NCBI GenBank assembly: GCA_951799425.1
Contig: OX637393.1
Location: forward strand, 20,687,744 to 20,751,743
Direction of reading: 5' to 3'
DNA: 64,000 nucleotides
From: Ilex aquifolium
Lineage: Eukaryota > Streptophyta > Magnoliopsida > Aquifoliales > Aquifoliaceae
Shown here one piece after another: positions 1-64,000 of the stretch. The notes under the pieces were generated by a model, which saw only the letters and a list, made by a program, of their open reading frames with translations, made no database searches and was not told the DNA's origin. Both the position numbers and the translations under genes were made by a program. How positions within the stretch are numbered: position 1 is the stretch's first letter; each line of letters starts with the position of its first letter.

Positions 1-1032
1 ATAGAAAGCTCTAAGGAAGAAGATGAATAGTAATTTTCGTTTTTTGCATTTCCTTTCCATTGCAAGTGCTGTAAGCTTTAAACTTCTTGTATTCCTTAAT
101 CCTTGCACTTTAATCTCATCTATTTCAAGTTCATTGCAAGTTTAATCCTTTGTTCTAGCTTTCACCATTTATGTTTTCAAGTTCTTTAATTTTCAAGTTT
201 TACATTTGGGTATTTGTTTCAATATGTGTATTATGTTCATGAATGTCATTTCTCTTTCACCTTAGCTCTTTTCTTGTAATTTCTACAAGTTCAAATCTCC
301 ATTTCTCTTCCATGTCCATTTCCTTTATGCTTGTCTTGCATTTTTAATATGAGTAGCTAGGATTTAAGTTGGTTAATCCAAGGGAAAATTCCTCTTGGGA
401 ATACCATTTTCAACTCTTCTTCATTCCTCCCTTTAGAGTCAAATGGTTCGGTTTGACGGGGTTGAGAGTGGATGAGTTGGTGAGCCTTTGATATTCTGTA
501 GGCCTAGTCACGGTTTATGCTTAGATACTCACCAATCTCGTCCCTAGCTTCCCCCGAATCAATCGTTCATTCATGCTCAATCGGAGGAAGGCTTTGAGTT
601 GATTTGGTATTCCCATTGGAATGAACCCTTTGGATTAGCCAACACTTGCTTTATTTGCATTTTCATTTACAAACCAAACACAAAACTCAAACAAAAGATT
701 TTACATTTTCTTTTCACTTTTGTAAAATCACTTTCACAAAACTCCCTTTCCTTCCCTGAGGAGACGACCTTGGAATACTCTTCCAAGTAAAACACCGACA
801 ACGAAAGACTCCTTGCGATTGGGAACGCTTTTGTTCACACCCGCATTTCATTCCACATATTTTTTTCATCACATTTCCATTCACATCCATTTTGTTGTTG
901 TTTCCTATCTTCTTGCATCATCCGGATGGAGAGTGACACTCCCCCATCACTATAAGCCACATACACACATTGAGGGTGAGGGTGATGGTGATGTTCAGAG
1001 GTTAGGAAACAACAACATTTTCCAATCAATCA
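1..1032 (+). repeat. E1 5' LTR, left part cut by window edge (Athila type)
   Basis: This stretch is a direct copy of 5190-6222. By eye the two copies differ by about ten substitutions and one single-base indel, roughly 1 percent, so E1 is a young insertion. It contains the R/U5 side of the LTR and ends ...CCAATCAATCA, three bases before the primer-binding site. The U3 part, with the palindrome cluster seen in the 3' copy, lies left of the window. Short ORFs here are not conserved as proteins and I treat them as chance. Confidence 0.93.
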
Positions 1033-1035
1033 TTT

Positions 1036-1052
1036 TGGCGCCGTTGCCGGGG
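1036..1052 (+). other. Primer-binding site, tRNA-Asp
   Basis: TGGCGCCGTTGCCGGGG is the exact complement of the 3' end of plant tRNA-Asp(GTC) including CCA. This primer is reported for Athila/Calypso-type elements. The site starts three bases after the LTR end and fixes the + orientation of E1. Confidence 0.93.
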
Positions 1053-1178
1053 AAGGTAAAGCGTCGAGTTCGAGAGGTGATTTTGGGACGGCATAAGGTA
1101 AGTCTTGTGATTTTCATCACGGGCCAAGGTATGTCGTCTAACTTGTAAATATTTTTGTTTTAGTTTTTGTTTTGTATT

Positions 1179-2153
1179 ATGTCTTATAATTTTTATGAAA
1201 ATGTATATAATGCCCCATATTATGAAAATGTGTGTGAAATTTGTGATGACTATGGGCACATTACTAGTGAGTGCCCAAGAATGGCCTCTTATTTTGAAAA
1301 CGTTTGCAAGATTTGTGGTGAATATGGACACATCACTAGTGAGTTCCCTATAAATGCCCCTTATTTTGGAAACGTTTGCGAAATTTGTGGTGAAAATGGA
1401 CACCTCACTAGTGAATGCCCAATAAATTATCCGGTTCAAGACATTGAATGCGAAAGTTCAAATTCAGAGTTGGACTACCTAAATTTTTACCGCAACCATT
1501 ATGATTCACCGAGTTATTCGAGTTATGGTTGGGAGAATGAACCGTATAATTTTTCATCCAATCTCACACCACCAAATGAATTCTCCCACTATCCAACATA
1601 TGGGAACTCAACCGAAGTAGAATTGGAAAATGTTTGGTGTGATTTTATGCAATCCCAAATGGAATGCAATGCCCAAATGGAATGCATTGCCCAACAACTT
1701 AATGCATTGACTAATGCTACAATTGTTATGCATGAAGAACAACACCTTGAGCATAGTCAATGTATTGATGATGACCCCCCCAATGAAATGCATATGGATG
1801 TTGAATCTCCCACCACTATAGATTGTGACACATTTGATGAAGTTATTATCTTGCATGAGGCTAATGAGCCCAAGGACATTTTGCCATCTATGAGTGGTGT
1901 TGAGATTCACATTTCTCAACTTGGGGAGGGCATTGCAATGGAGTTAAGTTTTGAGACTCTTAAAGAAAAATTGAATACTCCACCTTTTGTATTGCATAAA
2001 CTCGCATACATCTTGGTTCGGTTGAGATTTTTGAATTATTATCCCTTGTATGGTTGGATAGATTGGATAAAAAAGGCATTTATACAACAAAAAAATTTTA
2101 AAATCAAAAAAATCCATGGGCGTAGGGTCATATCCGAATTGAAGCCGGATTGA
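1179..2153 (+). CDS. Zinc-knuckle ORF of non-autonomous Athila element (gag-derived)
   Basis: An intact 324-residue frame from the first real ATG after the PBS. Three 24-residue tandem repeats open the protein. Each carries a CX2CX4HX4C zinc knuckle (C19-C22-H27-C32; C43-C46-H51; C67-C70-H75-C80); the second has lost its last Cys (Phe56). The rest is acidic, with an FMQSQM stretch that is also present in full Athila Gag downstream of its knuckle, and ends in a basic tail. The protein therefore looks like the C-terminal part of Gag, without the capsid-like N-terminal domain and without pol. A related frame lies at 27367-28197 and a short relic at 40847-40987. Nucleic-acid binding is inferred from the knuckles. 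It may serve RNA packaging with helper proteins from autonomous relatives, or may be a relic open by youth. Confidence 0.75.
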   Translation: MSYNFYENVYNAPYYENVCEICDDYGHITSECPRMASYFENVCKICGEYGHITSEFPINAPYFGNVCEICGENGHLTSECPINYPVQDIECESSNSELDYLNFYRNHYDSPSYSSYGWENEPYNFSSNLTPPNEFSHYPTYGNSTEVELENVWCDFMQSQMECNAQMECIAQQLNALTNATIVMHEEQHLEHSQCIDDDPPNEMHMDVESPTTIDCDTFDEVIILHEANEPKDILPSMSGVEIHISQLGEGIAMELSFETLKEKLNTPPFVLHKLAYILVRLRFLNYYPLYGWIDWIKKAFIQQKNFKIKKIHGRRVISELKPD

Positions 2154-2319
2154 CATGAGCCCTTGTTGTTTTGTTTCCATGTACATAGTAGTTATATCTC
2201 TTTTATTGTTATATTTTTATTTTTCATGTCATTGTAGTATAATGGTGAGTATCATTGTAGTTTAGATTTTAACATGAAGCATGTTTCAACGGGAGTAGTT
2301 TGGCAGACAAAGCAGAACA

Positions 2320-2386
2320 GTACCGGTACTCGGTACCGGTACTAAAAGTCTACTGGAATCGCAGTACCGGTACCCAGTACCGGTAC
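2320..2386. repeat. Internal GTACCGGTAC palindrome cluster of E1
   Basis: Four perfect copies of GTACCGGTAC start at 2320, 2333, 2364 and 2377, giving two pairs with 13 bp start-to-start spacing and 31 bp between second members of the linker. The cluster is flanked by TTGGCAGACAAA and TTTGCCTGACAGA. It lies 170 bp after the zinc-knuckle ORF, in a position homologous to 6874-6969 in E2, where an env-position ORF follows. E1 has no such ORF. Confidence 0.9.
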
Positions 2387-2471
2387 TGTTTGCCTGACAG
2401 ACCCAATCTCTGCAATGCTGCTCCACCTGCTTTGAGGGCATCACCAGCATTTCTCCCCCATGTTCTAGTCT

Positions 2472-2484
2472 AAGTTGGGGGGTG
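2472..2484 (+). other. Internal polypurine-tract-like site 1
   Basis: AAGTTGGGGGGTG is identical to the true polypurine tract next to the 3' LTR (4352-4364), but lies about 1.9 kb upstream. The same site recurs in E3 at 28391-28403. Confidence 0.7.
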
Positions 2485-2626
2485 TAAATGAGCTTTGTGT
2501 GTTTCATTTTCTCTTTTATGTTTATATATATATATAAGAAAAAAAAAAAAGGGTATCTCATTTCCCATTTTACCTTCATTGTTTTCATTGCATGATTCCT
2601 TGTGCATTGAGGACAATGCATAGTTT

Positions 2627-2639
2627 AAGTTGGGGGGTG
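2627..2639 (+). other. Internal polypurine-tract-like site 2
   Basis: A second internal copy of AAGTTGGGGGGTG, followed by AGGTGCACC. Counterparts are at 28557-28569 (E3), 8769-8780 (E2, just downstream of pol) and 57559-57571 (E5, just downstream of gag). Such a tract could prime a second plus strand during reverse transcription, as central PPTs do in some retroviruses; that role is inference. Confidence 0.7.
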
Positions 2640-4351
2640 AGGTGCACCATTCACATGTTCCACCACTTTGTGTATAGAATAAGTTGGAAATGTGAAAATT
2701 TTGAAAAATTTTGGACAATTTTTGTGAAAAATAGTCAATATTGAACTATATTCCTTTATCCTAATTGTTATGGGATTTGTGAATTGCTTGATCTTCATTT
2801 TGAACTTTGAATACATGAGCACATTATAGAATTTTATCCTATGCTTGAGTATCACATATGTGTTGTCTTTCAAACTCAACCATTGTGCACCTTGAATGTG
2901 TAATTTGGACAATTTACGGATTGAGTTCACATTTGAGTGCTTGACATGAATAGTGGAGATGAGTAAGAAACCATGTGAACTTTAATGCCAATCCTTGTTT
3001 GGAGGGAACTTACATTTACTCAAGGAACAATTTTTCAAATTCTAAATTTGTTCAATAATCTCATTATGTTTGTTTTGGTTAGGTGCTTTTGGGTAGTTGA
3101 TTGACTTTGTCTTGAAACGCAAAATGCTCCTCCTATGCTTATCTAGAGATGATCTTAGGCCATTTTTGAAATGCTTTGAGCCTTTGCCTTTTTCTTGTGA
3201 AAATATTATCCCTAGTGCCGTGATTGAGCCTTAATTGAACTCGTTTCTATGCCACACATTTGACCAAGCCAATGAAAATGATAAATATCTACCTTACCTT
3301 GGTTGTTCCTAGAGCGGGATATGATTTGATCGTAAAAGAAAAGGAAGTATGGTGTGGAAACTCAAACAAAAGGGATGAAGGATGTTGAAACTCAAAAGAG
3401 TTCAATGGAAAAAGAATGAAAATCCAAGAAAATGAGAGAAAGGGAGTGAAAAAGGAGAAAAAGAATGAGAAAAAGAAAAGGGAAAAATGTAAAGGAAAAG
3501 AAAGAAAAGAAACAAAGGGTGTGGTGATGGTGTGAAAATCAAAATCCCATAAAAGGGAAGTGTTTTTCTAAGATTAAGGTCATTCACCCGGAACAACCCT
3601 CTTTGTTATCCTATATCCTTCGTTTCCCTTACCACAACATCACCCCAAGGCCTCATTACAACCCATGAAAGTCCTAAAAGATCTAGAGAAGCATGGGGGA
3701 TGCATACTTTTAAAGAAAAAGAGAAGTTAATTTTACTATCTAATGCCCTAGCATTCCTTTCATGAGATTATGCCAAGGTTGTTTCATTTGTATGCATGTG
3801 CTTCATTTTTGGATTATATGTGAGCATTTTGGTTTGTGAATAAGATTCTATCTCACATGTACACATGGAGTGCATGCTAGGATAATCATTGCGTTATTCA
3901 TTTTTGAGAGAAACCCTTGGTGAGTTTTTGCATCAAAGCTTAATTTGGATAGCCACGTGAATGTGAACCCCATTGTATAAATGTTTAAATTACATGTTCA
4001 TTTCACACACACACGAGTTTTGAAAGGAAATGTGTATGTGGATACTCTAGAATAGCATTTAAAGCTATAATGTGTTGCATGTGTTTTTAGTTAGGATGTT
4101 TTGAACATAGTTTTTTTTTATTGAAATCCCATCACTAGTTAAGATAGGGGAATATACTTTAAATATTGGATATTAGCAAGAAGTTTGTAGGTACCTTCAC
4201 TGGAAACCTTCACGAGACAAAACTCGTCCACTAGGGATCACCTAGGGGTTTAAAGGCTTGTTGCATGTGCTAAATGCAATTGCGGAATTAGTATAGGTTT
4301 ATTTTTGTTTGCTTGCTTTTACATTTTGTTTGCTAGGGACTAGCAAAGCTT
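2640..4351 (+). other. Long non-coding 3' region of E1
   Basis: About 1.7 kb without a credible ORF. It is nevertheless recognisably conserved, in the same order, with 28570-30237 (E3), more weakly with the reverse complement of 7040-8768 (E2), and in parts with 53576-55387 (E5). It contains a nearly pure purine tract of about 110 bp at 3405-3515, mirrored as a pyrimidine tract near 7920-8000 in E2. Confidence 0.75.
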
Positions 4352-4364
4352 AAGTTGGGGGGTG
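4352..4364 (+). other. Polypurine tract of E1
   Basis: AAGTTGGGGGGTG lies directly before the TGATGAGCGC start of the 3' LTR, the expected place and composition of the plus-strand primer. Confidence 0.9.
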
Positions 4365-6222
4365 TGATGAGCGCATAATATTGCATATTTGAAGGGCTCA
4401 TTACATGCATGATAACTCAACTTTTGCATTTAAATACTTAGTGTTAGCCAAAATTGTCTATAATGTTGATATTTTGATGTTGCAACCTTTTATAGCTTAA
4501 ATGATTGATTTTAGGACATTGCAACCTTGATGGATGTGTGGTGAAGGCATGGACACAATACATGAAGAATTGGAGGCTTAAAAGTGAAGAAATCAAGAAG
4601 GCATTGGTGCTTGGGAACAAGGGCACCAGCTGCAGCAACAATTGGAAGCACCGCCTCGGAATTCCTCCATTTTGACCATGATCTACTCCGAATTTGGAAC
4701 AGTTCAAAACATGAAAGTTGTATATATTGGTGTCTTATGTTTGGTGTCAAAATTTCAGCCCAATCCAACGGTTAGATCAAGAGTTATGACGATTCTACCG
4801 AAGGTGGTCCAGTGCAGAAAAACAGTACCGGTACTCGGTACTCCGGACCTTCTGGTCGCGAAAATAGCCTGTAACTCAACTTTGAGGCTTGGGGGTCCCA
4901 CCTACACTTCTCCCACGCCTATCCCAACATTTCCTTACACATTTACAGGCCTCCTACACTCAAGTGGAAGACTTTAAAGGCCAATGCATTAAAGGAGGAA
5001 TGGGGGGGAGTGGGCTGCCCAGGCTATGATCTCCTAGCCTGTCAAAGCCATCCATTCAGCCCTCTCTTGATGGGAGCTCGTACACACAGCTAGGGGGGAG
5101 CCTCATGGACGAAAATGCAACTCTCTCACACCATTATATTCAGCATTCCATTCATTTGTAAGGGTTGGCTACCTAAGCTTAGGAGAGAGATAGAAAGCTC
5201 TAAGGAAGAAGATGAATAGTAATTTTCGTTTTTTGCATTTCCTTTCCATTGCAAGTGCTGTAAGCTTTAAACTTCTTGTATTCCTTAATCCTTGCACTTT
5301 AATCTCATCTATTTCAAGTTCATTGCAAGTTTAATCCTTTGTTCTAGCTTTCACCATTTATGTTTTCAAGTTCTTTAATTTTCAAGTTTTACATTTGGGT
5401 ATTTGTTTCAATATGTGTATTATGTTCATGAATGTCATTTCTCTTTCACCTTAGCTCTTTTCTTGCAATTTCTACAAGTTCAAATCTCCATTTCTCTTCC
5501 ATGTCCATTTCCTTTATGCTTGTCTTGCATTTTTAATATGAGTAGCTAGGATTTAAGTTGGTTAATCCAAGGGAAAATTCCTCTTGGGAATACCATTTTC
5601 AACTCTTCTTCATTCCTCCCTTTAGAGTCAAATGGTTCGGTTTGACGGGATTGAGAGTGGATGAGTTGGTGAGCCTTTGATATTCTGTAGGCCTAGTCAC
5701 GGTTTATGCTTAGATACTCACCAATCTTGTCCCTAGCTTCCCCCGAATCAATCGTTCATTCATGCTCAATCGGAGGAAGGCTTTGAGTTGATTTGGTATT
5801 CCCATTGGAATGAACCCTTTGGATTAGCCAACACTTGCTTTATTTGCATTTTCATTTACAAACCAAACACAAAACTCAAACAAAAGATTTTACATTTTCT
5901 TTTCACTTTTGCAAAATCACTTTCACAAAACTCCATTTCCTTCCCTGAGGAGACGACCTTGGAATACTCTTCCAAGTAAAACACCGACAACGAAAGACTC
6001 CTTGCGATTGGGGAGCGCTTTTGTTCACACCCGCATTTCATTCCACATATTTTGTTCATCACATTTCCATTCACATCCATTTTGTTGTTGTTTCCTATCT
6101 TCTTGCATCATCCGGAGGGAGAGTGACACTCCCCCATCACTATAAGCCACATACACACATTGAGGGTGAGGGTGATGGTGATGTTTAGAGGTTAGGAAAC
6201 AACAACGTTTTCCAATCAATCA
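4365..6222 (+). repeat. E1 3' LTR (Athila type, 1858 bp)
   Basis: It starts TGATGAGCGC and ends CCAATCAATCA; both ends are confirmed by the solo LTR at 14067-15910, which has the same termini and a perfect TSD. One intact palindrome GTACCGGTAC lies at 4825-4834, followed by a decayed partner. The LTR cuts into the env-position ORF of E2, so E1 inserted into E2. The 5 bp after it, GATAG, should be its TSD; the left copy is outside the window. Confidence 0.93.
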
Positions 6223-6667
6223 GATAGACAGGTGGGGAAGATGGAGGTCTCTGATAGTTTCCAAGAAGGGTGGCTATGACGTCAGGGGTCACTGTAAATA
6301 CCTTTCCCCTAACATTCACTCTCAGAACTTCCCCAACAGCAACCTCAACTAATTTCAATGAACGGTAGAACTCCCTTACCAATGCCAGGTTGTAACCCTC
6401 AACTTCCTTGAACCAGAAATGCATCCCATGCCCCTCAATGATTTTCACAACGGGATGAATGGGGGAAAGGGACATTTTATCCAAAAAACGTTCACAGGTC
6501 ACACCCTTACCATCGATCAACTGGTGTCGGGCATCCCTCTTAGCCCTCTTCCTCTGCTCCTCTGGGTCCTCACTTGACCCTTCGCCTCCTCTCTTCCGGC
6601 TAGAGGAGACCCTGGCAGGAAGGGAACTGGGCTCGGGTCCTGGTCCTGGTCTCTTAGTGCGAGCCAT
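6223..6667 (-). pseudogene. Env-position ORF of E2, C-terminus removed by E1 insertion
   Basis: The frame starts at an ATG at 6667 (protein begins MARTKR) and stays open for 148 codons until the E1 LTR boundary. The N-terminus is Pro/Ser-rich and then strongly basic (RKRGGEG and EEQRKRAKRDAR), like a bipartite nuclear localisation signal. An LVREFY block followed by a V-RG-(F/D)-V block resembles the plant 'putative plant transposon protein' domain often annotated in Athila/Tat elements; that family name is from memory. I see no signal peptide or membrane segment in the surviving part, so an envelope function is not supported. It is sense with pol (9008-13618) and downstream of it. A GTACCGGTAC cluster lies about 210 bp upstream. 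Confidence 0.6.
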
Positions 6668-6873
6668 TGAGTTTATCCGATGAGGGTTGTCCAAAGCAAG
6701 CGAAATCAAAGGAGGTTTTATGGATTGAGAGGGAAGTGGGGAGGGTTTTGGAACCTTGGAGTGTTTTCGAGTGAGGGAGAGAGGGATAGGGCAGGAATAG
6801 AAGCGGGGAAATGAAGGGTTTAACGAGGAGTTTAAATTAAAAGCCCTAAAAAAAATTTCGTGTCAGACAAATC

Positions 6874-6969
6874 GTACCGGTACTGAGTACCGGTACTTCG
6901 ACTCCAGAAGGTTTGGCGTACCGGTTCTGAGTACCGGTACCATATCGTACCGGTACTGAGTACCGGTAC
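6874..6969. repeat. Internal GTACCGGTAC palindrome cluster of E2
   Basis: Six units start at 6874, 6887, 6918, 6931, 6947 and 6960 (spacings 13, 31, 13, 16, 13); the one at 6918 has a single mismatch. A 21 bp linker beginning TTCGACTCCAGAAGG is repeated in the cluster of E2's own LTR near 16882. The cluster sits between the non-coding region and the env-position ORF, upstream of that ORF's ATG. Confidence 0.92.
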
Positions 6970-7019
6970 TGTTATGCTTTGTCTGACAAACTCCTCCTGC
7001 TGAGCATACCACCACTCCA

Positions 7020-8768
7020 ATCCAGCTTAGGACCTTCCTAGACATTTCATCACATTACTTGTGACTCCAACTCCCTTCAAAAGATGTACTCCACTTATTT
7101 TCCACAATTTGATCCATCATGCCCAAGTTAATATCAAAATTGCAAAGTGATTTAAAACTTTGATGCATTCAACATCCAGGGAATGAATTTCTATTCTTTA
7201 ATTATCAAAATGAGTATCCCAAAATGTAAAAATGGATTTAAATAACACACATAGTTCTAATCCTTTCCAAATATCAAAAACTTGAGCAATATTCCCTCAT
7301 TCTTGCAAGCATGGAGTTATTTAACAATTTTCTCAAATGATTGAACTAGGCTAACAAGAGCAAAACCATAGTTTTAGATACTAGTCAAAAGTATGCACCT
7401 AAACATTGATTTTCAACTTGCGTGTGTGTGAATTAAACAAGTAATTTGAACAGTTACACAATAGGATTCACATTCGAAAAGCTGGACAATTTCAGCTTCA
7501 ATGCAACAATTCACCAAGGGACACTCTTAAGCAATGAAATACACTCAAGTTATCCTGGTATGCACTCCATGTGTACATGTGAGATAAAGTCTTGTGTTCA
7601 AAACAAAGTGTGCCCACATGTAATCCAAAAATGAAGTTAACAAATGAAAATGAAGCGAACTTGGCATAGTCTCATGAACAGAATATTAGGGCATTAGGTA
7701 GTAAGACTAAACTCATCATTCCCTTTGAAATATGCACCTCCCAACTTCTCTAGATCACTTAGGACTTTAAGGGTTATAATGGGGCCTTGGGGTGGTATCT
7801 AGGAAATTGAAATGAAGGATATAGGATAACAAAGAGGGTTGTTCCGAGTGAGAGACTTTTATTTTAGACAAACACTTCCCTTTTCATGGGATTTTGATTC
7901 TCACCTCGTCACCACATTCTTCGTTTCTTTTTTTTTTTCTTTCCTTCTTTCACCCATTTTCTTCCTTTTCTTGGATTTTCATTCTTTTTCCATTGAACTC
8001 TTTGAGTTTCAACATCATTTATCTCTTTTGTTTGGGTTTCCACACCATACTTCCTTTACTTTTGCAATCACTCATTTATGCTTTTAGGAACAACCAAGGT
8101 GAGGTATATCTTTCTTGTTTTCATAGGCTTGGTCAATTGTGTGGCATAGAAACAAATTCCAAATAAGCTCAATCACGGCACTAGGGATAATATTTGCACA
8201 AGAAAAAGGTTAAAGGCTCAAAATATTCAAAGATGGCCTAAGATCACTTCCAGGTCCGCATGGGAGGGCATTATATGTTCAAGACAAATCAGTCTACTAA
8301 CCAAATGCACTAACCAACGCAAACATAATGAGACTATTGAACAACTTGACAAAAAAAAAAAAAAATGTTCTTTGAGTAATTTTAAATTCCCTCCAAAAAG
8401 GATTTGGCACTAAAACTTTCAAGGGTATTTACTCGTCTCCACTACTTATGTCAAGCTTAAAAACATGAATTCAATCCGTAAATTGCCAAAATTACACATT
8501 CAAGAGTCACATACAGTTGAGTTCAAAAATCAATACCTAAATGATACTCATGCATAGGATCCACTTCCATAGAATACTCATGTGCACAAAGTTCACAACA
8601 AATATCAACATGTCATCAAACTCACACAAACACATCATGAAGGAATACAGATCAACAATTAGATATTATTTTTTTTCATCAAAAAATTTCACCTATTTTT
8701 CACTAATGCAAGCAAAAATCAAAAATTTCCAAACAACAACCTTGGTGTATCAAACAAATGGTGCACCT
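7020..8768 (-). other. Long non-coding region of E2 downstream of pol
   Basis: No credible ORF. In reverse complement it matches in order the 1.7 kb non-coding region of E1, for example the GGTGCACC start, the purine tract and the CACACACACG block. In E2 it lies between pol and the palindrome/ORF module, whereas in E5 the comparable sequence follows that module. Confidence 0.65.
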
Positions 8769-8780
8769 CACCCCCCAACT
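8769..8780 (-). other. Internal polypurine-tract-like site of E2
   Basis: On the minus strand this reads AGTTGGGGGGTG, as in the E1 PPT. It lies about 230 bp downstream of the pol stop and followed by GAGGTGCAC, so this second tract exists in a pol-bearing relative and is not special to the non-autonomous copies. Confidence 0.65.
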
Positions 8781-9007
8781 AGAATCATGCATTGTCCTCA
8801 ATGCGACAAAAAGATATAGTATGCAATGGAAGACAATAAAAAGATAAATAAGGTAAGAGAACACCTCGCAATTGCGCTTCCGACAAAAACACCAAGATCT
8901 GGATCAAGGAGAAACCAATCTATACAACCACATCAAGTGAGTGACATAAAATAAGATTGACATAAATAAGTAAAAAAAAACTGTACAGTAGAAGGAATAA
9001 TCCCTAG
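8781..9007 (-). other. Spacer between pol stop and internal PPT-like site
   Basis: About 230 bp of AT-rich sequence with no ORF or recognisable motif. Confidence 0.5.
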
Positions 9008-12000
9008 CTAACCCTCCATCAATTCCGAGTATACCGGGTCAACTAAATCCTCTTCCACCTCATGTCCCTCAAAACCCTCAAAGAATGGCTTGAGTCTTTG
9101 GCCATTGACCTTGAATGTTTGGCCATCCTTAGGGTTTGTGATATCTACTATTCCGTTGGGGTAGGCCGCCTCAACAAAATAGGGGCCATCCCAACGGGAT
9201 CTTAGTTTTCCTTGGAATACGGAGAGACGAGAATTATACAAGAGTACTTTTTGCCCGGGCCTAAATGATTTCCGTGTGATGGAATTATCATGAAAAACTT
9301 TAGCCCATTCTTTTGAAATTTTGGAACTCTCATATGCATCTCTTCGGATCTCTTCCAATTCATTTAGTTCCAACTTTCTTTGCTCCCCGGCCATTCTTAA
9401 GTTAAAATTCAAGGTCTTTATGGCCCAGTACGCCCTGTGCTCCATTTCAACCGGCAAATGGCAAGCTTTTCCATAAACCAGCCGGTAGGGAGACATACCC
9501 AAAACAGTCTTATAGGCAGTACGGTATGCCCATAAGGCATCGGTCAGTCTGACTGACCAATCCTTCCTGTTCGGGTTAACCATTTTTTCCAAGATATTCT
9601 TAATCTCCCTATTGGCTAATTCAGCTTGGCCATTGGTTTGTGGGTGGTATGCAGTGGATACTTTGTGTGTAATGCCATATTTAAACATTAATGATACAAA
9701 TGGCCTATTACAGAAGTGGGATCCACCGTCACTGATCATTGCACGAGGCATCCCAAACCTCGAGAAAATGTTCTCTTTAAGGAATTTGACTACGACCCGG
9801 TGGTCATTAGTCTTGGTTGGGATTGCCTCTACCCACTTGGACACGTAGTCCACCGCCAGAAGAATGTACAGATAACCAAACGACATGGGGAATGGACCCA
9901 TGAAATCGATGCCCCAACAGTCAAATATTTCTATGATAAGGACGGGGGAAAGGGGCATCATATTCCTGCGGGTCACACTACCTAATCGTTGGCATCTGTC
10001 ACATGCCTTACAATATGAAACACAGTCTTTAATGAGAGAGGGCCAATAGAAACCTGACTGCAAAATTTTGGCCGAAGTCTTCTTTGCCGAGAAATGTCCG
10101 CCACAAGCTTGGGAATGGCAGAATGCAAGGACGTTCCGTTGTTCATTTTCTGGCACGCATTTCCTCATGACCTGATCTGGGCAATATTTGAACAAATACA
10201 TATTGTCGAAGTAAAAATACTTCACGCCTGCCATGAATCGTCTTTTATCCTCCAGGCTCCATTGTGGCGGTATTTGTCCTGTTGGAAGGTAATTACAAAT
10301 GTTAGCGTACCAAGGACAAACTGAATGGATCGAAAGTAAATGTTCATCAGGAAAAGAGTCGGGAATAGGGATATGCTCATTAGTCTCCTGCACCACCAGC
10401 CGGGATAAGTGATCCGCCACAACATTCTCAACTCCTTTTTTGTCTTTAATTGTCAAATCAAATTCTTGTAGGAGGAGGATCCACCTAATGAGTCTTGGTT
10501 TCGCATCCTGCTTAGATAACAAGTACTTCAAGGCAGAATGGTCAGTAAAGACAACAATAGGCGAACCAATGATATATGAACGGAATTTATCGAGAGCAAA
10601 CACTACGGCTAGCAATTCTTTCTCTGTGGTAGTGTAATTCATTTGAGCCTCATTAAGTGTTTTGCTAGCGTAGTGTATGACATGTGGTCGATTGTCCTTC
10701 CTCTGACCAAGCACTGCGCTAACCGCGTAGTCACTCGCGTCGCACATGAGCTCGAAAGGTAGATCCCAGTTGGGTGGTCGCATGATAGGAGGCGTGACAA
10801 GCATGCTTTTTAGTTTTTTAAATGATGCCTCACACTCATCCGACCACTCAAAGGGAATCTCCTTAGACATTAAATTTGTCAGAGGTCGGGCCAATGCACT
10901 AAAATTTTGAATGAAACGGTGATAAAAACCTGCATGGCCCAAAAATGACCGGATGCCCTTGATGGTTGTTGGCGTGGGAAGGTTGGAGATGGCCTCCACC
11001 TTGGATTTGTCAACTTCGATGCCCCTTGCCGATACTATGTGGCCCAAGACTATTCCTTCTGTCACCATGAAGTGACACTTCTCCCAATTAAGCACAAGAT
11101 CCTTTTCTTCACATCTCTCCAATACTCTCTCCAAGTTATCTAAGCATCCATCAAAGGAATCACCAAACACGGAAAAATCATCCATGAAGACTTCCAAAAT
11201 TTTCTCCACCATATCGCTAAAAATCCCCATCATGCACCGTTGAAATGTCCCCGGGGCATTGCATAATCCGAACGGCATACGGCGATAGGCAAAGGTGCCA
11301 TAAGGGCAGGTGAAAGTAGTCTTCTCTTGATCCTCCAATGCGATCTCGATTTGGTTGTAGTCAGAGTACCCGTCTAGGAAACAATAAAATAGGTGCCCTA
11401 CTACCCTTTCCAAGACTTGGTCGAGAAACGGCATTGGGAAATGATCTTTCCATGTGCAAGCGTTGAGCTTCCGGTAGTCGATGCAAAGTCTCCATCCGGT
11501 AATGACTCTTGTAGGTATGAGTTCATTTTCCTCATTTTCAATCACTGTGACTCCGGATTTCTTTGGGACAACTTGTGTGGGGCTTACCCATTTGCTATCC
11601 GCAATTGGAAAGATTATGCCCACATCAAGTAGCTTTAACACCTCATCCTTCACTACTTCTTTCATGCTCGGATTCAATCTCCTCTGAGGTTGTCGGGAGG
11701 TTTTAGCATCTTCCTCAAGATAGATGCGATGGGTGCAAATTATAGGGCTTATTCCCTTGATATCTGCAATAGTCCACCCGATCGCTCTCTTATGCTTTCT
11801 CAATACCCCCAAAAGCTTTTCTTCTTGTTCCATGGTTAGGGTAGAGCTAATGACTACCGGGAAAGCCTCATCATTGCCAATATAGGCATATTTCAAATGT
11901 GCGGGCAATGGCTTCAATTCCAATTTTGGATTTCTCTCATCCGAAGGGAAAATTTTCTTCTCTTGTTTAGGTAGCTCTTCAAATGTGGGGATCCACCTTT

Positions 12001-13618
12001 CCATCCCTTTCAACTCTTCCACCTTTTCTTGATCATCCAATTTCTCCAATTCGACCAATTCTTCCTCCTTGAGTTTCAACATCCCTTCTAACTCCAAGTG
12101 CTCCTCAATCAACGTGTCAATTCTATTGACCTCATTTGCCTCCTCGTCATCCCCTGGTTGCCTTGCTAGATTAAAAACGTTAAGTTCCATGGTCATGTTC
12201 CCGAATGCCAATTTCATCAGACCATTCCTGCAATTTATCACTGCATTAGATGTAGCAAGGAAAGGTCGCCCAAGTATCACGGGGATTTGGGAACTAATAT
12301 TAGCAACAGGATGAGTATCTAAGACAATAAAATCAACTGAAAAATAAAACTTATCAACTTGAACCAACACATCTTCCACTACTCCCCTTGGTGTGCGGAT
12401 GCTACGATCCGCAAGTTGAAGTGTGATTGAAGTAGGTTTCAACTCCTCAAGCTTAAGTTGCTGATACACGGAGTAGGGAAGGAGATTAACACTTGCTCCC
12501 AGATCAAGCAATGCTTGTTCGACCCGGCAATTTTCGATAGTGATGGCAATTGTTGGACAACCGGGATCTTTGAACTTGGGAGGAGTGTTGGTCCTCAGAA
12601 TGGAGCTCACTTGTTCTGTCAAGAATGACTTCTTCCGGACATTTAGCCTCCGCTTTACCGTGCATAGATCTTTCAAAATTTTGGCACATGACGATATTTG
12701 CTTGATGGCATCGAGGAGCGGGATATTGATTTTTACCTGCTTAAACATGTCTAAAATATCAGAATAATTAGCCACCTTGACAGGTGACTTCAAACGATGG
12801 GGAAAGGGGGCAGGCATAGGAGGAAAACACAAGCTATCATCAATCACATGTTCATTTTCAATTTGCTCATTTTCTTTGTCTTTACTCACTTCACCTTTTT
12901 CGGCCACACGTTCCTTGGCCTCACCCTCAATGGACTCTTCTATTGGCAATTGTGCCTTGGGTGGAACCTTTGGCACTATGGTCTTATCAATTTGTTTGCC
13001 ACTACGAAGAGTGGTGACCCCCTTGAGGTGCTCACAATTCTCTTGGGTGGGCTCAACTGATTCAACCACATTTTGGCCCTTGGGATTTTGTTGTGGTTGA
13101 GAGGGGAATTTCCCCTTCTCTTGTTGAGACAAGCCTATGTGATTTGTGATCTTTGTGAGTTGAGCCAAAATGTCCTTATTGAAGGTGGTTTGGCTTTGAA
13201 TGAAGGCATGGACCACATCTTCTAGACTCCTTTTATGAGGTGGTTGGTAGCTGGGAGAACTAGATGGGCCTTGTTGGAAAAAATTATGTGGGGGAGGATT
13301 GGATTGGTACCCTTTTGGATTGGACCGTGGGTATTGGGAGTTAGAAGCTTGCCCCTGACCTTGATATTGGGATTGGTACTGACCTTGCTTGGGAGGTGCA
13401 GGAGATGTGTATGTATTTGAACCATAGGGGATGGGGTTCTCATTCCTCCAACTGAAATTAGGGTGATCACGATACCCCGAATTGTAAGTGTTGGAATTTG
13501 AAGGAAATGATTGCCTTGGTTGGTTGAAGGCATTGACTTGTTCATGGTATGCTTCTTTAAGTGCCGGAATGCTCGGACACTCCGATGTGAATGCTCGACA
13601 CCACCACAAATAGAACAA
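9008..13618 (-). CDS. Athila-type Gag(C-terminal)-Pol polyprotein of E2, 5'-truncated
   Basis: An uninterrupted 1536-codon frame. In order: second half of the Gag zinc knuckle and a Pro/Gln-rich Gag tail (1-200); aspartic protease with DLGAS (372-376); reverse transcriptase (about 640-860) with FMDD at 811-814; RNase H (about 920-1070) with D960, E1001, D1026 and D1069; integrase with an HHCC finger (H1168, H1175, C1206, C1209) and a D1238-D1297-E1333 core, exactly 35 residues between the last two; and a WDGPYF module near 1476-1481. All catalytic residues I can place are present. There is no ATG at the start: the frame opens with TTG inside gag. The first half of the knuckle (ACSICGG) lies in another frame just upstream, so a small indel near 13590 splits the finger, and the capsid part of gag is deleted up to the LTR. 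It cannot be expressed as a normal Gag-Pol but could be translationally active DNA until recently. Confidence 0.93.
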
Positions 13619-13671
13619 GCCTCCTCTGTTCTTGACACATGAGACACCTTAATTACTATCCCCTTAATTGT
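13592..13671 (-). pseudogene. Remnant of E2 gag knuckle and deletion junction
   Basis: The minus strand encodes CSICGG, the first half of a knuckle, out of frame with the rest of gag-pol. Beyond it the sequence runs straight into the E2 LTR without PBS or leader, so roughly the first two thirds of gag plus the PBS are lost. A 17 bp block beginning CCTTAATTACTATCC occurs at 13648-13664 and again inside the LTR at 13702-13718, a signature of template-dependent end joining. Confidence 0.7.
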
Positions 13672-14066
13672 GATTGAGCAAAAACAATCATATTCCTAAC
13701 CCCTTAATTACTATCCCCCAAAGTGTATGTGTGATATATGTTCAAACGGGAAGGGAGGTCAAGCTCCCTTCGGATAGTGTGAAAAGAAAGGGCAATAGGA
13801 AAGGGAAAAAAAAGTTAATGGGAATGTGATATGTGAGTGCACAAAAATGCTCCCCAATCGCAAGGAGACTTTCGTGGGTCGTCTTTTACTTGGAAGTATT
13901 CCAAGGTCGTTTCCACGGGGAATGAAGTAAACCAATTTGAAAGTGATTTTGGGAAAAGAATGTGTAACAATTCTTGTGGTTGAAGTGGTTTGGTAAAATA
14001 TGTTTTGGTGGAAATGAAATGAAGAAGCAAGTGTTGGCAATCCCAAGAGGTCCCTCCAATGGGTAT

Positions 14067-15910
14067 TGATTGATTGGAAATTACGTCGTTCCTAACCTCG
14101 TAACATCACCCTCACCCTCAATGTGTGTATGTGGCTTATAGTGATGGGGGAGTGTCACTCTCCCTCCGGATGATGCAAGAAGATAGGAAACAACAACAAA
14201 ATGGATGTGAATGGAAATGTGATGAACAAAATAGATGGAATGAGATGCGGTGTGCACAAAAATGCTCCCCAATCGAAAGGAGTCTTTTGTGGTCGTGTGT
14301 TTTACTTGGAAAATATTTCAAGGTCGTCTCCTCAGGGAAGGAAAGGGAGTTTTGTGAAAGTGATTTTGCAAAAGTGAAAAGAAAGTGTAAAATCTTGTAT
14401 TTGTGTTTTGGTGAGTTTTGTTCAAAATGAAAATGCAAGAAAGCAAGTGTTGGCTAATCCAAAGGGTTCATTCCAATGGGACTACCAAATCAACTCAAAG
14501 CCTTCCTCCGATTGAGCATGAATGAACGATTGATTCGGGGGACGCTAGGGACGAGATTGGTGAGTATCTAAGCATAAACCGTGACTAGGCCTACGGAATA
14601 TCAAAGGCTCACCAACTCATCCACTCTCAACCCCGTCAAACCGAACCATTTGACTCTAAAGGGAGGAATGAAGAAGAGTTGAAAATGGTATTCCCAAGAG
14701 GAATTTTCCCTTGGATTAACCAACTTAAATCCTAGCTACTCATATTAAAAATGCATAAAGGAAAGACAAGCATAATGTAAATGAAAGACATTGTATAGAA
14801 ATGAAGCTTTAAAGCATGAAACTAAACTTGAAGCAAGAAATCTAAAGCTATGAACAAAAACATTCAATACCCATTTTAAGCTAAAAATGAAGAACTTGAA
14901 AGCATAAATGGTGAAATGAAGAACATGTAATTAACTTGCAATATACTTGAAATAAAGGAGATTACAATGTAAGAAATGAAGATTACAAGAGGAATGTAGC
15001 TTACAACAATGACATGGATGAAGAAAATGCAAAAACGAAATTACTATTCATCATCTTCAACCTTGGAGCTTTCTACATCTACTCCTAAGCTTAGGTAGCC
15101 AACTTTTTACATTGTGTGTTGAATGTTGAATATATTGAGTGTGGAGACTTGCCAAAATGTCCAAGAGGCTCCCCCCTAGCTGTGTGTACGAGCTCCCATC
15201 AAGAGAGGGCTGAATGGATGGCTTTGACAGGCTAGGAGATCATAGCCTGGGCAGCCCACTTCCCCCCATTCCTCCTTTAATGCATTGGCCTTTAAAGTCT
15301 TCCACTTGAGTGTAGGAGGCCTGTAAATGTGTAAGGAAATGTTGGGATAGGCGTGGGAGAAGTGTAGGTGGGACCCCCAAGCCTCAAAGTTGAGTTACAG
15401 GCTGTTTTCACAACCAGAAGGTCCGGAGTACCGGTACCATTTGGTACCGGTACCGAGTACCGGTACTATTTTTCTGCACTGGTCGGCATAAATCTTGATC
15501 TAACCGTTGGATTGGACTGAAATTGTGACACCAAAAAGAAGACACCCATATCTACAACTTTGATGTTTTGAACTTTTCCAAATTCTGAGTAGATCATGGT
15601 CAAAATGGAGGAATTCCGAGGCAGTGCTTCCAATTGTTGCTGCAGCTGGTGCCCTTGTTCCCAAGCACCAATGCCTTCTTGATTTCTTCACTTTTAAGCC
15701 TCCAATTCTTCATGTATTGTGTCCATGCCTTCACCACACATCCAACATAGTTGCAATGTCCTAAAATACATGATTTAAGCAATAAAAACTTGCAACATCA
15801 AAATATCAACATTATTCATAATTTTGGCTAACACTAAGTATTTAAATGCAAAAGTTGAGTTATAATGCATGTAATGAGCCCTTCAAATATGCAATATTAT
15901 GCGCTCATCA
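14067..15910 (-). mobile_element. Solo Athila LTR in the E2 LTR, TSD GGTAT
   Basis: A complete 1844 bp LTR of the E1 type, inverted relative to E1, with termini TGATTGATTGG...GCGCTCATCA on the + strand. GGTAT flanks it perfectly at 14062-14066 and 15911-15915, and the interrupted E2 LTR resumes without loss. This is the expected product of recombination between the two LTRs of an inserted element. It carries three GTACCGGTAC units. Confidence 0.95.
15428..15466. repeat. GTACCGGTAC cluster in solo LTR
   Basis: Perfect units start at 15428, 15444 and 15457 (spacings 16 and 13). Confidence 0.9.
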
Positions 15911-16842
15911 GGTATACTATCTCAACTCAAATCACTCCTCCGATTGAGCATGAATGAACGGTTGATTCGCGGAAAGCCGAGGATAAGGTAGGTGAGTATC
16001 TAAGCATAAACCGTGACTAGGCCTACGGATTATCAAAGACTCACCAAATCATCCACATTCAATCCGGTCAAACCGAACCATTGGACTCTAAAGGGAGGGA
16101 GTAGAAAGAGTTGAAATGGTATACCCAAAAAGGAGGATTCCCCTTGGTCTTGCCAACAAAAGGATTTAGCTACCCATACTTGAAATGAATATGACAATGG
16201 AAATATAATGCAAAGATATAAAGTTTTGAAGTAACTAAGTGCAAGAAATAATGGACTAGAAGTGAATGAAGTGAAAATCCATTTTTTATCTATGAACAAG
16301 AACAACTTGGAAGCATTAATAGTAGAACTTAAATGGAAGCATTAAACTAGCAATGGACATAAGGAAAAATGGCATTAATGACATTCAATGAAGATCTAAA
16401 GGTTCATACCATTGATTACAAGACAATGCAGTAGCAGAAATGCAAAAATCACAACTTTCTCTCTCTAAAATTACTATTCATCATCTTCTCCGCCCAGAGC
16501 TTCTCTCACTATCTTTTTCTCTATGCTATCCCAGAATGCCCATCATTGGAGAGCTTTCCCTCCCAAAAATGTGCCTGGTCAGCTCCTGTAGCTCCCTGAA
16601 GTGACCCCCATCAGTAGGGTGCAGTCTGGATGACCTGGACAGGGGAGTGCAGAGTTTGTCTGCACACCGAGCTCCTCCTCTTCTCTCCCTCTAAAATTTA
16701 AAGTTGTAGCTCTAGAGTGCAGAGGAAAATGTGGGCCTGATGAACAGTGTTGTGGGCGTGTCAAAGGAGTGTGGGGGCATCTATGGTGGGACCCTCGAAG
16801 TAGCTGAGCAGATCTGCAGATTCTGGGCTTGTCAGGGAAATC

Positions 16843-16925
16843 GTACCGGTACTGAGTACCGGTACCATACAGTACCGGTACTTCGACTCCAGAAGGTTTG
16901 GCGTACCGGTATTGAGTACCGGTAC
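16843..16925. repeat. GTACCGGTAC cluster in E2 LTR
   Basis: Units start at 16843, 16856, 16872, 16903 (one mismatch) and 16916. The 21 bp linker before 16903 is the same as in the internal E2 cluster. Confidence 0.92.
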
Positions 16926-17173
16926 TGTTCTGCCTCCTTGTCTGAATCTTCTGATTCCTTTGCTCCTGAGTTGTCCCCAAGTTCTCTTTTCATCTCCTTT
17001 CATCCCAAGTGGTATGGGAAGGCCTTAACAAACCATATTTAGCTCCTTTCAACTGCAAACATAAAATATTGACGTTAAGACTTCAATCATCATAACTCAT
17101 ATCATTTAATCTTCAAAAACAAGTGAACTGAGCTGATTAGCACCTTAAAATATACAAAGTTTTGTGCTAATCA

Positions 17174-18223
17174 ACTTGCGCACGGGGTACCATCAGTTGA
17201 AGATATGGAAAGCCGACATTCCTAAGATGGCGTTGGGACTCGATATGGTCATTTTGAGTTCATAGTTATGCTATCGGGTTGATAAATGCCCCAACAACAT
17301 TCATGGACCTCATGTATAGGGTTTTTAAGCCATATCTTGATCAGTATGTAGTATTGTTTGTACACGACATTCTTGTATACTCCAAGGTGGAGGAGGAACA
17401 CAAACATCACTTAAGGATTATTTTACAAGCATTGAGAGATCACTAGTTGTACGCCAAATTTAGCAAGTGTGAGTCTTGGCTGAAGGAAGTCAAGGTTTTG
17501 GGCCATGTTGTGTTGGCTAAGGGTGTATTAGTTGACCCTGAAAAGGTTGATGTGGTAATGGATTGGGAGAGGCCGAAGTCAGTCTTCGAGATACGTAGTT
17601 TCTTAGGATTGGTAGGGTACTATCGAAGATTCATCAAGGATTTCTCCTGATTAGTGACACTATGATGAGACTTATGAGAAAGGAAGTCCAATTTTCAGTG
17701 GGATGACTCATATGAGAGGCCATTCCAAGAGTTGAAAAGGATGTTGAATTCAACTCCTATTCTGATCGTGTCGGAGAGGAGACAGAGATGCACAGTCTAC
17801 TATGATGCCTATAAGGATGGACTAGGTTGTGTTTTGATGCCATCCGGAAGGGTGGTAGCTTATGGTTCTTGATAGCTTAAGAACAACGAGAAAAACCATC
17901 GTACGCACAACATGGAGTTGGCAGTCATTATTATTGCCTTGAAAACATGGCACCACTATTTATACGAAGAACAGTTTGAGGTGTTTTCAGACCACAAGAG
18001 TCTGACATACATCTTCACACCACGGGACCTCAACATGAGGCACCGTAGGTGGATGGAGTACCTGGAGGATTACGACTTAATTTTGCATTACCATCCTGGT
18101 AAGACAAATGTGGTAGCTGATACACTCAACTGGAAGTCACAGAGAGTCTTGGCTAGTATAGCTTCCCAGGAGTGGCAGATGCTCAAGATTGTGGGACATT
18201 TCGGGCTACATTACAGGGATTAG
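17174..18223 (+). pseudogene. Chromovirus (Tekay/Del-type) RT-RNase H relic
   Basis: Broken frames read as the palm and thumb of a Ty3/gypsy reverse transcriptase followed by RNase H. Recognisable blocks are [71 protein letters not shown] and GKTNVVADTL. The FxDD catalytic motif reads FVHD: the first Asp is His. Several frameshifts and stops are present (for example around 17240-17280, after [13 protein letters not shown], and near 17875). The left end abuts the E2 LTR, the right end is the target site of the solo LTR at 18224, and integrase continues at 20034. Inactive. Confidence 0.85.
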
Positions 18224-20028
18224 TGACTTGATCTGAAATGTGTACACCCGAGTGCAGGCGGTCAAGTTGTAGTAATAATCCAGTTAAGTCCGGAGTCAAA
18301 TCGATAGGGAACTAATGTTGGTGTTTCGAAGTAAGCAGTGATAGAGACCACAATGATTGGAACCCTTGAGATTTAAAGTTATGATGTTTAGGGATTTTTC
18401 TGGATAGAATATAAGATTCTTTCCAAGGGGATTTTGTAGACAAAATATAATAAGTTCTTAAATGTAGCAGTCACCCTTTAGCTCGAGGATCTGGACATGT
18501 AGTTAACCATCCGGTTTATTATACTTGTGCTTGGGAACTCAATTAACCACCATGTCAACATGAAGTTAATCGAAAGATAAAGATGAATTGTTAGAATTAA
18601 TAGTAAGGTTCCAATGTCTTTATAGAAGTTTACAAGAATTGTCTATGCCGAGACTCAACCCGTCTACAAACAAGCAAGTGTTTCTACAAGGCATCCAACC
18701 ATGACATTAGTATTACATTCTTTAAATGAAGCACAATAATGGTGAAGATTGAAATGTAGTCATGAAGATCTAGTCGGGGTACTTGCCTTGAACCAATGAG
18801 TCTTTCTATGTCAAGAGTCATATGTGTCATAGAAAGTACTCATGGTTATACAAAGTACCTTAACTTTGCTAGATGCATTCAATCATTCAATAAACAAGTG
18901 AAATATAAAGCATTAAGCATAAACGAAATGCTCAAATATAACTTCTAGATGATTTATACATGGTTATCACCTCTTACTAAAGAGTGAATGAGAAACTATT
19001 CACTCTTCATGACTTTCGTAAAGCTAGAAAAGTGAGTGATGCTCATCCCTCCAAGTAGAGGAGTTACAAGGTAAAACACACTACACAAGGAGCCGATCTT
19101 CGACGAAGAATGAGTGAATCACGTTCCACCCTTCACGGCTTTGGTAAAGCTCTAGAAAAGTGAAAGAGTTTCACTCCTCTAAGGGAAGAAGCAAGCTCAA
19201 ACAATGGAAGCAAATGAAACTAATAATGAAAGTAGAAGAAAGCTAGTCACTTTTGGAGGGTTTCCACCTCAACCAAAAGATGATCTATCTTCCTCTATGC
19301 AAGTAAATGTAAATCTAAGTCTAACTTTACAACTAACTCTAGCTCTTTATGTAAAATGTAAGTCTCCCTTGAAGCTTCCACAATGGTAGTATTTATAAGC
19401 AAGAAGGAGGGGACAAGGGAGTGTAAAGGAATAGTACAAGGTCTTCAAAGTCCAAGTGAAATCTCCAAGGTCCGGATAGAAAAGTAAACACTTTGCAGCC
19501 TGTCTGGGGACAACATTTGAACGTTGTCTGGCGTTCGAACGTTGTCTCCTGTCTTTGCTTGATGGGCGTTTAAATGTCAGATGGAGTTTGAACCTCCTAC
19601 TCAAGTGGCCCGTGTTCTTCTATGAGAGCGAAATCCACACGCCATGTACCATTGCTCTTGCACTCAGCAGCCTGGTCCTCAATAATTCAGGACACTGTTC
19701 GAACGTGAATTGGGGTTCGAACGTGGTACTCAAGTACCTTTGTGTTTTCCTTCCTAGCTGCAACACTCCATGTATCAGCACTTCAGCAGTCTGGTCTTCA
19801 AATAATTCAAGAGAACATTTGAACGTGGATTGGCGTTCGAACGTTCATGCCTTGTTTCAAGCTTCTCCAATTTTCTTCCAGAAAATACTGGTGTTGCATG
19901 AAAGTTTGATATTCATTGCCTTTGGGCCGTTGTACAATTTATGTCTTGAAATGTCATCATTTAAACTCCATCAAAATATAATTAATCTTAAAAAGGCATA
20001 GTAATAAGCTAATTTTAACTACTAATCA
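18224..20028 (-). mobile_element. Solo Athila LTR of TTCGAA type, TSD ATTAG
   Basis: An 1805 bp LTR with termini TGACTTGATC...ACTAATCA on the + strand, flanked by ATTAG at 18219-18223 and 20029-20033. It is a diverged relative of the LTRs of E4 and E5. It contains four palindrome pairs of the CGTTCGAACG type, most with mutations, starting at 19514/19532, 19567/19585, 19696/19714 and 19816/19834; every pair keeps an 18 bp spacing. It splits the chromovirus pol relic. Confidence 0.93.
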
Positions 20029-20033
20029 ATTAG

Positions 20034-21264
20034 GCTTAAGGCATTTTGGGTAGTCTGGTGGCTATGCCTTCCTTATTGAACAGGGTAGTCGAGTCTCAAG
20101 GGAAGGACACAAAGATATTGTCCATCAGGGACTGGGTACAGTCGGGTATAGGTGACAAGGACTGGGCTATTCACTCTAATGGTAGTCTTCGATTCAAGGA
20201 AAGGGATGTGGTTCCCCAATCTACGGATCTAAGAGAGGAGATCCTCAGAGAGTTTTATTGCTCCTGTTTTGCTGTGCATTCTAGTTTCATGAAGATGTAA
20301 CATGCTATTCGCTATTAGTATTATTGGAGTGGGATAAGGAGACATGTAGGAGACTTTTTCAGTAGATGTCTCACGTGTCAGCAGGTTAAGGTCTAGTATT
20401 AGAGACCAGCGGAGTTGCTCCAGCCTTTGAAGGTGGCTGAATCGAAGTGGGAACACGTCACTATCGATTTTATGACTCACCTACCACGAACTTCGCATGG
20501 GTATGATGCGGTATGGGTGATAGTGGACTGGATTACGAAGTCAGCATACTTTTTGGCTATGTATATGACCTTCATACGGGAGGAATTATGCAGATTATAT
20601 ATACGAGAGGTAGTCTGGTTACACGAGATACCTGTATCTATAGTATTGGATCGGGATCCCTGATTCACGACTCATTTCTGGGTGAGTTTTCAGCGAGCTA
20701 TGGGGACATATGATGAGTATAACTTTTTATCCCCAAACAGATGGTCAGTCGGAGAGGACCATCTAGATTTTAGAAGACTTGCTTTGGGCATGCATCCTTG
20801 ACCACAAGGGTAGCTGGGAGAAAAACTAACCCTTAGAGGAATTTACCTACAACAATAGTTACCAGACAAGCATTCAGATGGCACCCTATGAGGCACTATA
20901 TGGAAGGCCATGTCGTTCTCCAGTATGTTAGATAGAGGTTGGAGAGGGATCTTCCATGGGTTCGAACTTGATCAGGGACACCTCAGAGAAGGTGGACATG
21001 ATACGAAAGCCTCTTTTTATGGCTCATAGCCGACAGAAGAGCTACTCTGATAGACGGCGAAGACCACTAGAGTTCGAGGTTGGAGATCACGTCTTCTTGA
21101 AGGTCATGCCTAAGAAGGGAGTGGTTAGGTTTGGGAAGCGAGGAAAGCTTGTGTCGAGGTATATCAGACCCTTTGAGGTACTTGAGAGGGTTGGTATAGT
21201 TGCTTACAGGTTGGTGTTATCGCCAAATCTATCGAATGTTTACGCGGTGTTCCACGTCTTTATT
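20034..21264 (+). pseudogene. Chromovirus (Tekay/Del-type) integrase relic
   Basis: Continuation of the 17174-18223 relic after the solo LTR. Blocks include [69 protein letters not shown] and a long open stretch 20956-21264 with SRQKSYSDRRRRPLEFEVGDHVFLK and RKGKLVSRYIRPFEVLERVGIVAYRL. The pieces lie in several frames with stops. The C-terminal chromodomain expected in this lineage is missing because pol is joined near 21265 to LTR sequence. Confidence 0.85.
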
Positions 21265-21580
21265 GAGCATGACTCACCCTTTATGGGAATACATTTTAGG
21301 TACCAGACAGAAATCCGCAAGAGGCCCTCCTATGGGCCAGCTTTGAGGATATATCCAGGTTGTGGCTCTTGAGTTGGAGTTTTGTAGTCCCTTGTGAAAA
21401 TTCACATTTTGGCCTTGTATATTTTAGAAAATTAAAATTTGTATGTTCTTTTGGAACAAAGGCATGTAATTGGGACTTAATGTAAGGACAAATGTTCTTT
21501 TATGAATGGATGTTGTATAACAATGGTTGTGGATGGATATGCAATGTATGAAATGCTTCAATATTGATGTTAGGCCATGG
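21265..21580 (+). repeat. Chromovirus LTR fragment (U5 side)
   Basis: From about TTATTGAGC onward the sequence is similar to 45240-45550, the end of the chromovirus LTR at 41687-45649. A deletion has joined integrase directly to it. It is cut at 21581 by insertion of E3. Confidence 0.65.
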
Positions 21581-22055
21581 AATGGTGATGAGCAAGTAAT
21601 ATTGCATATTTAACGGCCTCATTACATGCATTTTAACTCAACTTTGCATTTATTTATTTAGAGTTCGTCGAAGTTGTGAATTATATGAAAATTTTGATGT
21701 TGCAGGTAATAATAGAGTAATTGATGGCTTTCGGAATCCTGCAACTACGTGTTGGATGAGTGGTAAATAGATGGACACATTACATGCGGATTTGGAGACT
21801 TAAAAGTGAAAGAAATCAAGGAGATATCGGTGCTCGGTAACATAGGTACCGACACCCACACCATTTGGTAGCAGTACCTCTGTATTCCCCATTTTTTACC
21901 ATGATCGACTTCAAATCTGAAAAAAATGAAAAACATGAAAGTTGTAGATCTGGATGTCCTCTGTATTGTCTCAAAATTTCAACTCAATCGGACAGTGGGA
22001 TCAAAAGTTATGACAAATTTATGAAAACTGGTCCTGAGCTTGCATCCCCCTTAAT

Positions 22056-22145
22056 ACCTTCCGAAAGGTTTTGCTTTGACCTTCCAGAAGGTTTGCACAC
22101 TAGAGAAGACCTTCCAGAAGGTTTTGCTTCAATCTTCCAGAAGGT
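22056..22145. repeat. ACCTTCCAGAAGGT palindrome cluster, E3 5' LTR
   Basis: Four 14 bp units start at 22056, 22079, 22109 and 22132 (spacings 23, 30, 23). The second and third are perfect; the first and fourth have one or two changes. The position between the AAAACTGGTCC block and the GCCAGACACCT block is the one where other LTRs carry GTACCGGTAC or CTACCGGTAG. Confidence 0.9.
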
Positions 22146-22170
22146 TTGGCCAAGAAACGCCAGACACCTA

Positions 22171-24103
22171 TGATTGATGAAAAACGTTGTTATTCCTAAC
22201 CCCTAAACATCACTATTTGACATGTGTATATGGCTTATGTGTGAAAGGGAGTGTCACTTTCCCTCGGGGTGATGCAAGAGATTAGGCAACAACGAATTGG
22301 TGGAAAATGAAATGAACAAAATGTATGAAATGAAATGCGGGTGTGTGGTGTGAACAAAAGTGCTCCCCAATCGCAAAGAGTCTTTTGCTTGTCGTGTTTT
22401 ACTTGGAAAAGTATTCCAAGGTCGTCTCCTCAGGGAAGGAAAGTTCAAGTGTGTGAAGGTGATTTTGGTGAACAAAAGAGAAGTGTAAAATCTTTTGTTT
22501 GTGTTTTGTGAGTGAAGTTTTTGAATGAAAATGCAATGAAAACAAATGTTGGCTAATCCAAAGTGGTCATTCCAATGGGAATCCCATCTCAACTCCAAAC
22601 ATTCCTCCAATGGTGCTTAAATGAACGATTGATTCGTGGGAAGCTAGGGACAAGATGGAGGTGAGGGTTCAAGCATACACCGTGACAATGCCTACGGTGT
22701 ATCAAGAACTCACAACCAAATGGAGGTGAGGATCCAAACATAACCCGTGACCAGGCCTACGGGATATCAAGGACTCACAACCACGTCCACTCTCAACCCA
22801 GTCAAACCGAACCATCGTACACCAAGTGGAGGAAAAAAGAAGAGTTGAAATGGAACACCCAAGAGGAAATCTCCCTTGGATTAACCAACTTAAAATCTAA
22901 CTACTCATGAAAGCAAGAAAGAAATGCATAATGTAAAGAGACATAATTGAAATGGAGCATGAAACTTAAATTAATGCAAGAAATCTTAAACTAAGAAGAA
23001 AAATATTCAATACCCATTTTAAACTTAAAATGAAGAAAGCTTGAAAGCATTAATGGTGAAATCTAAAATGCAAGACTAAACTTGAAATATACTTGAAATA
23101 AAGGAGATTACAATGCAAGAAATAAAGATTACAAGAAGATTAAAGCTTACAGGAACGAAAATGGAAAAGAAAATGCAAGAACATAAGCTTTCTACTATTC
23201 ATCATCTTCTTCACTAAAACTAAGCTTAGGTAGCCACCCCTCAAGAACTTGTGTAATGCTGAATATATGGTGTGTAGCCTCTGCATTTTCGTCCATAGGG
23301 TCCTCTAGCATGAGTGAGCAAGCCTCCCATCAATAGGGGCTGAATGGATGGGTATGGCAGGCTAGCACAGGCTTAGCCTGCACTCCCCAGGCTTCACCCC
23401 TTCTCTCTCCTCTCATTCAATGTCAAGCCTCCAAAGTCTTTAACTATGGTGTAGGAGGCATGATTGTAGGGATAAAATGTCGGGCTAGGTGTGGGAGAAC
23501 CAATGGTGGGACCCCCAAGCACGTGGAGAAGAGTTTGCAGGTGTTCTGGGCTGTTCTGGGAGCGTACCGGTACTGTGTACCGGTACTCTAAACCTTCTGG
23601 AGTTCGAAGTACCGGTACGCAGTACCGGTACTGTGTACCGGTACTGTTTTCTGCTCCGGACCAGTCTTCGTATAATTGGCATAACTTTTGATCTAACCGT
23701 CAGATTGAGTTGAAATTTTGACACAATATAGACGACATCCAGATCTACAACTTTCATGTTTTAAAATTTTTCATATTCGAAGTGGATCATGGTCAAAATG
23801 GAGGAAAACCGAGACTCTTCAACCCAGTGGTGTGGCTGCTGGCGCTTTTGTTCCCAAACACCAATACCTCCTTGATTTCTTCACTTTTAAGCCTCCAAAT
23901 CTTCATGTAATGTGTACATACCCTCACCACACATCCATCATAGTTGCAAGGTCCTAAAATACATGATTTAAGCTATAAAAACATGCAACCTCGAGAATTC
24001 AACATTATTCATAAAATCGGCTAACTCTAAGTACTTAGATGCAAAAGTTGAGTTAAAATGCATGTAATGAGGCCTTGAAATATACAATATTTTGTTCTCA
24101 TCA
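22171..24103 (-). mobile_element. Solo Athila LTR in E3 5' LTR, TSD ACCTA
   Basis: A 1933 bp LTR, termini TGATTGATG...TTCTCATCA on the + strand, with ACCTA at 22166-22170 and 24104-24108. The host LTR resumes exactly after it. Within it, five GTACCGGTAC units at 23564-23644. Confidence 0.95.
23564..23644. repeat. GTACCGGTAC cluster in solo LTR
   Basis: Perfect units start at 23564, 23577, 23609, 23622 and 23635 (spacings 13, 32, 13, 13). Confidence 0.92.
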
Positions 24104-24820
24104 ACCTACAACTCAAGCTCTGCCACTTAGGGGTCCCACCTATGATTCTCCCACATATCCCCTGACATAATCTACATATATATACCTACCCACACCCTAA
24201 AGTCAGCTTTGGAGGATGGAGGATGGGAAAGGAGGAGAGAGAAGGAAGGAGGCATGGTGGGTGCAGGCTATGCTTGTCCTAGCCTGTCCAAGCCATCAAC
24301 TCACTTCCCATTGATGGGAAGCCTGCACACACAAGCTATAGGAGCCTCATGGATGAAAATGCAAGGGTCTTACACCATTTATTCAGCTGGACACAAGCTT
24401 TGGGGGAAAGGAGGCTACCTAAGCTTAGGAGTAGTTTTAGAGAGAGAAGCTCAAGGAAGAAGATGAAGTTAGAGAGAGAAAGCTGTGTTTTCATATTTCT
24501 TTACCATTTTCAGTGTTGTAAGCTTTAAAATTACTTGTAATCTTTTCCCCTTTAACTTAAAACTCTTTTATTCAAGTTGTATGCAAGTTTAGCTAGTTTT
24601 TTTTAGCATTCAAATTTCTACATTTGGGTATTTGCTTTCAATATTTGTATTTTGGTCATGAATGTCATTTCTCTTGTAGTTTAACTCTTTTCTTGCATTA
24701 ATACAAGTTCCGAGTTTTATTTCTTCATTATGTCTCTCAACATTATGTATGTTTTTGCTTTGACTATGGATAGCTAAGTTTTTAGTTGGCTAATCCAAGG
24801 GAGATTTCCTCTTGGGTATG

Positions 24821-26653
24821 TGATTGAGCAAAAACGTTGTTGTTTCCAACCCCTAAACATCACCATTTGACATGTGCATATGGCTTATGTGTGAAAGGAA
24901 GTGTCACTCTCCCTAGGGGTGATGCAAGAGATTAGGCAACAACGGATTGGTGGACAATGGAATGAACAAAATGTGAAATGAAATGCGGGTGTGTGAACAA
25001 AAGTGCTCCCCAATCGCAAAGAGTCTTTTGTGTGTCAGTGTTTTACTTGGAAAAATATTTCAAGGTCGTCTCCTCAGGGAAGGAAAGTTCAAGTTGTGTG
25101 AAGGTGATTTTGCAAAAGGTAAAGAAAGTGAAAAATCTTTTGTGTTTTGAGTTTGGTTTGTGATAGTGTTCTTTATGAAAATGAAATAAAAACAAGTGTT
25201 GGCTAATCCAAAGAGGTCATTCCAATGGGAATACCAAATCAACTCAAGCCTTCCTCCAATAGAGCCTAGAAGTACGATTGATTCGTGGAAAGTTCGGGAC
25301 TAAAATGGAGGTGAGGATTCAAGCATACCCCGTGACAATGCCTACGGTGTATCAAGAACTCACAACCATGTCCTCACCCCAACCCAGTCAAACCAAGCCA
25401 TCGTATTCTGAGAGGAGGAATGAAAATGAGTTGAAGTGGCACACCCAAGAGGAGTTCTCCCTTGGATTAACCAACTTAAAATCTAGCTACTCATGGTAAA
25501 AGGAAAGACATGCATAATGTTAAGAGACATGTAGAAGAAATGAAGATTAAAACTTAACTCAATGCAAGAAAACTTGAACTATGGAGAAAAATATTCAAAA
25601 CCCATTTCAAAGCAAGAAATTGAAGAACTAGCTACAACAATGGTGCAATCTAAAATGTAGCATTAAACTTGAAATGTACTTGAATTAAATGACATTAAAG
25701 ATAATAAATGAAGGTTACAAGAGTCTTACAATAAACTACAAAAGAAATGATGGAAGAAAATACAAAAACATAAACATTTATACTATTCATCTTCTTCCTA
25801 ACTATTCTAAGCTTAGGTAGCCACCCTTGAAATGCTTGTGGAATGCTGAATATATGGAGTGTGTCTTGCATTTTCGTGCATGGAGGGTCCCCTAGCATGA
25901 GTGTGCAGGTCTCCCATCAATGGGAGGTTGAATGATGGCTTACATAGGCTAGGACAAGCCTAGCCTGCAACTCCCCAAGCAGCCCACTCCTCTCCCATCC
26001 TCCTTGAATGCCAAGCCTCAAAAGTCTTCAAATTGTGTAAGGGAGGCATGGAAATGTCTAAGGAAATGTTGGGGGGCAAGTGAGAGAAGTGTAGGTGGGA
26101 CCCCCAAGCAAGTGGAGATGAGTTGCAGGCGTTTCTGGGCAGCGTACCGGTACAGTTTGGCTACTGAAGTTCAGCGTACCGCAGTACTGGTACGATTTTT
26201 CTACTTTGGACCAGTCTTCGTAGAATTGGCATAACTTTTGATCTAACATTCCGATTGAGCTAAAATTTTTACACAATATATAAGACATCTAGATATACAA
26301 CTTTCATGTTTTGAACTTTTTCCGATTCGAATCGGATCATGGTGAAAATGGATGAATACCGAGGCTCTGTTTCCAGATGGTGTGGCTGCTGGTGCTTTTG
26401 TTCCCAAACACCAATACCTCCTTGATTTCTTCACTTTTAAGCCTCCAAATCTTCATGTAATGTGTCCATGCCCTCACCACACATCCATCATAGTTGCAAG
26501 GTCCTAAAATCAATCATTTAAGCTATAAAAACTTGCAACATCGAAAATTCAACATTATTCATAATTTCGGCTAACTCTAAGTACTTATATGCAAAAGTTG
26601 AGCTAAAATGAATGTAATGAGGCCTTCAAATATACAATATTTTGTGCTCATCA
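24821..26653 (-). mobile_element. Solo Athila LTR in E3 5' LTR, TSD GTATG
   Basis: An 1833 bp LTR, termini TGATTGAGCAAAAACG...TGTGCTCATCA on the + strand, with GTATG at 24816-24820 and 26654-26658. One intact GTACCGGTAC lies at 26144-26153, with decayed partners up to about 26193. The termini resemble those of the E2 LTR. Confidence 0.95.
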
Positions 26654-27227
26654 GTATGTTAAATCAACTCTCCTCCATTCTTCCTTGTAGTGTAAAGTGC
26701 TTGGTCTGACTAGGTTGAGTGCGGACGTGGTTGTGAGCTCTTGATACACCGTAGACTTGTCACGGGGTATGCTTGAGCCTACACCTCCACATTAGTCCCT
26801 CACTTCCTACGAATCAATCAAGCACTGAGGCACCATTGGTAGAATATTTTGAGTTGATTTGGCGTTCCTATTGGAATGACCTCTTCGGATTAGCCAACCT
26901 TGTTTTCACTGCATTTTTATCAAAAAATCCACTCACCAAAACACAAAACTACAAGATTTTACACTTTTCATTTCTTTACAAAATCACCTTCACCACAATT
27001 TGACCTTCCTTCCATTAGGAGATGACCTTAGAATACCCATTCCAAGTAAAACACGAAACTCGAAAGTCTCTCTTCGCTTGGATAACACTTTTGCACACAC
27101 ACACATTTTCATCCACACACATGTTTTTCACATTTCGAGGGAGAGTGACACTCACCTACGCACATAAGCCATATACACTTAGTCCGGGTTAGTGTTTGGA
27201 GATTAGGGTGAACGCATCAAGTATTTT

Positions 27228-27244
27228 TGGCGCCGTTGCCGGGG
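27228..27244 (+). other. Primer-binding site of E3, tRNA-Asp
   Basis: TGGCGCCGTTGCCGGGG, identical to the E1 PBS, four bases after the LTR end. Confidence 0.92.
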
Positions 27245-27366
27245 AAGGTTAACCGTCGAGTTCGAATGTGATTTTGGATGGCATAGGAAATTCTCGTGAT
27301 TTTCATCACGGGCCAAGGTATGTGGTCTCATTTGTAAATAATTTGTTGTTGTTTGTGTTTTGTGTT

Positions 27367-28197
27367 ATGTTTTCTAATTTTTATGAAAATGTGTTAAATG
27401 CCCCAAATTTTGAAAATGTGTGTAAGATTAGTGATGAGTATGAGCACATCACTAGTGAGTGCCCATTAAATTATACGGTTCAAGACTTTGCATATGAAGG
27501 ATCAATTTCAATATTGACCCCCGAAAATTTTTACCCCGACCATTATGTTGCAACGAGTTATCCGAGTTATGGTTGGGAGAACAAACCTTATCATTTTTCA
27601 TCTGATCTTACACCACCAAATGAATTTTGCCACTATCCAACATATGAGGACTCAACCGAACAAGAATTAGAAAATACTATTTGCGATTTTATGCAATACC
27701 AAATGGAAGTCAATGCCCGAGTAGCCCAACAATTTTCTGAAATTAGAGATGACCTTATTGCATTGACTAATGTCATAATTACTAATTGTGAAGAACAACA
27801 TCTTGAACATAGTCAATGTATTGAGGATGATCATATCTATGGAATGCAAATTGATGTTGAATCTCCCACCTCTCTTGATTGTGAAAAATTTAATGAAGTT
27901 ATTATCTCAAATGAGGCTAATAAGCCCATGGTCACTTTGCCATCAAAGAGTGGTGTTGAGGTTCACAATTTTCAACTTAGGGAGGGCATTGAAATGGAGT
28001 TAAGTGTAGAAATTTATAAAGAGAAATTGTACACTCCATTGTTAGAATTGCATAAACTTGTGTGCACCTCTGTTTTGTTGAGAATTTTGAATAATTATCT
28101 TTTATATTGTTGGATAGATTGGTTAGGAAAGACATTTGCACACCAAAAAAATTTTAAAATAAAAAAAAATCAATGGGCGCAAAATTCTCCGAATTGA
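27367..28197 (+). CDS. Zinc-knuckle ORF of E3 (gag-derived)
   Basis: A 276-residue frame from the first in-frame ATG of the leader; the same frame is open upstream only through non-ATG codons. It aligns with the E1 ORF over its length: shared blocks include NFYENV, HITSECP, SYGWEN, PPNEF, HYPTYE, EEQHLEHSQCI, DVESPT and SGVE. It has a single knuckle (residues 19-32) where E1 has three, and the second Cys is Ser22, so zinc binding is doubtful. The open frame despite clear divergence from E1 suggests recent activity or constraint. Function as for E1: inferred nucleic-acid binding, no enzymatic domain. Confidence 0.65.
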   Translation: MFSNFYENVLNAPNFENVCKISDEYEHITSECPLNYTVQDFAYEGSISILTPENFYPDHYVATSYPSYGWENKPYHFSSDLTPPNEFCHYPTYEDSTEQELENTICDFMQYQMEVNARVAQQFSEIRDDLIALTNVIITNCEEQHLEHSQCIEDDHIYGMQIDVESPTSLDCEKFNEVIISNEANKPMVTLPSKSGVEVHNFQLREGIEMELSVEIYKEKLYTPLLELHKLVCTSVLLRILNNYLLYCWIDWLGKTFAHQKNFKIKKNQWAQNSPN

Positions 28198-28390
28198 AGT
28201 CGGATTGACATGAGTCATTTTTGTTTGTTTTCATGTACATAGTAGTTAGATTTCTTTTATTGTTATCTTTTTTTTTTCATGATATTGTAGTGTAGATTTT
28301 AGCATGAAATTGTTTACCTTTTCCTAATTTGGACTCAATTCATTTTGAGCATAATCATAACAAATCTTATTCAATATCATGTGCAAGTTT

Positions 28391-28403
28391 AAGTTGGGGG
28401 GTG
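28391..28403 (+). other. Internal PPT-like site 1 of E3
   Basis: AAGTTGGGGGGTG in the same context (GTGTAAA follows) as site 1 of E1. No palindrome cluster precedes it here, unlike E1. Confidence 0.65.
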
Positions 28404-28440
28404 TAAACAAGTTTTTTTGTTTTCCCTTTAATGTGTTTAC

Positions 28441-28480
28441 TGAAAAAAAAAAAGAAAAAAAAAAGAAAAAAAAAAAAAAG
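28441..28480 (+). repeat. Adenine-rich simple repeat
   Basis: Runs of 8-13 A separated by single G. It occupies the place of a shorter A tract at 2538-2550 in E1. Confidence 0.8.
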
Positions 28481-28556
28481 GAGTATCTTATTTCCCATGT
28501 TACTTTCATTTTTCTCATTGCATGATTCATTGTGCATTGAGAACAATGCATGGTTC

Positions 28557-28569
28557 AAGTTGGGGGGTG
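28557..28569 (+). other. Internal PPT-like site 2 of E3
   Basis: AAGTTGGGGGGTG followed by AGGTGCACC, as site 2 of E1. Confidence 0.65.
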
Positions 28570-30237
28570 AGGTGCACCATTACATGTTCCACCACTTTTT
28601 GTACAAAATAGTTGGAAATTAAAATTTTGGACAGTTTTTGTGGAAAATATCATATATTGAACTATATTCCCCTATTCTAATTGTTATTGGATTCGTGATT
28701 GCTTGATCTTCATTTTGAACTTTGAATACTTGAGCACAACATATAAGTTTATCCTATGCCGGAGTATCGCGTATGTGTTTTATTTCGAATTCAACCATAG
28801 TGCACCTTGAATGTGTAATTTCGGTAATTTACTGATTGGATCCACATTTTAGAGCTTGACATGCATAGTGGAGATGAAGCAAGTACCCATGTGAGCTTTA
28901 GTGTCAATCCTTGTTGGAGGGAACTTACATTTACTCAAGGAACAATTCTTCAAATTTCAAATTTGTTCAATAATCTCATTATGTTTTTTTTGGTTAGAGT
29001 GCATTTGGGTAATTGATTGACTTGTCTTGAAATGCATAATGCTCCCCCATGCTTATCTAAAGATGATCTTAGGCCATTTTTTATTTCTTTGAGCCTTAGC
29101 CTTTTTCTTGTGAAATTCTATCCCTAGTGCTATATTTGAGCCTTGTTGAAAAGTCGTTTCCATGCCACAAATTTAACTAAGATGGTGCAAAATGATAAAA
29201 ATTTACCACACCTTGGTTGTTCTGAGAGCTAACCATGATTGACCATAAAAGAGAATGAATAATGGTGCGGAAACCCAGCAAAAGGGATGAATGATGCAGA
29301 TTTCAAAAATGTTGAATGAAAAAGAATGAGAAATCCAAGAAAAAGGAGAGAGAAAGGGGTGAAAGAAGAAAAGAATGAGAAAAGAAAAAGGAAAATGTTA
29401 AGGAAAAGAAGTAAAAGAGTGAAGTGATGGTGTTAGACTGGAAATCCCATAAAAAGGGAGATCTTTTTCAAATAAAGGTCATTCACTAGGAACAACCCTC
29501 TTTGGTATCATCCATCCTTCATTTCATTTATCTCAATATCACCCCAAGGCCTCATTACAACCCTTGAAAGCCCTAAATGATATAGAGAAAGCATGGTGAG
29601 AGCACACTTTAAATGAAAAGAAAAGTTGGTTTTGCTATCTAGTGCCCTAACATTTCATTTATGATATTATGCCAAGTTCATTTCAATTGTTATGCACACA
29701 CATCATTTTTGGATTGTATGTGAGCATGCTTCATTTTGTGCACAAGATTCTATCTCACATATACACATGGAGAGCATGCTCGGATAATCATTGAGTTATT
29801 AATTTTTTAGAGAAACCCTAGGTGAGTTTTGCATCAAAGCTGAATTTGGATAGCTAAGTGAATGTGGATTCCGTTGAGTAAATGCTTAAATTACATATTC
29901 ATCTCACACACACATGAGTTTTGAAAGGAAATGTGTAGGTGGATACTCTAGAATAGCATTTAAGGCTATAATGTGATCCATGTGTGATTAGTTCAGGTGC
30001 ATTGGACAAAGCTATTTTTGACATCCCAATGCTAGTTAGGATAAGGGCATATGATTCAAATGTTGGATACGAGAAAAAGAAGTTTGTAGGTACCTTCACT
30101 GCAAAACTTCACAGGACAAAACTTGTTAACTAGGGATCACCTAGGGGTTTAAAAGCTTGTTGCATATGCTAAATGGAATAGCGGAATTAGAATAAGTTTA
30201 TTTTTGTTTGCCTAATTTTTACATTTAGTTTGCTAGG
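28570..30237 (+). other. Long non-coding 3' region of E3
   Basis: Collinear with 2640-4340 of E1 throughout, including the purine tract (about 29320-29410) and the CACACACAC block near 29905. No credible ORF. Ends at the solo LTR target GACTA. Confidence 0.75.
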
Positions 30238-30242
30238 GACTA

Positions 30243-32121
30243 TGATGAGCGCATAATATTGCATATTTAATGGCCTCATTACATGTATTTTAACTTAACT
30301 TTGCATTTAATTACTTTGAGTTAACCGAAATTACGAATAATGTGGAATTTTGGATGTTGCAGGTAATTATAGCGTAAATCATGTATTTTGGAACCTTGCA
30401 ACTAAGTATGGAGGAGTGGTGAAGATGTGGACACATTACATGAGGATTTGGAGGCTTAAAAGTGAAAGAAATCAGGGAGGTATCGATGCTTGGTAACATA
30501 GGCACCAACACCCGCACCATGTGGTAGCAGTACCTCGGTATTTCTCCTTTTTGACCATGATTCACTTCAAATATGAAAAAGTGAAAAACATGAAAGTTGT
30601 AGATCTGGATGGTCTCTGTATTTTTTCAAAATTTCATCTCTATCGGATGGTTGGATCAAAAGTTATGACAATTCTACAAAAACTGGTCCAGAACAGGCAA
30701 CCTACCGGAAAGACCTACCGGAAGTGTTTTTACTCCAGTAGCCAAAACCTACTGGTAGAATGATGAAAACCTACTGGTAGGTTTTGCCCAGAATGCCCAA
30801 AACACCTGCAACTCATGCTCCACTTGCTTGGGGGTCCCACCATTGATTCTCTCACTTGTCCCCTGACATCCCTTACACATCTACATGCATCCCAACACCC
30901 ATTAATGGACTTTGGAGGCAATAGCATTAATGAGGATGGGAGAGAAGGGGGCTGCCATGATGGGTGCGGGCTATGCTCTTCCTAGCCTGTCAAAAACCAA
31001 TCAACTCACCTCCTATTGATGGGAGGCATACACACAGGCTAGGGGAGCCTCATAGACGAAAATGCTTTATCTATTCTCCATATATTCAGCATTCACAAGC
31101 CATTGAAGGGTGGCTACCTAAGCTTAGGAGTAGTTTAGAGAGCTCCAAGGAAGAAGATGATGAATAGTGCTAGGGAGATAAAATTTATGTTTTTGCATTT
31201 TCTTCACCCATTTCATTGCAGTAAGCTGTAGTTCTCTTGTAATCTTTATTACTTGCGTTGTAATCTCTTTTAATTCTAGTGTAATCAAGTTTAATTCAAA
31301 TGTTCTTGCACTTTTATTTTTCTACTGGGTTTTTCTTTTAAGCTTTAGTTATGTTTATGAAATGAATTCTTCTTTGTAGTCTAATTCCTTTTAGCATCAA
31401 TACAAGTTTTAAATTCCATTTCAATACCATGTCTCTTTTCATATGCATCTTTTTCCTACTTTCATGAGTAGCTAGATTTTAATTTGGTTAATCCAATAGA
31501 GACCTCCTCTTAGGTATGCCATTTAAACTCATTTTCTTTCCTCCTCTCGGTGTACGATGGTTCGATTTGACTAGGTTGATAGTGGATGTGGTTGTGAGTC
31601 TTTGGTATCCCGTAGGCCTGGTCACGGGTTATGCTTGGATCTTCACCTCCATCTCGTCCCTAGCTTCCCACGAATCAATCGTTCATCTAAGCACCATTGG
31701 AGGAAGGTTTTGAGTTGAGTTGGGATTCCCATTGGAATGACCTCTTTTGATTAGCCAACACTTGTTTTCATTACATTTTTTAGCAAAAACTCCAATCACC
31801 AAAACACAAACAAAAGATTTTACACTTTTCTCAGTTTTTACAAAATCACCTTCACACAATTCCCTTCCTTCCCTGAGGAGACGACATTGGAATACTTTTC
31901 CAAGTAAAACACAACACACGAAAGTCTCTCTGTGCTTGGGGAGCACTTTTGTTCACACACACACATTTTGTACATTTCATTTCATCCACCATTCCATTGC
32001 CCTTTCTTTTGACATCATTCCGAGGGAGAGTGACACTCCCCTTCACACGTAAGCCATACACACACATTTGAGGGTGATGTCCGGAGCTTAGGAAATATAC
32101 TACAACGGAAACAATCAAGCA
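30243..32121 (+). mobile_element. Solo Athila LTR just before the E3 PPT, TSD GACTA
   Basis: A complete 1879 bp LTR, TGATGAGCGC...ATCAAGCA, flanked by GACTA at 30238-30242 and 32122-32126. After it the internal region resumes with GCAAAGC and the PPT. Its palindromes are of the CTACCGGTAG type, although the rest of the LTR resembles neighbours that carry other types. Confidence 0.95.
30701..30780. repeat. CTACCGGTAG-type cluster in solo LTR
   Basis: Half-preserved units at 30701 and 30714 (CCTACCGGAA), and CTACTGGTAG at 30749-30758 and 30771-30780 (22 bp apart). Confidence 0.85.
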
Positions 32122-32135
32122 GACTAGCAAAGCTT

Positions 32136-32149
32136 AAGTTGGGGGGGTG
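32136..32149 (+). other. Polypurine tract of E3
   Basis: AAGTTGGGGGGGTG directly before the 3' LTR start. Confidence 0.9.
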
Positions 32150-33966
32150 TGATGAGCGCGTAATATTAAATATTTAACGGCATCATTACATTTATTTTAA
32201 CTCAACTTTGCATTTAATTAGTTAGAGGTCGTCGAAGTTGTGAATAATGTGAAAATTTTGATGTTGCAGGTAATAAAAGAGTAATTTATGGCTTTCGGAA
32301 CCCTGCAACTATGTGTGGATGAGTGGTGAATAGATGGACACATTACATGAGGATTTGGAGGCTTAAAAATGAAAGAAATAAAGGAGGTATCGGTGCTTGG
32401 TAACATAGGTACCGGCACCCACACCATTTGGTAGCAGTACCTTTGTATTCCACATTTTTTACCATGATCCACTTTAAGTATGGAAAAATGCAAAACATGA
32501 AAGTTGTAGATTTTGATGTCATCTATATTGTGTCAAAATTTTAGTTCAATCGGACGGTGGGATCAAAATTTCTGATAAATTTAAAAAAACTGGTCTTGAA
32601 CTTGCATCCCCCTTAAGACCTTCTAGAAGGTTTTGCTTCGACCTTCCGGAAGGCATGGCCCAGAAATGCCAGACACCTGCAACTCAAGCTCTGCCACTTG
32701 GGGGTCCCACCTATCATTCTCCCACACATCCCCTGACATATTCTACACATATACATACCTACCTACATCCTAAAGTCAGCTTTGGAAGATGGAGGATGGG
32801 AATGGAGGAGAGAGAAGGAAGGAGGCATGGTGGGTGCAGGCTATGCTTGTCCTAGCCTATCCTAGCCATTAAATTACTTCCAATTGATGGAAAACCTGCA
32901 CACACAGGCTATAGGAGCCTCATGGACAAAAATGCAAGGGTCTTACACCATTTATTCAGCTGGACACAAGCTTTGGGGGAAATGAGGCTACCTAAGCTTA
33001 GGAGTAGTTTTAGAGAGAGAAGCTCAAGGAAAAAGATGAAGTTAGAGAGAAAGCTGGTTTTTCATATTTCTTTACCATTTTTAGTGTTGTAAGCTTTAAA
33101 ATTACTTGTAATCTTTCCCCCTTTCACTTAAAACTCTTTTATTCCAGTTGTATGCAAGTTTAGCTAGTTGTTTTTAGCATTCAAATTTCTACATTTGGGT
33201 ATTTGCTCTCAATATTTGTATTTTGGTCATAAATGTCATTTCTCTTGTAGTTTAACTCTTTTCTTGCATTAATACAAGTTTCATGTTTCATTTTTTCATT
33301 ATGTCTCTCTACATTATGTATGTTTTTGCTTTGACTATGGATAGCAAAGTTTTTAGTTGGCTAATCCAAGGGAGATTTCCTATTGGGTATGCTAAATCAA
33401 CTCTCCCACATTCTTCCTTGTAGTGTAAAGTGCTTGGTTTGACTAGGTTGAGTACGGACGTGGTTGTGGGCTCTCGATACACCATAGACTTGTCAAGGGG
33501 TATGCTTGAGCCTACACCTCCACATTAGTCCCTCACTTCTTACGAATTAATAAAGCACTGAGGCACCATTGGTAGAATATTTTGAGTTGATTTGGCATTC
33601 CCATTGGAATGACCTCTACAGATTAGCCAGCCTTGTTTTCATTGCATTTTTATCAAAAACTCCACTCACCAAAACACAAAACTACAAGATTTTACACTTT
33701 TCATTTCTTTACAAAATCACCTTCACCACAATTTGACCTTCATTCCCTTAGGAGACGACCTTGGAATACTCATTCCAAGTAAAACACGACACTCGAAAGT
33801 CTATCTTCGTTCGAGAACACTTTTGCACACACACATTTTTATCCACACACACGTTTTTCCCGTTTCTAGCATCAAACCCGAGGGAGAGTGACACTCTCCT
33901 ACACACATAAGCCATATGCACTTAGTCCGGGTTAGTGTTTGGAGATTATGGTGAACGAATCAAGCA
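32150..33966 (+). repeat. E3 3' LTR (1817 bp)
   Basis: Starts TGATGAGCGCG and ends GAATCAAGCA, followed by TSD AATGG. It matches the three joined segments of the 5' LTR. It has only two palindromes, at 32618-32631 and 32641-32654 (spacing 23), against four in the 5' LTR. Confidence 0.92.
32618..32654. repeat. ACCTTCYRGAAGGT pair, E3 3' LTR
   Basis: ACCTTCTAGAAGGT (perfect) and ACCTTCCGGAAGGC (one end base changed), 23 bp apart. Confidence 0.9.
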
Positions 33967-34000
33967 AATGGTCATAAGAGTATTAAAATGCACAGGTTAT

Positions 34001-34732
34001 TGATTCGACCCGTTTTATGACCTGCTTTATATCAGACACCCAAGTATAAGTGGTTGAATTGTAGTTTACCTGGTTTAAGTTCAAGATCGATCCCACGAAG
34101 AGTTTTAATAATTGGAATTTAAAATAAGAACAATAAAGTTGTTGTTATAGCAACATAACATAAGATAGCTTGTGATGTGAGCTTAGATTTATAACTAAAC
34201 TAAGTAATTAAAATGCGTAAATAATCTGGTGGATGTTAATAATATAAAAGTTACCCTTCAGTTTAAGGATCCCATATGCTTTATATTGGTTAAGTGCTAA
34301 AAATACCACCTTACAAAAATTAACTTCCAGTTCACTGAAAAGTCAATCGGTAGGTTTGATGTATATTAAACCTTAACAAAACAACTTCTTAGGTTAGCTG
34401 GTAGGTATATGCAACAATTGACTGATTCAAGTAAACCAGAAGGTCAAGCCATTCAGAAGGAGTACCGGTGATTCGACTTGTTTTATCTCATACACCTAAG
34501 TATAAGTGGTCAAATTATAGTTTCCTTGGTTTAAGTCCAAGATCAATCCCACGAAGAGTTTTAATAATTCGAATTCAAAATAGAAACAGTAAATTTGTTG
34601 TTAATGTAGCGGACATAAGATAGCTTGTGGTGTGAGCTTAAATTGATAACTAGTCTGATTAAATAAAGTGTGTAAATAGATTGTTAAAGAGAATAATATG
34701 AAAAGATACCCGTCAGTTTGAGGATCCCATAT
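34001..34732 (-). repeat. Two tandem partial copies of an Athila-like LTR end
   Basis: Copies start TGATTCGACCCG at 34001 and TGATTCGACTTG at 34469; the second aligns with about the first 270 bp of the first. Blocks such as AAGTATAAGTGGT and AATCCCACGAAGAG correspond to the reverse-strand end of the E4/E5 LTRs (AAGTGCAGGCGGTCAA, ATCCACAGGGAAC), so this is a third related LTR family. AGTACCGGT lies at their junction. The second copy is cut by the chromovirus LTR at 34733. Confidence 0.65.
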
Positions 34733-36293
34733 TGTAAAACCCGAGTAAAATTGAAATTTTTTCGAAAAAGGGCAAAATGGTCATTTGCCACTATAATGCG
34801 GGAATTAAAATACGTGCTCTCTAGAGCTCGTATGACACAACGGATTTCGCCGTTGGATTCGTATCGCGAAATCGAGTCACCTAGACTAATTTCGTCGAAT
34901 TCCTAGATAGTCAGATTTTTCACGTTTTACGAGACGACTGTGTGTCGAATGACCTCATAAAGGTCCCCATAAATGGAAAATATAAAATTTCCTTATAATT
35001 GAATTAAAGTTCAAATAAAATTAATTTGAAATTAAACCGGGATCAAATAAATCGTTTCGGAGCGAAACGGACCCCGAACAAGTGGGGGGCGTGTGGCGCG
35101 ATCTGAGCCAAGCCTTGGAAATAGGGTTAAAAATCAGATATTTGACACAAATATCTCTGATTTTCTGCTGGCTTGAACGTTGGAGAGAAAGAGGGAGAGA
35201 AAGAGAGAAATCCAAGATTTCTTTCATCGATTCTCAGGGTTCCGTCGAGCCAAGAGTTAAAGTCGATCTACTCGACGAGGGCTACGCAACCACACCAAAA
35301 ACGAAGGATTTCACCGATGATCCAAAGAGAAGATTTTGGGAAACCAAGACTTTGAGGTTGGTGTTGGTGTTCTTGGAGGTTCTACCACTTCTATTACGCT
35401 TCAAGAGGTAGGGTTCTTCCTACTTTGGTTTTATTCCACCCTTGGGTGTTGATAGACAAAGGGTTAGATATAGAAATTGACCCAAGACATGTCTATGGTC
35501 ATGGAAATGAGGAAATTTGACATATAAATGATTTAGGCTAATTTCTAGCTTGATTTTGGTATGTGGAAGTTACTTGAATAATTTCTTGCGACTTGGTGAA
35601 ATTTTGGGCATGTTATGTGTTTAACATGATTATTGCCTTGAAGGTGTTTGATAAAATGCCTTGAGTGATTGGAATTTGGCATTTGGTGGGCATGCTATAT
35701 GTTTATATTGTGCCTTATGAATGACATGGGTTATGTGATAACAGGTTGGTAAATTGTTGTTGATATATGCTTATTGATGTATTGACAATGTGACAAGGTT
35801 TGGTGTTTATATGCATATGATACATAAATTGCCATGGTACATGTTGATATGTGGTTTAAATTGTCCATATGGCATTCATTACATATGGGGCATGACATTG
35901 ATATGCAATGGTTCATTACATTGCATTTGCAAGGAGACATCGCAGCATGAGGGTGTGTGTGCATGGTTGTCGTCATCACCTCACTTGGCGGATGACAGAT
36001 GGACTTGGGAAAGTTGGGTCGATGATCCGACTAAGTCGCGCGGTTGCATGAAAATTGGGTTGGGGTAGCAAGAAGGGCTAGACTATCCCTCGGGTGAGAG
36101 ACCCGGTGATTGGATACGCACTCCGTTGGAATAAGAGCCCATAAAGTGTGTCGGTGTACGCGGAACCGTTGGTGCAAGACCATGAATTCCGTGTCAGTTG
36201 GGTGTTGTTGGTGTAAGTCCATGAATATCCACCCCAAGAAAGACCCTAGATTTGTAAATGCCATTTGATGTGTAACATAGATGACTGAGTCAA
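34733..36293 (+). repeat. Chromovirus LTR fragment
   Basis: Starts TGTAAAACCCGAG, a start typical of Tekay/Del LTRs, and parallels 44400-45000 in blocks such as ATGCTATATGTTTA, CCCTCG and GTGTGTC(A/G)GTGTAC. It is truncated before its U5 end by the Athila LTR fragment at 36294. Two overlapping ORFs at 35082-35411 are not recognisable proteins. Confidence 0.7.
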
Positions 36294-36571
36294 TGCTTGA
36301 TCAAAACCGTTGTTGTTCCTAACCTCCTAATATCACCCTCAAATGTATATATGGCTTATGTGTGAAAGGAGTGTCACTCTCCCTCGAATGATGTGGGAAA
36401 TAGGGCAACGGAATGGTGGATGGAATGAAATGTATGAAATGGAATGTGCGAAATGAACAAAAGTGCTCCCCAAGCGCAAGGAGTCTTTTGAGTGTCGTGT
36501 TTTACTTGGAAAAGTATTCCAAGGTCGTCTCCTCAGGGCAGGAAAGTTCAAGTGTGTGAAGGTGATTTTGC
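36294..36571 (-). repeat. Athila LTR fragment (U5 end)
   Basis: TGCTTGATCAAAACCG through TGATTTTGCAAAA matches the terminal part of the E3-type LTR in reverse, then breaks off abruptly. Confidence 0.75.
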
Positions 36572-37485
36572 AAAATAAGTTGAATAGATTTATTAAGTTC
36601 AAACTCTCATAAAAGTTACACGCGGCATATAGGTATATTCCTATCCTATACACAAACCCAGCAATTAAATCCTAAGAAGAATTAACCAGATGCATGTCAT
36701 CATATTCAGATCTAAACCTAGAATTCATCTTCCAATTTCATCTAAGTTATCAAATTAATTGTTCACAGTCATATACTAGAAACGAAAGTAGATCAATTTA
36801 TCTAAACATTAGGTTCCGTTGCAATCTTAATAAAAATTTAGTTCATAATGTAATTGAAAAAAATCCTTCTCAAATTAAACAACATCTCAGAAAATTAAGA
36901 AGTAAAAGTAAGAGAAAAGGAATAAAAACTTAGTTGCAATCTTCAATCTCTCTCTAGCCTTCAATCCCTATTTTTTTTCGTGTCACTTCCTTCGATTCTT
37001 GCCTTCAAATTGCTATCAATCCTTGGTCTTCTTTTTATATTTTCAGCCCCCAAAATCAGTCTCTCCCTTTCCAACTCAAACCCTAGCATATATATAGCAT
37101 TAGAGTCCAATTTCGGGTCAAAAACAAGTCAGAATTCGCGTCAAGAGCCAACACAAGCAACACAAGCGCCTAGGCACTAAAAAGGTGCTAGAAAGGCGCT
37201 GCATGGGCAGTATGTGGGCGCTGGGGCACTGAAAAGGCATTGGAAAGGCGCTGCCCCTTTTTAAGCCTAAAGCTCCCCTTGTTGCTCAGCCTTAAAAAAT
37301 TCAACACTTAGGCTCCAAATTGACCTTGTTTCCTTCCAAATGATCTTGTTTGCTTCCAAATGATGATTCCTACCAAATAAAATCAAAACACACAAAACAA
37401 ATAAAAAGGAACATAAAATAATTAAAAACTTGCAAATTCCTCAAGCCAAAAGTACTCAATTCGTAGGTATAAAACCCACTCATCA
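36572..37485 (-). repeat. LTR fragment of another family, with GGCGCC-type repeats and TATA box
   Basis: On the minus strand it starts TGATGAGTGGG at 37485. The minus strand then has several GGCGCT/AGCGCC half-palindromes (37165-37260; AGCGCCTAGGCAC is near-palindromic), followed by a TATA-like CTATATATATGC at about 37088-37099. Palindromes upstream of TATA is the same order as in the E4 LTR. The left end is truncated. It inserted into, or was joined to, the Athila pol relic at 37486. Confidence 0.55.
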
Positions 37486-38645
37486 AGCACCCTCTCCCAA
37501 TTGAGCACCAAGTTCTTCTCTTCACATCTTTCTAGCACCCTCTCCAAATTATCCAAGCAACCATTGAATGAGTCCCCAAACAATGAGAAGTCATCCACGG
37601 ACACCTCCATAATCTTCTCCACCATATTGCTAAAGATCTCCATCATGCATCTCTGAAAAGTTCCCGGGGGTTTGCATAACCCAAATGGCATGCGATGGTA
37701 GGCAAAGGTACCAAAGTGGCATGTGAAGGTGGTCTTCTCTTGGTCCTCCAATGCAATCTCTATTTGCTTGTAGCCAGAGTAGCCATCTAAGAAATAGTAG
37801 AATAGATGACCGGATACCCTCTCCAACACTTGATCAAGGAAGAACAAGGGGAAATGATATTTTCTTGTGCATGAGTTCGACTTCCAATAATCAATGCCAA
37901 CTCTCCAACCGGTGACCACCCTTGTCAGAATCAACACATTCTCCTCATTTGCTTCCACAGTGACCCCCGACTTCTTTGGCACTACTTGAGTGGGACTAAC
38001 CCATTTACTATCAACAATTGTAAAGATAATGCCCACATCAGGTAGTTTGAGCACCTCATCCCTCACCATGTCCTTTATGATAGGATTTAGCCTCCTTTGT
38101 GATTGTTAGGATGGTTTGGAGTCTTCCTCTAAGTAGATTCGGCGTGTGCAAATGAGGGGGCTAATCCCCTTGATATTGGCAATTGTCCAACTGATTGGTC
38201 CCTTATGCCTCCTCAACACTTTCAATAAATCCTCTTCTTGTCTGGGCTCCAAGGAAGAGCTTATCACCACTTCGAATTTCTTGTGCTTCCCTAGGAATGC
38301 ATACTTAAGTGTAGAAGGTAATAGCTTCAACTCCAAGATCAGTGTTTGTATGGTTGATGGAAAAATTTTCTTCTCGTGTTGTGGAAGTTTCTCAAATGTC
38401 AGGGCCCAATTTCCTACCCTTTGCACAGTTTTCGGCTTCTTATCATCAATAAACTCTTCCTTCTTCAACTTTGAATTGTAAAGTAGCTCCATATGGTCCC
38501 CCACCAAGGTTTTAATCCGATTGACTTCATGCACTTCCTCATCATCACCCGATTGATTGCACAAGTTGAATACATTAAGATTAATCGTCATGTTCCCAAA
38601 GGCAAGCTTCATTAGTCCATTCTTGTAATTTATCACAGCATTAAA
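37486..38645 (-). pseudogene. Athila pol relic: protease C-terminus and RT
   Basis: Reverse-strand frames read from [18 protein letters not shown] (end of protease) through a linker (EKKIFPS, LKYAFLG, GPISWTIANIKGISP) into RT ([46 protein letters not shown]). A stop codon at 38106-38108 separates two open parts, and FMDD has become SVDD. It ends at NLVLNWE where the LTR fragment begins. The protease N-terminus and gag are missing, replaced by LTR sequence at 38646. Close to E2 pol but clearly diverged; inactive. Confidence 0.88.
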
Positions 38646-39479
38646 GTGCAAGAAGTAAATATTACAAGTGATTTAAAGCTTACTACAACTGAAATGGTGG
38701 AGGAAATGTAAAAACCTACTTTTCTCTCTCTAAAACTTCATCTTCTTCCTTGAGCTTCTCTCTCTAAAATTGTGTAAAAAATCTGAATTGTCATGTAGGA
38801 CTTCCAATTTTCGTCCATAACCCCCTATGGCTTGTGAGAACGGAAGTGTAATGTGTGGAGGGAGTATGGACACTGCCATAAGCAACCACAGGCCAACATG
38901 CCTCTTCCATGTTTTCCCCCAACCACTCCTCTTATCTCTCTTCCCTTTCCTTCCTTTCTCCTCTTCAACTTGATATTTTTTTTCAAGGAGATCATCTTGG
39001 GTTATAAAATGTGTCAGGGCATGGTCTGGATGAGTAGAGGTGAGCCCACAGAGAAGGTGGACAAGTGTGGCAGGCAGCTGGCAAGTTTGTGTAAAACCTA
39101 CAGGTAGAACAATCATAAACCACTGGCAGGTTTTTGGCAGGGTTCTGAGGTAGAAGAATTCCAGTGCACTTTTCCTACCGGTAGGCTTTGGAACTTCTAC
39201 CGATAGGTTTTGTTGAACTTCTACTGGTAGGTTTTGCTCTATCTTGGAATTTCCTTGCTTTCTTTGTGCTCCGGGCCATCCTCTTAGCCATCCCTTCTTC
39301 CCCATTTCCTTCATGCACTAGATGGGAGGTTAAATGCATGCCCTTACCTACTCTTTACCTACAAACACACAAAACTCCATTAAATGTGAGATTAAACATA
39401 TTTCCCCCAATTTTCACCACAAAAACAAGCCATGAATACGAAAAAGAGATATAAGATATGCAATATTCTATACTCATCA
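38646..39479 (-). repeat. Athila LTR fragment with CTACCGGTAG-type palindromes
   Basis: The right end, TATACTCATCA, is an LTR start in reverse; the left end stops within R. Palindromes at 39175-39184, 39197-39206 (one mismatch) and 39221-39230, spaced 22 and 24 bp. Confidence 0.75.
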
Positions 39480-40703
39480 GCTACCAGTAGGTCGTGATAT
39501 AGAATAAATTCTACTGGTAGATTTTCAATGTTCTACCGGTAGGTAAGTTACGGAATTCGATGAGGACTCTGCAATTTAAGTCCGATTTGCCATATCTTTT
39601 AGGGGATTTCAACCAATAGTAAGAAAAGATATTTTAAGGAAGATAATGATCAGAAGATTGGGAGAATCAAGGCTTTTACATATACAAGAGAGAGAAAAAT
39701 GGGATTTATAAAAGAATTTTGATTGGCCAAATCTCTGAGATATTTTTGGAAACTTTCTATGAATAAGAGATAGACATAAAAGGAAAGAATATTTCTAAAA
39801 ATCAGCCATATCTCTCCCATTCTCCTATAAATACCAGCCCTTGTGAGCTTTGGAGAGATATACCGGTTTTCTTCCTAGGACTCCTCCAGGGGGTTGCTGC
39901 ACTTCCTCATTCTTCATTGTTCTTTACTTATGTTTAAATTTCAAGCACAAGGTTCTTTTATTTTTTTTATGGTAATTTTTTTTAATTCTTGTTTTAAATA
40001 CAAAGTACTAAATTTAATTTCTCTTTCAATATCTATTTCGTTCTCTTTAATTATTATGCCTTTCATTCTTGCTTTTAATTTAATTTACTTTATGTTTGAG
40101 TAGTTTAATTTTGGATAATCGGAGTAGGGATTCTCAACCCATGAATAAGGATTTTCACTCCAAACCAGGGTTTTCTACGATGTATGTGATTGAATGATTA
40201 AAAGTGTATGTGATTGAATGATTAAAAAGTGTTTTTGAAAACTTAATTAATTTGTAAAAATCTTGTATTACCCATAGACAATGGATTTTGGTATGGATAA
40301 TTATTGAAGTCCCTGCAATCGATATGATACAACTTCTTTCATCATTGATTTATCATTTAAATCATTATTTTTTGTAAGCAAAAGGTTTTAGTTGAATATA
40401 TTTCGTCTAAAGTATTTTGAATAAGTACTTTGTGAGTCATAGATTTGGAGTGTAAATTCATGTTCATGGGTGGGATGAACTCTGACGATTAACCGGTTTT
40501 CTTTAATTCTTGCTATTTATTTTGTCTTCTTTCAAAAACCCTTTCTCAAAGATTTAAGAGTTTTATTTTTCTTTGTTTATCACCATTCGAATTTATCCTT
40601 TGTTTTTCCTAAGGAGATGACTTCAGTAATCGACCAAGTTACTAAACGATACATTCATGCGCTTGGGAACACATTTATATTTTATCCACTTTAGAGGACA
40701 ATC
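39480..40703 (+). repeat. 5' LTR, U3-truncated, of an old Athila-like element
   Basis: Ends GAGGACAATCA five bases before a PBS. CTACCGGTAG-type palindromes at 39481, 39511 and 39533 (spacings 30 and 22) are followed about 290 bp later by a TATA box, CTATAAATACC at 39825-39835. The sequence resembles the E1 family less than E1-E3 resemble each other. Short ORFs inside are not credible. Confidence 0.65.
39825..39835 (+). promoter_or_regulatory. LTR TATA box
   Basis: CTATAAATACC matches the plant TATA consensus and lies between the palindromes and the R region of this LTR. Confidence 0.55.
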
Positions 40704-40708
40704 ATTTT

Positions 40709-40725
40709 TGGCACCGTTGTCGGGG
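40709..40725 (+). other. Decayed tRNA-Asp primer-binding site
   Basis: TGGCACCGTTGTCGGGG has two transitions from the perfect complement, both of the C-to-T kind expected from deamination. Confidence 0.8.
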
Positions 40726-40846
40726 AAAGCAAGCGTACATATTTTAAAGTTGATTCGAATAAACGACAAGTAAGTCTTGTGATTTTCAACACAAGCCTAG
40801 GCACGTTTTTTTCATTTTATTATTCTTTTACTTTTTTTTTATTTAA

Positions 40847-40987
40847 ATGGTATCGTATGCTTCATTTATGGAGTATATGTGTGAGATATGTATTGAGTAT
40901 GGGCATATCACTGACGAGTGTCCTTTAATTCCAACGATTCGAATGTTTTATTGGGATGAGTCAATTATATTGCCTAATTATCCATAA
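40847..40987 (+). pseudogene. Short zinc-knuckle ORF relic
   Basis: A 46-codon frame from ATG, beginning MVSYASFMEYMCEIC, with a complete CX2CX4HX4C knuckle (C12-C15-H20-C25), then stopped by TAA. It lies about 120 bp after the PBS, the same place as the ORFs of E1 and E3, and shares EYGHIT-ECP with them. It is the third member of the knuckle-only family, probably truncated. The next 200 bp, to 41194, show nothing recognisable. Confidence 0.55.
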
Positions 40988-41194
40988 TCTTTTCCAAAAG
41001 GAATAATTCAGGAAAACATGCAAGAGATCTTCAAGAAATAATTTACATTGTTCATAACCAAAACTAGGGTTTTAGAAATCAATAACATGTGAACTTTGAT
41101 ATAAAACATGGATAAGTTTGGTTTTTATTCAAGAACTAGGGTTTTTGATAGAGAAAAGATGAATCTTGGATAAATTTTTTTTATAATCCCGAAC

Positions 41195-41686
41195 TGTAAT
41201 AACCCGAGTTTCAGTAATTAGAAATCGTTAGGTGTGTGCGGTTAGGGGTTCAGAGTATGGATAGGCGGACTATAAATTGATGACTCTAGTGCAGTGCATA
41301 GATGTTCTGGAGATGGTTAGGAGGTTTGCTAGGTGTAGGAATGTGGTTGATGAAAAAGAAATAAGTCGGGAAGCACAAATGGACGAAGTAGAATTAGTGC
41401 GTATTGGTGAATTAAGAATACGGGAGTTGTATTAGCGGATCATAAATTGATTTGTGATGAACATAAATTTATCATATTAAAGATTTTACCTGTGATGATT
41501 TTATCAATCTGAAATCTGAGGTAGGGACAAGTGTAACAGATGACTGCAAAACCAATTGACTAATGGGTCAAGGTAAGTGTTTTCTTACTTTGGAAGCTTG
41601 AATATAGATACATTGATATTTTTTATGAGTCCATGAGTGTAGCTAAGTAAATTTTGAGGATGAAATTTCTTTTAAGGTGGGTAGAC
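41195..41686 (+). repeat. Chromovirus LTR start fused to the 3' end of an internal region
   Basis: TGTAATAACCCGAG (LTR start) and about 280 bp of LTR are followed by sequence ending GAAATTTCTTTTAAGGTGGG, a typical Tekay-type end of internal region and PPT, which abuts the next LTR at 41687. A large deletion must have removed the rest of the first LTR and almost all of the coding region. Confidence 0.65.
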
Positions 41687-44600
41687 TATAATAACCCGAG
41701 TTTCGGTAATTAAAAATCGTTTGGTCTGTGCGGTTAGGGGTTTGTAAATTGATGACTCTAGTGCGGTGCATAGATGTTCTAGAGATGGTTAGGAAGTCTG
41801 CTAGGTGTAGGAATGTGATTGGTGAAAAAGAAATGAGTTGGGAAGCACAAATGGACGAAGTAGAATTAGTGCGTATCGGTGAATTAAGAATACGGGAGTT
41901 GCATTAGCGAATCAATTTAGAGATCAATTCGATGTCCAAAAATTTAACAGATAATTTTATAGTGCATGATTTAATATATACGTACTTTTTAAAAAAATAT
42001 TTTTAATTAAGTTTCGAAATTAGACAAAATTAGGAATTTACCAAAATGCCATTGAAGCTTCAAGGGTCTTCTACACATGCATGGTGGCTGATGGAGGCTT
42101 GCTAGGTTGCTTGGAGGACACCCAGCTACTTGGGGAAAGCTGAGTGAGTTGCTTGGGGGGGAATAAAATGGAGAAAGATTCGGTGGGAAGAGAGAGAGGC
42201 GAAAGAGAAGTTAGAGAGAGAAAGTATAGACTTTGAAATTTTGGATTCTTGCAGAGACTAGTTCGAGCACTAAGAGGTATACTCATAGCCTAATATGGAT
42301 GTTAGGAACTCATATATGTATTTAGATTTTGATTTGGTTTGGTATTAATGCATGAATTTGTGTTTTAAAGTTTAATGGGTTTTTGGATTTTGAAACGGGT
42401 TTGAGATTTGAGCATGATTTGGGTTAATTGTTTGGTAAGGCTGAGTTTGGGGGGTCTTGAGGAGTTGTTTAGTGGTGGTGTGGTGGTTTTCCGTGGTGTG
42501 TGATGGTGGTGTGAGGGTTTGAAGAAGTGAAAATGTGATTTTGATAAAAACTTGTTTAAGCTTTCAAAGAGGGCTTGAGCCTAGCTAATTTGGGGTCAAG
42601 AAATCCATTTCCGATCTCAGAATTGGATTTAGAGGTCGTTTTGGGGGTAAAACGGGCAGTTGCAGGTCTGCCTTGTGTTAAAAAAAAAATGATTTTTGGC
42701 CAACTTTGACCAATAATTTGATGAAGTTAGAATTCAATTCAAAGGTTGAGTCTAAGGGGGATTGAAACTAGATTATCCAAAGAGTATATGGATGTTGAAA
42801 TCAAAGGAGATGGTGTATTGTAGTGGGAGAACCAAGGGGTCAAAGTGGGGTGGTTGAGCAGAAACTTCTGCACTTAGGGCAAAAGTCAAATAAACAAAGG
42901 TTGAAGATGAAGTGGGGTGGGGGATACCAGTGGACTCCGACGGCAATTTTGGCTCGTCCGAACTCTGATCGACCTCTGGTTTGTGCCAAAAGTTCGGTAA
43001 CGTTCATGCGGAGGTCACGGTAAAATTGCAAGTCGATCCGACGACCGGATCAAAATGAAGAGTAAAATGATTGTTTTGCCCTCCGAGGTCAATTTGACCT
43101 AGTTTACTCTAACTCAAGTTATATAAATCCAATTCTAACAAAATATATGGGAGATGAACATAGGCTCATAGGGATTCACTTTCACCAAAAAATCATTATT
43201 TATCAATACTAAATACATGTTCAAAGTAACTCCTAAAACTAGGGATAAGATACAGAATTTTCAGGTTCCAGCAGGTCATAATCATCTTTATAAATTCATG
43301 ATAATTCATTTTAAACTTATTTTTTCCTGGAACCAAAATAAAAATAATACTTAACTAAATAAATTTAAGCTCTCAAAATTTTAGAATTAAGAACTAACTG
43401 TAGCATAAAAGTATTAACTATAAATCACCTTCCTTCAAAACCTTCAGAACATTTTTCAGCAAGTCAGGGTTAAATTTAGAAATTCACCAAAAATCGAGTT
43501 TTCATCCTTTTGGCGGGAGACCAAAGCCAAAATAACTCGTTATGAATATATTTCAAACCCTCAAAGTTTAAGATTCATAAACGAACTCTAACTCATATAA
43601 CCAATTACGAAACTTCATGTTGTTCAGATTTTCCAGAACAATTGCTATAAACTGGGGCTAACTTTCAGAAATCACCAAAAATAGTATTTATTTCCATCTT
43701 ACTTGAAACCAAAAGTAAACGAATCCTTTTTCAGTCTAGCTGGTGGCGAGAAAGTTCGCATATGTTTGAACTGTCGATGTTTTCTTTGTCTTCTTTAGTG
43801 AAGATTTGAAAATGTGTTATGTTACAAGGGTTAAGTCGAAAGAGTATTATATCTGAGACGTGTAAGTTGTAATAGTCTGGATGTACATGTTTGAAATGTA
43901 TATGAAATTGGTATCAGAGTTTATTCATTATTTGGAGACTGTATCATTTAGTGATTGTGAAGGTTATTAGCGCTCTTAAAATATTACGAAAATGGATTAG
44001 GGTGTTACAAGAACCAATTCACATAGTTGAAAAGAATCTACAAAAATAGTCTATATATCATATATATAAGGATTAAAAGCAGAATAATAATAATCCTAGC
44101 CTCAACATTGGATTTGCGAATGAAACCCTACCTCAATCCGATGTTTGATGCAGACCCTAGCGTGTTCAATCCGTCTCCTAACAAGAGATAGGTTTACCTC
44201 CTATCTAGGTGTACTTTCAACCTAGGGTTGTGATATAAAATGGGTAGGGTTTTCAAGACGTAATCTCATATGTTAGCTCATACCTAGTGTATCTAGCGTA
44301 TGGAAAATGAGTATAAGAACATGTTAAAAACCATTTCTCTCTTGATTTGGGTTTGGTTTTGAAAATGTGAACCTACCGATAGGAGAGGCACAACCTAGTG
44401 GTAGTAAGATGTTTGGGTTTAATGAAATGGCTTATTTTGGTATGCTATATGTTTACATTTTATGCCCACTAAGTGTTTTGATAAAATGCTTAGGGTTCAA
44501 GTGCGTTATTTTGATTGAAATCATATATGACATGCTTGGGAATATTTGTGAAAAAATGGACACGTCTATTATATGTTTTATGATATAATGAGCATGATGA

Positions 44601-45649
44601 CATGATTTGAAATTGTACATTACATTTGCATATGCACGGGTTGCACTACATTCATGGGCATTGGCATGAGTGTAGGTGTGTGTGCACGTTTTTAATCCAC
44701 CACATAGGTGAGGTGATACATGGGCTCAAAAAAGTTGGACCTAAGTCGGGCTAAGTCACACGAATTTGCATTGATAAGTGTGTCTGGGTATAACAAGAAA
44801 GGATAGATTCTCCCTCGAGTGCAAGGCCCGGCTTTGTCGGTGACACATTATTCGATGGTGTAATGAGCCTATAAAAGTGTGTCAGTGTACACAGAACTGG
44901 AGGTGTGATGTCCTCAAAATGCCGTGTCAGTTTGGTAGACTATTGGTGGAAGTCCAAGAATTACCTACCCCATAAAGACACATATTTTTATAAAATTTTC
45001 ATTAGATGTTTAACATCAGTGGCGAGGGCTTTGAATGTCCGGATTTATACGCATGATATAGCATGTGTTGTGGGAGTTGGTGGGGCTCAGTGTTGCATTG
45101 CATGCATGAGTTCTGATCTCATAGCATGACATGAAATTGTAGCATTCGTTTATGAAATGTATTTATTTGAATGGATGCTTGACATGATGTTGTATGTAAC
45201 ATTTCATACGCATGTGGGTTGGAAGGTGATCTCCATAGGAGATACCCTATTGAGCGTGGCTCACCCTTGGTAGGAATATATTTTAGGTACTTGATAGACA
45301 TCCATAGGAGGCCCTAACTTTGGCCCGCTTTGATGACAGATCCGGACTATGGCTCTTATTTTTGATGCTATAGTTTTTGTTTCCATTTACATTGAACTTA
45401 TATAAATTTCTTAAACAAAACTTGTATTTGAATTAAGGAATGTATATGGAACTCTTTTGGAAATTTATTCTTTTATAAATGAATGTATGTATAGACGATG
45501 GTTATGGGTTAGTATTCAATGTTATGTTATTGAATATTGATGAATGGACCCTATGTGGTCCGTTATGGGTTATACATTATTCACGGGTATTACACGGGTT
45601 GATGAGTGATCAACAGGTTAAATGGGACCCCAGGAATCCGGGCGTCACA
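41687..45649 (+). repeat. Chromovirus LTR, about 4 kb, probably with inserts
   Basis: Starts TATAATAACCCGAG (TG changed to TA), repeating the start at 41195, and ends GGGCGTCACA before a Met-type PBS. Comparison with 34733-36293 suggests 1.5-2 kb of extra sequence between about 42300 and 44350. In that part TGGTATCAGAGT at 43909-43920 and an inverted TGTAACACCC at 44000-44009 point to remains of further chromovirus LTRs, which I cannot delimit. No credible gene. Confidence 0.5.
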
Positions 45650-45652
45650 ACT

Positions 45653-45838
45653 TGGTATCAGAGCATAGAAACAGTATCTAGGGTAATCCGCAGTTTAATT
45701 AATGGTTAAGTGGCACTGAAAATTCGGGGTGTGATAGCTTGGTATTAGAGCATAACAACGGTAGCAAGGGTAATCCATAATTTAATTAATGGTTAAGTGG
45801 CACTAGAAATTCGCGTTGTGATAGCTTGGTATCAAAGC
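45653..45838 (+). repeat. Triplicated Met-type primer-binding site, 87 bp tandem unit
   Basis: TGGTATCAGAGC (45653), TGGTATTAGAGC (45740) and TGGTATCAAAGC (45827) are exactly 87 bp apart, each preceded by a GTCACAACT/GTGATAGCT-like LTR end and followed by GGTAATCC and TTTAATTAATGGTTAAG. The first is the normal initiator-tRNA-Met PBS. Confidence 0.85.
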
Positions 45839-46010
45839 CTAGGTTCTCGATTGACCTAGGGCTTGCAGGGTATGGGTGTAGGTCATTGCATCCATTAAGT
45901 ATTGCTTGTTACATATGATACTTGTTATGTGCTTTGTGTTAATTATATGCATAAAGAACATAACCTTAGAGTGGGAAAGGATAAAAGGGTAGGAATTTGG
46001 GACATTCTTA

Positions 46011-46360
46011 CCGGTAGGAAGAGATTCTAGGGCTTGACCTACCGATAGGAGTGTAGAAATCTACTGGTAGGAAGAACTTCTATGAATTTACCTGCAGGTA
46101 GAAAGGCAGAAGGTATCAGGACTTCTATTGCGAGACCTACCGCTAGAAGGACAGTAACCTACATGCAAGAAGAACTTCTGTGACCTTACCTACCGGTAGC
46201 AAAGACAGAAGGAACTAGTAGCTCCACTTTTTGTATTGGAACCTACTGGTAGTTTGGGAATCGATTTACCTGTAGAACAGCCTTTTATTTTGGAACCTAT
46301 CGGTGGGGTGGGAATCGACCTACCGGTAGAATAACGTTTTGTTTTGAACCTACCGGTAAT
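46011..46360. repeat. CTACCGGTAG-type palindrome array in chromovirus leader
   Basis: About twelve copies of CCTACCGGTAGG or variants with one to three changes, among them units near 46011, 46039, 46059, 46137, 46192, 46240, 46296, 46320 and 46350. They lie between the PBS and gag. The same palindrome is found in Athila LTRs at 30749, 39175 and 39481. Confidence 0.85.
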
Positions 46361-47692
46361 CAATCTAGAGGCCTTTATGGCGGTGATGAATCCTATGGTT
46401 GTGAACCTGGTTCAGGCAAGCAACAATGTGAGCCAAGGAGGCTCAAGCCACTCACAAAAGTTTAAGGCACAAAAACCACCAACTTTTGAGGGAGGAGCGG
46501 ATCTGATTGTAACCGACCATTGGTTCCTGCAAGTGGATAAGATCTTGGAGGCTATACAGATCACATTAGACACCACTAAGATAAGACTGGCAACATTCCA
46601 GCAAATGGGATAGGCCCATCTATGGTGGACATGGGAAAGAACCTGAAGGGATATTTAGAAGATGACTTTGGAAGAGTTTCGTGAGCTCTTCACAGGCAAG
46701 TATTTTCCATCGGCTCTTTGGCTAGTCAAGGCCCGAGAGTTTTTGGATCTGAAATAATGCAGGATGACGTTCATGTAATACGTGGCCAAGTTCACTCAAT
46801 TTGCATGCTTTGTCAATGATTATGTGGCCACAGATTTGGCCAAGGTACAATGGTTCGAGGATGGCTTGAAGTTGTCCATCTGGGGGAAGATCGTTGGCAG
46901 TAGGTAACATGACCTTGATGAGATGGTTGAGACATCCATGGCCATCGAGAGAAAGGTCGACTATTCTAAAAGCATCCAGGAGGCCGGAGCCAAAGACAAG
47001 AAAAAGGATGATCAATCCTCCACCACCAGTTAAGGAAGGAAACAAAGGACCTCTATATAATAAGGGTCTCAAGAGCAAGGCCGAGTTTATCAAGGTCAAG
47101 GCCATGGTCAATCTTCCCAGGGTGGGAGAAATTTCAAAAACACGCAACAAGAGGGCCAAAAGACATGTTACATATGTCATCAACCAGGCCATTTGAAGTG
47201 GGATTATCCTCAAAGGAAGTGATCCCAGAGCTACAGGGATTTAGAATCCCAGTAATTAGTAGGGCCTCCACAACAAATTTATTATTCCTCCCAATCCCAC
47301 TATGGGCTAGGAAAATCAATTCCAGTTCTAGGGTGCTATATGAGCCCCTACTACTTCATGAGCGGGGACTTCACAATCAGACAAGATGGGCCAAGGTGTG
47401 GACCGAGGCAGGTGATGGGGTTTTCAGGCAGGGACTTCAAGGGCTTAGGGGTGAGTCTTCGCCATCACACCACATACTAAGCTAGTAGATCAGTCGGTGA
47501 TCCAGGGTACATTCCTTATCTCTAGATTGTGGACTAGAGTATTGTTTGATTTTGGTACATCACATTCTTTTATTGCTGCATCATGAGTACGAGACTTGGG
47601 CTTAGAGGTCGAGACTCTAGAGGAACCATTGTATATGAGTTCACCCCTAGGAGCATGAGTTTATATAGAGCGGATATTTCAGGGTTAGGAGT
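46361..47692 (+). pseudogene. Chromovirus gag-protease relic
   Basis: Frames with several stops read as Tekay-type Gag: KPPTFEGGADLIVTDHWF, then TLEEFRELFTGKYFP, an acidic/basic tail, and the zinc knuckle CYICHQPGHLKWDY, in which the last Cys is Tyr. Protease follows near 47545 (VLFDFGTSHSFIAA, where active elements have DSGASHSFI). It is cut at 47693. Stops at about 46610, 46760, 46905 and 47030 make it inactive. Confidence 0.8.
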
Positions 47693-48122
47693 TGATTAAC
47701 CCTAAAAAGAGTGTAATTGAATCTGGATTTAGGGTTAATTGTGTGCGTGAATTAGTTTAAAATGACTATGTTATAAAGTATTAGGGTTAGTGCGTAATTT
47801 GTGCATTTTGCAGTGTTTCAAGCGGAAATACAGAAATTCAGGAGTATCAAAGTGTAAAGGCTAAATAAAGAAAGGGAAGCAAGTGAAATTAAGAAGTCAA
47901 ACAAGGAGGCTGCCAAGCAGGGAAACCAGAGAATTGCCACCATCTGGACGGTGGTGATGGCGTCCAAACGGTGCTTAAACCGCCTCAACTCTCTCTCCTC
48001 TCCCGTTGGTCCATTCAAGCAACACAAGCACCCCATTAGTCAGCTAGGGTGCTTGCCGCCTTACAACCCTCTACCGGTGCCTATAAATAGCCCTCCTCAT
48101 CTCATTTTTCAGGGGAGGTCAC
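47693..48122 (+). repeat. U3 fragment of an unassigned LTR
   Basis: Starts TGATTAACCCT and has a TATA box, CTATAAATAG, at 48081-48090, with ACGGTG/CGTCCAAACGG repeats about 130 bp upstream. The layout of palindrome-like motifs then TATA resembles the E4 LTR. It is cut at 48123 by E4. Confidence 0.45.
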
Positions 48123-48307
48123 TGATCAGCACTTAAAATTAGCATATTACTATGCCATTTTAAGACTAATTGTACTTTGATGGAGTTTAAGTGATGTCAT
48201 TTCAGGCCCTAAACTGGACAAGGACCCAAGAACAACAAGTACCACACTTGGATGCAACACCAGCACATTAGAGCCCAAAATTGGAGAAGCTTGGAGAACA
48301 GCCAGAC

Positions 48308-48651
48308 CGTTCGAACGCCAACTCACGTTCGAACGTCCACATTACACTATAGCAGACTCAACTGCTAAGAGAAGGCGTGTTGCAGTAAGGAAAGAAGACT
48401 GAAGCTCTGAAGCACTTGAGTGTCACGTTCGAACGTGCACTTGAGTTGATTGAAGACCAGACTACTGCATAGAGGTGGAACTGAACTTCACAGAAGACCA
48501 ACAGACCACTCGAGTGAAAGGGTCAGAACACATCTGGCGTTCGAACGCCCTTAGTGCAAAAATAGAAGACACGTTCGAACGGCAACCAACGTTTGAACGC
48601 CCTTAGTACAAAAACAGAAACAACGTTCGAACGCCAACTCACGTTCGAACG
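48308..48651. repeat. CGTTCGAACG cluster, E4 LTR
   Basis: Units start at 48308/48326, 48426, 48538, 48572/48590 (second with one mismatch) and 48624/48642. All three clear pairs have 18 bp spacing. Confidence 0.93.
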
Positions 48652-48744
48652 TTCTCCACAGACTGGCAGCAGAGTGGTTGGCTTTTCACTTGGACTTGGG
48701 CGGCAAACACTATTCCTTCACCTCCTCTTGTCTCCTCCTCTTGC

Positions 48745-48754
48745 CTATAAATAC
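48745..48754 (+). promoter_or_regulatory. E4 LTR TATA box
   Basis: CTATAAATAC, 94 bp after the last palindrome. E5 keeps the same TATA in both LTRs (about 52922 and, as TATGAATAC, 60564, minus strand). Confidence 0.65.
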
Positions 48755-50045
48755 TCCCCTTGTTGGAGAGCTACGGGAGCCAAGTAGGAAAGTTGATGGA
48801 GGCTTAGACTCCCACTCACATTGTAGATTTAGCTTATTTTCCTTGTATGAAGTCTTTATCTTAGAGATTAGTTTGGCTTTAGTCCAACATCTCTTGCTTG
48901 TTATAAAAGTAGTTTTATGCTTATGCTTTCATTTTACATTCATAGAAGAGAGATAGTTCATCTTTTGGTTGAGTAAGCAACCCTCCAATTCTTGGTTGAG
49001 GAAGCCACCCTCCAAATGTGACTAGCTTTCTTCTACTTTTATTGTTCATGCATTTCACTTCCATTGCTTGAGCTTCTTTCTTTCTTAGAAGAGTGAAACT
49101 CTTCCACTTTTCTAGAGCTTTACCAAAGCCGTGAAGGGTGGAACGTGATTCACCCATTCTTTGTTAAAGATTGGCTCCGTGTTTTTTGTTACTTTATCTT
49201 TTAAGTTCTCTACTTGGAGGGATGAGCATCACTCACTTTTCTAGCTTTACCCAAGTCATGAAGAGTGAGTAGTTTCTCATTCAGTCTTTAGTAAGAGGAG
49301 AAGGTCATGTATAAGTTATCCGGGAATCATATTTGTGCATTGTTTTTATGCTTAATGTTTATTTCTTCTTGTTATTGGATGATTGATTGCATCTAGCAAA
49401 GCTAAGGTACTTTGTATAACTGTGGGTTCTTTCTATGACACGGATGACTCTTGCATAGAAAGACTCATCAGTTCAAGGCAAGTACCCCGGCTAGATCCTC
49501 ATGACTACCCTTCAATCCTCCCCCTTATTGTACTTCATTTAAAGAATGGAATATTAATATCATGATTGGATGTCTTGTAGAAACACTTGCTTGTTTGTAG
49601 ACGGGTTAAGTCTCGGCACAGACAATTCTTGTAAACTTCTAGAAAGACATCGGAATCATGTTCTTAATTCTCACAATCCATCTTTATCTTCCGGTTAACT
49701 TGTTGTTGACACGGGAGTTAATTGAGTTATCAAGCACAATTATGACAAACCGGATAACTAACTACATGTCCAGATCCTTGCACTAAAGAGTGACTCTTTT
49801 TAATTAGCACTTATCTCCTGTTTTGTTAAGAAAATCCTCTTGGAAAGAATCTTATATTCTGTCCAGGAAAACTCATATCTCACAGCAAATCTCAAGGGTT
49901 ACAATCAATAGGTCTCTACCACTGCTTACCTCAGAAATATCAACAAAAGTTCCCTGTGGAATCGACTCCGGACTCAAACCGGATTATTACTACAGCTTGA
50001 CTGCATGCACTTGGGTGTATACATTTCGGTTCAAGACCAAGTTTT

Positions 50046-50062
50046 TGGCGCCGTTGTTGGGG
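50046..50062 (+). other. E4 primer-binding site, tRNA-Asp
   Basis: TGGCGCCGTTGTTGGGG: two adjacent C-to-T changes from the perfect complement. Confidence 0.85.
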
Positions 50063-50159
50063 AACCTTTAAAAGGTGTTTTAAGGTGAAAGGTAAAAAGA
50101 CCTTCAACCGTTGTGTATATTCTTTGGTTTACTGTAAATAACTTTATTTTATTTTCTTT

Positions 50160-51634
50160 ATGACTGAGGGCACTCCTCACTTCCAAAATTTGCCGGCAGA
50201 ATCGTGTGAGTCCGTGAACCAGCCTGAACCAAATTCACCTAGATCAGTAGCAGACTCTTGTGAGGGTAGTATGGCAAATAATGAAAGAAATGGAGAAGCC
50301 CCTATGAGAGAGGAGGAGGTCCCTAACATCCGAACTTTGCGGGATTACTTAAATCCCACAAGAAATAGTGTCCCCTCTTGTTTTATTTTTCCTGAAAATG
50401 CTCCCCTCTTTACTATAAAGCCGGGGATAGTGCAGTTAGTACCCGTGTTTCATGGATTGGATGCAGAAAATCCATATCTGCATATAAAAGATTTTGAGGA
50501 AGTGTGTGGAACATTTCAAGACAATTCTGAATTGGCCAAGATGAAACTGTTTTATTTCTCCTTGAGGGATAGAGCCAAACAATGGTTAAATTCTTTAAAA
50601 GCTTTTTCAATACCCAATTGGCAAGCATTACAAAATGAATTTTTTAGAAAGTTTTTTCCACTACACCGCACAAATGCACTAAAAAGGCAAATCATGAATT
50701 TTGCGGTTAAAGAAGGAGAAACTTTTTATCAAAGTTGGGAGAGATTCAAAGATATGCTCCAATCCTGCCCACATCATGCTTTTGAAAATTGGACTTTGGT
50801 AGGATTTTTCTATGACCCTTTACCCTCTAGACTACGTCAGTTTGTCGAAATGATGGCCCAAAGAGAATTCATGGGAAAAAGTCCGGAGGTGGCATTCAAT
50901 TTTTTCGACACCATATCTGACAGTTCTCAGATGTGGGACTCAGCCTCCCCTACCATTGTAGAAGCCAGACCATCTAATTCCCAAGGAGGAAAATATGTCT
51001 TGAGAGAGGATGATGACTTGAGAGCAAAAATGTCCACATTGTCTCGAAAGCTTGAAGCTTTAGAGATGAAGAAAGTCCATCAAGTTGATGTTAGCCCTTC
51101 CACCGAGCAAGTGTGTGGAATCTGTGCGCTAACAGGACACCCTACTGGGGAGTGTCCCACCATCCCAGCATTCAAAGAAGTCTTGTTCGAACAAACACAT
51201 GCAGTTTCCAACATCAACAAGCCCTACTCCAACCCATATTCTGAAATATACAATCCAGGGTGGCGAAACCACCCTAACTTCAGTTGGAAGAACACACAAC
51301 CAATACCCATGAACCAACAACAAGGGCCATACCCACCACCCCAAGGACCTCCTGCATATGAACCATATCAACCACCACAAAAGAGGAACCTTGAGGACAC
51401 ACTGAATCAGTTCATGCAAAGCCAAATGAATTATAACAATAATTCCACACAGGCTTTCACTGATTTCAAAACCCAGACCACTCAATCTTTTGAGGATCTT
51501 AAAAGTCACATCCAAAAGTTGACTCAATCCATGGTCATACACGAAAAAGGCAAGTTTCTTGCCCAACCAAAGCAACCACAAGGCCAATTCCATGTAGGGA
51601 ACCCTTCAACAACAGGAAACACCCAAGACCCAAG
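50160..51634 (+). pseudogene. Athila Gag of E4, interrupted by E5
   Basis: About 491 codons open from ATG 50160. Residues 1-80 are acidic and Ser/Asn-rich. A retrotransposon Gag capsid-like domain spans about 95-260 (FHGLDAENPYLHIKDF, LRDRAKQWLNSL, NEFFRKFFP, GETFYQSWERF). A zinc knuckle C319-C322-H327-C332 follows, then a Pro/Gln-rich tail. The frame then runs into E5 LTR sequence and stops 67 bases later. The rest of gag and pol resumes at 61206, but at the CCAAG duplication the two halves are in different frames, so a further indel exists besides the insertion. Gag would assemble the virus-like particle. Confidence 0.88.
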
Positions 51635-53575
51635 TGATGCTTGTTCCGAAATGTGTACACCCAAGTGCAGGCGGTCAAGCTGTAGTAATAATCCGGTTTG
51701 AGTCCGGAGTCGAATCCACAGGGAACTTTTGTTGATATTTCTGAGGTGAGCAGTGGTAGAGACCTATTGATTGTAACCTTTGAGATTTGCTGTGAGATAT
51801 GAGTTTTTCTGGCCAGAATATAAGATTCTTTCCAGGAAGATTTTCTTAACAAAATAGGTGCTAATAAAAAAAAGTCACTCTTTAGTGCAAGGATCTGGAC
51901 ATGTAGCTAGTTATCCGGTTTGTCATAATTGTGCTTGATAACTCAATTAACTCCCGTTTCAACAGCAAGTTAATCGGAAGATAAAGATGGATTATGAGAA
52001 TTAAGAACATGATTCTGATGTCTTTCTAGAAGTTTACAAGAATTGCCTGTGCCGAGACTTAACCCGTCTACAAACAAGCAAGTGTTTCTACAAGACATCC
52101 AATCATGATATTAATATTCCATTCTTTAAATGAAGTACAATAAGGAGGAAGATTGAGGGGTAGTCATGAGGATCTAGCCGGGGTACTTGCCTTGAACTGA
52201 TGAGTCTTTCTATGCAAGAGTCATCCGTGTCATAGAAAGAACCCACAATTATACAAAGTACCCTAGCTTTGCTAGATGCAATCAATCATCCAATAACAAG
52301 AAGAAATAAGCGTTAAGCATAGAAACATTGCACAAATATGATTCCCGGATAACTTATACATGCTCTTCTCCTCTTACTAAAGAGTGAATGAGAAACTACT
52401 GACTCTTCATGGCTTAGGTAAAGCTAGAAAAGTGAGTGATGCTCATCCCTCCAAGTAGAGAGCTTATAAGATAAAGTAACAACAAATGCGTAGCCAATCT
52501 TTAACAAAGAATGGGTGAATCACATTCCACCCTTCACGGCTTTGGTAAAGCTCTAGAAAAGTGTAAGAGTTTCACTCTTCTAAGAAAGAAAGAAGCGCAA
52601 GCAATGGAAGTGAAATGTATGAACAATAAAAGTAGAAGAAAGCTAGTCACATTTGGAGGGTGGCTTCCTCAACCAAGAATTGGAGGGTTGCTTCCTCAAC
52701 CAAAAGGTGAGCTATCTCTCTTCTATGCATGAAAAATGAAAGCATAAACATAAAACTACTGTTATAACAAGCAAGAGATGTTGGACTAAAGCCAAACTAA
52801 TCTCTAAAATAAAGACTTCATACAAAGGAAATGAGCTAAATCTACATTGAGAGTGGGAGTCTAAGCCTCCATCAACTTTCCTACTTCCTACTTGGCTCTC
52901 ATAACTCTCCAACAAGGGGAGTATTTATAGGCAAGAGGAGGAGACAAGGGGGGGGGGGGTGAAGGAATAGTGTTTGCCACCCAAGTCCAAGTGAACAGTC
53001 AACAACTCTGCTGCCAGTCTGTGAATAACGTTCGAACGTGAGTTGGCGTTCGAACGTTCTTTCTGTTTTTGCACTAAGGGCGTTCGAACGTTTACTGTCG
53101 TTCGAACGTTTCTTCTGTTTTTGCACTGAGGGCGTTCGAACGCCAGATTTGCTTTGACCCTATCACTCGAGTAGTCTGGTGGTCTTCTGTGAGGGTCAGT
53201 TCCAACTCTTTGCAGTGGTCTGGTCTTCCATCAACTCAAGTGTACGTTCGAACGTGAGTTGGCGTTCGAACGTGACACTCAAGTGCTTCAGAGCTCCAGT
53301 CTTCTTTCCTAACTGCAACACGCCTTCTCTTCAGCAGTTGAGTCTGCTACAGTGCAATGTGGACGTTCGAACGTGATTTGGCGTTCGAACGTTCTGGCTG
53401 TGCTCCAAGCTTTTCCAATTTTGGCCCTAATGTGCTGGTGCTGCATCCAAGTGTGGTACTTGTTGTTCTTGGGTCCTTGTTCAATTTAGGGCCTGAAATG
53501 ACATCACTTAAACTCCATTAAAGTACAATTAGTCTTAAAATGTCATAATAACATGTCAATTTTAAGTACTAATCA
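51635..53575 (-). repeat. E5 3' LTR (1941 bp)
   Basis: Minus strand TGATTAGTACTT...AAGCATCA. Very similar to the other E5 LTR, but with one more palindrome unit. It contains a run of eleven G at about 52950-52960. Confidence 0.93.
53029..53391. repeat. CGTTCGAACG cluster, E5 3' LTR
   Basis: Nine perfect units at 53029/53047, 53081/53099, 53133, 53245/53263 and 53364/53382; all four pairs have 18 bp spacing. Confidence 0.95.
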
Positions 53576-55387
53576 CACTCACCAACCTAAATATTGCTAG
53601 TCTCTAATAATACGAAAAAGAAAAATCTACTCCTAATGCCATTTTCGTAGGTCATCCGGTTGCATTTAGCTTATGCAACAAGCCGTTGAACCACTAGGTT
53701 TACCCTAGCGGACGAGTGTTGTCTCGTGAGGGTTTCCAGGGAAGCTACCCACAAACTTCAGTCGAACAGATGTGCATAGGAGAGTGCTGACTAAAGTAAA
53801 TTAGCTTCATGGTCGTTGAGACACCAAATTCTCAATTTTGACTTATGTCTCACACGTCCTTATTTCACAGGTATTCATTCTATGCAAAAATTATCATTTG
53901 TTACATTGGTATTTGAAATTCTCAATGCAGTAGGAATGATCATTCAAGCAACCGAAATTGTTGTGTAACAAATACTCCCTTTTATCACCTTCCATGGATA
54001 GTTTCGATTTCACAAACCTCACATAGTATACCCTCAGCAAAAGTTCACTCTGATTATAGTGACTTGTTTCTCACAGATCATGTGATCAGAAGATGGTCAA
54101 TCGAAAAATCACATGCACAATTTAGGAAAGGAGTGAAATTTTTAAGAAGCAACTACTTATGTTTGGCATAACCTCATGAAAGAATATTAACGTAATTAAA
54201 AGGAATGCTATTTACCATATCCCAATTGTGATTATCAACACATGCATGTAACAGACTTGAGATCAAATAGGGCTTTTCATAGGTTGTAGCGTGGCCAGAG
54301 GTCTGTGGCTAACAAAACGACGTCAGGGATTTTCAAAAGCTATCTTCTGTTTACGTATTGTAGCACACCTTTTTCTAACTTCTTGATATTTTGCCAAGAG
54401 ATGACATTTCTTTCATTTTTCTCATTTTTCACTTTCTTAGCAAGCTCTTGCCTTTTTGCTTCTTGTTTTGTTTCAATTGTTCCAATCAACTCTTCTTGGA
54501 TGATAATCTCGAATGCTTCTTTTTCTTTTTATGTATCATCTTATAAAGAGGATGTAAGAAAATTAGATAGCCAAGGTATGTCAAGTATGTTTTCCTGTGG
54601 ATTGGTAATCATATAGGTTTATCAAAGAAAAATTTATACATTGATGGCTCAAACATGGCTAACGAGGGATAAATTTTGTCAAAGAAAGGTCTAAGGCTCA
54701 ATATTATATCAAAGATGGCCTAAGATCATTTCTCAAGCATGTGCACATGTATGTGTCGTATGCGATGGTTCCTTGTGGGATATGTCAATAGATCACTTTT
54801 AAGTGCGTCAATCAAAGCAAGGTTAATGAGATCATTCAAAAATTGAGAGTGAACATAATTTACTTGAGTAAACATTGATTGTCTCTCAAAAGCATCGTTA
54901 GGTTTGAAACTCACCCTGGTGTTCTTTGTTATCTCCACTATGTATGTCGGGTTTTCTAGGGGGTATTGGTTATATACCAATTCCATTTTCGAGTCAGATC
55001 CTCTTGTACCTTTAAAATTAAAAATATCGATGTACATATGACAATTTAAGTATAGAGAGAATACCAATTTTTTTCAAGAAATGTGGTTTTAAGTCTCGGT
55101 TGATAAATGGAGGTGTCAAACTGATCATGTGCAAATTTACTCTAGCGAACATTCTTAATATCCACATTTGTTCCATCACCTTTTAATTTTTATGCTAAAT
55201 CTACAAATGCATTAAAACAAATAAAAGTGATAAATGGAACCATTCATTTCAAAATATCATCTTTTAATATCAACGGTTCGATTCATTCACAATTGCACAA
55301 AAACTTACAACTATCAAAGAAGAAATTCATAAAAAGAAGCACTTTAAACAAACATAAAAACAAGAACAAGAACATAAATCCTCTCTC
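53576..55387 (-). other. Non-coding region of E5 between env-position ORF and 3' LTR
   Basis: No credible ORF. Blocks such as GATGGCCTAAGATCAT and GGCTCAA correspond in reverse to the 1.7 kb non-coding region of E1-E3. Next to the LTR the PPT has decayed to AGGTTGGTGAGTG. ORF-like stretches at 54305-54616 and 54726-55067 are not recognisable. Confidence 0.6.
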
Positions 55388-56164
55388 TCACTCTCCTCCT
55401 TGTGCACCATCTCCTCCATGTCCACCATGTCCACCCCTCAAAAGCCTAAGGATCTCATCCTGCTTAGCTTCAATGCTAAGCATGACGTCCAATAAGGAGC
55501 GTCGGGTGCTGGTGCTAGTGCTGGTGCTGGTGCTAGGTCCCGCCTCTGCTGGCTGATCTCCCTCTCTCTCCATCTCTCTCTCCATCTCATCAAGCTCCTC
55601 TTGTACCTCATCCACTCCGCGGGCCGGGGGCTCTTCTTGCCTAAAAAATCTCCTCCCTGCCCATGAAAAGTCAGCTACCCCCGTCAATTCCTTTCCCACC
55701 ACATTCATTGCTATGTCCTTCTTTGGGGGGTAGGTAGGGTTTTGCACTCGAGGTATTTCCTCTCTTATTTCAATGATGTATGTTTCATCCACGTCAATGT
55801 GGGTACCCCTAACATATGTCCGGATTGCGCCGTTGATGATCTCAGCGTTGGAGTAAAACTCCCGCACCAAGTCAACAACGGCGTCTCCACGATTCCTCAA
55901 ATACCAGACCCACTCCCTCCTTTCCATCTCTGCAAAGATCCCCAACTCCGCAAAATCAGCCAAAATCACATCTCTTTCACAAACAATGGCTTTGTTTTGG
56001 TAGAAATTTTCAAACCTGTCTGCTTTTAGAGCTGTGAGAAACCGAGTCTTGTCGTATCTCCTTGTGAGTGCTGGCATTCCTTCTCTCACCTCCACCACTT
56101 CTTCGACAAAATTTGGCTCTTGGGTGTTTGGGTTCTTCCTGGCAGGAAGTTTGACTCTTGGCAT
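55388..56164 (-). CDS. Env-position ORF of E5, intact
   Basis: A 258-residue protein from ATG 56164 (begins MPRVKLPARK); the frame is open further upstream, but only from a TTG and across the TATA box and a palindrome, so I prefer this ATG. It has a basic start, a central domain with VVDLVREFYSNAE and YVRGTHIDVDE, matching LVREFY and RG-V-V of the E2 ORF, then an acidic EELDEMEREMERE helix (likely coiled coil), a Ser-Thr repeat, and a Gly/His-rich C-terminus. The central part resembles the plant 'putative plant transposon protein' domain. No signal peptide or membrane span is visible, so Env activity is unlikely. It is intact although gag of the same element has frameshifts and a stop. A dedicated upstream promoter is suggested by the TATA box at 56371-56382. 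Confidence 0.7.
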   Translation of the reverse strand: MPRVKLPARKNPNTQEPNFVEEVVEVREGMPALTRRYDKTRFLTALKADRFENFYQNKAIVCERDVILADFAELGIFAEMERREWVWYLRNRGDAVVDLVREFYSNAEIINGAIRTYVRGTHIDVDETYIIEIREEIPRVQNPTYPPKKDIAMNVVGKELTGVADFSWAGRRFFRQEEPPARGVDEVQEELDEMEREMEREGDQPAEAGPSTSTSTSTSTRRSLLDVMLSIEAKQDEILRLLRGGHGGHGGDGAQGGE

Positions 56165-56370
56165 TTTTTCGGTTTTTGAGTTGGAGGGTTTTGAAATCTT
56201 TGATTTCTTTGTGAAAATGGATCTTCTTGAAGTGGCAAATGTCTTGGGAGGGTTGATTTTTGGTGAAGATGGAGAATGGTTGGGGTTTTGGGATCTGGGT
56301 AGTGAAGAGTCTCCAAGGTTTTTCGGGTTTTCAGAAGTTTTGGAGGGTTTTGAAATGAAGAAGACGAGCC

Positions 56371-56382
56371 GGGCTTTTATAG
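56371..56382 (-). promoter_or_regulatory. Internal TATA box upstream of env-position ORF
   Basis: The minus strand reads CTATAAAAGCCC, a strong plant TATA match. It lies about 210 bp upstream of the ORF start and 13 bp downstream of the nearest TTCGAA palindrome. The same order occurs in the LTR of E4. Confidence 0.65.
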
Positions 56383-56394
56383 CCTGAGTCGTAA

Positions 56395-56693
56395 CATTCG
56401 AACGTTTGTGATGTTCGAACGTGGATAGAAGGATTTTAAACAGACCGTTCGAACGTGGTATGGCGTTCAAACGTGGTGAGCTCCCAGTACTTTTGTGTTC
56501 TTTCAGAGGCCAAAGTACTATAAGTTCTCTTCGTTCGAACGTTCTTTTGGCGTTCGAACGTTAATCTCGTTTGAACGGTCTATTGGCGTTCGAACGGACT
56601 GAGCTCCCAGTACTTTTAAGTTCCAGAAGAAGCTTCATCAGAGGCTGAGTACTGTAAGCAGTCAACGTTCGAACGTTACCTAACGTTCGAACG
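56395..56693. repeat. Internal TTCGAA palindrome cluster of E5
   Basis: Ten units, several with one mismatch, in five pairs: 56395/56412 (17 bp), 56446/56464 (18), 56532/56551 (19), 56568/56587 (19) and 56666/56684 (18). Same palindrome type as in the LTRs of E5, but the intervening sequence differs, so it is not an LTR fragment. Confidence 0.93.
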
Positions 56694-56962
56694 TTGAACC
56701 AAAATTAAAGTTTTTCTCTACTACACTATATACAATCAAAGAAAACAAAACACACAAATTTAAATCAAGAAAAACTAAGGCGTCTCAGGATGAACCCCTA
56801 CCCACGCTTCAGGTTGGTATTTTGGGGCATTCCTTACTCGGCCCATATTTTCATTTCAGTCAAAAGAATTTATACAAAATGATTTTTACACTTTTTACAA
56901 CAAATTCGGACCTTTGGCATTCACTCCCCCAACAAAAGTACAAATTTCCTACAGAAAATTAT

Positions 56963-57373
56963 CTAATCCGAGTCTCCCTCTGTGTCTGTGTAAAATGGAC
57001 AACCAGTAACTCTCCCAACTTCCTCCCTCACAAATCGGTTAAGCACAGTACCGGAATAGCATGGCGTATCAGGGTAATCATTACTCAGCCCATTCACTAT
57101 CCAGTCTAATCGATCAAGTGCGCGACCGAAAATTGGTTCAAAACACTGGTTGTACCTTTTTTCGTGAAAGAATCTGCCACACTGTTTACAGGCACCAAGC
57201 CTTTTTGCACAACGGCGTTTGGCAAAGCTGCTTCTGCCACAGAGGGGTTTCGCTTGTTTTTCTTTGATTTCAGTCTTCCTTACTAATCTTGTTTTTCTCA
57301 TGATCATAATATGTACATCAGATGGAAAAGTACGTAGAACTCCTAGGCTAAACCAAAAAAGATTTACATCCAT
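56963..57373 (-). CDS. Small Cys-rich basic ORF of E5, unknown function
   Basis: A 136-residue frame from a real ATG, sense with gag. Met22 and Met25 (MIMRKTRLV) are alternative starts. The middle is strongly basic, with RRCAKRLGACKQCGRFFHE followed by KRYNQC, giving a C-X2-C pair, a His and a further Cys that could bind zinc. The C-terminus is acidic (DTEGDSD). I do not recognise the family. It lies between the decayed gag and the palindrome/promoter module, where autonomous relatives carry pol; no counterpart is seen in E2. Zinc binding and DNA binding are guesses from composition. It could be a captured host exon or chance. Confidence 0.45.
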   Translation of the reverse strand: MDVNLFWFSLGVLRTFPSDVHIMIMRKTRLVRKTEIKEKQAKPLCGRSSFAKRRCAKRLGACKQCGRFFHEKRYNQCFEPIFGRALDRLDWIVNGLSNDYPDTPCYSGTVLNRFVREEVGRVTGCPFYTDTEGDSD

Positions 57374-57558
57374 GATTGCTAAATTTTAAGACTCACCATC
57401 TGGTTCTTTAACGTCTGCCAGTCACAAAGACGATTGAAGCTGATTCATAAGCATAATCATCAATTTATACAATCAATTTTCAAACATGATTAACAGCGAC
57501 AATAAAAATTTAAAAATTTACGAAAATTATGAACGAAAAAAAACTGATGAACTGATCA

Positions 57559-57571
57559 TACCCCCCAACCT
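57559..57571 (-). other. Internal PPT-like site of E5
   Basis: Minus strand TAGGTTGGGGGGTA with ACAATGTTCAGTT upstream, matching site 2 of E1 (ACAATGCATAGTT, then AAGTTGGGGGGTG). It is 113 bp after the end of gag. Confidence 0.6.
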
Positions 57572-57683
57572 AAACTGAACATTGTCCCCAATGTTTCGAA
57601 TTTACCGGTTCATGGAGTGTGGAGACGAGGTTGAATGGTAGAGATCTGTTCACCGCTGAAACCTACAAACAAAAACACAAAAA

Positions 57684-59161
57684 TTACTCATCTGTGCGCA
57701 AATCTGGGTTTCGGGTGTTTCCTGTTGTTGAAGGGTTCCCTACATGGAATTGGCCTTGTGGTTGCTTTGGTTGAGCAGGAAACTTTCCCTTTTCGTGTGT
57801 GACCATGGATTGAGTCAACGTTTGGATGTGGCTTTTAAGATCCTCAAAAGATTGAGTGGTCTGGGTTTTGAAATCAGTGAAAGCCTGTGTGGAATTATTG
57901 TTATAATTCATTTGGCTTTGCATGAACTGATTCAGTGTGTCCTCAAGGTTCCTCTTTTGTGGTGGTTGGTATGGTTGATATGCAGGAGGTCCTTGAGGTG
58001 GTGGGTATGGTCCTTGTTGTTGGTTCATGGGTATTGGTTGTGTGTTCTTCCAACTTTCGCCACCCTGTATTGTATGTTTCAGAATATGGGTTGGAGTAGG
58101 GCTTGTTGAAGTTGGAAACTGCATCTGTTTGTTCCAACAAGACTTCTTTGAATGCTGGGATGGTGGGACACTCCCCAGTAGGGTGTCCTGTTAGCGCACA
58201 AATTCCACACATTTGCTCGGTGGAAGGGCTAACATCAACTTGATGGACTTTCTTCATCTCTAAAGCTTCAAGCTTTCGAGATAGTGTGGACATTTTTGCT
58301 CTCTAGTCATCATCCTCTCTCAAGACATATTTTTCTCCTTGGGAATTAGATGGTCTGGCTTCTACAGTGGTAGGGGAGGCTGAGTCCCACATCTGAGAAC
58401 TGTCAGATATGGTGTCGAAAAAATTGAATGCCACCTCCGGACTTTTTCCCATGAATTCTCCTTGGGCCATCATTTCGACAAACTGACGTAGTCTAGAGGG
58501 TAAGGAGTCATAGAAAAATCCTACCAAAGTCCAATTTTCAAAAGCATGATGTGGGCAGGATTGGTGCAGATCTTTGAATCTCTCCCAACTTTGATAAAAA
58601 GTTTCTCCTTCTTTGACCGCAAAATTCATGATTTGCCTTTTTAGTGCATTTGTGCGGTGTAAAGGAAAAAACTTTCTAAAAAATTCATTTTGTAATGCTT
58701 GCCAATTGGGTATTGACAAAGCCTTTAAAGAATTTAACCATTGTTTGGCTCTATCCCTCAAGGAAAAAGAAAACAGTTTCATTTTGGCCAATTCAGAATT
58801 GTCTTGGAATGTTACACACTTCCTCAAAATCTTTTATATGCAGATATGGATTTTCTGCATCCAATCCATGAAACACGGGTAATAATTGCACTGTCCCCGG
58901 CTTTACAGTAAAGAGGGGAGCATTTTCAGGAAAAATAAAACAAGAGGGGACACTATTTCTTGTGGGATTTAAGTAATCCCGCAAAGTTCGGATGTTAGGG
59001 ACCTCCTCCTCTCTCATAGGGACTTCTCCATTTCTTTCATTATTTGTCATACTACCCTCACAAGAGTCTGCTACTGATCTAGGTGAATTAGATTCAGGCT
59101 GATTCACGGACTCACACGATTCTGCCGGCAAATTTTGGAAGTAAGGAGTGCCCTCAGTCAT
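57684..59161 (-). pseudogene. Gag of E5, broken
   Basis: Closely similar to E4 Gag along its whole length, from ATG 59161 (MTEGTPYFQN) through the capsid-like domain, the zinc knuckle CGICALTGHPTGEC and the Pro/Gln-rich tail. A frameshift lies near 58815, an in-frame TAG near 58303-58305 (DDDL in E4) and a second frameshift near 58050. It ends in a short C-terminus not shared with E4, then runs into non-coding sequence; pol is absent. It cannot make a full Gag, so E5 would depend on proteins from relatives. Confidence 0.88.
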
Positions 59162-59255
59162 AAAGAAAATAAAACAAAGTTATTTCTAGTAAACCAAAAT
59201 ATACACAATGTTGAAGGTCTTTTTACCTTTCACCTTAAAAGACCTTTCAAAGGTT

Positions 59256-59272
59256 CCCCGGCAAAGGCGCCA
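59256..59272 (-). other. E5 primer-binding site, tRNA-Asp
   Basis: Minus strand TGGCGCCTTTGCCGGGG, one mismatch to the tRNA-Asp complement, six bases from the LTR end. Confidence 0.88.
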
Positions 59273-59278
59273 AAAACT

Positions 59279-61200
59279 TGGTGCTTGATCCGAAATGTGT
59301 ACACCCAAGTGCAGGCGGTCAAGCTGTAGTAATAATTCGGTTTGAGTCCGGAGTCGAATCCACAGGGAACTTTTGTTGATATTTCTGAGGTGAGCAGTGG
59401 TAGAGACCTATTGATTGTAACCTTTGAGATTTGCTTTGGATATGAGTTTTTCTGGACAGAATATAAGATTCTTTCCAGGAAGATTTTCTTAACAAAATAG
59501 GTGCTAATAAAAAAAAGTCACTCTTTAGTGCAAGGATCTGGACATGTAGCTAGTTATTTGGTTTGTCATAATTGTGCTTGATAACTCAATTAACTCCCGT
59601 GTCAACAACAAGTTAATCAGAAGATAAAGATGGATTGTGAGAATTAAGAACATAATTCCGATGTATTTCTAGAAGTTTACAAGAATTGTCTGTGCCGAGA
59701 CTTAACCCGTCTACAAACAAGCAAGTGTTTCTACAAGACATCCAATCATGATATTAATATTCCATTCTTTAAATGAAGTACAATAAGGAGGAAGATTGAG
59801 GGGTAGTCATGAGGATCTAGCCGGGGTACTTGCCTTGAACTGATGAGTCTTTCTATGCAAGAGTCATCCGTGTCATAGAAAGAACCCACAATTATACAAA
59901 GTACCCTAGCTTTGCTAGATGCAATCAATCATCCAATAACAAGAAGAAATAAGCGTTAAGCATAGAAACATTGCACAAATATGATTCCCGGATAACTTAT
60001 ACATGCCCTTCTCCTCTTACTAAAGAGTGAATGAGAAACTACTGACTCTTCATGGCTTGGGTAAAGCTAGAAAAGTGAGTGATGCTCATCCCTCCAAGTA
60101 GAGAACTTATAAGATAAAGTAACAACAAATACGTAGCCAATCTTTAACAAAGAATGGGTGAATCACATTCCACCCTTCACGGCTTTGGTAAAGCTCTAGA
60201 AAAGTGGAAGAGTTTCACTCTTCTAAGAAAGAAAGAAGCGCAAACAATGGAAGTGAAATGTATGAACAATAAAAGTAGAAGAAAGCTAGTCACATTTGGA
60301 GGGTGGCTTCCTCAACCAAGAATTGGAGGGTTGCTTCCTCAACCAAAATGTGAGCTATCTCTCTTCTATGCATGAAAAATGAAAGCATAAACATAAAACT
60401 ATTGTTATAACAAGCAAGAGATGTTGGACTAAAACCAAACTAATCTCTAAAATAAAGACTTCATACAAGGGAAATGAGCTAAATCTACAATGAGAGTGGG
60501 AGTCTAAGCCTCCATCAACTTTCCTACTTCCTACTTGGCTCTCGTAACTCTCCAACAAGGGGAGTATTCATAGGCAAGAGGAGGAGACAAGGGGGGGGGG
60601 GGTGAAGGAATAGTGTTTGCCGCCCAAGTCCAAGTGAACAGTCAACAACTCTGCTGCCAGTATGTGAATAACGTTCGAACGTGAGTTGGCGTTCGAACGT
60701 TCTTTCTGTTTTTGCACTAAGGGCGTTCGAACGTTTCTTTTGTTTTTGCACTGAGGGCGTTCGAACGCCAGATTTGCTTTGACCCTATCACTCGAGTAGT
60801 CTGGTGGTCTTCTGTGAGGTTCAGTTCCAACTCTTTGCAGTGGTCTGGTCTTCCATCAACTCAAGTGTACGTTCGAACGTGAGTTGGCGTTCGAACGTGA
60901 CACTCAAGTGCTTCAGAGCTCCAGTCTTCTTTCCTAACTGCAACACGCCTTCTCTTCAGCAGTTGAGTCTGCTATAGTGCAATGTGGATGTTCGAACGTG
61001 ATTTGGCGTTCGAACGTTCTGGCTGTGCTCCAAGCTTTTCCAATTTTGGCCCTAATGTGCTGGTGCTGCATCCAAGTGTGGTACTTGTTGTTCTTGGGTC
61101 CTTGTTCAATTTAGGGCCTGAAATGACATCACTTAAACTCCATTAAAGTACAATTAGTCTTAAAATGTCATAATAACATGTCAATTTTAAGTACTAATCA
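59279..61200 (-). repeat. E5 5' LTR (1922 bp)
   Basis: Minus strand TGATTAGTACTT...AAGCACCA. Differs from the 3' LTR by scattered substitutions and a missing palindrome unit. A run of G at 60591-60602 parallels the one in the 3' LTR. Confidence 0.93.
60672..61016. repeat. CGTTCGAACG cluster, E5 5' LTR
   Basis: Eight units at 60672/60690, 60724, 60758, 60870/60888 and 60989/61007 (the unit at 60989 has one mismatch); all three pairs have 18 bp spacing. Confidence 0.95.
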
Positions 61201-61205
61201 CCAAG

Positions 61206-64000
61206 CCCAAGTTGTCACGACACTAAGAAGTGGCAAGGTGATTGACAAGACGATCAGAGACATACTCATTCCCAAGCCAAGACCTGAGTCAAGCCCAGCC
61301 AATCCATCATCTGAACCTGAACCAATTGAGACTGAACTTGAGGAAGACCCTGAGCCTGTGATTGAACAAGAGCCAGAACCTTCTGAGAAAAGGGAACCTT
61401 CGTATCCCATTTCGGCTCCGTTTCCTCATCGACTCAAAACCAAACAGAAAGTGAAAAATTAGCCTGAAATTTATGAGCTTTTTAAGCAAGTAAATATCAA
61501 CATCCCACTTCTGGATGCAATCAAACAAGTTTCGTCTTATGCCAACTTTCTAAAAGACTTGTGCACAGTCAAGAAAAGCCAGAATGTCCAAAAGAGAGCT
61601 TTCGTAACGGAACAAGCTAGTGCTCTTCTTCAACATAAAACCCTTCCAAAATACAAAGACCCAGGGTGTCCGAATGTCTCATGTATCATTGGGAACTTCA
61701 GGATTGAACAAGCTTTGTTAGACCTTGGAGCCAGCGTTAATTTGCTACCCTACTCTGTCTATCAGCAGTTGGGTTTGGGTGAACTTAAACCCACTTGTGT
61801 CACACTCTAGTTGGCCGACAGATTTGTCAAAACCCCCAGAGGGATTGTTGAAGATGTGCTTGTCCAAGTAGATAGTTTTGTCTTCCCTGTTGACTTCATT
61901 GTTCTGGATACTCAACCAGTAATAAATTCGGAGAACCAAATTCCCGTCATTCTTGGTCGGCCATTCCTAGCAACTTCCAATGCCTTAATCAATTGCAGGA
62001 ATGGAGTCATGAAATTAACTTTTGGGAATATGACTCTCGAACTGAACATTTTCAATTTTGCTAAACATCCAGAAGAAGAAAAGGAAGAAAGGGAAGTAAA
62101 CTCCATAGAATCTTTGATACAGGAACATCTGGATGATACATTCTGTGAGGATCCTACTGAATCATCTCTGTTAGAACTCATCTCATCAAAAACAACAGAT
62201 GATGACCCAAAATCACCAAGTGGCCCTACTCATACTGTTGAGACATGGGCACCCAAATTCGAAGAAATTTCACCAAGTGGCACAAAGCCAGTCTCATCAA
62301 GTGTTAGCCCACCAAAGCCTGAATTGAAACCTCTCCCATCTGACCTCAAATATGCATTCTTAGGAGAGAATGAGTCATACCCAGTGGTAATTTCATCTAA
62401 ACTCACAGACTTACAAGAGTCTAAACTGATTGAAGTTCTTCAAAGTCATAAAAGCACCATTGGATGGACCATCGCTGACTTGAAAGGTATAAGCCCGTTA
62501 ATCTACAATCATGCCATATACCTTTAAGAGGATTCAAAACCCTCTCGTCAAATGCAGCGACGACTAAACCCTCACATGAAGGAAGTTGTGAGAATTGAGG
62601 TACTCAAACTCTTAGATGCAGGGATAATCTTCCCTATCTCAGATAGTAAATGGGTCAGTCCAACCCAAGTTGTGCCAAAAAAATATGGGGTCACAGTGGT
62701 CAAAAATGATGCAAATGAACTAGTACCAACTCGAGTCGTCACAGGATGGCGAATGTGCATTGATTATCGAAAACTCAATTTGGTCACTAAAAAAGATCAT
62801 TTTCCTCTTCCATTTCTTGGCCAAGTCCTAGAGAGAATTGCATGCCATGCATTTTACTGTCTTTTAGATGGGTATTCAGGGTATAACCAAATTGAGATAG
62901 CCCTAGATGATCAGGAGAAAACAACCTTCACATGCCCCTTTGGCACCTTTGCATTCAAAAGGATGCCATTTGGACTTTGTAACGCTCCTGCAACATTCCA
63001 AAGATGTATGCTAAGCTTGTTCAGTGACATGGTTGAAAAATTTTTGAAAGTATTCATGGATGACTTCTCTGTCTATGGTGATTCCTTCGATTTGTGTTTA
63101 ACCAATCTAGAGAAAGTACTGATCAGATGTAAGGAAGCCAACCTAGTGCTCAATTGGGAAAAATGCCATTTTATGGTAACACATGGCATTGTCCTTGGTC
63201 ACATTGTGTCGTCTGAAGGCATGAAAGTTGACAAGACAAAAATAGATCTGATTGGAAATTTGCCTGCCCCTATCACTGTAAAGGATGTTCGATCATTCCT
63301 AGGACATGCAGGTTTCTACAGGAGATTCATAAAATATTTCAGTACCATAGCAAAACCCATGTGTCACCTCCTAAGTCAGGATGTAATCTTTGATTGGAAT
63401 GAAGCATGCCAAAAAGCCTTTGACAAGCTAAAAGACATGTTAATTTCTGCACCAATAATGCAACCCCCTGACTGGAATCTTCCCTTTGAACTAATGTGTG
63501 ATGCAAGTGATTTTGCTGTAGGTGTTGTATTGGGACAAAGAAAAGATAAGAAACCCCATGTGATTTACTATGCAAGCAAAACTTTGAATGATGCTCAAAT
63601 GAATTATTCGACAACTGAGAAAGAATTGCTTGCTGTAGTTTTTGCACTGGAAAAATTCCGTTCTTATCTTGTTGGTTCTTCTGTTACTGTATTCACTGAC
63701 CATGCAGCCCTAAAATTTTTGCTCACAAAGAAGGACGCCAAACCAAGACTCTTGAGATGGATACTTTTGCTCCAAGAGTTTGATCTTGTCATCAAGGACA
63801 AGAAAGGTTTCGAGAATGTGGTGGCAGATCATCTGTCCAGACTAACCTATGAATTTCATGAGGATGGACTGCCAATCAATGAGAAATTCCCCTATGAAAA
63901 ACTGTTCATGATTGATAGGACACCATGGTATGCAGACATTGCTAACTTTCTTGCTACTGGTACACTCCCTCCATCCTTTACCATGTTGGACAAAAAGAAA
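61206..64000 (+). pseudogene. E4 gag end, protease, RT and RNase H, with three stops
   Basis: One reading frame through 2.8 kb: end of Gag (TTLRSGK), an acidic Pro/Glu linker, protease with DLGAS at 61721-61735 and [10 protein letters not shown], linker, RT ([34 protein letters not shown]) with FMDD at 63053-63064, and RNase H with [27 protein letters not shown] and NVVADHLSR. The window ends before the integrase finger. In-frame stops are TAG at 61460, TAG at 61808 (Gln in E2) and TAA at 62525 (Glu in E2); no frameshift is seen. Catalytic residues in the visible parts are intact. It is closely related to E2 pol. Confidence 0.92.

Follow-up and report, generated by a model that had tools for sequence, protein, structure and literature searches.

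A stretch at 56371-56693 (minus strand) of the window, by which we mean the whole 64,000-nt piece of Ilex aquifolium DNA analysed here, is probably an internal promoter of the Athila-like retrotransposon E5; a family-specific factor would bind the palindromes found both there and in the LTR, and the PF20167 gene behind them would form a separate transcription unit. The anatomy of the element, its recurrence in other copies, the matching of LTR and internal motifs in five classes of motif and the partial constraint on the ORF were observed directly. We infer the transcription start (near 56350), the protein binding and the common factor from the sequence. In the mechanism we propose, the stretch would serve as an RNA polymerase II promoter, one factor would bind the CG-centred palindrome pairs of both the internal array and the LTR promoter, and the PF20167 gene would yield a short transcript of its own, made at the same time as the genomic RNA or earlier. 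With a family-specific factor, a lineage that changes its palindrome would shift the LTR and the internal array together. Such a factor could be encoded by the element, with the PF20167 protein as the obvious candidate, or could be a set of host proteins.

Structure of E5 and its palindrome arrays

E5 (51635-61200, minus strand) is a pol-less LTR element with gag and an env-position ORF, as found by tblastn of gag, pol and the ORF. It is inserted in E4, a related plus-strand element whose gag and pol it separates, and its flanks show that a 5-bp target (CCAAG) was duplicated. Comparison of the LTR pair places the 5' LTR at 59279-61200 and the 3' LTR at 51635-53576 (both minus strand) with 97.3% identity. 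The gag region (57687-59161, minus strand) consists of three tblastn pieces in different frames, with PF03732 in the ORF at 58303-58827. A related pol ORF elsewhere in the window (9008-13618), to which the E4 pol is 63.7% identical over the part read, encodes protease (359-453), RT (706-861), RNase H (952-1053) and integrase (1155-1326). Because RT precedes integrase, this is the Ty3/gypsy order and not that of the Ty1/copia Sireviruses, and the pol domain order does not place these elements in the Sirevirus genus. Both this order and the sense env-position ORF before the 3' LTR agree with Athila-like Ty3/gypsy elements. We call them Athila-like because their gag and primer site have what we take to be an Athila appearance and because the ORF carries PF20167. 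The same domain has been reported in a sunflower Athila ORF (PMC11728184). A search of a plasmid collection gave no match, as expected for plant DNA.

The core TTCGAA occurs 54 times in the window, compared with a mean of 14.13 and a largest count of 23 in 100 dinucleotide shuffles. When the palindrome CGTTCGAACG is searched with at most one mismatch, all 39 sites in the window fall either in the internal array or in LTRs of the family, namely that of E4, both of E5 and a related one at 18-20 kb. In the 5' LTR array of E5 (60672-61016, minus strand), whose pairs are 18 bp apart, 7 of the 8 sites are exact and one carries a single mismatch; the 3' LTR array (53029-53391, minus strand) has 9 exact sites, and the E4 LTR array (48308-48651, plus strand) again has 7 exact sites and one with a single mismatch. 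The LTR pairs of CGTTCGAACG at 18 bp are accompanied by further gaps of 34. In E4 the palindromes are followed by CTATAAATA near 48745, so the LTR order described in the original prediction is correct. The TATA box of the E5 5' LTR (about 60573, minus strand) reads TATGAATA, and the 3' LTR version reads TATAAATA.

The internal array (56395-56693, minus strand) contains 10 sites with at most one mismatch, arranged as five pairs 17-19 bp apart (18, 19, 19, 18 and 17). Five TTCGAA pairs had been predicted; the pairs are there, but only 8 of the 10 sites have the exact core, three pairs being exact in both members and two having one degenerate member. The CpG observed/expected ratio of the array is 1.72. 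It is followed on the minus strand by the TATA box CTATAAAAGCCC (56371-56382), which E4 matches at 11 of 11 bases, and by the ATG of the env-position ORF (56164-56162, the ORF extending to 55388). Reading of the sequence confirmed array, TATA box and ATG where they had been placed. With a start site set from the TATA position, the predicted leader (56165-56352, minus strand) would be about 188 nt long; it is free of ATG, as are a third of shuffles. E4 shows the same promoter layout with 84% identity to that of E5.

The genome (800 Mb in 103 contigs) was searched for further copies; from 2017 first-look candidates 40 were scored (E5 included), with 80 matches, and 20 copies were read besides E5. 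The TATA core CTATAAAAGCC is kept in all 20, and all ten palindrome positions, allowing two mismatches, are found in 19, two copies being shifted by 1 bp. In 18 of the 20 copies the longest reading frame begins at the corresponding ATG, and 9 have frames of 343-372 aa. The internal TATA core of E5 is that of the other copies. In 10-kb stretches upstream of eight other copies (L029-L036), four have pol before the array (L031, L034, L035 and L036), three have gag without pol (L030, L032 and L033) and one (L029) has neither. An LTR at L029:1559-3482 lies about 1 kb before the array, with no gag or pol detected in between.

Matching of LTR and internal palindromes in related elements

All 1024 ten-base palindromes were scanned blind over the window and seven further stretches (L038-L044). 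Apart from AT/TA repeats, every cluster of at least three exact copies in these sequences is CG-centred. The LTR motif agrees with the internal motif in all seven elements in which both could be read (E5, E4, H, C, T1, T2 and g2), elements that come from one genome and all lie near E5-type copies. The same palindrome ranks top in the blind scan of both parts in five of the seven (E5, E4, H, T2 and, by its 3' LTR, C). An LTR pair was seen for E5, C, T2 and g2; the E4 LTR is known by its similarity to that of E5, and the H and T1 LTRs were assigned from position and end sequence, with no partner LTR. A further element, g3 (14067-15910 with 16188-17270), also matches but is not counted, since it could not be clearly delimited; nor is G, whose LTR was not found. 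In the four gag and pol control stretches no palindrome exceeded one exact copy (two-letter palindromes left out).

The matches in H, T1 and C were forecast ahead, and two came out clear and one weak. The H LTR carries CGTCCGGACG at L039:4904-5017 in pairs 23 bp apart, and after the end of pol in L042 there is an internal array of 8 copies, 5 exact and 3 with a single mismatch, also in pairs 23 bp apart. This array is followed by ATTATAAATAC and then by an ATG, an E5-like layout with another palindrome. The internal region of T1 has CTTCCGGAAG at L038:2390 (exact) and L038:2420 (one mismatch), where it ranks third among palindromes, and the 3' LTR (L044:2096-2317) has four sites with at most one mismatch, one exact. 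The internal array of C consists of CTACCGGTAG at L040:3844-3950; its 3' LTR has four such sites with at most one mismatch, two exact, and its 5' LTR has two one-mismatch sites, none exact, and a different top palindrome. The C forecast counts as weak because the 3' sites had been listed earlier, before they were recognised as LTR. T2, seen before the hypothesis was formed, has CTTCCGGAAG at 4 sites in the LTR (3 exact) and 10 inside (8 exact). The internal array of g2 (2320-2386, no strand assigned) has four exact copies of GTACCGGTAC, and its LTR (4365-6222) has one exact site, at 4825. The internal array of G (6870-6970, minus strand) carries GTACCGGTAC at 6 sites, 5 exact and one with a single mismatch, and lies upstream of a PF20167 env-position ORF (6185-6667, minus strand, ATG at 6667) that is interrupted near 6222 by the g2 insertion. 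An env-position ORF behind the array was looked for in T2 and g2 and not detected, and no canonical TATA box was seen by eye in the C, T and G arrays.

Sirevirus motifs have a CGG-CCG core signature; the central bases here are TTCGAA in family A (E5 and E4) and CCGG in H, C, T and G. Pairs in the LTR are spaced like those of the internal array in A (18), H (23) and T (21-23). This matching of palindromes in related elements suggests one dedicated regulator of both LTR and internal promoter. The regulator shared with the LTR, as originally predicted, is thus favored by elements that carry other palindromes and still match LTR to array, and is weakened by the likeness of LTR and array beyond the palindromes in C, T1 and T2. 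Homologous LTRs at 30243-32058 and 22718-24103 (about 76% identical) have CTACCGGTAG-like palindromes and GTACCGGTAC, respectively, at similar places.

The likeness outside the palindromes was measured by alignment of LTR and internal array after masking palindromes of up to two mismatches, with 60 shuffles for comparison. The score is above all 60 shuffles in C (39 vs 12.0), T2 (18.5 vs 12.5) and T1 (24, on the reverse strand, vs 14.5), borderline in H (12.5 vs 12.0), and no better than shuffles in E5 (9.0), E4 (11.0) and g2 (9.0). The E5 score (shuffle mean 9.5, maximum 12.0) upholds the earlier statements that the sequence between the palindromes is unlike the LTR and that the array is not an LTR remnant; an LTR-remnant origin of the E5 array is unsupported. 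The palindromes are indeed common to LTR and internal region, but they are not the sole common feature, as pair spacing and an oriented ACTGG also recur. It could be argued that a piece of LTR U3 was once moved before the env-position ORF (or the reverse) and that lineages keep exchanging it, in which case no common regulator would be needed. We consider such copying unlikely as the whole explanation, and a live rival because the LTR and array of C, T1 and T2 are alike outside the palindromes. In C the gap series 43, 32 occurs in both LTR and array, and in T1 a pair spacer is common to both as reverse complement. The excess in C, T1 and T2 is an upper bound because masking is incomplete there: T and C palindromes are longer than ten bases, so that their outer bases stay unmasked, as do strongly decayed copies, and this may inflate their scores. 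The palindromes match anyway in E5, E4 and g2 without such likeness and in the borderline H, and decay outside but not inside the palindromes would itself require selection. Copying may therefore contribute in some families, while the matches in unrelated surroundings are unexplained by it and would be explained by selection through a common factor. C and T2 have spacer letters in common and different palindromes, which indicates that half-sites changed jointly over several sites.

In conservation the palindromes do not clearly stand out from the sequence around them. Divergence in a set of 21 close copies, which are too alike for a test of constraint, is 0.023 in palindromes and 0.019 outside. 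Between the E5 and E4 internal arrays the identity is 0.91 in palindromes and 0.82 in surroundings (Fisher p 0.06), and three LTR comparisons gave 0.80 vs 0.65 (p 0.007), 0.75 vs 0.70 (not significant) and 0.85 vs 0.89. One of these four E5 comparisons is thus significant for palindromes, two lean the same way and one is opposite.

A second alternative, possible though on the unlikely side, is that the palindromes work through host transcription factors, which would differ between families, or through an unmethylated CpG-island state. Consistent with this, CpG observed/expected is 0.79-1.72 in the seven array stretches measured, compared with 0.25-0.58 for the remaining parts of the elements for which it was determined. 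The contrast between the A and H arrays (1.24-1.72) and gag, leader plus ORF, downstream sequence and pol of E5/H (0.31-0.58) also counts for the internal promoter. CpG islands have been described at Sirevirus motifs, for which different nuclear factors were suggested (PMC2829016). An oriented ACTGG is also common to families with different palindromes, with 15 forward and 4 reverse occurrences near the palindromes of seven internal arrays and 11 forward and 2 reverse in LTR parts (E5, E4, H, T1, T2, C and g2); it may mark a host factor common to all families. As a matter of plausibility, the presence of five half-site classes among related elements of a single genome would fit a factor coevolving with the element better than host factors.

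Expression and coding capacity of the env-position ORF

It is quite improbable, in our estimate, that the ORF is expressed through spliced LTR transcripts while the array serves recombination, chromatin or RNA structure. Splicing has been reported for barley Bagy2, and the same review describes env-like genes as transcribed from the 5' LTR promoter (PMC7264820), which speaks against the internal promoter of the original prediction; acceptors have also been predicted for Athila elements (cited in PMC2829016), and E5 has an acceptor-like T-rich site near 57663, 1.5 kb 5' of the ATG. We rate splicing as the less likely route, given the 22 ATGs that separate this site from the ORF and the TATA box and ATG-free leader directly before the ORF. 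The predicted internal promoter is favored by this anatomy, by the retention of its TATA core (20/20) and ten palindromes (19/20) in other copies, and by the promoter of the ENV ORF described in Arabidopsis Athila6A (PMC4977677).

The env-position ORF of E5 (55388-56164, minus strand) encodes 258 aa with a partial PF20167 domain, the match covering only profile positions 1-57 of 177. It scores 32.3 bits (E 1.2e-7), and the G ORF scores 31.6 bits (E 1.9e-7), both under the 45-bit cut-off. The frame is open, but calling it intact was wrong because 114 residues (175-288) of copy L012 (368 aa) are missing and the ORF is not full length. The pN/pS ratio of 0.30 in its own frame, vs 0.87 and 1.26 in the other frames, shows partial, frame-specific constraint on the ORF. 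In the family ORF, silent divergence is about 0.18-0.21 at codons 90-269 vs 0.02-0.08 elsewhere in the same copies, a mosaic block whose deeper divergence suggests recombination. An argument for promoter constraint from this high silent divergence was dropped because the divergence is confined to the one block. Between gag and the array, E5 has a small ORF (56966-57385, minus strand; 140 codons stop to stop) encoding a basic stretch and a CxxC motif; of the 17 copies with the CxxC motif (E5 counted), 10 keep it open for at least 140 codons, and frame-specific constraint was looked for in this Cys-rich ORF and none was found.

The role of env-like genes in plant retrotransposons is a long-standing question. 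If a family-specific operator is common to the LTR and the internal promoter, the gene that the internal promoter would serve becomes a candidate for the regulator, and one binding assay per family could test it. We tentatively put forward, as a rather speculative extension, that the PF20167 protein, instead of being an envelope, is a sequence-specific regulator that the element itself encodes: as a dimer on CG-centred palindromes it would activate or unsilence both the LTR and the internal promoter from which it is made, a feed-forward loop, and with diversified half-sites each family would free only itself from host silencing. Pfam annotates PF20167 as a putative plant transposon protein. 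A PDB sequence search with a relative (P0006) gave no match up to E 1, and the AlphaFold model of this relative (mean pLDDT 57.7, pTM 0.30) is too poor to read a DNA-binding fold. PF20167 resembles the plant mobile domain by eye, but the Pfam hits of the 56 proteins scanned include no such family.

Relation to known systems

The placing of palindromes in the LTR and before ENV is already known from Sireviruses, and an ENV promoter in Athila from Athila6A. In Sireviruses (Ty1/copia), element-specific palindromes are repeated many times ahead of the LTR TATA box and recur before ENV, in CpG-rich sequence, and 9 of the 13 elements in Table 3 of that study have ENV with motifs before it (Bousios et al., 2010, PMC2829016). 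The motifs were said there to support an internal ENV promoter, none being identified (PMC2829016). Our elements are alike in that the same element-specific palindrome stands in the LTR and before the env-position ORF (7/7 elements, with no such ORF detected behind the array in T2 and g2); they differ in having the Ty3/gypsy pol order and CG-centred 10-mers in spaced pairs, in the identification of a TATA box and leader, and in that related families of one genome are compared. What appears to be new is that Athila-like Ty3/gypsy elements have this design, together with a TATA box, a leader and matched spacing, that it occurs with five classes of motif within a single genome, and that it allowed forecasts of which two of three came out clear. 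No printed Athila case of LTR-matched palindromes was found among the top-listed papers of an open-licence library that covers few subscription journals. The same design in Sirevirus and Athila-like superfamilies would indicate convergence or exchange of a regulatory module.

Athila6A of Arabidopsis has an internal promoter for its ENV ORF (Panda et al., 2016, PMC4977677); the accessible part of that paper mentions neither palindromes nor an LTR match for it, and we liken it to E5 by description, not by sequence. Foamy viruses have a second promoter for an accessory gene, and their Tas protein acts on both the internal promoter and the LTR (PMC3185757). They are unrelated, and there the factor is the accessory gene product whereas here it is only a candidate. 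In the VANC/VANDAL anti-silencing system, short family-specific motifs are repeated in non-coding parts and diverge between families (PMC12844716); those are DNA transposons with reported binding and demethylation, in contrast to the present elements, which are known from sequence. In the 3' internal region of maize Grande lies an accessory gene, gene23, that has a promoter to itself (Gomez-Orte et al., 2013, cited in PMC7264820 and PMC11963269). Gene23 is an antisense gene, unlike the ORF described here, and a palindrome match is unmentioned for it in the accessible text of the two citing papers. In Arabidopsis, pol-less Athila elements with gag and env keep both genes under purifying selection, and recombinant elements occur (Marco and Marin, 2008, PMC2410132). 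Neither "promoter" nor "palindrom" appears in the main text of that paper; E5 resembles those non-autonomous elements in being pol-less with gag and env kept.
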